Below the pieces are notes generated by a model. It did no database searches, was not told where the DNA came from, and saw only the letters and a program-made list of their open reading frames with translations. A program made the position numbers and the translations under genes. 31,724 nt of DNA, taken from a virus. Positions 1-31,724 of this stretch are shown here, one piece after another. The first letter of the stretch is position 1. Each line of letters begins with the position of its first letter. The stretch is from IMG/VR virus record IMGVR_UViG_3300032278_000069, positions 1 to 31,724 of that record; one strand, 5' to 3'.

Positions 1-115
1 AGCCACCGCCAGAGAGTGGTGCTCGCTGACTGTTGAGGCCGACGGCCTTGTTTATATAGGCAGCCAGTTCTCTTTCGAACGTGTCTCCCTTACGTTTAGA
101 TCCTTTGCCAGGCAT
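1..115 (-). CDS. Hjc/PD-(D/E)XK-type resolvase-like nuclease, N-terminus only (cut by window edge)
   Basis: Reading leftward from ATG 115-113, the frame stays open for 38 codons to the window edge and is too short for automatic ORF calling. The peptide begins MPGKGSKRKG, then FERELAAY (13-20), and ends RAPLSGGG. A basic Lys/Arg/Gly start followed by FERE and an R...SGGG segment is the N-terminal pattern of Hjc-like Holliday junction resolvases and related PD-(D/E)XK nucleases, in which the Glu of FERE is a catalytic residue. The remaining catalytic residues lie outside the window. Its ATG shares one base with the TAA of the upstream gene (TAATG), which suggests translational coupling to the HTH/zinc-ribbon gene. 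A junction-cutting nuclease would fit the nearby replication and recombination genes. Another small phage PD-(D/E)XK endonuclease is possible. Confidence 0.5.
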   Translation of the reverse strand, partial: MPGKGSKRKGDTFERELAAYINKAVGLNSQRAPLSGGG

Positions 116-426
116 TAGTTGTCACCCAGCTCCCCTCTCCGTTGCTTATCTTTACATTTTTTACAGAAGTATTGCCACTTCGGTCTTGGCTTTGTGTTCT
201 TACAGCCCATACAAGGCCTTGCCCACATGTCTGAACGTAGACTACTCTTCCTACTTACCTGGTATTTGGCACCTGGGAAATCCTGTAGTCCTTCACGGAC
301 TAGGATTCTTTTAAGTGTATCGGTGCAGACGCTAAGCTCTTTGGCTAAGCGAGAGTAAGGGTAGTTGTTATGGTTATCCCTGAGCCAGTCCAGGCGCTCT
401 TGCGAGACCTGTACTTTCTTCGGCAT
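115..426 (-). CDS. Small HTH plus zinc-ribbon DNA-binding protein
   Basis: A 103-aa basic protein. Residues about 8-46 form a helix-turn-helix-like segment (YSRLAKELSVCTDTLKRIL). The C-terminal part holds C72-x2-C75 and C88-x2-C91, a treble-clef or zinc-ribbon pair of knuckles, and ends in a Lys/Arg-rich tail. This supports a sequence-specific DNA-binding or regulatory role; no catalytic residues are visible. It is read leftward from a good sigma70-like promoter (TTGGCC, 17-bp spacer, TATAAT). Its predicted start of transcription is only about 2 bases from the ATG, so the mRNA would be almost leaderless and has no SD. Its stop overlaps the start of the resolvase-like gene. It could control the divergent SET gene or the repeat-rich intergenic region next to it, but that is inference. 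Confidence 0.65.
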   Translation of the reverse strand: MPKKVQVSQERLDWLRDNHNNYPYSRLAKELSVCTDTLKRILVREGLQDFPGAKYQVSRKSSLRSDMWARPCMGCKNTKPRPKWQYFCKKCKDKQRRGELGDN

Positions 427-434
427 CTAGGGCC

Positions 435-463
435 ATTATACATACGGCTTGACCCGTGGCCAA
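435..463 (-). promoter_or_regulatory. Sigma70-like promoter for the HTH/zinc-ribbon gene
   Basis: On the minus strand the sequence has TTGGCC (463-458), a 17-bp spacer and a perfect TATAAT (440-435). The expected start of transcription is near 428, two bases before the ATG at 426. The -10 match and spacing make this the clearest promoter in the window. The -35 differs from consensus at two positions. Confidence 0.6.
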
Positions 464-477
464 TGTTCAGGCAAAAT
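449..477 (+). promoter_or_regulatory. Possible rightward promoter toward the SET gene, interleaved with the leftward one
   Basis: TTGACC (449-454) is followed by 17 bases and CAAAAT (472-477), four of six matches to the -10 consensus. Its hexamers alternate with those of the leftward promoter (leftward -10, rightward -35, leftward -35, rightward -10), so two polymerases could not bind at once. The start would be near 484, inside the repeat region upstream of the SET gene. The -10 is weak. Confidence 0.3.
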
Positions 478-601
478 CGATACAGCTTTAAAGCGTAAGC
501 TTTACTTGAGTTCGGCTTTCCCTTACGGGACGCCGAACGTAAGACGAGTGTTACACACGAGTGTTACAGCTTGCTCAAGTGTACAGCAAATAGCTGTATC
601 G
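478..601. repeat. Nested inverted and direct repeats; candidate operator array or structured RNA
   Basis: This non-coding stretch has several nested elements. A 10-bp perfect inverted repeat (CGATACAGCT 478-487, AGCTGTATCG 592-601) closes it. Inside are a 6-bp hairpin (489-494/499-504) with a GUAA loop, a perfect long-range pair CTTGAG 505-510 with CTCAAG 574-579, and a hairpin TTCGGC 511-516/GCCGAA 532-537 carrying an inner TCCC/GGGA stem. There is also a 12-bp direct repeat ACGAGTGTTACA (544-555, 557-568). TACAGC occurs at 481, 565 and 582, and its complement GCTGTA at 593-598, so alternative pairings exist. It may act as DNA (operators, origin) or as a folded leader of the SET mRNA. I do not recognise it as a known family. 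Confidence 0.5.
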
Positions 602-622
602 ACCCCGGCACAGGCTCACCCC

Positions 623-952
623 ATGAGTCACTACAGACCTCTTCCTCCAGGACTTACCATAGGGAAATCTCCTATTGATGGTCTTGGGGTCTTCGCTACT
701 GAGCGCATACCTAGAGGTTTGATTGGTGTTGGGTGGGTCGAGCATGAGTCTGCTACAGGTGTTCAAGGCGAGGAGCTTTTCCACAATGGGTACGTCAGAA
801 CTCCATTAGGTGGGTTCATAAACCACAGTAATAGCCCTAACTGCACTAAAATAGTGCAAGAATCGTTAGGTGTGGTGTGGATAAAATCTATGATGCCCCT
901 GTTACCTGGGGACGAACTGACTATAGAGTACACACTTTACGACGTTAGCTAG
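623..952 (+). CDS. Small SET-domain protein (candidate protein lysine methyltransferase)
   Basis: A 109-aa protein that is essentially a bare SET domain. It has GLGVFATERIPRG near residues 20-32 (the SET N-terminal strand), GGFINHSNSPNC around 72-83 (matching the FINHSxxPN motif that helps bind S-adenosylmethionine) and PGDELTIEY near 96-104 (matching GEELTxxY with the catalytic-site Tyr). SET proteins methylate lysines using SAM, and single-domain viral versions of about 110-120 aa are known from chlorovirus. I chose ATG 623 because the frame upstream of it is a TTG-initiated extension running through repeats and promoter-like sequence with no conserved content. No SD is visible. The target is unknown; host or phage DNA-binding proteins are plausible but unproven. 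It converges on the zinc-finger gene with one base between the stops. Confidence 0.8.
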   Translation: MSHYRPLPPGLTIGKSPIDGLGVFATERIPRGLIGVGWVEHESATGVQGEELFHNGYVRTPLGGFINHSNSPNCTKIVQESLGVVWIKSMMPLLPGDELTIEYTLYDVS

Positions 953-953
953 G

Positions 954-1316
954 CTACTCGAACTCTTCCTTCTTCCTTAGGTGGTGCCTTTTCCTGTAGC
1001 TATACTCATCACTATCTGGACCCTTAAGCTCGGCAGAGAATTCATAAGGCTTACTACTATAGTGCTGACAAAATGGCTTATGCTCCTCGATGGCCTTATG
1101 TTTGTCCGCACCACAATGGGTCTTCTTTCCCCCTAGTAATACGTCAGATCTAACCTTCAATGTTTTCCCACACTCGCATTCGCATAGCCAGTATGATTTT
1201 GCTGTCTTACTGGTCACTTGTTTAGGTGCCGGAGATCTCTTCTTCACTGTCAGTTTTCCAAAAACTGCACCTATCTTAGGACTAGTTCTGTACTGTAGTT
1301 TAGTCATGCTGTCCAT
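954..1316 (-). CDS. Zinc-finger phage DNA-binding protein (HNH/AP2-associated type)
   Basis: A 120-aa basic protein. Residues about 14-69 follow the pattern G-x2-FGKLTV-x-KR ... YWLCECECG ... LLGGKKTHCG, with C45, C47, C49 and C68 as likely zinc ligands. This module is common in phage proteins, often beside HNH or AP2 domains, and is thought to bind DNA. No HNH catalytic His-Asn-His is present here; the C-terminal half is charged and low in complexity (ends KKEEFE). Two start codons are possible, 1316 or 1307, with only a short GGGA upstream; I keep the longer. It overlaps the 3' end of the PrimPol-helicase gene by 13 bases, so both are on one leftward transcript. Confidence 0.65.
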   Translation of the reverse strand: MDSMTKLQYRTSPKIGAVFGKLTVKKRSPAPKQVTSKTAKSYWLCECECGKTLKVRSDVLLGGKKTHCGADKHKAIEEHKPFCQHYSSKPYEFSAELKGPDSDEYSYRKRHHLRKKEEFE

Positions 1317-3241
1317 TCCCGTATTGCTTTTAAAGGCTTCCTTAAACGTTCTGCTATCTCAACAGGCGTAGCCCCAGTAGCTGCTAAGGCCTGAGCTTTT
1401 TGTTTTACTGACCTACTACCTACTACTATCTTAACTTCATTCTCAGGGCTAGAACCTATACCGACCCATTGTACCCATTCATGGTGCTCGGTAAACTCCC
1501 TGATCTTTCTATACCTAAGCTCAAGAGCAAACGTTATGTAGTACCCCTCAGGCAAACTCCTCTCCATAGATGGAATCACTTGCTCGGCATAGCTGCCATC
1601 GTAAATACCTGAGTTCTGTCTGGCTAACTCCTCGTCTGCATACACCTGAGCTACTCTTATCTGGGTATCCAACACAGCTAACTGGCTAGTTGATCCAGCC
1701 TCTCTGCCTAGCCCAGACTCACCTGGTTTGTTGGAGTGATGTACAGAGATAACAGCCATTCCCATATCTCGTAGCTTCATCAAGAGTTTGTTTACATGTG
1801 ACCACCCGTCAGCACTGTTCTCCTCCAGTCCAACAAAGGCACTTCTGTTTGTGTCTATAACTATTACATGAGGCCTAACCTCGCTCAGTATAGAGCTCAG
1901 TTTAGACCTACCTTCCCTGCTTTTTAGATCCATCTCATCGTCTACGAATGGCGCCCATACTTGGTATAACCCACCAGATGATCCGAACATAGCTTCCATG
2001 GATAGCAACCTACTACCTATAGTGCCTCTACCCATTTCAAAGTCTAGATATAGTATGGGGCACGGCTTGCCAAGCTCGAATGGGCCGAACCTACTCTGCC
2101 CAGAAGCGAGGGAATATAGTATGTGTTGTAGGAACATGGTCTTGCCAGACCCTGAGTACCCGTATACCTGAGTGATACTCCCCGGCCAACACCACGGCTC
2201 TATCAGGTAGTTTCTATTGGATGCCTCAGCTATTAATCTAGGTGCATCCTGCTCCGTTATTAGTGTAATAACTGCAGGCTTAGAAGGTTTGGGGAGAACC
2301 TCGTTGTCTTGATTAAACACATACTGGCCAGCCTCATTAAACCTTTCTGGATGGTTCCGTCTTTCTGACCCTTCCATTGATTCAACTGTTGCGGAAAACT
2401 CTCTGGCATCTAAGGGTTCCTCGAAGAATTTATTCATGAAGGCTGTCCCCTTAGATCTAAGGTCTTCGCCCCAAAACCCCTGTAGTATGCAATCAGATAT
2501 ATGCCTCATTACCCTTTCATTTCTACCATTCCCCTGACCACTTGGGATTTTTAACGTAGATGGAAAGGATTCTTTAACGTACTCAAAAGTTCTATCCCAT
2601 TCTGGTATGTGATTGTTAGCCCTAACTAATGAAAGATCCAGGCTAGACAGGTCAAAAGCCCCGCCTGTGGTGATGTCCACTACCTTCGAGGTAACTGTGA
2701 CATCACTCCAAGCGTCCATATCACTCCATTCAAATTGAGGGGGGATATCCCACTGATATCCTTTGCTTGGCGGTAACAGGGCATAGCCTCCGTCTCCTCG
2801 GAAGTCTAGGCCAGGGAGTCTGGGCCAATTTATATCGTCCCCACTAATCCCTACTCTGTTCTGCCTGCGTTTGTCATCCAGTGGAGAGGAGAAGTATAGG
2901 TGGCATCCACCACTACCTCGTTGGGTGCGGCTTTTTACAACAGTGGTCATGCCCATTTCCAGGGCTTTATCTATGGCCTCTTGATTGTCGCAGTCTACTA
3001 TGTAGACCTTAGATATATGGCCAGTTATTAATGCTAGTCCGGCGTCGGGCCATACGGAAAACCATTTTCGGACTTCTTCTTCTGTTGGGGGTCGTTCTTG
3101 GAACTCTCTCCATCTGATGAGGGGGATTTTCTTATCCTCTCCAGACACTCTGACAGGAATGATACTCCACCCTCTTTCAAGGTATTCGAGAGCTGCGTCA
3201 AGTATTCCTTCATTCTCTTCAATCAATTGTTCCCCACTCAT
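1304..3241 (-). CDS. Bifunctional primase-polymerase / RecA-fold replicative helicase
   Basis: A 645-aa replication protein. Residues about 17-170 are a PrimPol (AEP) domain: GWSIIPV opening, catalytic D83-x-D85 in VDCDN, H114 in GGCHLYF, and D146 in GLDFRGDGGY, followed by LLPPSKGYQW. Residues about 340-560 are a RecA-like ATPase of the RepA/AAA_25 type: Walker A GYSGSGKT 361-368 (K367), Walker B VIVIDT with D463, and SVHHSNK. The last 45 residues look like an HTH (ATGATPVEIAERLRKPLKAI). The protein should lay primers and unwind DNA at the fork. SD GGAGGA sits 8 bases before ATG 3241, and the start overlaps the end of the HTH gene by 23 bases. No separate DNA polymerase is in the window. Confidence 0.88.
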   Translation of the reverse strand: MSGEQLIEENEGILDAALEYLERGWSIIPVRVSGEDKKIPLIRWREFQERPPTEEEVRKWFSVWPDAGLALITGHISKVYIVDCDNQEAIDKALEMGMTTVVKSRTQRGSGGCHLYFSSPLDDKRRQNRVGISGDDINWPRLPGLDFRGDGGYALLPPSKGYQWDIPPQFEWSDMDAWSDVTVTSKVVDITTGGAFDLSSLDLSLVRANNHIPEWDRTFEYVKESFPSTLKIPSGQGNGRNERVMRHISDCILQGFWGEDLRSKGTAFMNKFFEEPLDAREFSATVESMEGSERRNHPERFNEAGQYVFNQDNEVLPKPSKPAVITLITEQDAPRLIAEASNRNYLIEPWCWPGSITQVYGYSGSGKTMFLQHILYSLASGQSRFGPFELGKPCPILYLDFEMGRGTIGSRLLSMEAMFGSSGGLYQVWAPFVDDEMDLKSREGRSKLSSILSEVRPHVIVIDTNRSAFVGLEENSADGWSHVNKLLMKLRDMGMAVISVHHSNKPGESGLGREAGSTSQLAVLDTQIRVAQVYADEELARQNSGIYDGSYAEQVIPSMERSLPEGYYITFALELRYRKIREFTEHHEWVQWVGIGSSPENEVKIVVGSRSVKQKAQALAATGATPVEIAERLRKPLKAIREWTA

Positions 3242-3434
3242 TACTGATTCCTCCAGTGAAATATTTGTCTATGTTAAAGTTTGGGTCTGTGTTTTTTATT
3301 TTCTCTAGGATCTTGGAGGAGACATACTTATTCTTTATCCACCTGTACGGGGCCTGCCTAGGCACTCCTATACGGGAAGCTATCGCGGTTGCTCCACCCA
3401 TGTCCCTAACAATTTGTTCAATATCTAGTTCCAT
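3219..3434 (-). CDS. Cro-like helix-turn-helix regulator
   Basis: A 71-aa protein with one HTH at about residues 14-45 (GGATAIASRIGVPRQAPYRW then KYVSSKILEKI). The length and layout match Cro-type DNA-binding proteins, where the second helix lies over the operator. AGGA sits 7 bases before ATG 3434. It is divergent from the recombination operon across about 80 bases, so it probably binds there and controls its own leftward promoter and the rightward operon; this is inference from position. Its end overlaps the start of the PrimPol-helicase by 23 bases, which places it first in the leftward replication operon. No integrase or CI-like partner is visible, so it need not mean lysogeny. Confidence 0.7.
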   Translation of the reverse strand: MELDIEQIVRDMGGATAIASRIGVPRQAPYRWIKNKYVSSKILEKIKNTDPNFNIDKYFTGGISNEWGTID

Positions 3435-3464
3435 TTATTTTTCCTGGTTGGGTTGACATTCTGT

Positions 3465-3493
3465 ACTGTATACGAGACACTACTCCATATCAA
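3465..3493 (-). promoter_or_regulatory. Probable leftward promoter for the HTH/PrimPol operon
   Basis: On the minus strand there is TTGATA (3493-3488), a 17-bp spacer, then TACAGT (3470-3465); an overlapping TATACA gives a 15-bp spacing. It lies about 30 bases before ATG 3434. On the plus strand a perfect TTGACA occurs at 3453-3458, but the best -10 at 17 bp is GACACT, so the rightward promoter is less certain. Confidence 0.4.
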
Positions 3494-3507
3494 CCCCAAA
3501 TATGGAG
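3483..3507 (+). promoter_or_regulatory. Inverted repeat that can mask the SD of the first operon gene
   Basis: CTCCATAT (3483-3490) and ATATGGAG (3500-3507) are perfect complements around a 9-base loop. The GGAG at 3504-3507 is the only SD-like site for ATG 3514, so the folded RNA would hide it. The same repeat could be a DNA operator for the neighbouring Cro-like protein. Confidence 0.45.
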
Positions 3508-3513
3508 AATTTG

Positions 3514-3870
3514 ATGGAAGATGACGAGTGGGAGTACCTAGAAAAGACTACTGAATGGGTTCGTGCCCCAAGTTTGGAGGAGTTATGCACGGCACAGGAT
3601 CGTAGAAGAAAGAAGATGACGACCCAGTCTAATAGACTAGGGAAGGAATTTGTAGACCTTACTCATGCTGTACAGGGAGCAAAGGGTCGCTTGAAAGATC
3701 TGAGGGGAGAGATTTTAGACTGCATCCCCGAAGAAACTAAGACCATGCTGAATGATGAAGACACCCCACCTGGGGAGTATTCAGTTACTGTCGGGGAATA
3801 CCTATACACATTTAATAAAAAGGATAGTCGCAGGATTATTCTTAAAGTTAAACGACTAACACCTTTCTAA
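3514..3870 (+). CDS. Unknown 118-aa early protein
   Basis: I do not recognise the family. The protein starts with a very acidic stretch (MEDDEWEYLEKTTEW), has a central Lys/Arg-rich helical part likely to be coiled-coil, and ends in a beta-like segment (EYLYTFNKKDSRRIILKVKRL). I chose ATG 3514 rather than 3502 because GGAG lies 6 bases before 3514 and nothing SD-like precedes 3502. It is the first gene of the rightward operon, and its stop TAA runs directly into the AGGAGG of the Sak4-like gene. The position suggests a helper in recombination or a regulator. Nothing in the sequence shows an enzyme active site. Confidence 0.65.
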   Translation: MEDDEWEYLEKTTEWVRAPSLEELCTAQDRRRKKMTTQSNRLGKEFVDLTHAVQGAKGRLKDLRGEILDCIPEETKTMLNDEDTPPGEYSVTVGEYLYTFNKKDSRRIILKVKRLTPF

Positions 3871-3880
3871 GGAGGAGCTT

Positions 3881-4711
3881 ATGGCATTCATGCCGAAAAA
3901 GGTAAACGATGGGTCTGTGTCTAGTGCATCGAAGACACTTCTCATGTCGCACCATGGGTGGGGCAAGACGTACCAATGCAGATATCTACAGGAATCGCTA
4001 GGGCCAGGGTTTATTATAAGTGGTGAGGCTGGGCTTAAAAGCTTGGAAGACACTGATATAGACTACCTGGATTTCTCATCTTGGGATGGGGTACATGATC
4101 CTGATCAGGGGGTATATTCCTTTAGAGGTATCATTAAGGATATGCGCACCCCAGAGTTTAAAAAAATGGGGTACAAGTGGATATGTATAGACTCGCTTAC
4201 TGAATTGTCAGACAGACTATTCCAGTACGCTACGGAAGAAACGGCAGAATCAGGCAACACGTGGCAGAAATACGATGTTCATAGTACCCAGTTGATAGGG
4301 GCTATGAAGTATGTTCGGGATATGCCGGTACATATTTATGTCACTGCCCTGGTAGCTGAGGAGCAAGACGACAATGGCCAAGTACATTACTGGCCCCTGA
4401 CTAAGAGTAAGAAGTTGGGGAAGCAGATACCGGCCTTGTTTGATCATGTTCTATGCGGTATAAAACGAACTAGTGGGGCAGCTGAATCACCCCTTATAGA
4501 GCGTTTTGTTATAACAGAGGAAGTAAAAGGCTGGCACGGTAAGGTGCGAGATCCTAGAAATAGGTTACGTCCTGTGGAAAGGTGCGATAACGTCGTACAT
4601 TTGTTTGATCGAATGGCTATGGAAGATACTGAGTATCAGAAATACCTAGAAGAAATGAAGCAGAAGCAGATAGCAAAGCAACAGAAGGAACGTAAGGAGA
4701 AATCTAAATGA
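3881..4711 (+). CDS. Sak4-like RecA-family ATPase (single-strand annealing/recombination)
   Basis: A 276-aa ATPase. Walker A is HHGWGKTY with K29, and Walker B is WICIDSLTE with D104. A third conserved strand, VHIYVTALVAEEQDD, follows near 150-164. The size and layout fit the phage AAA_24/Sak4 family, RecA-core proteins that promote annealing or strand exchange and work with an SSB. The C-terminus is a long Lys/Gln/Glu helix. AGGAGG begins at the stop of the upstream gene and lies 5 bases before ATG 3881. The last base group overlaps the next gene as ATGA. The order ATPase, SSB-like protein, exonuclease is the usual phage recombination cassette. It could also load the helicase, but Sak4 is the better match. 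Confidence 0.8.
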   Translation: MAFMPKKVNDGSVSSASKTLLMSHHGWGKTYQCRYLQESLGPGFIISGEAGLKSLEDTDIDYLDFSSWDGVHDPDQGVYSFRGIIKDMRTPEFKKMGYKWICIDSLTELSDRLFQYATEETAESGNTWQKYDVHSTQLIGAMKYVRDMPVHIYVTALVAEEQDDNGQVHYWPLTKSKKLGKQIPALFDHVLCGIKRTSGAAESPLIERFVITEEVKGWHGKVRDPRNRLRPVERCDNVVHLFDRMAMEDTEYQKYLEEMKQKQIAKQQKERKEKSK

Positions 4712-5196
4712 GTAACTGGACAAGTTTTTCTGATATAAATTTGCACGATGTAAAAGCAGGTACTGGATTACTACTGTTAGATGTAGGAAACCACAACTGC
4801 AGGGTGTCTGATGTAGAGATAGGTATCCCTAAGTCTGGTCGAGGACACACGCTAATGGTTGAGCTAGCATCAACTGCAGGGAGCGGTACGATAAGGGATT
4901 GGATGAACATAGACAACGCCAATGAAATGGCTGAGAGGATAGCTAAGGAAAAGCTTAAGTCTCTGCTTGAATTTGGCGATCATCCCTCCCCAGATAAGCC
5001 TGGGGATATCAAGTCATTACTAGGCCTGACAGTAGGTGTTACCGTTGGCATGTCTAAGGAGCGCAAAGGCCCCGACGGTACTGTGTATCCAAGTAGGCGC
5101 GAAGTTAAGGGCTTTCATAGGCCATCGAATGGTGAATACGTCCCCGGTTCCTCCGCCGAGGATGACGCCTTCGATGATCCACTTAACTTCGGCTGA
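4708..5196 (+). CDS. Single-stranded DNA-binding (OB-fold, DUF669-like) protein
   Basis: A 162-aa protein. A predicted beta-rich core (residues about 18-65: GTGLLLLDVGNHNCRVSDVE through TIRDWMNID) is followed by a helical part and a second beta region (GLTVGVTVGMSKE), as in phage DUF669 proteins that occur next to Sak4-like ATPases. The C-terminus is acidic and ends DDAFDDPLNFG, resembling the acidic, hydrophobic tip by which SSB proteins recruit partners. Start ATG 4708 overlaps the stop of the ATPase gene (ATGA), indicating coupled translation and stoichiometric production. The gene is followed at once by a strong intrinsic terminator. Confidence 0.72.
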   Translation: MSNWTSFSDINLHDVKAGTGLLLLDVGNHNCRVSDVEIGIPKSGRGHTLMVELASTAGSGTIRDWMNIDNANEMAERIAKEKLKSLLEFGDHPSPDKPGDIKSLLGLTVGVTVGMSKERKGPDGTVYPSRREVKGFHRPSNGEYVPGSSAEDDAFDDPLNFG

Positions 5197-5199
5197 TTG

Positions 5200-5228
5200 A
5201 TGGGGGGCGCAAAGCCCCCCATTTTTTT
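5200..5228 (+). terminator. Strong intrinsic terminator after the SSB-like gene
   Basis: GGGGGGC (5202-5208), a GCAAA loop and GCCCCCC (5214-5220), extended by A-T pairs on both sides, is followed by seven T residues (5222-5228). The T-run ends right before ATG 5229. Transcription should mostly stop here, splitting the operon into a strong front part and a weaker distal part. Confidence 0.92.
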
Positions 5229-5591
5229 ATGTCCCGTAGAAAAGCAACTAGGATAGAGGCTGCAGTAGACGCTGCTAGGCTTAGGACTCGGAGGGACAAG
5301 CCCGCACAAGTCTATTCATTCTATATAAACAAGACTTTTATGAATGTTCTGGAGAATCCAGCAGTGCCATCTATAGGCGGTAACGTAAGTGTTAACGGAG
5401 TCCGTAAGTGTTTCCATGATTTATACGAGAAATTTCCAGAGTGTTACATAGGATGCTACGACGTAAATTCTTGTAGGCAAGGCATGATGGAAGACTTCAG
5501 TCAGGCATCAGGTATAAGGGAAGAGCCTGTGCTATCTGCCATAGATGACTTCAAGCAACGATGGAGGGAAGGACTATGCCAAGTAAAGTAG
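5229..5591 (+). CDS. Unknown 120-aa protein, start codon abutting a terminator
   Basis: I do not recognise the family. The first 24 residues are a basic, Ala-rich helix (MSRRKATRIEAAVDAARLRT); the rest is mixed, with four Cys between about 60 and 80 (KCFHDLY, PECYIGCYDVNSC). ATG 5229 follows immediately on the T-run of the terminator, and no SD is present; the only other in-frame ATG, at 5340, lacks one too. It is kept as a real gene because the frame is open for 120 codons, its codon usage looks like that of its neighbours, and its end overlaps the start of the Cas4-like gene by 16 bases. The function is unknown; position suggests a helper of the nuclease. Confidence 0.6.
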   Translation: MSRRKATRIEAAVDAARLRTRRDKPAQVYSFYINKTFMNVLENPAVPSIGGNVSVNGVRKCFHDLYEKFPECYIGCYDVNSCRQGMMEDFSQASGIREEPVLSAIDDFKQRWREGLCQVK

Positions 5592-6382
5592 TAGAAGAAG
5601 CAGTAGGTGAGATAGAAATAGACAGGGGCAATCCCCGGCAATACATAGGGGCCTCTATCATAGGTAATGATTGCACTGCCTTCATAGCTTATTGCCTAAG
5701 GGGGTTCCCAGAAGACCCTATAAAGCCAAAGATGATGCGTATATTCACCTTAGGCCATAAGATAGAAGACATAGTAATCAAGGACTTACGTGATGCTGGC
5801 TATGAAATAATAGATAAAGACCCCTTCACTGGTTGGCAGAAAGCATATTCAGATAGGGGTGGCCATGTATCGGCCCACCTAGACGGCAAGATACTCATAG
5901 ATGGTGAGTACATGCTGTTAGAAATTAAGTCTATGAATGATAGGAACTGGAAAAAATTTAAGAAGGACGGCGTGCAAGTTAGCCACCCTAAGTACTACGC
6001 CCAATGCCAAATGATGATGGGCTTGTCGGAGTCTGATATGTCTAACGCAATGTTAGTTGCGTATAACAAAAATACTTCTGATTACCATAGTGAAGTATTC
6101 GAGTTCGATGAATTCTATTACGAAAGTCTCAGACATAAGATAGATTTAGTCATGATGCGCCAAGCCAGGAAGATAGCTAAGAGCTCTGAAGACTGGCGAT
6201 GTCGTATGTGTTTTAGAAAAACCGTTTGTTGGCAACCACCTAGAGTTGAACCGGAATGTAATTTATGCCAACATTCGGTTCCATTGGAAGAAAAGAAGGA
6301 GTGGTGGTGCACTTATCACGACAAAAGAGCAATACTACCGTGCGACGACTTCTACTTGTACACCCCTTTGGAGGCAGAATGA
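5576..6382 (+). CDS. Cas4/lambda-exonuclease-like PD-(D/E)XK nuclease with Cys cluster
   Basis: A 268-aa nuclease. The N-terminus carries GASIIGNDC, as in phage Cas4/YqaJ-type enzymes. The active site is D103 (HLDGK), E116-x-K118 (LLEIKS) and the helix YYAQCQ at 140-145, matching the D...ExK...QxxxY order. The C-terminal third has C209, C212, C218, C228, C231, C245 and C256, enough to hold an iron-sulphur cluster or zinc; Cas4 uses four Cys. The likely job is to resect DNA ends to make single strands for the upstream ATPase and SSB-like protein. I choose ATG 5576 because GGAGG lies 8 bases upstream; an ATG at 5561 has no SD. The end overlaps the next gene as ATGA. Confidence 0.8.
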   Translation: MPSKVVEEAVGEIEIDRGNPRQYIGASIIGNDCTAFIAYCLRGFPEDPIKPKMMRIFTLGHKIEDIVIKDLRDAGYEIIDKDPFTGWQKAYSDRGGHVSAHLDGKILIDGEYMLLEIKSMNDRNWKKFKKDGVQVSHPKYYAQCQMMMGLSESDMSNAMLVAYNKNTSDYHSEVFEFDEFYYESLRHKIDLVMMRQARKIAKSSEDWRCRMCFRKTVCWQPPRVEPECNLCQHSVPLEEKKEWWCTYHDKRAILPCDDFYLYTPLEAE

Positions 6383-6684
6383 GAAATAGTTCTCCCGAAC
6401 TTGCACAGCAATATCAAGTAGCATTAACTAAACGCGCTGGTTTAAACGGTCGTTTAGAAAGAGTTAAATCAGAGATAGAAAGCTTAGAGGAGAGGATAAA
6501 ATTAATAGGGAACTCTGATCACCCTAGTGACTTTACCCCAGATGAGGAGTTAGTAAAAGCTAGGGACAAGAAACGTCACCTAGAGAATTCACGCCTAGAT
6601 ATAGTTAATGACATCGGCTTTGTTGAGGCCGATATCAGAATGTGCGAGTACGAGAGCAGCGTCTGTGTAGACTGCGAAGACTAG
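6379..6684 (+). CDS. Coiled-coil protein, last gene of the rightward operon
   Basis: A 101-aa protein with two long amphipathic helices (about 8-40 and 58-85), rich in Leu, Glu, Lys and Arg (LNGRLERVKSEIESLEERIK), and three Cys near the end (MCEYESSVCVDCED). The start is ATG 6379, which overlaps the TGA of the nuclease gene and has GGAGG 5 bases upstream; a longer frame from 6265 lies wholly inside the nuclease gene. No enzyme motif is visible. A role as a partner of the nuclease is plausible from coupling only. Its TAG shares the palindrome CTAG with the stop of the giant late gene coming from the other side, so no terminator separates the two operons. Confidence 0.7.
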   Translation: MRNSSPELAQQYQVALTKRAGLNGRLERVKSEIESLEERIKLIGNSDHPSDFTPDEELVKARDKKRHLENSRLDIVNDIGFVEADIRMCEYESSVCVDCED

Positions 6685-9600
6685 AAGTTCTGCTTAAATC
6701 CAGAGGAGAACGACTTACCCCAACCACTACCGCCACCAGTATCCGGCGACTCACCAGGGAAGATGTCCGTCATCCATTCCCTAGCTCCTCGAACACCACC
6801 TAGGACTGGTATTCTCCTGTAGACTTCCCGCGCACCCATCCTCTGCTGACCTTTAGTCTCCTTACCCATCGCCCCTGCAATTAGACCCTGACCAAGGTTG
6901 TAGGCACCCATTGCATCACCAACTGATGGCCCGAATACCTGACTAGCTAACACCTGGGTTCCGTAAGATCCATTGTCGGCCCATGCTACAGCGTTGTGTA
7001 GAAGTTCTGCCACCAGACCAAGGCCACCTAGGTGCGTCAAACCCTCTAGATACCAGCCCATAAAGGTGCTTTCGTCACCGTGGATCTCAGGATCATAGCC
7101 ACCAACTCGGAGTAGGTTCTCCCAGTGCTCTAAGTTCCTGGCCCTTAAGTCCGGGCTTACTCCCTCTTCACCGCCGCGGAACTGTGCTACGTCCTTAGCT
7201 GCTAGTGCCGCAGCTCCGAATGCTGGGCCAGCTCCGAGGAACATAGCCAGGGGGGCGAACCTAGCACCTTCTGATGTGAAGATCTCTTTAGTGAGGATGC
7301 CAGGAGTAGCGTTCTTACCGAACGTCATTCTACCCATCATCATCGGGAACATCTTAAGCTGCATGGCCATAGCGCCCATAGGTGTCTGGCCCCACAGTGG
7401 GATGTCATTCACATTAGGAGTGAAGATAGTCTCGTTGGCTACTCTGATCATTGCTGCCTTAAGGGCTTCGTTATTCTGTATGTCAGCAATAGTATTTATC
7501 TGCTCGGCACCTTCCTTAGCAAGATCTTCCAAGCCGTACCTCTTAAGAATTCTAAATGCAATCTTACCTTTCCTAGAGTCCTTACCGTACTGCAGTAGAT
7601 TCTTCTGCTCGGCCTTAAACCAGTTAAATGCTACGGCTCCGGCCCACTCCCTGTTCATGTTTGTCCATGGCGTGAGTAAGGTAGCGTTAAAGAATCCAGT
7701 AGTTAGCTTGCTCCCGTCCACACCGTAGGCATGGACAAGTCTCTCGTGCACCATGTTCTCGATAGCTATACCACTTTCTCTCAGCATCTCCCTGTAGTTA
7801 TTGTTATTAACCGCCCATTCTGACAATCCCTTAAGCCAGGCTTTCATGCTACCTGTTCTTATGAGCGGGAGAACCGGATCAGTGAATGAGGTTAGCGTGG
7901 TCCAGCCCAGCATAGTGACAGCGTTGAAGTTCCTAATATTTTTAGAAACAGTGTGCTGTTGATCGAACCACCTAGATCCACTGTCTATAGGCTTACGTTG
8001 TAAGGCTTGGAAGAACCCATCCATGTGGTCCAGTTCGCGGTTATGTATTCTCTGCTTACCAGAGATTACTGCGATGGCTTCGGTTATGGCGTCAGCTCGT
8101 TTGTTCCACTCTGCATTGTCTGCTTCTTTGTACAACCCTCGAAGCATGTCACGGACTTCTTCCTTACGACCGTTAGATGCGTAGAGTTCTAGCGCCCTTT
8201 TAGCTGTAGCTTGAGCTTCCGCTTTATTGTGCTCACCCTTAAGGGGGGCTCGTATAACTTCTTCTTTGAAGTCAGCAATCGCAGGCCCGTCTTCACCTAC
8301 CGCCCCACGTACCTGACGCATCTTGAAGCTGTCGCTGCTAAGAAGCTGGGCAATCTCGCCATCAGCATGTCTTGGGTTGGCTAGTATCTGCCTGTATGCA
8401 AAGTAACTGTGGTTCTTCACACCCCATTTTTCATGGAATTTAAGCCTAGAGGTGGTTCCATCGAAGTACTTAACTAGGATGTCCCTTAGGTTGTTCAGCA
8501 TGTATGGCTCTAGGGCATCCAGGAATTCAGGGAACTCATCCAAGCGAATCATTCTCTGGAAATCTACGTGGTCTGTAGTTCTATCCTTAGTACCTTGTCC
8601 AGGAGGGGACATAGCTATACCATCTTCATCCAGTAGGTTATCCATCATCCCCCTGGCTTTAGTTATAGCGGTTGCCCTGTCGAGTAGTTTGGTTTCGCCT
8701 ATGGCCGAGGCAGAAGAAGCTTCTCCCTGGAAGTAGTCGGCCAGTCTTTCAACAAACTCTCGTTCATTTTTTCTTATTGAGGTTACGTCCCATATCTGCG
8801 GGAAGTAATTTTTTATTTTCCCTATAAGAACCCCTGCGTTTCTTAGAATTTCATGCTCGTTCTTAAATTTATCCCTTATAACTCTAAGCGCGTCCTTCCC
8901 ACCAGGAGAGAGTTTCTTTTCGAACTCGTTACCTGGCTCTCTTCTCAGGGCTTTCGTTAAAGTCGCCTCTTCCTTGGATATATCTTTAGCTGGATAGCTT
9001 CTCCTCAACCACCTGTATGCAGCGCCAGCTTTACCCTTGCCACCAGAACCGGGGAGGCTGTCGAGCATTGTCCATATTGGACGTACTAAACCAGCCAACC
9101 TTATGTGGTGTGATTCAAAAAATCCTACACCTGAAGAATCTTTAGGGCTTGCCCAGTCAGCTACGTTATTTTCGAATAGTCGTAACCGCTCGGTGTTAGT
9201 TCTTAACTGTACCCACGGGCTGAACTTATGTATCTCGGCACCATCGGCGTCAGTTAATTTTTTCCTGCCCATCAGTTTAGCCAGAGCATCTACAAGTCCT
9301 TTGGACGCGCCATTTGATTCCATAGCCGCGCCTAATGGTGCGAAACTAGCAGACCCATCTATAGGTATACCTTTTTCCATAGCTGCTGTGAGCCATATAC
9401 CACTGATAGTAGTCGATGGTGCAACTTCCCCAGGTAGATCAACCGTCTCTAGACCGTGTTGATGTACCACAGGATTACGCTCATCTAAAGCTAAAGATTT
9501 TAAGGTCTTAGCCTGACGTTCTTGGAAGGTCACTAGCCCACCGTACGGGAAAGATGAAGTTTCTAACTGCCTGGGTGCATCACTTCTATATCTATACGAT

Positions 9601-12600
9601 GTACCAGAATAAAGTATCCCGTCATACCCTAAGTCTTCTAGCAATCCACGTAATGATCTCTTACCGGATGCCTGCCCTGCAGCATCTTTAGTAGGAGCTA
9701 GTAGCTCTACCATAGCTTTGTATGCCTTGCCCCCATTCACATCAATATGTAAAGAGGAGAAAAAGTCTTGTGCTCTTAGCCCCTCAGATGGGAACAAACC
9801 CTTAGCAATGGCAGCTTCCATAACATCTTTAATCAGCGGACTGTTTATGTTGTAGAAATCCCTATCCCCAAGCCTAACTGGGTTCACTACATTTACAACT
9901 GAAGGCACTACTTTGTTGCTGCCTACCACCCCAAGATTAGCTAGTGCTTCCTCAGCTGATGTAGTAATTTGATGGTAACGATTTAGTATTCCTTGGTACC
10001 TGTCGATTAATACTTCCCTGTGCTCGTCAGGAGTTATCCCAAGACTTTCAGCCTTCATCTCGATCTGAGCTCGTTCATGCCTACCGTAACGTTGCAAGCT
10101 ACCTAATTTCTTGCTTATGGTGCCCATGTATTCCCTGTTATTCAGGAGATCCATGACTAAACCAGATGTATGTATGCGTTGCTCTGCAGATAAGTTTGCC
10201 CTGTTAGCTGCCAGAGATCCCTCTATTCCTAGCCCCTCAATTTCATTAGTTCGTACATCCTTTAAGCCAGAAGTAACAATGTCTTCTAGTGATTGCGCGT
10301 TTACGTTTGATGCTTCCTTAGCGTCCTTACCAAACGTAAAGTAGAAACCTCGCCCATACTCTGCATTATTTACCGCGCTTCTTAATGCGCCTTCCTGGCG
10401 CCAGAAAATATTTACTGCGCCGTCTGCAGCTCTTCCTATACCCGTGCCTACGTAATCCAGCATCCTGTTAAAGGATCTAGTGGGCATGGATTCTAATGTT
10501 TGCCCAACATAATCTTGTGCAAGATGTGCTGGTACAGCATCACTGTATCCCAGTAGCTCTACTAGTGGGTGTCCTTTGCCAGGGCGGTATGGTTCGAACA
10601 GGTTTCCGTAAGCATCCAACATACGGAATTCTTTCTTTATATCTTTCCTTCCTACCTGTCCGTTAAGTAAGTAAGCAGTGCCCTCGATAACCTTATTCAT
10701 TATCTCGTCTATGTTCCCATCCATAGGGGCCGCTGTTTTTTCAGACAAATGTTCTGCGGTATCTTTCGCGAACATCTTCATGACCTGAGCTTTCATTTCG
10801 GGAGCCATTACCGCTCCTTTCGGTACGCCCTGTAGTGTCAACAAACTTCCCTGGGCCCGATACCAATTCTCTACAGCTCTTAGATCGTCGTCACTTAGAA
10901 TGCGTGTTCTCCCTACAATTTCTAGGGCGTCCTGAATTACCTCCATGGGCGGAGATTTTCCCGCACTTGCGCGTTGCGCTAGAGCTCTCACAATACTTCT
11001 AAACTGGAGAAATTTCTTATCCCCATATTTAGTAAATGTAAATCCAGGCTGATCTTGTGGGTCTGCGCCTACCTTACCTACAAGACGATTCATATCGTCA
11101 TTCACTATTAAAGCTGGCGGACCTTCTATTCTTTCGGGGGGACCATAGTAGCTCCATTGATCCGGGTGACTTAAGAAATGGTATCCATCTTGTGGTGATG
11201 AATCCGTTAATTCCCCAGACGTTTTACCCATTAGAGCTAGCAGTCTATAAGCCATAGTTCTTTCAGCTATCTGCTTTGATGGATCTCTATTGCTAAAGTA
11301 AGAGAGCACCTCTCTTATATGAGAATTAGCATTAGGGAATTGACCATCCTGAGTAGCCAACCCACCCATATCCTCTATCTCTCGTTTAATAACCCTTATG
11401 GTGTGGTTGTGTACAACAGGTAATCTCTTATCTTCCTTAGACTTTCCTTTGTTAGCCTGCCTACGCCAGAATTCATAGTGGTATTGATTGGCTAGATCCT
11501 TATCCCCTGATTTCCAAGAACTAACTATCCCATCTAGTAGTTCTGCCCCACTAGCAGCGAGAACTTCTTTTTTCACCGGTACTGGATCTGGCGGTAATGG
11601 CGTTGACTGCGCCCTACTCTTCATCTCAACAGCCAGCATTTTTCCGTAACTAGTGCCGGAGTTTTCAGCGTACATCTCAACAAGCTGCGCTAAGGAAAGA
11701 TCCTTTACGTTAGCAGTACCACCTTCAGGCACCGTGTCAGGAAATTTCTCAGTAGCTTTGTCGGCCATGCGTTTCTCTGCCCTAGCCTGTTTATCGAGCC
11801 TTACCTTAATACTCTTCTTAAAGAAATTATGCCTACTTCCTCCCCTACCACCTGGAATTCTAAATTGGCCTTCGTTAGTTAAGTACAGGTGAGCACGGAT
11901 ACTTTCCGGCAATCGGTTAGGATCAAAGGACGATGAACTTGCGCTGTTGTAATAAGCCTTAGCAAATCTTTCTCGCAAGTCTTCAACTAACGGAGCTACT
12001 TCGTTTCTGTACGCCCTGTCCAGGTTTTGTATGGCGACATCCCATTGCTCTGTACCGGCCAAAGTCTCCAGATGATCTTCTACTCTGGAATAACCTGTCT
12101 CTAGGAAATCATCTCCTGTATCTATAATTTCCCTAGTTCCTCCCGGATCTATGGACGGGTCGAATCCCTCACCGATTCTTCCCGGTATCTCGCCTTCCTT
12201 ATGCGGGGGAACCCCCATAGCTTCGAAGATAGCCGCTGACGCATTACGCATTTTTACTCTGGCGGATTTAAATCTATCTCTACCTCCGCCCTTAAAAGCC
12301 TTAGCTCCCTTCTTACCGCCAGCCAGTACCCAGAAAAGCCTAGCTAGGTCTGCTGCCGCATCGAGTGGATCACCCCCTCCGTCTAATGCTTCTTCTACGT
12401 CCTTAGCGAGATTGTCCATCTGTAATGCGTGCTTCAACACCATCCCCTCTAATGCGGGAGATTTAGCTGGCACAGATGGAGCTGGATTTGCTCTCCCACT
12501 ATGAGCTGCATTTGCCTCACTCGCTGGAAGAATCTTATCAAACAATGGAGCCATTTCTGGGTCTATAGTTGACCCGTCCATGTACCTAAGGAAGAGGTTC

Positions 12601-15600
12601 TTTACATAGTTTACTATCTTCGTCCAGAAATCTTCGTTACCGATCTGGTCTCTGTACCTGTTCTGCATTGCCCATCGCTCACCCATGTGGGCAAACAATT
12701 CAAATGGCGAATCTAGTGCAGAGGATTTAATCAGGGTGTTGTCTGGCCCAAGAGTATCTGCAGTATGTAAGGCCAGTTTGTTTATATCTAAGATGCCGTT
12801 CGTGTAATACTTCCTCATAGAAGAAAGAAACTGAATCTGGTCTGCATCAGTAAGAACGTTGAACCATGCCCAGTGCATTACCTCGTGCACTAATTTAGAT
12901 GCGTCAGGTATATGTCGCTGGTTACCTAACCCAGTGGCTCCTATTTCTATAGTGTTAAGTTCCGCAGAACCTGAGGAAGGTAAGCGAGTGCCCCACATCC
13001 CATCTTGTCCTACAGGAGGAGTGTCTAGTACTGGGGCCCTACCAGATACGCCAGTTGCAGCAGCGTAGGATTTGGATACCCTTTCTAGAACGTCCCTAGC
13101 TACGTATTTAGATGCTTCATCGTAACCATCAAAGATGGTGCCAAGGCTAGTAATACTCTCAGCTAAATCATCATCGGCCCTTCTAATCCCACTTGGCGCT
13201 GCTTCAGCTCGTACAGCCAGTAACTTACCTAATAGGTCTACTCTGAATGCGTGCTCTTCAGGACTTTGTGCCCATGCCCCAACAATTGCACCAGTGCTGG
13301 GATCTCTTTCCCCACCTATTAAACGAAGTACTATTGCATCCAGCCCTTCACCGGTGATGGATATAACATTACCACTTTCCGTGAAATACTCTGGCCCGAA
13401 CATTTGCCGGAACATCTTAAAGTTCTGTTTGTCACCCCTAAAGATATGCTCGAATGCAGCGTCATCAGTGTCATTAATTAACTCTAACGTCCTAGCGTTC
13501 CACGTCTCTACTGGCTCATGAACAGCCTGCGGGTGCCCTTCAGGTAAGGCATTCAATGAAGAGCTGTCCGAGATAGAATCTGCTACCGCTATAGACGGAT
13601 TGTTCGCTACGTCCCTAGCTCTTGTACCGCGAGGTACTGAGAATATCCCCCAGTCCTCTTCTTTAGCCTTACCAAGCAAGGCTCTGTATCCGAGGCCAGC
13701 CTCTATCTGCTTGTTACTAATTACCCTAACGTTTTTAGGATCTGTGGGATCACTGTTACGACGGATGATAGCTACAATTCTGTCTCCGCTAGCTCGGTAT
13801 CCAGGCTTAGGTGCGCCAGGATCAGCGGCTGAAGGTGCGATACCTTGTGATGCCCTTACTGCATCAGCTTCGTCTATCAGCTTTTGTGTGTTACCAGTCC
13901 TGAGGAATTCCTTCATTGCGGATTCCATCGTTACCTGGTTAGCTGATTCAAGATTTCCAGCAGCTGTATCGAATGTCCCAGCTTCAATCTCACCAGCTAC
14001 TCTCGAAGCGTCGCCTCTGGTAGTAGTTTCTCTAGCCGCTCTGTAAAGAGTAAATCCAGTCGTGTCTCCTACGGGTAAATTTATATAGGGCAACTCATTT
14101 TCTGATCTAAACGACTCTACGGTTTTTCCTTTCTGACGGTCGAGGAACTCCTTCAGTGATTTAGTTTCATCTGGGGTTAGCTTTCCCCCAGTCTCTTTCC
14201 GTAGGTATAGTTCCCACGTTGGATGGTCGAAGGTTTCTTCTCTTAGCGTTGCTAGTTCTTTTTCAGCCCTAGCCTTCTCTACTTTCTTTTTCTTACTCCT
14301 AGCTGGAGCTGCTACTATCGCTTCAAGTTCAGCTCTACGCTTAGCTGTGGCGGCCTTGGCACTAGCTGCATGTTGCGAAGCAAGTTCTCCCATTCTCTTT
14401 GAGCGAGCTGCTTCTGTTTCTGGGGGCTTTGCCCTAGTAGTTGTAGTTGGAACTTCTTTCTTAGGTATTCTGTATGTAGCTGTTCCACCTGCTCCCTCTT
14501 CAATGCCAAGCTTTTTCATCCAGAAGGATACCTTCTCCACTGGGCCAGCATCAGCAAGCTCGTCTAGCTCAGCTCTGGAAAGATTTTTAAAATCGTCAGC
14601 CTCTAACGTAAGATGTTGTGCGAGCTCCCTATCTATTTCTCCGGTGTCTACATCTAACTGATGTTCGGCATGTCTTAGGCGTGCTATCGTAGAATGCATT
14701 CTGTTAGCGAATGCTTTGTTGTCGGCCTGCTTAACGCCACGCTCTCCCTTCTCTAGTATCTCGTCTATCTCTTTTTCCAGAACATAAATTTTCTGGTTCA
14801 GATTAGCTACCCTCTCCTTCCTGCCTTTCTCTGCATCTGCAGCACGTAGAGCTGTTCCCTCTACCTTTTCTCCGAAGTCTGCTACGCCACCGCCATGAGC
14901 CATGTCGATGTTTTCGACTGAGCTATAGCTACGTTTAGTAATTGGATCGTAGAAAACAATATCGCCACGCTTGGTGTACTGGTTCTTCCATACCTTCTCA
15001 CCACGTGTTTTCTCTAGGTCAGCAGCTTGATCTCGCATCTCTGCTATGCGCCGTTTCTTACGCGCAACCTCTTCTAGAAGAACTGACACCTCACCTTGAG
15101 CGCTCTCATCTACTTTGTAGACCATGCCCCTCTGCTTAAAAGCGATATCTCTTTCTATCTCTACTATTCTTCTGTTTACTTCGTCTGCTCGATGCCTGAG
15201 CTTAGCGGCTACATCCTTTCTCCTGGGATCTGACGCGGTCTCTTCACGTATCCTTCTGGCCTCTACAGCCCCATGATCTAAACGCCTAGCGTCTGCCAAG
15301 ATTTCATGGCCAGTTGCTATGAATGGGATAGGCTCTGACAGGTTCCTTGTTTCCGCTACAGCTCTAGCGCTTTCTTCTCCTCGGAATGCTCTGTCGGTAC
15401 CTTCACCTTGATCCATAGAATCTCTAACAAGTCGAGACATCTCTGAATCTTTTCTCTGCTCCCTAGCTTCAGCAATTCTGTAAGCTAGTTCTTCCTCGTC
15501 CATTCTTTCTTCTTTACTTCTTTGTCCGACAGTTTCTCCTTCTACCCTGTCTAGCGCTCTTTGCGTCTGACTCTTACCTCTAGCAACTTTTGGCCCAGCT

Positions 15601-17849
15601 GTTCCACCCAACACAGAAGACATGATCTGATGCTGTATAAGGTTTCTCTGCTGTTGTTTATACTCCTCTCCTCTACCGGAGGAGATAACATCTTTGAGTC
15701 GAGGCTGCCTTTTCATCTGTGGCCAGCCTTCCAGGAATAGGGAGAATCTCCTGTCGGTTTCTCTTTCTATGTAGCGACGAGTTTCATTATCGAACTGATC
15801 GAGCTGATGCTTGAATGGAAGCCAGTCCGATGGCGGTATATCTGCAAGTTCATCGGCACGTAAATAAGCCCTATCCAATACACCCATAACTATCTCTAGT
15901 ATCTTAGGATCAGATATCTGGCTCTTTACATGTTGCTCCATGAATTCCCTGTTACCGAGAACCCAGTCAACATCCATACTTCTAGCGTATGAGATAGCCT
16001 TAGTTAAGTGTTGCCAGGCTATAGCGTCGTCACCAAATTCCATCATGCCGGGCTCTGTTCCTGCCCGCTCTACTTCATTCCTCTCCAACATTGAAAGCAG
16101 TTCTTCTTTTAGATCGGCGGTCTCCCTGGTCCTAGCATCACGAAGTTTATGGTGAGAGGCTAGTGCTTTTATTGTCCTGCCAGGTCTAACGAGCTTGCCA
16201 GCAGCTTTGTCCACCGGGGTCAGCTTGTCGGCTTCTTTAGCAGCTAAGAACAACCTGGCGTCACTATCTACCCGCGGACGCCCCTTCTTCTTAGGCTGTG
16301 GTTCTTCAGACTCTACAATTTTTGTTAGAGGCATTTCTTTCTGAGCCCCGTACTGCGCACCTATCCTGTCTTCCAGCAACTCCAGATCTTTACCAACAAG
16401 ATTTTGGAGCGACTCAGGAATTTCATCCCATTCTCCCGTACGAATGTAGGATTCTACGAACGTGTTGTATTCACTCTTTATTGCTGCGTTAGACTTCGCC
16501 CTTCTTTCTCCTTCCCTTACTTTATTAGGCGCGTTAGAAGCTAACAGGTCATCTATCTCAGCCTGTTCTCTAGCAATCTTTTCTGGTACTTGCTGTAAAT
16601 TCCTAAGACGAGCGTCTTGTACTAGAAGCTCTTGTATTTGATCCGCTAATGGATGATCTTCCCCACTTAGGTCGGAAGCTCTTGTGTAATCATCCAGTTG
16701 TTCAGCTATTGCCCCACGCTCTTCTATGACCAGAGCTTGCGTAGGATCTTTCCCAGCTTCTAGTATTGATGGTATTGCTTCCCTTCCCGGAACTCCGGTA
16801 AGTACCGGCTCTGTTCCCTCAAGACCTGAAACAGCACGTAGTCCTTCTGGCCCAAGAGCTTCTGCTTCGTCCTTGGTTGGTAGTGGCATTACTGGTCGAT
16901 CTTCATCGCCAGTACGGATGGGGAGATCCATTGGTATGGTCTCACCCTCTGCTGTGCCAGTTACTCTTGGAGGTACTGCGCCTGCTCCGCCAGTACGTAC
17001 TGCCTTCACAGACTTTTTAAATTCTTTCTCTGTTAGCTTGGCGATGTCTCCGTCGCCCCAGCCAGCTCCGCGTAAGGACTGTATGCCTTTGAGCCCTCTC
17101 GATCCCGTGAACCAGGCTGCGCCACCAGCGATAGCTGCGCCTAGTGCACCGCCTATGATTCCCCCGCCTGCAACCCATCCAGCTAACTCCCAAGGCTCGA
17201 AGTCTTCTTGCTGACTAAGCTCTATAGCACGTGTCTGCCTCGCAGTTTCGTACGCGCCCATAGCGCCAGCGCCTATACCAGCTTCCCACTTAGCGCCCTT
17301 CTTTATGGCCCTCTTGCCGGGATCAGAAAGGGCTGTGCCTTTAAATCCTCGGGCTACTTTCCCCGTTAGGGCTGCACCGCGCATTGCTTTCAATGCCAGT
17401 GAGTAGGGTATAAGGTTTACTGGGTCGAGTACGGCACCGCCGACATAGCCCCGGGTCCAGTTCCACCAGTCCATACCACCTGGCTGCCCTGGCCATGGCA
17501 TTTTCTCGAATACACCGTCTAGCCTGTTCTTAAGTTCTTTTGTTTCATCGTCATCAGTTCGAGAAGTAATAGCTTCTTCTACTGCACCGCCTGTTCCTGG
17601 CGTTCCGATGTTAGATATAGACCAAGCCTTGTCCCGGTACCATTTGGCCACCATCTCTTCGTCGGAAGAAAATTCTGTACCCTTCTTCTCGTAGAGGCGA
17701 CGTATGTCAGCCAGGACTTTCGCATTCTTTAGCAGCTTTTCTGGGAGTATGTCATCCAGGTCATACCCGCTGTCATCGTTAAGTGGCTGCTCTTGATTCA
17801 GCCCCTGTAGATATGCGTCGTAAGCTTGTTGTGTAGATATCTTTGCCAT
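6681..17849 (-). CDS. Giant polyvalent virion/ejection protein, 3,722 aa, with zincin and ADP-ribosyltransferase-like domains
   Basis: One uninterrupted frame of about 410 kDa, the last gene of the late operon. Residues 134-250 are Gly/Ala-rich with likely membrane segments (for example 224-247). A long charged coiled-coil middle follows (about 380-1250). A zincin motif HEVMHW has H1655, E1656, H1659 and a likely third ligand E1717 (SPFELFAH). Residues about 2480-2760 match polyvalent ADP-ribosyltransferase domains: FWRQEGALRS, GRGFYFTF (F2502) and LGYDGILYSG (D2743). The C-terminal 400 residues hold Gly/Ala/Met-rich hydrophobic stretches (about 3528-3552). The start shares a base with the preceding stop (TAATG). 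Known giant phage polyvalent proteins are packaged and ejected with the DNA. I found no phage-type RNA polymerase motifs and no lytic transglycosylase. Domain calls rest on motifs only. Confidence 0.8.
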   Translation of the reverse strand: MAKISTQQAYDAYLQGLNQEQPLNDDSGYDLDDILPEKLLKNAKVLADIRRLYEKKGTEFSSDEEMVAKWYRDKAWSISNIGTPGTGGAVEEAITSRTDDDETKELKNRLDGVFEKMPWPGQPGGMDWWNWTRGYVGGAVLDPVNLIPYSLALKAMRGAALTGKVARGFKGTALSDPGKRAIKKGAKWEAGIGAGAMGAYETARQTRAIELSQQEDFEPWELAGWVAGGGIIGGALGAAIAGGAAWFTGSRGLKGIQSLRGAGWGDGDIAKLTEKEFKKSVKAVRTGGAGAVPPRVTGTAEGETIPMDLPIRTGDEDRPVMPLPTKDEAEALGPEGLRAVSGLEGTEPVLTGVPGREAIPSILEAGKDPTQALVIEERGAIAEQLDDYTRASDLSGEDHPLADQIQELLVQDARLRNLQQVPEKIAREQAEIDDLLASNAPNKVREGERRAKSNAAIKSEYNTFVESYIRTGEWDEIPESLQNLVGKDLELLEDRIGAQYGAQKEMPLTKIVESEEPQPKKKGRPRVDSDARLFLAAKEADKLTPVDKAAGKLVRPGRTIKALASHHKLRDARTRETADLKEELLSMLERNEVERAGTEPGMMEFGDDAIAWQHLTKAISYARSMDVDWVLGNREFMEQHVKSQISDPKILEIVMGVLDRAYLRADELADIPPSDWLPFKHQLDQFDNETRRYIERETDRRFSLFLEGWPQMKRQPRLKDVISSGRGEEYKQQQRNLIQHQIMSSVLGGTAGPKVARGKSQTQRALDRVEGETVGQRSKEERMDEEELAYRIAEAREQRKDSEMSRLVRDSMDQGEGTDRAFRGEESARAVAETRNLSEPIPFIATGHEILADARRLDHGAVEARRIREETASDPRRKDVAAKLRHRADEVNRRIVEIERDIAFKQRGMVYKVDESAQGEVSVLLEEVARKKRRIAEMRDQAADLEKTRGEKVWKNQYTKRGDIVFYDPITKRSYSSVENIDMAHGGGVADFGEKVEGTALRAADAEKGRKERVANLNQKIYVLEKEIDEILEKGERGVKQADNKAFANRMHSTIARLRHAEHQLDVDTGEIDRELAQHLTLEADDFKNLSRAELDELADAGPVEKVSFWMKKLGIEEGAGGTATYRIPKKEVPTTTTRAKPPETEAARSKRMGELASQHAASAKAATAKRRAELEAIVAAPARSKKKKVEKARAEKELATLREETFDHPTWELYLRKETGGKLTPDETKSLKEFLDRQKGKTVESFRSENELPYINLPVGDTTGFTLYRAARETTTRGDASRVAGEIEAGTFDTAAGNLESANQVTMESAMKEFLRTGNTQKLIDEADAVRASQGIAPSAADPGAPKPGYRASGDRIVAIIRRNSDPTDPKNVRVISNKQIEAGLGYRALLGKAKEEDWGIFSVPRGTRARDVANNPSIAVADSISDSSSLNALPEGHPQAVHEPVETWNARTLELINDTDDAAFEHIFRGDKQNFKMFRQMFGPEYFTESGNVISITGEGLDAIVLRLIGGERDPSTGAIVGAWAQSPEEHAFRVDLLGKLLAVRAEAAPSGIRRADDDLAESITSLGTIFDGYDEASKYVARDVLERVSKSYAAATGVSGRAPVLDTPPVGQDGMWGTRLPSSGSAELNTIEIGATGLGNQRHIPDASKLVHEVMHWAWFNVLTDADQIQFLSSMRKYYTNGILDINKLALHTADTLGPDNTLIKSSALDSPFELFAHMGERWAMQNRYRDQIGNEDFWTKIVNYVKNLFLRYMDGSTIDPEMAPLFDKILPASEANAAHSGRANPAPSVPAKSPALEGMVLKHALQMDNLAKDVEEALDGGGDPLDAAADLARLFWVLAGGKKGAKAFKGGGRDRFKSARVKMRNASAAIFEAMGVPPHKEGEIPGRIGEGFDPSIDPGGTREIIDTGDDFLETGYSRVEDHLETLAGTEQWDVAIQNLDRAYRNEVAPLVEDLRERFAKAYYNSASSSSFDPNRLPESIRAHLYLTNEGQFRIPGGRGGSRHNFFKKSIKVRLDKQARAEKRMADKATEKFPDTVPEGGTANVKDLSLAQLVEMYAENSGTSYGKMLAVEMKSRAQSTPLPPDPVPVKKEVLAASGAELLDGIVSSWKSGDKDLANQYHYEFWRRQANKGKSKEDKRLPVVHNHTIRVIKREIEDMGGLATQDGQFPNANSHIREVLSYFSNRDPSKQIAERTMAYRLLALMGKTSGELTDSSPQDGYHFLSHPDQWSYYGPPERIEGPPALIVNDDMNRLVGKVGADPQDQPGFTFTKYGDKKFLQFRSIVRALAQRASAGKSPPMEVIQDALEIVGRTRILSDDDLRAVENWYRAQGSLLTLQGVPKGAVMAPEMKAQVMKMFAKDTAEHLSEKTAAPMDGNIDEIMNKVIEGTAYLLNGQVGRKDIKKEFRMLDAYGNLFEPYRPGKGHPLVELLGYSDAVPAHLAQDYVGQTLESMPTRSFNRMLDYVGTGIGRAADGAVNIFWRQEGALRSAVNNAEYGRGFYFTFGKDAKEASNVNAQSLEDIVTSGLKDVRTNEIEGLGIEGSLAANRANLSAEQRIHTSGLVMDLLNNREYMGTISKKLGSLQRYGRHERAQIEMKAESLGITPDEHREVLIDRYQGILNRYHQITTSAEEALANLGVVGSNKVVPSVVNVVNPVRLGDRDFYNINSPLIKDVMEAAIAKGLFPSEGLRAQDFFSSLHIDVNGGKAYKAMVELLAPTKDAAGQASGKRSLRGLLEDLGYDGILYSGTSYRYRSDAPRQLETSSFPYGGLVTFQERQAKTLKSLALDERNPVVHQHGLETVDLPGEVAPSTTISGIWLTAAMEKGIPIDGSASFAPLGAAMESNGASKGLVDALAKLMGRKKLTDADGAEIHKFSPWVQLRTNTERLRLFENNVADWASPKDSSGVGFFESHHIRLAGLVRPIWTMLDSLPGSGGKGKAGAAYRWLRRSYPAKDISKEEATLTKALRREPGNEFEKKLSPGGKDALRVIRDKFKNEHEILRNAGVLIGKIKNYFPQIWDVTSIRKNEREFVERLADYFQGEASSASAIGETKLLDRATAITKARGMMDNLLDEDGIAMSPPGQGTKDRTTDHVDFQRMIRLDEFPEFLDALEPYMLNNLRDILVKYFDGTTSRLKFHEKWGVKNHSYFAYRQILANPRHADGEIAQLLSSDSFKMRQVRGAVGEDGPAIADFKEEVIRAPLKGEHNKAEAQATAKRALELYASNGRKEEVRDMLRGLYKEADNAEWNKRADAITEAIAVISGKQRIHNRELDHMDGFFQALQRKPIDSGSRWFDQQHTVSKNIRNFNAVTMLGWTTLTSFTDPVLPLIRTGSMKAWLKGLSEWAVNNNNYREMLRESGIAIENMVHERLVHAYGVDGSKLTTGFFNATLLTPWTNMNREWAGAVAFNWFKAEQKNLLQYGKDSRKGKIAFRILKRYGLEDLAKEGAEQINTIADIQNNEALKAAMIRVANETIFTPNVNDIPLWGQTPMGAMAMQLKMFPMMMGRMTFGKNATPGILTKEIFTSEGARFAPLAMFLGAGPAFGAAALAAKDVAQFRGGEEGVSPDLRARNLEHWENLLRVGGYDPEIHGDESTFMGWYLEGLTHLGGLGLVAELLHNAVAWADNGSYGTQVLASQVFGPSVGDAMGAYNLGQGLIAGAMGKETKGQQRMGAREVYRRIPVLGGVRGAREWMTDIFPGESPDTGGGSGWGKSFSSGFKQNF

Positions 17850-20386
17850 TATTTAAATCCTAATGCTTTACCAGCTTCATTCCATACCCAAACATTTCTA
17901 ACTCCGCCGCCGCGAAAAGTGCTGACTTCATCCATCGAACCAAATCTCTCGTCGCCTTCGAATTCAGATTGTGATTTCATTTTCCATTTGTAGAAAGATC
18001 CATCACTCTTACCGATGTCTTGTCCTCTTACAGCGCCGTCAGCTATAACAGAGCCAGCTCCTCTTGCTGCTCTGACTCTCACCCATTCGCCGTCATCTTC
18101 ATTAAGGCCCATTGCTACCCATGGCGTGATTAGAGTTGCTTCGAGATCTGATGTAGGACTGGGACGTGTAGTCGCATTGTTCGCAGAGTCAGCACTGACT
18201 TCATGCGAGTCATCCAAGTTGTAATCAGCTCCCATAACTTCTTTTAACAAGCCCTGTAATTTCTCTACATTTGCCTGCAGATTAGCCCTGTCTTTCACAT
18301 TCCCGTAAAGCATCCTACTTGGGTTAGCTTCGTACATTTCTGCTTGCTTAGATAAGAAGGCTATACTCTTCTTTATTCCTTGTATGGCAGAATGGTGATC
18401 AGCCGATAGTTGTGAACCACCCCATTCTCTTATACCCATAGGACCTGCCTGACGATGTGATCTATTTTCTACATGCTGTTGTACAACAGCAGCTAAATTG
18501 CTAGCATCTTGTACTCTTTCGTCAGAGTCTTTTAAGAAATCCTCTTCCGTTACATAGGCAGGACCAACCTCTGCACCAGCAAGATCCATTGCTCTTTGAT
18601 CAACGTAATCTTTCTGAGTTAGGGGGGAACTTATTCCATGCTCGCTTGAATAAGCCGAGAAGATGCTACTTGCGTTTGATCTTAACCAACTCTGGATATC
18701 CAGGTTGTTCATTCCAGGAGCTGAAAGTTCCTTAGAGTGACTTAGTATTGCGCTCATTGCCGCAGACATAAAGTCAGAACTTGATTGTGGGTCGTATCTG
18801 TAGTTCTTATCACCCTGTAAGTAGAGTTGTAGTACAGCATTTCTAGCCGCATCTACGAATGATTCCGCTGTGAAGTTAGTATCATCAGCAAGCTTCATGT
18901 CCTTATCTACTGGCCAGTCTTCCATCCTGAGAGTTCCACCAACCTTATCTGCGTAGTCCTTGCCTGCGAACTCACCTTCCAGATCACCCACATTCTTTTT
19001 AATTGCTGCTCTCTGTAGGGCTGCAAATCCAGACTTGGAGTAGGTAAAGTTCTCCTTCGCTCCTTGATTTATTATGTCCCACATTAAATCGTAGTCCGGT
19101 GTTGTCTTAAGCTCTGCGAGTCCTGGGTATTTAGCATCATCAGCTAACCCTAAGAAAGCTTGCCATCTTTCTTCGTCACTTATATCTCTGCCTAGCCAGA
19201 AAGACATTCTTTTCTCTGTGAGCATGTCATCTTTTATGGCCTTGGATGATGAAGATCTACGATCATCAAGGCTTTTGGTGAGGGCAGCGGTAGCCCGATC
19301 AACTACTAGTTGGATTATCGGGGAAGTTTCAGGTATGCCAGTCATTGCTGATATCTGTTTTGCAGTCATGACCTCGTCAGTCCTACCCATCTCAGTATTG
19401 ATATCTCCGCCGTATTTATTCCATGCGTTTCTAGCTGCATCCTCCAATCTAGGCTGCACATCAACTTCTGCGTACTTAGCATCCATCAAGTTTTTAAAGT
19501 CGCCTTCCTGTACACCTAACTGTGCGTAAGTTTCAGACAGCGCTTTGCCCTTATCCCCGCTAAGGATAAGATTAGAGTTAAAGGCGGTGTTAAATTCCTG
19601 AGCTAGTGCTCTCTGAGATTGCGTCAGCTGTGCTTGTGCTGTTTCAATCTCCATGTTCTTTAGTTGGTCTCTCCTAGAGAGTTCCCCTTGTATGGATGCC
19701 TGATCCCTGAAAACCGTTTTCCAGAAATCCTCTTGGAGGATAGACCCAAAGCCAGTTCTATACTGCCCCTGTAGCCCTTTCATTCTTTCAGCAGTCATTG
19801 CCTGATCTTTAAGGTATCCTTCCCTAAGAGTCGCCCATCCCTCCGCAGCTTCCCCTCTTTTAGATCTCCTCAGATCTTGCGTTTGTTTATTTATCCATGC
19901 ATATAGGCTGGCCGGAGTTTTATCAGTAGGTCTTAGCCAAGTCTGTTCTTCCAGATCTAGGCCACGCGTTTTTAACCACTTATCTCTAGCATCCTTTAAA
20001 GTACCTTCGAGATGCTCAGTTGTTGGATACTCTCCGGGAGTCATTGCAGCATTGCTCATGATGCTCCCGTACAACTCGTCTAATTTCTTTCTGTTGTAAC
20101 CAGCCCGTTCGTTGGATTGAGTAAACTGAGTATGCTGTAATGCCTTAGAGTTTCTATCAGCTATTGTTTGCAGAGAAGCATCGTCCGGCAGTAGGGATAG
20201 TAAGTCCGCATCGCCATTAGCTAATGAGTCACGGTAACTTTTAAGCTCATTAAGACCCCAGTGTGTGTTCGTTCGAACACCTTCACCGAAGTCAGAAACT
20301 ATAGAGCGACGCCTTTCTTCGAAGTCGTCGTCTCCAGAGGCTATGGACTCGCCGATTCCCTGAGCTATTCCTGCAAATACTGGCAT
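17849..20386 (-). CDS. Probable internal virion (ejection) protein, 845 aa
   Basis: No family recognised with certainty. The protein starts with a short amphipathic segment (MPVFAGIAQGIGESIASG) and is then mostly helical and charged, with many Gln, Asp and Lys residues; there are no clear membrane spans or catalytic motifs. It sits between the 499-aa protein and the giant protein, one base after the former's stop and overlapping the latter's start by one base (TAATG). GGGGG lies about 6 bases upstream of ATG 20386. In podoviruses the genes between the tail proteins and the end of the late operon code for internal core or ejection proteins (T7 gp14-16, P22 gp7/16/20), and this length and helical content fit such a part. 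The role is inferred from position. Confidence 0.62.
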   Translation of the reverse strand: MPVFAGIAQGIGESIASGDDDFEERRRSIVSDFGEGVRTNTHWGLNELKSYRDSLANGDADLLSLLPDDASLQTIADRNSKALQHTQFTQSNERAGYNRKKLDELYGSIMSNAAMTPGEYPTTEHLEGTLKDARDKWLKTRGLDLEEQTWLRPTDKTPASLYAWINKQTQDLRRSKRGEAAEGWATLREGYLKDQAMTAERMKGLQGQYRTGFGSILQEDFWKTVFRDQASIQGELSRRDQLKNMEIETAQAQLTQSQRALAQEFNTAFNSNLILSGDKGKALSETYAQLGVQEGDFKNLMDAKYAEVDVQPRLEDAARNAWNKYGGDINTEMGRTDEVMTAKQISAMTGIPETSPIIQLVVDRATAALTKSLDDRRSSSSKAIKDDMLTEKRMSFWLGRDISDEERWQAFLGLADDAKYPGLAELKTTPDYDLMWDIINQGAKENFTYSKSGFAALQRAAIKKNVGDLEGEFAGKDYADKVGGTLRMEDWPVDKDMKLADDTNFTAESFVDAARNAVLQLYLQGDKNYRYDPQSSSDFMSAAMSAILSHSKELSAPGMNNLDIQSWLRSNASSIFSAYSSEHGISSPLTQKDYVDQRAMDLAGAEVGPAYVTEEDFLKDSDERVQDASNLAAVVQQHVENRSHRQAGPMGIREWGGSQLSADHHSAIQGIKKSIAFLSKQAEMYEANPSRMLYGNVKDRANLQANVEKLQGLLKEVMGADYNLDDSHEVSADSANNATTRPSPTSDLEATLITPWVAMGLNEDDGEWVRVRAARGAGSVIADGAVRGQDIGKSDGSFYKWKMKSQSEFEGDERFGSMDEVSTFRGGGVRNVWVWNEAGKALGFK

Positions 20387-20387
20387 G

Positions 20388-21887
20388 TTAGCCCCCGAAG
20401 ATCCTACCTAGACCGCCCCAGAATCCTGTATTAGCATAACCGTACGATCCCGCAGGCCCAGTTCTCTGATTAGCCCAAGTACCCCATTTCTTAAATCCTT
20501 GGTCTATTGCTGTTCCTAATCCCTGACCGGCAGCGTTGGCGTACTCATCCATTCTTGCCGATCTATCGTTGTTAAACGACATGCCTCCGCCCCACAGTCC
20601 TTGTGCTCCACTTAGTAAACTAGTGACACCAGGAGCAGACAATCTAGTCGTGTCATACGCCCCTGAACCTGGATCACGCCAGGATACTGCAGATCCAAGA
20701 GTGCTCTGTGGGCCGTACCCTTGGCCAACCCTGAATGCGGAGGCGTTGTCTACAGCGCTAGGAACACTGGATAAGCTTGGCGCCCAGCCAGTAGCAGAAA
20801 GTCTCTGCCCTCTGTTGGCCGCAGTTGCTATCTGTCTGTCGTATAGACCGGTGCCTACATTAGTCTGTTGTGCAGCCTGTAAGTATGGTTCAAGTGGGCT
20901 GCCATAAGTTGTTGCTGTTCGACCAAGAAGAGCGTTCTGTCTGGCTATCTCTGCAGCTTGTGCCTGTTCAGATGCACCCTGCTGGCCTGTCATAAAGTTT
21001 CTTGCCCAATCGTAAGATTGGTTATACTGCTGCTCGTACATAGATGCTGCGTTGTTTATGATCCTGGCCATTGTATCTTCCGCCATTGACCCTGGACGTG
21101 CCGAAGGTGCGAACATCCCTTTACGCATTACGTCAGCTTCCATGCCGGAACTCATTCCGGTTACCGCTCGTTCAATAGACTTGTCTGTTTGAGCGCGTCT
21201 TCCGGCAGCTATCTTATCTATTGCTTCTGGCGAGTAGGATAATGCTTGTGTGACGGGGCCAAGTGTTTTCCTAGTCTCTTCCATCTCGTCAGCATAACGA
21301 CTACTTTTTTGCATCAACTGATTTCTAAGGGAGAGATCTGATTGACGCTCAGCGTCCTTTATTCTTTGCGCCTTAGTAAACTGCTGAGTATCTTGTAGCC
21401 TTTCTGATTTTAATGTTCTCTGGTAGTCCTTAAGTTCATCAATATCCTCTTGCCGTTCAAGACCGTACTGGCCTTGTAAGCGCTGAAGTTCTTTTCGAGC
21501 AACGGATCTCTCTGATTTAGACAGATTCTGATTTCTCAGCATCTGCTGTATCTGCCACATACGCTCAGACGCAGCTGATTTATCTATAAAGTCTCTACGA
21601 TCTCTCTGCTGCCCCCTTTCGCGGTGAAGCATTTCATCCTCTCGCTCCATTCTAGAGCGAAGGAAGTCCCTCTGTTCTAGACTAAGGCGAGTGTTTAACT
21701 GATTTTGTCGAAGTTGGACATCTTGCAGATACCGGTCACGCTCCAACTGCTGTTGGGCTTGAGTCCAGTATAGATTTCCCTGTCCCCGGGAATACCGCTT
21801 GTCTGCCTGAGCTGCTTCAGCTGAAGCTTGCGCCTGTTTACCAGACGTATACGCGCCGACCGCGGCTGAGATTATCGCGCCCCACAT
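20388..21887 (-). CDS. Probable internal virion (ejection) protein, Gln/Arg-rich, 499 aa
   Basis: The N-terminus is a short hydrophobic segment (MWGAIISAAVGAYTSG) followed by an Ala/Gln-rich helix and a very long coiled coil rich in Arg, Gln and Glu (about 20-210, for example LERDRYLQDVQLRQNQL). The C-terminal half is Gly/Ser/Ala-rich with low-complexity turns and ends WGGLGRIFGG. A small hydrophobic head plus a long helical body is typical of T7 gp14- or P22 gp7/gp20-like proteins that insert in the cell envelope during DNA ejection. SD GGGGA lies 5 bases before ATG 21887. The gene is 14 bases after the 615-aa gene. There are no enzymatic motifs. The assignment rests on composition and context. 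Confidence 0.62.
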   Translation of the reverse strand: MWGAIISAAVGAYTSGKQAQASAEAAQADKRYSRGQGNLYWTQAQQQLERDRYLQDVQLRQNQLNTRLSLEQRDFLRSRMEREDEMLHRERGQQRDRRDFIDKSAASERMWQIQQMLRNQNLSKSERSVARKELQRLQGQYGLERQEDIDELKDYQRTLKSERLQDTQQFTKAQRIKDAERQSDLSLRNQLMQKSSRYADEMEETRKTLGPVTQALSYSPEAIDKIAAGRRAQTDKSIERAVTGMSSGMEADVMRKGMFAPSARPGSMAEDTMARIINNAASMYEQQYNQSYDWARNFMTGQQGASEQAQAAEIARQNALLGRTATTYGSPLEPYLQAAQQTNVGTGLYDRQIATAANRGQRLSATGWAPSLSSVPSAVDNASAFRVGQGYGPQSTLGSAVSWRDPGSGAYDTTRLSAPGVTSLLSGAQGLWGGGMSFNNDRSARMDEYANAAGQGLGTAIDQGFKKWGTWANQRTGPAGSYGYANTGFWGGLGRIFGG

Positions 21888-21901
21888 ATTAGTCCCCTAC
21901 C

Positions 21902-23749
21902 TTAAACTAGTGAACCGAATGAGCCTGGATATAGTTCTTCGTCTCTTGATCTTCGTCTAGAAACTAAGGCTAAATATTCCTCTGGAGACATTCTTCCTGG
22001 TAGACCGAAGTTATACGCCCCAGCGGCAGCGGGGGAACCCTGTGGTCTAGACGCAGCAGTTCTAGCCGCATCTTCTAACCTACCTCTTTCGGATTGTAAT
22101 TGAGCCATGATTCTTTGTAGTTCATCTTCGCCCTGAGTGGCCTGATACTTTTCTATCTCGGCCCTAAGAGCTTCTAATGATCCTTCAGCAGCTCCAACCT
22201 GACCTACTCCAGTGTAGCCAAGCCTAGATCCTGTGAGCATCGATTGAGCTTGCTGTTCCAAGGACGTTCTTTTCTGAGCTAGTTGCTCTAACTTGTCTTC
22301 TACAGATTGTGCCTGACCCTTGTAAGCGCCCATAGCTTCTTCTGCTTTAGCCCCAGCTCCGTATGCTGTTACATCGCTAGCGCCTCTACCTATCTTATCT
22401 AAAAGTCTTCGCATAGCAGCTTCATCATATAAAGGAGTAGTCCCTAGAGTTGTCCCATACGGAGACGCAGCTGATTTTAATGCGTCAAGTTCGCTAAAGC
22501 GTTTAGTTCTTGCGGCACCAGCTGCAGTCTCAGCTTCACCAAGAGTAGTTTGTACTCCGCTGAAATCAAACGGTAGTTTAGACGCGAACCGACCTATGCC
22601 AGCACGTTCTGCTGCTGCTTCATCTTCTATTGCTTCTATGTCGGATAGATTTTTAGTACCTAATCTTCCACCTCTGCCTTTGAGGTATCCAGCAGTTGAT
22701 CCATAGTCCCTTATTGCCTGCTCAATTCTGCGTTCTTCTGCTGTTCTATCACTTAATAGTTTTTGTCCACCAGTAGCTACGGTTTGTATATCTGTTAGTT
22801 CAGGATTGAAATCGAAATCTAGTTTAGATCTAAAGTCGCGTACACCCTGGGTTTTAGTTAAAAGATCCTGCAACATAGCATCTATTTCAGTTTTGTTAGT
22901 GATGTCGTAACCACCCAAAGATGATTCATGTCCGCTTATGCCAGTTCTTAAAGTTTTCCCATAGTCAGTTATTCTTTTTTCTTCAGCTACTCTTTTGTCT
23001 ATTAAATCTTGGAGACCAGTACCTACTGTTGTATACCTACTACCGAACCCTAAGTCCCCAGCAAATAAATTGTTGTCTATTCCAGCAGTAGTTTGGGCCT
23101 TCTCTGCGCCAAGCGTGGATATATCGTCGTATACCCTGCCTCCAGGAAGTGCCGCCCTGGTTACTCCGGTGCCGTATCCAGTAAGGGAGCGTTCGAGTGC
23201 GCCTAAATCCCTAGTTTGCTCCCCTTTGTAATCACCCCATTCTTGGCGTTTAGTTTGCCCGGTACTTAAAAGATCGCGTAAGGCTTGTTCGTTCCTACTT
23301 ACTTGGCCCGCTACAGATTCCATAGATCTGCCAGTTATTGAAGGCATCGCGCCTGATAGCCCTATGTCGGAAGCGCTCCAGGTTTGATTAGAAGAACCTG
23401 ACTCGCCGTATTTCGATGGGTCCCAAGGTAGCGTAACATTCCAACTAGTTTTTAAAGATTCGTTAGGACTCCTTAATCCGCTGAGTGTGCCAGCTCTGCT
23501 TGTCGAGGAAGCTATTCGGCTTCTTAAATTTTTCTCACTTTGTGTGTAATCTAGATCTCCTATCTGTGTCTTTGCTCCGCTTGCCTGAGTCCAGATATTG
23601 CCTATGCCTGTGTTCCATTTGTTCCGAGCTGACATTTCTCGGTTCCAGCCACCTTGTGCTGCGCTTTTTAGGCGACCCTTCTCTCCAGCAATCCAACTTG
23701 TTCGAGCCGATGATTCCTTATAAGGATCTTTAGGTGCGTACATTCCCAT
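21902..23749 (-). CDS. Repeat-containing structural/ejection protein, 615 aa
   Basis: No family recognised. The middle carries four degenerate repeats of about 70-85 residues, marked by YG-x-[TG] at 192, 263, 349 and 431. These are preceded by an E/R-rich helix (VAEEKRITDYGKT, TAEERRIEQAIRDYGST) and the last three are bounded by a strand-like L-x-F-x-F (233-236, 310-314, 392-396). The ends are Ser/Gly/Thr-rich, and the last residues are EELYPGSFGSLV. GGAG lies about 8 bases before ATG 23749, directly after the stop of the 163-aa gene. It is the first of the four big ejection-type genes and is likely part of the virion, perhaps an internal core or tail-tip component. The repeats could form stacked helical hairpins; that is inference. 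Confidence 0.6.
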   Translation of the reverse strand: MGMYAPKDPYKESSARTSWIAGEKGRLKSAAQGGWNREMSARNKWNTGIGNIWTQASGAKTQIGDLDYTQSEKNLRSRIASSTSRAGTLSGLRSPNESLKTSWNVTLPWDPSKYGESGSSNQTWSASDIGLSGAMPSITGRSMESVAGQVSRNEQALRDLLSTGQTKRQEWGDYKGEQTRDLGALERSLTGYGTGVTRAALPGGRVYDDISTLGAEKAQTTAGIDNNLFAGDLGFGSRYTTVGTGLQDLIDKRVAEEKRITDYGKTLRTGISGHESSLGGYDITNKTEIDAMLQDLLTKTQGVRDFRSKLDFDFNPELTDIQTVATGGQKLLSDRTAEERRIEQAIRDYGSTAGYLKGRGGRLGTKNLSDIEAIEDEAAAERAGIGRFASKLPFDFSGVQTTLGEAETAAGAARTKRFSELDALKSAASPYGTTLGTTPLYDEAAMRRLLDKIGRGASDVTAYGAGAKAEEAMGAYKGQAQSVEDKLEQLAQKRTSLEQQAQSMLTGSRLGYTGVGQVGAAEGSLEALRAEIEKYQATQGEDELQRIMAQLQSERGRLEDAARTAASRPQGSPAAAGAYNFGLPGRMSPEEYLALVSRRRSRDEELYPGSFGSLV

Positions 23750-23750
23750 T

Positions 23751-24242
23751 TTAGTTCTCCGACACTGCTTCTTTTAATATGGCGGGCTCTTCTAGCCATT
23801 CCTTAAACGTTTCGCCTTTACTTACTGTGTGATCACCAATCTTACGGAGTACTGTTCTCGCATGTTCGTACCCTCCGCAAATCATGGCAACGATTAAATA
23901 TACGTTTATAGCTTCCCTATTTACGTACCCAAACATTTGTTTAAACTCAATATCACTCTTCTTCCATTCGTTGCTAGCATCCCACATTAATATATCCGAG
24001 CCTATGGCGGGCATTAACGTGTTTTTATGTGCGCTGAAAAAGTCATTAAGTTGTAGCTCAACAGCTGATGTATAAAGAATGTCCGCCATCGTAGTAGAAA
24101 AATCTTTCGGTTCTTCGTCTACTAAATCGTCGGCTATTCTTATAACTCTTCCTAAAATTTCTAGGAAAAGGGCTGCAGATTTATCGCCATTAGCGATCAT
24201 TACTAATCTGTCAAGATAAGCAACTTGAGTATCTTGTTCCAT
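23751..24242 (-). CDS. All-helical 163-aa protein of unknown function (late operon)
   Basis: A compact, acidic, mostly helical protein with no signal peptide and no obvious membrane span, although YVNREAINVYLIVAMICGG near 115-133 is hydrophobic. There is an acidic patch (IADDLVDEEPKDF) near 36-48. No catalytic motif is clear. Its ATG shares one base with the stop of the tail-fibre gene (TAATG), and it ends one base before the 615-aa gene. A position between fibre and ejection proteins suggests a virion part, or a chaperone for fibre or core assembly, but I cannot tell these apart. The frame, length and coupled start make it a real gene. Confidence 0.62.
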   Translation of the reverse strand: MEQDTQVAYLDRLVMIANGDKSAALFLEILGRVIRIADDLVDEEPKDFSTTMADILYTSAVELQLNDFFSAHKNTLMPAIGSDILMWDASNEWKKSDIEFKQMFGYVNREAINVYLIVAMICGGYEHARTVLRKIGDHTVSKGETFKEWLEEPAILKEAVSEN

Positions 24243-26074
24243 TACGACAGTCTGCTAGTACCTAGTGAAATACTTAGGTTAAGAGCGTTAGAAGAGTTGG
24301 TGATAATGTAACCAACAGTCTTTGCTATTGTACTTCCATCTACGTTTATAGACGAAGATAAGGTAACGTTTATACCAGCAGCAGAGACATTATATAAAGT
24401 ACCAGTACCTGCTCCGTTTATAGCTAACTGCAAATCACACGTACCAGAATCAACAGTAATATAAACTGCATCTATGTTGACCTTCTGTTTATAGATTCTT
24501 TTTATTTCATAAGTAGCATTTTTAACTACGGTTAATCCTACTGGATCATGAAATAAAGTTGCTACGGCAGTAGCTGTAGTACCGCCACCACTAGAGAATG
24601 CTACTGTCGGGGGAGTGGTGTATCCAGATCCACCGGAAGTAAGGGTGATGAGATTTACTATGTTACTGGCGATAGTGCATGTAGCGGCAGCTCCAGTTCC
24701 TCCTCCGCCAGTAAAGGAAATTGTTGGGGCAGAAGAATAAGATGTGCCTCCAAAAGCAGGACTCGTTAATATGAGTTGCTCAACTCTAGTATTGCCTACT
24801 GGGTGATGGTGTATGGTCTCCTGAGAAATAGTATCTGGGAGTTGGGCCTCTGGAATTTTTGTTGAAGTATCCAGAGTAGCCACACCACTTGCTGTTCCGC
24901 GCTGTGAAAGTGGTATCGTGGCTGACAAATCTACATCCTGGAATACCATAGCGGTACCAGTCCCGTTTATATGCAGTGCCTTTCCAGCGTCAGTAGTAGC
25001 GAATGTAGGTAGAGTTGATTCCGGGCTAGTATTTATAAACTGAGTTCCGTCATAGAACAAAAGTTTGTTAGGCGTAGTTCCGGTATTAAGCCACAAGTCT
25101 CCTGTAGCAGGACCAGTAGGAGTTGTACCTGCACTAGTTAGCTTAGCTTTTGAAGTTAGTGCGGTAGAGAGTCCTGAGACTTTCGCCTGGGTAATTTCAT
25201 TAGCATCTACAGTAATCTTTCCAAAATCGATAAGGCCTGTGGTTGTATCTACATAGCCGGACTCAAGCATAATTCCAGTCACAGCCTGGGATGCTACGTT
25301 CTCTACCATATAAATGGTGACGGTATTACCAGTTGTAACGCCAGCGGTGAAAGTTACAGTATTAGATGTTGCGTCTGAGGTGTAATCGTATGATCCACCC
25401 TCTCTTTGGAGGATACCGTTTTTATAAACGTTAAGAGCGGTATCGCTGTCATGGACAAATGCGAATACTGATTGCGTACCAGTTGTTACATAATCTGTTC
25501 TGGTATAACCAGTAATTGAAGTAGTCCTTACTTTAAATATAGTTACCTTATCGCCATTAGTTAGGTTTGCATTAAAGGTAACTGCGCCAGCACTACCAGA
25601 TCCCGCAGTAGTACTAGTCGTGTAATCGTAAGATCCCCCGGATCTCTTTAAGAGTCCGTTTACATATACCAGTATCTCGTCGGTAGATACGTGCGCGTAG
25701 TCAAAAACAGAAAGCCCAGTACCTCCGGTTGCCGCTGTTTGGTCAGACCTGGTGTGGAATATAGGGGCTCCAATTTCACCTACTACAGATCCGGCAGCAC
25801 CAGTAATCTCAGCTAATGTAACTAGGGTGTTCCACCCAGCTTCTGCATCTGTGTATGTGCCAACCCTCCACTGGATACCGGCTGAAGAATCCTTTCTTAA
25901 TTCTATGGGTCCATCAAATACTCCATCCTCATCGAAAAGGGTATCGAATAGTTCTCCTACGGTCTTGTCGCCAAGTTCGGCGGCATTGATGTACCGTATC
26001 AGATTCTCGAATTCTGTATTTATGTTTCCAGAGGACACATAATTACTAGGGAACTCTTGTCTTAATCTTGCCAT
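24242..26074 (-). CDS. Tail fibre protein, 610 aa
   Basis: The N-terminal part (1-110) is the presumed virion-attachment end. Residues about 125-183 and 201-258 are two copies of a fibre repeat: a VYVNG or VYKNG turn (140, 220), GGSYDYT (146, 226), a Thr-rich strand and a GD/GN-x-VTI strand. Later come VATLDTSTKIPEAQLPD (near 398-414), a common fibre linker, and two copies of a Y-x2-[AP]P-T-[IV]-x-F Gly-rich motif (446-466, 485-505). The tip (about 520-610) is beta-rich and Ser/Thr/Asn-rich. It should form a trimer that binds the host surface. I choose ATG 26074, 4 bases after the tail-hub stop, since the extension to 26119 lies inside that gene. The stop overlaps the next ATG. Confidence 0.8.
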   Translation of the reverse strand: MARLRQEFPSNYVSSGNINTEFENLIRYINAAELGDKTVGELFDTLFDEDGVFDGPIELRKDSSAGIQWRVGTYTDAEAGWNTLVTLAEITGAAGSVVGEIGAPIFHTRSDQTAATGGTGLSVFDYAHVSTDEILVYVNGLLKRSGGSYDYTTSTTAGSGSAGAVTFNANLTNGDKVTIFKVRTTSITGYTRTDYVTTGTQSVFAFVHDSDTALNVYKNGILQREGGSYDYTSDATSNTVTFTAGVTTGNTVTIYMVENVASQAVTGIMLESGYVDTTTGLIDFGKITVDANEITQAKVSGLSTALTSKAKLTSAGTTPTGPATGDLWLNTGTTPNKLLFYDGTQFINTSPESTLPTFATTDAGKALHINGTGTAMVFQDVDLSATIPLSQRGTASGVATLDTSTKIPEAQLPDTISQETIHHHPVGNTRVEQLILTSPAFGGTSYSSAPTISFTGGGGTGAAATCTIASNIVNLITLTSGGSGYTTPPTVAFSSGGGTTATAVATLFHDPVGLTVVKNATYEIKRIYKQKVNIDAVYITVDSGTCDLQLAINGAGTGTLYNVSAAGINVTLSSSINVDGSTIAKTVGYIITNSSNALNLSISLGTSRLS

Positions 26075-26078
26075 GGTT

Positions 26079-27596
26079 TCATCTCTTCGCCTTCTTTGGC
26101 TCTCTTGTATTAATAGCAAATCCCACTAGCCTAAAAAGGCCACTGGATTGTAGGGTGAACTTCAGCTGTACTCCCCTGAAGCGGACATCAAATTTTCTTT
26201 CATATTGTGCGGATAATGGCACGTCGGCAATAAATGTGTCGTCCACCTCGCCAGGGGTAACATCGAATTTCATTGATGCCAAATCGTTGCCATTTTCATC
26301 CTTAGCCTCTACTGTAAGTATGCCATTCCCTTGGGCCTGTATAATCATGCTATAAGCATCCTTAGTCTCGGATATAGAACCACACCATAATATAGGTGTT
26401 TGTACGATCATCTCAGGTTTTGTATCCCCAGCCTCATCTACTTTCTTTATGTCGTACACACCACCAGATGTTCCGTACACCAGGTCTCCGGCCAGGAAAG
26501 CGCCGGATCTAGCGTTAATGAATGATCCAGTACTCCACTTAGGAAGACCCCCCACTTCTGGATTCAATGTCAGGGTAAGTCTTTTAGAATAAAGACCACC
26601 TTCTTGCGGAAAAAATATATGGTACTGGCCTTCGTCCTGGTCAAATACAGCTCCTACGTCTTCTAAATTACCCACATCTGCGAGCATTGACCTATATGTG
26701 AGTTCAACCTTATCCGACATAGACTGGCTATAAACAAGAATGCCGTTATCTTCTGATCTAACAATAGAATGAACGCCATTTCTAGAGCAAAATAATATGT
26801 CAGTACCGGCGTGAGCTATAGAATTGTTAGAGATGGTACCTATGTTGATGTTAGCCCTGTCGTCTAAGTACCACTGAGTTATATCAGGGTCAATTTTGTA
26901 CACAAAACATCTATCACTGGTAAACACGCAAAGCCTGTTTTGTTCGAAACTAGCTATACCTTTTATTACGTCAGCGGTTCCTAGTATGTTTGCTATGTTT
27001 ATATATCCAGCTCTTAGTATGCTTGCCTCATCATCTCTTTCATCATCAGGAAATACTTCTTCATTATCCACTCTGGATAAATGAATCTCAGTTTCTCTTC
27101 CTGGAATACCGGCTACTACCATCCTTCTTTGTACAGCTGTAGCGTAGGCTGGAGAAAGTAGTGCTAAGGCTGCGGATGAGGTAGCCTTCCATGAATAGCC
27201 ATCGAAGCTATACGGCGGCAACGCTAGAGAGCAGAAATGAACCTTCTTATTAAATACAGTGCTGGATATTTTCGCTCCCAATGGATGAACATCAAGAACT
27301 ACGTCATCATCTGTATTAAACTTTACCCCGCCACCAGTAGTTTCAGCCCAAGCTAATTTGCCAGGCGTATAGAAAACTAGATGGTCTATTCGTTTCTCGC
27401 CCTTGCGAAATGTAGCCGCTGGGTCTCTGACTATCTGCCCTCTCCAATCGCAATACCCATTATCTAATACGGATAAATGCTGGTCTTTTCCAGTATCTTG
27501 GGATCTTATGTCCCTAGAACTATCCAGGCCAGAGAATGTCTCGTAAGTATGGGCTCTTACTTCTACACCAGATCTGGTGTGAGTACTCGATGTCAT
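26079..27596 (-). CDS. Tail hub / DNA stabilization protein (P22 gp10-like)
   Basis: A 505-aa beta-rich protein. Its end, near FDVRFRGVQLKFTLQSSG, and the many short strands (GRETEIHLSRVD, RLCVFTSDRCFVYKID, SRNGVHSIVRSEDNG) match the beta-propeller-like 'phage stabilisation' family of P22 gp10, which has the place of T7 gp12 in the tail. Such proteins form the hub under the portal and adaptor, close the packaged capsid, and hold the fibres. Its ATG overlaps the stop of the adaptor gene (ATGA), and the fibre gene starts 4 bases after its end. The neighbours on both sides (adaptor and fibre) support the call. It is longer than P22 gp10-type proteins but within reason. Confidence 0.75.
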   Translation of the reverse strand: MTSSTHTRSGVEVRAHTYETFSGLDSSRDIRSQDTGKDQHLSVLDNGYCDWRGQIVRDPAATFRKGEKRIDHLVFYTPGKLAWAETTGGGVKFNTDDDVVLDVHPLGAKISSTVFNKKVHFCSLALPPYSFDGYSWKATSSAALALLSPAYATAVQRRMVVAGIPGRETEIHLSRVDNEEVFPDDERDDEASILRAGYINIANILGTADVIKGIASFEQNRLCVFTSDRCFVYKIDPDITQWYLDDRANINIGTISNNSIAHAGTDILFCSRNGVHSIVRSEDNGILVYSQSMSDKVELTYRSMLADVGNLEDVGAVFDQDEGQYHIFFPQEGGLYSKRLTLTLNPEVGGLPKWSTGSFINARSGAFLAGDLVYGTSGGVYDIKKVDEAGDTKPEMIVQTPILWCGSISETKDAYSMIIQAQGNGILTVEAKDENGNDLASMKFDVTPGEVDDTFIADVPLSAQYERKFDVRFRGVQLKFTLQSSGLFRLVGFAINTREPKKAKR

Positions 27597-28111
27597 GAAG
27601 CTGCCTTATATTGACCAGTAATTGGGCTTGTCCTTTTGCCTTGCCTAGTGGTTGACGCAACATCGTCATCTACAACTCTAAGTCTGATGGGCGTATTAAA
27701 ACCACCGGCTCCATCATTGTCTGTTCTGTTGAGTCTATCCCATAATTCTGAATTCATAACACGATAATATGCGGGAGCATAAACTGCTACCTTGTCACTA
27801 CCCTGTTGTACAGAATATGCAAAAAGAAGGCCAGCTATCATTATATTGTCATTAACTGGTCGTATATCACTTGGGTGTACATAGTAGTCAAGCTCTACTT
27901 TTGCTGTATCAGCAGGATGGTCCCAATATGGGTGGCCCCTGACTTCATCTAGAATCTGGTTTGCAAATTCTAGGAACATCATCATCACCTCACCATCTAC
28001 GCTAGCTGGGTGGAAGTCGCCAAACCTACGTAATGCCGACATAGTTAGATATTCCAGTGGGCTATTGTTCTTATTGGGTATGTGCGGTGATAGGTCTCTG
28101 GTTTCTGCCAT
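27593..28111 (-). CDS. Head-tail adaptor protein (P22 gp4 / T7 gp11-like)
   Basis: A 172-aa protein with helices at about 18-60 (LTMSALRRFGDF, MMMFLEFANQILDEVRGHPYW) and a helical end of the core (KVAVYAPAYYRVMNSELWDRL), followed by a flexible C-terminal arm rich in Arg/Thr. This layout is that of the ring of adaptors attached to the portal after packaging. It lies directly between the capsid gene and the tail-hub gene, as expected. GGAG is 9 bases before ATG 28111, immediately after the T-run of the capsid-gene terminator, so it is read by transcripts that pass the terminator or start near it. The stop overlaps the hub start as ATGA. Confidence 0.7.
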   Translation of the reverse strand: MAETRDLSPHIPNKNNSPLEYLTMSALRRFGDFHPASVDGEVMMMFLEFANQILDEVRGHPYWDHPADTAKVELDYYVHPSDIRPVNDNIMIAGLLFAYSVQQGSDKVAVYAPAYYRVMNSELWDRLNRTDNDGAGGFNTPIRLRVVDDDVASTTRQGKRTSPITGQYKAAS

Positions 28112-28123
28112 TGTTGAAACTCC

Positions 28124-28159
28124 AAAAAAATAGGGCCACGGCGTAGTGCCGTGACCCTA
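28124..28159 (-). terminator. Intrinsic terminator after the capsid gene
   Basis: Read on the minus strand, TAGGGTCACGGC (28159-28148) pairs with GCCGTGGCCCTA (28142-28131) over a 5-base loop, with a single G-U pair, and is followed by seven T residues (28130-28124). It lies about 33 bases past the capsid stop. It likely keeps tail-gene mRNA below capsid mRNA, as downstream genes on the same strand need read-through. Confidence 0.9.
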
Positions 28160-28191
28160 ATATGCTTAAAAAACTGAGGTTGGTCGTCCTA

Positions 28192-29379
28192 TTACGCTAC
28201 GGCCGTCCAGTTTTTAATGTGCGCATGGACCTTGTCCTGGAGCAGCTCTAGGCCACACTCAGTCAGGTACTCATGCTTCACCGCATCTTCATCTGGGCTC
28301 TGACGATCTCTTAACAGCTGAGTATCACGTCCCTTGAGGAAACGATAACGCACATATGGCAGGTCGATAATGACCATTGAATTGGCCATTTCCGGGATCT
28401 GCCGGAATTGTGGGTGGAGATGAACCAGAAGATCACCAGCGAAAGTCGAGTAACGAGTCATGCTTACGCCGTACGTTCCTTCGACAACGGTTGGGGACCA
28501 GCGGTCTTTTCCGATCTTCTGCAGGTTGCTTGCAACACGCGCACCACAGAATGCCAGTTTCTGATTTGAACCGAAAGCAAAAATGTTCTCAATCAGCTCT
28601 TTATCCAGTTCATCTTCAGTAATGCCGCCACCGGAATAACTACCGGCAGTCGCATCAATGTTGATGGTTAATGAATTAAGAAGCCCACCAGTAAAGCGGG
28701 TAGGTTGAGCAGTGGAGCCGTTGGACTCGTGTTTGTAGCCCCAGAACATAGCGCGTTCGATATCGCTCATATGGAGTTTCAAACCTTTGGTCGTCACCTC
28801 GTCTTCCTTATCGCCAGTTCGGAGGTAGGTCGAACGTAACGTGTTCGTTACCTTGAAGGCTGTTCGGAAAATCTGGGTGTAGTTGGATACCACAGTTGCA
28901 TCAAAAGACACTGCCGTTGGGCTAACGTCCCCTTCAACTGCCGCGAAGCCACCGATGATTAAATCGGCGTTATCGGCAATCTGATGGGATGTAGCACCAA
29001 TGTTCCTTTCAACCGTAAGAGTGGTTGCATTAGGGGCATCTGCGGAACAACGCATTACTTCACCGGTATCAACGTTTATGATAAGAGCACCTTTTACACA
29101 GAACTTCGTGCGGTCGGTACCACTACCACCGTCAACGGTAATTGCAGTGCCGGTTGTATTGGCAATTGCACCGTTAACGACTAATTTCCGATCTGGCATT
29201 TCATCACGGAAGTTTTTGTACTCAGGGTCATCTGTAGGCTCGCTCTGAGTCATAGCGAGCAAAGCATTCAGAGGCGCTGTGCCATTCGGCTCCAGCAGCG
29301 TGAATAGCTCACGGTAGTTTTTGGGGCGAAAGTCAACACCAAACTCGCCAGTGCCCCGTAAACCTTGGATAGCTGCCAT
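28192..29379 (-). CDS. Major capsid protein
   Basis: A 395-aa protein at the expected place between the scaffold and the adaptor. It has an N-terminal arm (GEFGVDFRPKNYRELFTLLE), a beta-rich inserted region near 65-140 (TAITVDGGSGT, DTGEVMRCS), a central helical block (about 155-225) and a C-terminal beta part (YVRYRFLKGRDTQLL). The size, composition and context match podovirus capsid proteins of the HK97 fold. AAGGAGGT sits 7 bases before ATG 29379, the strongest SD of the late genes. Arg codons are nearly all CGN in this gene, whereas neighbours often use AGA/AGG, in keeping with very high expression. A terminator follows. A fold match from sequence alone is not possible. Confidence 0.82.
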   Translation of the reverse strand: MAAIQGLRGTGEFGVDFRPKNYRELFTLLEPNGTAPLNALLAMTQSEPTDDPEYKNFRDEMPDRKLVVNGAIANTTGTAITVDGGSGTDRTKFCVKGALIINVDTGEVMRCSADAPNATTLTVERNIGATSHQIADNADLIIGGFAAVEGDVSPTAVSFDATVVSNYTQIFRTAFKVTNTLRSTYLRTGDKEDEVTTKGLKLHMSDIERAMFWGYKHESNGSTAQPTRFTGGLLNSLTINIDATAGSYSGGGITEDELDKELIENIFAFGSNQKLAFCGARVASNLQKIGKDRWSPTVVEGTYGVSMTRYSTFAGDLLVHLHPQFRQIPEMANSMVIIDLPYVRYRFLKGRDTQLLRDRQSPDEDAVKHEYLTECGLELLQDKVHAHIKNWTAVA

Positions 29380-29530
29380 AGTAAATACCTCCTTGGTATA
29401 AAAGCAGTTAAAAAGTTTTCGGTTAAGCGAATTCGCTGCAGCTGCGGGATGTCCTTCGCATAAACAGCATCGCTATACAAGAGCCGTAGCGCCTGTAGAA
29501 CAATATATACAGTATAGGTGAGTAGGTTTT
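29380..29530 (-). promoter_or_regulatory. Capsid-gene leader with stacked palindromes and an SD
   Basis: The 151-base gap between the small membrane gene and the capsid start contains a strong SD (AAGGAGGT, 29394-29387), a perfect 10-bp palindrome GCGAATTCGC (29427-29436) and an 8-bp palindrome GCAGCTGC (29438-29445). There is also a small hairpin AGTAGG/CCTACT near its right end (29521-29540). AT-rich TATACTGTATATA (near 29504-29516) could belong to a promoter, but I see no convincing -35/-10 pair. Confidence 0.4.
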
Positions 29531-29737
29531 CTACCCTACTTTATACATACTTTCGTAAATACGTTCGACCATTTCACTAGTTGTAGTAGTGAATATAGGA
29601 GGGAATATAGCGTGTATTAAACAGACTACAGAGGCTATAAAAAGACAGGCAGAGAAACATATAGCCCTTTTAAAGTGCCCCCAGTAGGAGGTACCTACCT
29701 CTTCGTAATGCCTTCTGAAAAAATCGAATGCGCTCAT
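29531..29737 (-). CDS. Small single-span membrane protein, 68 aa
   Basis: The N-terminal half is charged and aromatic (MSAFDFFRRHYEEVGTSYWG), followed by one hydrophobic span at about 24-48 (RAICFSACLFIASVVCLIHAIF) and a short Thr/Glu-rich tail. No family is recognised. The start ATG 29737 lacks a near SD; a GAGG lies 14 bases up, inside the base of a strong hairpin. It sits between scaffold and capsid, a place where podoviruses sometimes carry small extra genes. A holin or envelope protein is possible, yet nothing in the sequence proves it. Confidence is moderate, as short frames like this can be chance. Confidence 0.48.
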   Translation of the reverse strand: MSAFDFFRRHYEEVGTSYWGHFKRAICFSACLFIASVVCLIHAIFPPIFTTTTSEMVERIYESMYKVG

Positions 29738-29748
29738 CTTGAATAAGT

Positions 29749-29808
29749 GGTCCTCGACTGCCTAGTGGAGGAGGAGCGTTATGGAGAAACGAGTGGCAGC
29801 CGAGGACC
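29749..29808. other. Long hairpin between scaffold and capsid genes
   Basis: GGTCCTCGACTGCC (29749-29762) and GGCAGCCGAGGACC (29795-29808) are complementary at 13 of 14 positions around a 32-base loop. No T-run follows on either side, so it is not an intrinsic terminator. On the minus-strand late mRNA the loop shows CUCCUCCUCC, complementary to SD sequences; on the plus strand it shows GGAGGAGGAG and an ATG. It may be an RNase III-type processing site or a translational control element. Confidence 0.55.
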
Positions 29809-29948
29809 GGTGTATCTACAGAGGTCTATTTCTTTCCGCGTTTTTAGCCGCGGCCAGTCTTTGCATAGTGTCGTCAACCTCATCTGTTGGAGCTGCGGCA
29901 GTAGCAGGTGTGGCTGGCCCTGATCCTATTGATCCAGTAACTGCTTGA
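29781..29948 (+). CDS. Possible antisense small membrane protein, 55 aa
   Basis: An unusual frame opposite the end of the scaffold gene. ATG 29781 has an excellent SD (GGAGGAGGAG, 29767-29776) in a non-coding gap, exposed in the loop of the hairpin. The 55-aa product has a charged N-terminus (MEKRVAAEDRCIYRG) and a long hydrophobic Ala/Ser/Val stretch (about 16-46). It runs against all the late genes and no plus-strand promoter is evident. Ala/Val-rich frames easily arise opposite Ala-rich genes, so most of the coding part may be chance; the SD is the only independent support. Confidence 0.2.
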   Translation: MEKRVAAEDRCIYRGLFLSAFLAAASLCIVSSTSSVGAAAVAGVAGPDPIDPVTA

Positions 29949-30814
29949 CGGCGTTCTGCCTGGGATCTCAGTCTATCGAACTCAGACGAGTTTCGCTGGT
30001 TTTTAAAATCCTGTCCCAGTGTCAAAGCTATCTGCGGGTCTACCATATCCTCTAGGGTGAACCCTCTTTCCGCAACAAACATCATGAAATCCTGGGCAGC
30101 CTCGTCAGGCAAGCCCAATGCATTCTGTACTTTGTCCAGGTTGTTAGCTATCTGCTGCTGAGATGCTTGCTGCATCTGGCTTTCAGCACCCATTACAGCT
30201 TCCTGTCCTGCGTCAGCTACAGCTTGCGAATTAGCCACGACCTGTTGAAGCATCTGCTGGGTCTGAGCTTGCATTTCCTGTAGCTGCTGCATGTTCTGAG
30301 CAATTGCTCCGTAACCAGGCGGGAGAGAAACTGCGTTCTCTTCTTCCCATTTCCTCAGGCCAGCAGCATCTGATTCGGCTGGCATTTCAGGGTTACCGTC
30401 TGACCCAACCTTACCTTCTTGTTCCTGTGCGTAATTAACCATTGCTTCTGCTATCTGGTATGGGTCAGCTCCATACCTACCCATAAGAGCTTCAGCCACA
30501 TCATTGATGGGCTTATTTTGCATCTGTTTGTAGTTAAGATCCCTATACCTGTTAAAAGTGGATGAGATCTGCTCTGGAGATAATTGTCTTACATCGTTAT
30601 CGCCAAACTTTACCTCGTAGGAAATTGGGGAAGCAGCCATTTTATCTGCTTCAGTTACTGGGGCGCCTTCAGAAGAAGCTTGTTCTTGGGCTGTTGGTCG
30701 GTCTTTATCCTCTGTTTCACCAAGAGGGTCGGGGGTTGCTGACGGGGTATCGTCTACTTGTTCTAATCCCATGGCACGACGTGCCATTGCATCTACTTGA
30801 TTGTCTTCAGCCAT
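29816..30814 (-). CDS. Capsid scaffolding protein
   Basis: A 332-aa acidic, helical and disordered protein rich in Gln, Met, Ala and Asp. The first 75 residues are Pro/Glu/Asp/Thr-rich and disordered; about 165-225 is a Gln/Met-rich coiled coil (MQQLQEMQAQTQQMLQQV); the end is a Thr/Ala/Pro linker and a short charged helix (DDTMQRLAAAKNAERNRPL) of the type that binds the capsid protein. These traits and the place just before the capsid gene match podovirus scaffold proteins, which shape the procapsid and leave before packaging. GGAGA is about 7 bases before ATG 30814, and its start overlaps the end of the 91-aa gene by 8 bases. Confidence 0.8.
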   Translation of the reverse strand: MAEDNQVDAMARRAMGLEQVDDTPSATPDPLGETEDKDRPTAQEQASSEGAPVTEADKMAASPISYEVKFGDNDVRQLSPEQISSTFNRYRDLNYKQMQNKPINDVAEALMGRYGADPYQIAEAMVNYAQEQEGKVGSDGNPEMPAESDAAGLRKWEEENAVSLPPGYGAIAQNMQQLQEMQAQTQQMLQQVVANSQAVADAGQEAVMGAESQMQQASQQQIANNLDKVQNALGLPDEAAQDFMMFVAERGFTLEDMVDPQIALTLGQDFKNQRNSSEFDRLRSQAERRQAVTGSIGSGPATPATAAAPTDEVDDTMQRLAAAKNAERNRPL

Positions 30815-31082
30815 CTTCAGTCTCCTTTAGTTCGGCCTTAGCGGAACCCAGAGCTACTTCATTTTCTATGCGAAGACGTAGTCGCTCAGGCATTTTGAGC
30901 AATTGCTGGGCAGCCCAGATTGCTCCCCTTTGGAAATGTATTTCATCTATTTCCATTTTTCTGTTTTCACCAATTCGCTGGGCCGAAAGTAGGATCTCTT
31001 CACGCATAACCTGCGCTACGTAAGACCAACCCTTTGACCTCTCTAGGGCGTCTATAGCCGCTAGAGCTGCTTGTGGTTTCAA
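30807..31082 (-). CDS. Small helical protein upstream of scaffold, 91 aa
   Basis: A helical protein with a central FQRGAIWAAQQLLKMPERL motif (about 50-68), recalling short proteins found between portal and scaffold in marine podoviruses, whose role is unknown. The start codon is TTG (31082-31080), which overlaps the TGA of the small basic protein ahead of it (TTGA), so it is probably read by coupled re-initiation. An ATG start further in (MREEILL) would lose the first helix. It overlaps the scaffold start by 8 bases. It could belong to head assembly by position. No catalytic residues are seen. Confidence 0.6.
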   Translation of the reverse strand: MKPQAALAAIDALERSKGWSYVAQVMREEILLSAQRIGENRKMEIDEIHFQRGAIWAAQQLLKMPERLRLRIENEVALGSAKAELKETEDG

Positions 31083-31201
31083 CCTTTTTTCTTCTTACCA
31101 GATTTTAAAATGGGCTTCCCGCTCATTTTGGGCAGGTGTGCTGGTCTAGACTCCTTCTTCGAAGGAATCCCAACCCCCCTTGAATCATAATTACTTGTCA
31201 T
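31079..31201 (-). CDS. Small basic protein, 40 aa
   Basis: This frame is too short for automatic calling. ATG 31201-31199 lies within the last codons of the lipoprotein gene (GATGACAAGTAA) and runs for 40 codons to TGA at 31081-31079, filling the gap exactly and overlapping the next TTG start. The product is MTSNYDSRGVGIPSKK at the start and ends ILKSGKKKKG: polar, basic and likely disordered. Coupling at both ends is the main evidence for it. The function is unknown; a nucleic-acid or membrane-surface binding tail is conceivable. Confidence 0.45.
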   Translation of the reverse strand: MTSNYDSRGVGIPSKKESRPAHLPKMSGKPILKSGKKKKG

Positions 31202-31553
31202 CTTTTTTCTTCCTTCCCACGTATGGGCCAGGTATAAGCCACCCTACTAACATAGGTATTAGAAATATAAGCACTATTACCCAACCTGTCGTCTCTATTA
31301 ACGTACCAATAGTTGTCCAGAAATTAGCTTCCACTATCCTTCTCCCGACTGGGGTTTCGTCTATTACAATTTCAGAGATTATAACCCCAGAAGCAGCTCC
31401 TATAGCAGCCCCTGCTGGCCCGAATGCGGCGCCTCCTACGGCTGATAACCCAGCTGATGTGCCAGCTGTTATAGCTGGTTTAAGGGTAGAGCACCCCAGA
31501 AGCAGAAAAACCAAGAGGAGGATAGTCCCCCCCTTGGCTAAGTTGATGTGCAT
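31191..31553 (-). CDS. Lipoprotein with glycine-zipper and C-terminal membrane span
   Basis: A 120-aa protein. A short basic start (K7) and a hydrophobic run lead to the lipobox LLGC (residues 18-21), so it should be cleaved and lipidated at C21. A glycine-zipper region follows (GGAAFGPAGAAIGAASG, about 40-56), then a second strong span (GWVIVLIFLIPMLVGWLIPG, about 90-109) and a basic tail (RKKKDDK). Such proteins could bridge membranes at lysis or act in the envelope. It differs from spanins in having an extra span, so I give no family. It starts 2 bases after the stop of the 36-aa membrane protein and is probably coupled to it. No SD is evident. Confidence 0.6.
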   Translation of the reverse strand: MHINLAKGGTILLLVFLLLGCSTLKPAITAGTSAGLSAVGGAAFGPAGAAIGAASGVIISEIVIDETPVGRRIVEANFWTTIGTLIETTGWVIVLIFLIPMLVGWLIPGPYVGRKKKDDK

Positions 31554-31555
31554 TT

Positions 31556-31666
31556 CTATACTGTGACGTTGCCGGTGAAAAGATTGTAGACAACTAAGAT
31601 AGCTATGACAATGAGCGCACCCATTACCACTTTGTTACCTTTTATCTTATCTACTATTTTTTTCAT
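31556..31666 (-). CDS. Tiny single-span membrane protein, 36 aa
   Basis: This frame is too short for automatic calling. ATG 31666 has a perfect AGGAGG about 5 bases upstream (31677-31672). The product is a basic head (MKKIVDKIKGNKVV) and one span of about 17 residues (MGALIVIAILVVYNLF), then TGNVTV. The strong SD, N-in charge pattern and tight packing (2 bases before the lipoprotein gene) support a real gene. A size and topology like this is seen in small holin-like or pinholin-type proteins, but the role is unproven. Confidence 0.6.
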   Translation of the reverse strand: MKKIVDKIKGNKVVMGALIVIAILVVYNLFTGNVTV

Positions 31667-31675
31667 TATAGCCTC

Positions 31676-31724
31676 CTATTTGAAGTTTCCGCCAAATTTC
31701 ACCCATGCACCTATAGCCAGGGCT
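31676..31724 (-). CDS. C-terminal end of a late protein cut by the window edge
   Basis: Reading leftward from the window edge, one frame gives ALAIGAWVKFGGNFK then TAG at 31678-31676. The TAG lies within the SD of the 36-aa gene, the same close packing seen elsewhere in the operon. Fifteen residues are too few to name the protein; Ala/Gly and aromatic residues hint at a membrane or structural protein. Confidence 0.4.
   Translation of the reverse strand, partial: ALAIGAWVKFGGNFK

What the first reader, a model, noticed from the sequence alone, without database searches (positions are those of the whole stretch)
6681..17849. An 11.2-kb single gene for a 3,722-aa polyvalent phage protein
One frame takes up a third of the window with no break. 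It joins N-terminal membrane-like segments, a long coiled coil, a zincin site, an ADP-ribosyltransferase-like domain and a hydrophobic C-terminus. Giant polyvalent proteins are known in phages as multi-effector proteins delivered with the DNA; this combination in a P22/T7-like late operon looks little described. A multi-enzyme protein that arrives first in the host is a prime candidate for counter-defence or host takeover.
Basis: partly seen in the sequence, partly recalled or inferred. Interest (0 to 1): 0.8.

Follow-up and report, generated by a model that had tools for sequence, protein, structure and literature searches.

The report
Giant enzyme-carrying phage DNA-ejection protein
The 3,722-residue protein is a giant version of the protein that short-tailed phages push into a cell to open a path for their DNA, with about 2,500 extra residues inserted that include a conserved protease-like site and a decayed toxin-like enzyme domain; it belongs to a widespread marine phage family in which only its first tenth had been named.

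Summary
The ORF is real, but on the minus strand. It is one conserved gene: about 25 related IMG/VR loci carry single ORFs of about 2,900-3,500 aa. The window is a fragment of a CRP-810-type marine phage. The protein sits in the T7 gene-16 position. Its two ends are gp16-like: T7 gp16-family profile hits run colinearly, and the modelled C-terminus resembles T7 gp16 and two other ejectosome/core chains clearly above background. Between them lie about 2,500-2,650 extra residues where the gp16 profile has at most about 100. This insert carries a zincin-like site (HEVMHW + PFELFA), a second zincin-like region that has lost HExxH here, and an ART-PolyVal-like domain. Relatives keep the ART motif; in this lineage the catalytic His is replaced (Arg here). 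No member in which both zincin sites could be read (about 61) lacks both. Best reading: an ejectosome protein used as a chassis for polyvalent cargo, with a required protease and a dispensable, probably inactive ART here. Protease activity, packaging and injection are inferred. It is a new variant of a known kind.

The parts
6681..17849 (-). Giant gene, 3,722 aa, gp16-position ejection protein with inserted cargo
   Evidence: single ORF conserved in relatives
17091..17732 (-). N-terminal ejection-protein block (residues 40-253); contains glycine-rich hydrophobic stretch 222-249
   Evidence: hhalign to Pelagibacter phage HTVC105P internal virion protein D E=4.5e-24; phrog_342 (T7 gp16 family) 98-457 vs 284-508 E=4.9e-4; family mapping to phrog_342 311-416
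13950..15299 (-). Charged linker region (residues 851-1300), much of it present only in the window's own branch, possible coiled coil
   Evidence: column occupancy mostly 0.06-0.2 (0.3-0.5 around 951-1050) among 45 homologues; coiled coil not tested
12510..12917 (-). Zincin-like site 1 (residues 1645-1780): H1655, E1656, H1659, candidate third ligand E1717
   Evidence: HExxHW + P.E.FA in 42 of the 44 first-set members covered; the two without it keep site 2
10650..10982 (-). Zincin-like site 2, degenerate here (residues 2290-2400; HExxH of relatives replaced)
   Evidence: CRP-810 HEIGH / relatives HExxH + WFAES; window QDALE
9480..10487 (-). ART-PolyVal-like domain, probably inactive (residues 2455-2790; R2484 where relatives have His; Y2503 and D2743 kept)
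   Evidence: PF18760 matches 14 of 27 relatives, best 1.2e-9, not the window; alpha/beta model resembles cyanophage A4 pre-ejectosome chain 9k3a_B Z 9.2
6804..9056 (-). C-terminal gp16-like module (residues 2932-3682), hydrophobic stretch 3531-3552
   Evidence: phrog_342 518-1209 colinear in relatives; model vs T7 gp16 7eyb_I Z 11.2, PhiM1 8vb2_A Z 12.5, E1004 9vvp_W Z 11.5, next row 6.7; TL-2011b E=2.7e-18
17849..20386 (-). 845-aa gene in the gp15 position, overlapping the giant gene's start
   Evidence: gene order and TAATG overlap; no family match, so by position only
20388..21887 (-). 499-aa gene in the gp14 position
   Evidence: position only
28192..29379 (-). Major capsid protein, anchors the late operon
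   Evidence: phrog_1328 E=3.3e-39

Best explanation
The protein is the third and largest ejection (internal core) protein of a CRP-810-type podovirus, the counterpart of T7 gp16. Its N-terminal ~280-450 residues and C-terminal ~750-800 residues are the gp16-type ejectosome parts: packed above the portal, threaded out through the tail and refolded at the inner membrane to pass DNA (inferred by homology). Inserted between them is a polyvalent cargo of about 2,500-2,650 residues. Its constant element is a zincin-type metallopeptidase (site 1, intact here), most likely needed to cut the giant chain itself, in the head or after entry, so that cargo and channel parts separate; acting on a host protein is the alternative. 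The ART-like domain is an active-looking H-Y-D ADP-ribosyltransferase in most relatives but has lost its histidine here, and survives under purifying selection as a structural domain. Shown: gene, architecture, homologies, motif states. Inferred: packaging, ejection, protease activity, self-processing.
For: Gene order MCP ... gp14, gp15, gp16 positions as in T7 and CRP-810. gp16-family profile phrog_342 matches both ends colinearly: 311-416 to window ~127-280, 518-676 to ~2932-3089, 784-1209 to ~3251-3682. Structure of C-terminus: T7 gp16 (7eyb_I), PhiM1 and E1004 ejectosome/core chains Z 11-12.5 against 6.7 for the next row. N-terminus matches HTVC105P internal virion protein D E=4.5e-24; C-terminus matches 1,004- and 1,059-aa non-giant internal virion proteins of TL-2011b and CKB-S2. 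Middle model matches large polyvalent phage proteins E=1e-19. ART-like motif and fold also in cyanophage A4 pre-ejectosome chain. Site 1 is intact in 42 of 44 first-set members covered; the site-1-less lineages (L033/L048, L210, L219) all keep site 2.
Against: The window protein alone gives no enzyme-family hit. The zincin call rests on motif and conservation; no zincin fold was recovered and the match to the N4 C1 zincin is weak (P=0.009). Direct profile comparison with T7 gp16 sequences is weak (P=4e-4 and 0.02). AlphaFold models are of low to middling confidence (pLDDT 59 and 66). No proteomics, so virion presence is unproven. 'At least one zincin always kept' has only a few independent site-1 losses behind it.
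Confidence: 0.72

Rival explanations
1. Ejection protein as above, but the zincin acts on host targets (for example a cell-envelope or defence protein) rather than on the phage chain.
For: Polyvalent zincins are proposed to act either on the polypeptide or inside the host (PMC5512222); no lytic transglycosylase domain is present, so another envelope-acting enzyme could be needed.
Against: A protease kept across a wide range of lineages while the ART is lost fits self-processing better; no envelope or host-target features found.
Confidence: 0.3
2. Purely structural giant ejection protein: all enzyme-like domains are dead relics and the insert only fills or spaces the head core.
For: Window slices match only virion families; ART His lost and zincin 2 decayed here.
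Against: HExxHW and the downstream PxExFA glutamate stay intact in nearly all members, and lineages losing site 1 keep site 2.
Confidence: 0.2
3. N4-like virion RNA polymerase with zincin and ART.
For: N-terminal hits to phrog_2206 virion RNA polymerase in 7 members (best 1e-4); N4 vRNAP is also ~3,500 aa with an HExxH domain (PMC12633501).
Against: No RNA-polymerase match in any slice or relative; N- and C-terminal profiles do not align with N4 vRNAP.
Confidence: 0.03
4. Assembly artefact or fusion of several genes.
For: In the deposited CRP-810 genome the region is three overlapping ORFs.
Against: About 25 independent contigs have one ORF; a 94% relative of CRP-810 reads through; the CRP-810 gp35/gp34 junction sits on a 31-bp tandem duplication.
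Confidence: 0.01

Closest known systems
CRP-810-type phages, internal virion protein D region (gp36-gp34, OR671924; PMC11288001)
   Same: Same gene order; 30-32% identity in pieces along the length; same family
   Different: Deposited as three ORFs, only the first 381 aa named; CRP-810 keeps zincin 2 and the ART motif
T7 gp16 (internal virion protein D)
   Same: Genome position; colinear gp16-family profile; C-terminal fold
   Different: 1,318 aa with N-terminal lytic transglycosylase; no zincin or ART insert
Polyvalent proteins with MPTase and ART-PolyVal domains (Iyer et al. 2017, PMC5512222)
   Same: Zincin motif plus ART-PolyVal family in one giant late-gene protein; BFVD matches
   Different: Cargo sits inside a T7 gp16-type chassis; ART decayed here
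N4 virion RNA polymerase (PMC12633501)
   Same: ~3,500 aa ejection protein in the gp16 slot, enzyme between N-terminal and C-terminal regions, HExxH subdomain
   Different: No RNA polymerase; ends not alignable
Cyanophage A4/A-4L ORF27 (PDB 9k3a chain B)
   Same: ART-like YHGT...GSGTYF motif and fold in a solved pre-ejectosome chain
   Different: 1,717 aa; ends not similar

Membership tests
T7 gp16-type ejection proteins | Third gene of the ejection operon (after gp14-, gp15-position genes) | tested here: met
   gene order in window, CRP-810 and T7
T7 gp16-type ejection proteins | Homology of N- and C-terminal parts to the gp16 family | tested here: met
   phrog_342 colinear matches
T7 gp16-type ejection proteins | gp16 fold of the C-terminal region | tested here: met
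   VIA-align Z 11.2 to T7 gp16, 12.5 and 11.5 to two other ejectosome/core chains, background 6.7; low-confidence helical model
T7 gp16-type ejection proteins | N-terminal lytic transglycosylase (variable in the family, absent in P22-like phages) | tested here: not met
   no match in any slice; not a defining feature according to PMC8954989
T7 gp16-type ejection proteins | Packaged in the head and ejected | not testable with these tools
   needs virion proteomics
Polyvalent proteins | Several unrelated enzymatic domains in one chain | tested here: inconclusive
   zincin motif intact; ART-like and second zincin degenerate in the window, intact in relatives
Polyvalent proteins | Encoded among late virion genes | tested here: met
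ART-PolyVal (PF18760) | H-Y-D active site | tested here: not met
   window H replaced by R2484, Y2503 and D2743 kept (motif definition PMC5512222)
ART-PolyVal (PF18760) | Match to the family profile | tested here: not met
   no match in the window record; 14 of 27 relatives match
Zincin metallopeptidases | HExxH with downstream third ligand | tested here: met
   H1655, E1656, H1659 and conserved E1717
Zincin metallopeptidases | Zincin fold | tested here: inconclusive
   no zincin recovered by Foldseek/VIA on the 1,181-residue model; N4 C1 weak match
N4-type virion RNA polymerase | Single-subunit RNA polymerase domain | tested here: not met
   no match in slices or relatives

The most novel reading that the evidence does not exclude
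gp16-type ejection proteins serve as a general delivery chassis: cargo enzymes are inserted between the channel-forming ends, exchanged and lost between lineages (ART here, a staphylococcal-nuclease domain in Aeromonas phage phiA008), and a built-in zincin that may never be lost frees them during infection.
Probability: 0.35. Interest if true: 0.78.

Novelty: new variant of a known kind. Interest (0 to 1): 0.57.

Why it matters
It joins two themes studied apart: the T7 ejectosome and polyvalent injected proteins. It gives thousands of 'hypothetical' residues in an abundant marine phage family a testable architecture, with a cultured model (CRP-810). It also makes concrete how a phage could deliver enzymes as one chain with its DNA channel, and which of them is indispensable.

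Tried and rejected
Whole-protein and 750-aa slice scans of Pfam gave only sub-threshold hits (PAS_7, ABATE, DUF948), rejected as chance. Foldseek against the PDB with both models gave nothing at E<=0.001; most VIA rows for the middle model are helical bundles. PDB sequence search with the N- and C-terminal and middle alignments gave no relatives (the designed-helix hits are composition). T7-only gp16 alignment was too shallow for a clear hhalign match. The gp15-position protein matched no family even with 15 relatives. The zincin-seeded scan was not used to judge zincin loss because it selects for the motif. The PNAS paper on cyanophage A4 (PMC12002296) is not held. N4-type polymerase and fusion artefact considered and rejected.

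Full report
Observation. The 3,722-codon frame at 6681-17849 exists but lies on the minus strand; the plus strand is closed. A run this long has a chance probability near 10^-94. The window is a 31.7-kb IMG/VR viral record. The giant gene starts with an ATG that shares one base with the upstream stop (TAATG).

What kind of phage. No known phage matches at DNA level. At protein level the nearest isolate is Roseobacter (CHUG) phage CRP-810, which has the same order: prim-pol, Sak4-like ATPase, SSB-like, Cas4-like exonuclease, giant region, gp15-, gp14-position genes, tail and capsid genes. CRP-810 and 251 related uncultured genomes were proposed as a new family (PMC11288001), with 'internal virion protein D' shared by all subgroups; the word polyvalent does not occur in that paper.

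One conserved gene. In the deposited CRP-810 record the region is three overlapping ORFs (381, 2,016 and 839 aa), and the gp35/gp34 junction coincides with a 31-bp tandem duplication. A 94% relative reads through as one ORF of at least 2,809 aa. An alignment-based scan brought 80 loci; about 25 have a complete single ORF of 2,965-3,506 aa, and a second scan added more of 2,910-3,297 aa. Against L004 (97%), dN/dS is 0-0.16 in every segment.

Ends: an ejection protein. PHROG family phrog_342, the T7 gp16 family, matches relatives at both ends in the same order: profile 311-416 maps to window residues ~127-280, 518-676 to ~2932-3089 and 784-1209 to ~3251-3682. In the window itself the hits are 98-457 vs 284-508 (E=4.9e-4) and 562-675 (E=1.4e-6 for this record). 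Between profile ~416-508 and ~518 the window has about 2,475-2,650 residues. The N-terminal alignment matches Pelagibacter phage HTVC105P internal virion protein D (E=4.5e-24). The C-terminal alignment matches 1,004- and 1,059-aa proteins next to a lytic transglycosylase gene in TL-2011b and CKB-S2. The C-terminal AlphaFold model, though of low confidence (pLDDT 59), has its three best VIA matches in phage ejectosomes: PhiM1 8vb2_A Z 12.5 (275 residues, 5.8 A), E1004 9vvp_W Z 11.5 (321 residues), and 7eyb_I Z 11.2 (240 residues), then a drop to 6.7. Chain 7eyb_I is T7 gp16 itself, and a chain of 9vvp is a T7 gp16 homologue by sequence. The aligned T7 residues, 552-862, include the stretch picked by sequence (591-670). 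For helical models Z near 12 can be common, so I rely on the fact that all three leading rows are ejectosome or core chains.

Middle: polyvalent cargo. Residues 1645-1780 hold HEVMHW and, 58 residues on, PFELFA. In the first set, 42 of the 44 members covered have HExxHW with this glutamate. Relatives such as CRP-810 have a second HExxH around window 2300; the window has lost it. Residues 2455-2790 align with an ART-like region in which most relatives have [YFW]HG[TS]...G[PRS]GxY...YDG; Pfam ART-PolyVal matches 14 of 27 members, best 1.2e-9, but not the window. ART-PolyVal is defined by H, Y and D (PMC5512222); taking the D to be that of the YDG motif is my reading. The window has R2484, Y2503 and D2743; its relative L005 also lacks the tyrosine motif, while its sister group L009/L010 keeps WHGT, so the loss is within this branch. 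The middle model matches viral proteins named 'large polyvalent protein associated domain-containing' (E=1.1e-19, 3.1e-10, 4.7e-5). Its alpha/beta ART part also matches 9k3a_B, the cyanophage A4 pre-ejectosome chain (Z 9.2, 159 residues). That chain is A-4L ORF27 and carries YHGT...WGSGTYF at the aligned place. Z 9.2 alone would not be convincing; fold, motif and ejectosome context together are.

A pattern of loss. Over about 61 members in which both zincin sites are covered, none lacks both: site 1 is missing only in L033/L048, L210 and L219, and all of these keep HExxH at site 2. ART motifs are missing in the window branch, the L016-L019-L023 branch and the L067-L076 branch. The number of independent site-1 losses is small, so this is a lead, not a proof.

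Mechanism. I propose that the protein is packed with the gp14- and gp15-position proteins, ejected ahead of DNA, and that its ends build the gp16-type inner-membrane part. The zincin most likely cuts the chain, as proposed for N4-type polyvalent proteins (PMC5512222), so that a 3,700-residue chain can be packed or released. The ART-like domain probably contributes nothing enzymatic here. All steps after the homology assignment are inferred.

Extent of novelty. gp16-like proteins reviewed in PMC8954989 are 609-1,337 aa. N4 vRNAP (~3,500 aa) fills the gp16 slot and has an HExxH subdomain (PMC12633501), but its ends do not align with this protein (the last ~490 residues of vRNAP were not in the compared stretch). 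Polyvalent zincin-ART proteins are known. The new element is a T7 gp16-type chassis holding polyvalent cargo, a pattern that also shows in Aeromonas phage phiA008, whose 2,050-aa protein joins a nuclease domain, an HExxH site and the same C-terminal module.

Noticed in passing
window 449-952 (+): 167-aa ORF with a SET domain (PF00856, E=8.4e-9), unusual in a phage; the true start may be an internal ATG.
   Followed up: partly
L002 (CRP-810) about 13990-14160 and 19990-20190: The CRP-810 giant gene is split into three ORFs; one junction sits on a 31-bp tandem duplication, so the split may be recent or an assembly error.
   Followed up: partly
L093 4768-10920: Aeromonas phage phiA008 2,050-aa protein has a staphylococcal-nuclease domain (8e-7), an HELGH site and the same C-terminal module.
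   Followed up: partly
L095 20116-25269 (minus): Cyanophage A-4L 'tail protein' ORF27, solved as 9k3a chain B, carries an ART-like YHGT...GSGTYF motif in the pre-ejectosome.
   Followed up: partly
L096: Poseidonocella sp. HB161398 genome carries a 3,278-aa homologue with HEMAHW; probably a prophage of this family.
   Followed up: no
window 23751-24242 (-): 163-aa gene of phrog_21390 (E=1.3e-25); the CRP-810 gene in the same position is called a GNAT acetyltransferase.
   Followed up: no
window 17849-20386 (-): The gp15-position protein diverges very fast (11-21% identity to relatives) and matches no family.
   Followed up: partly
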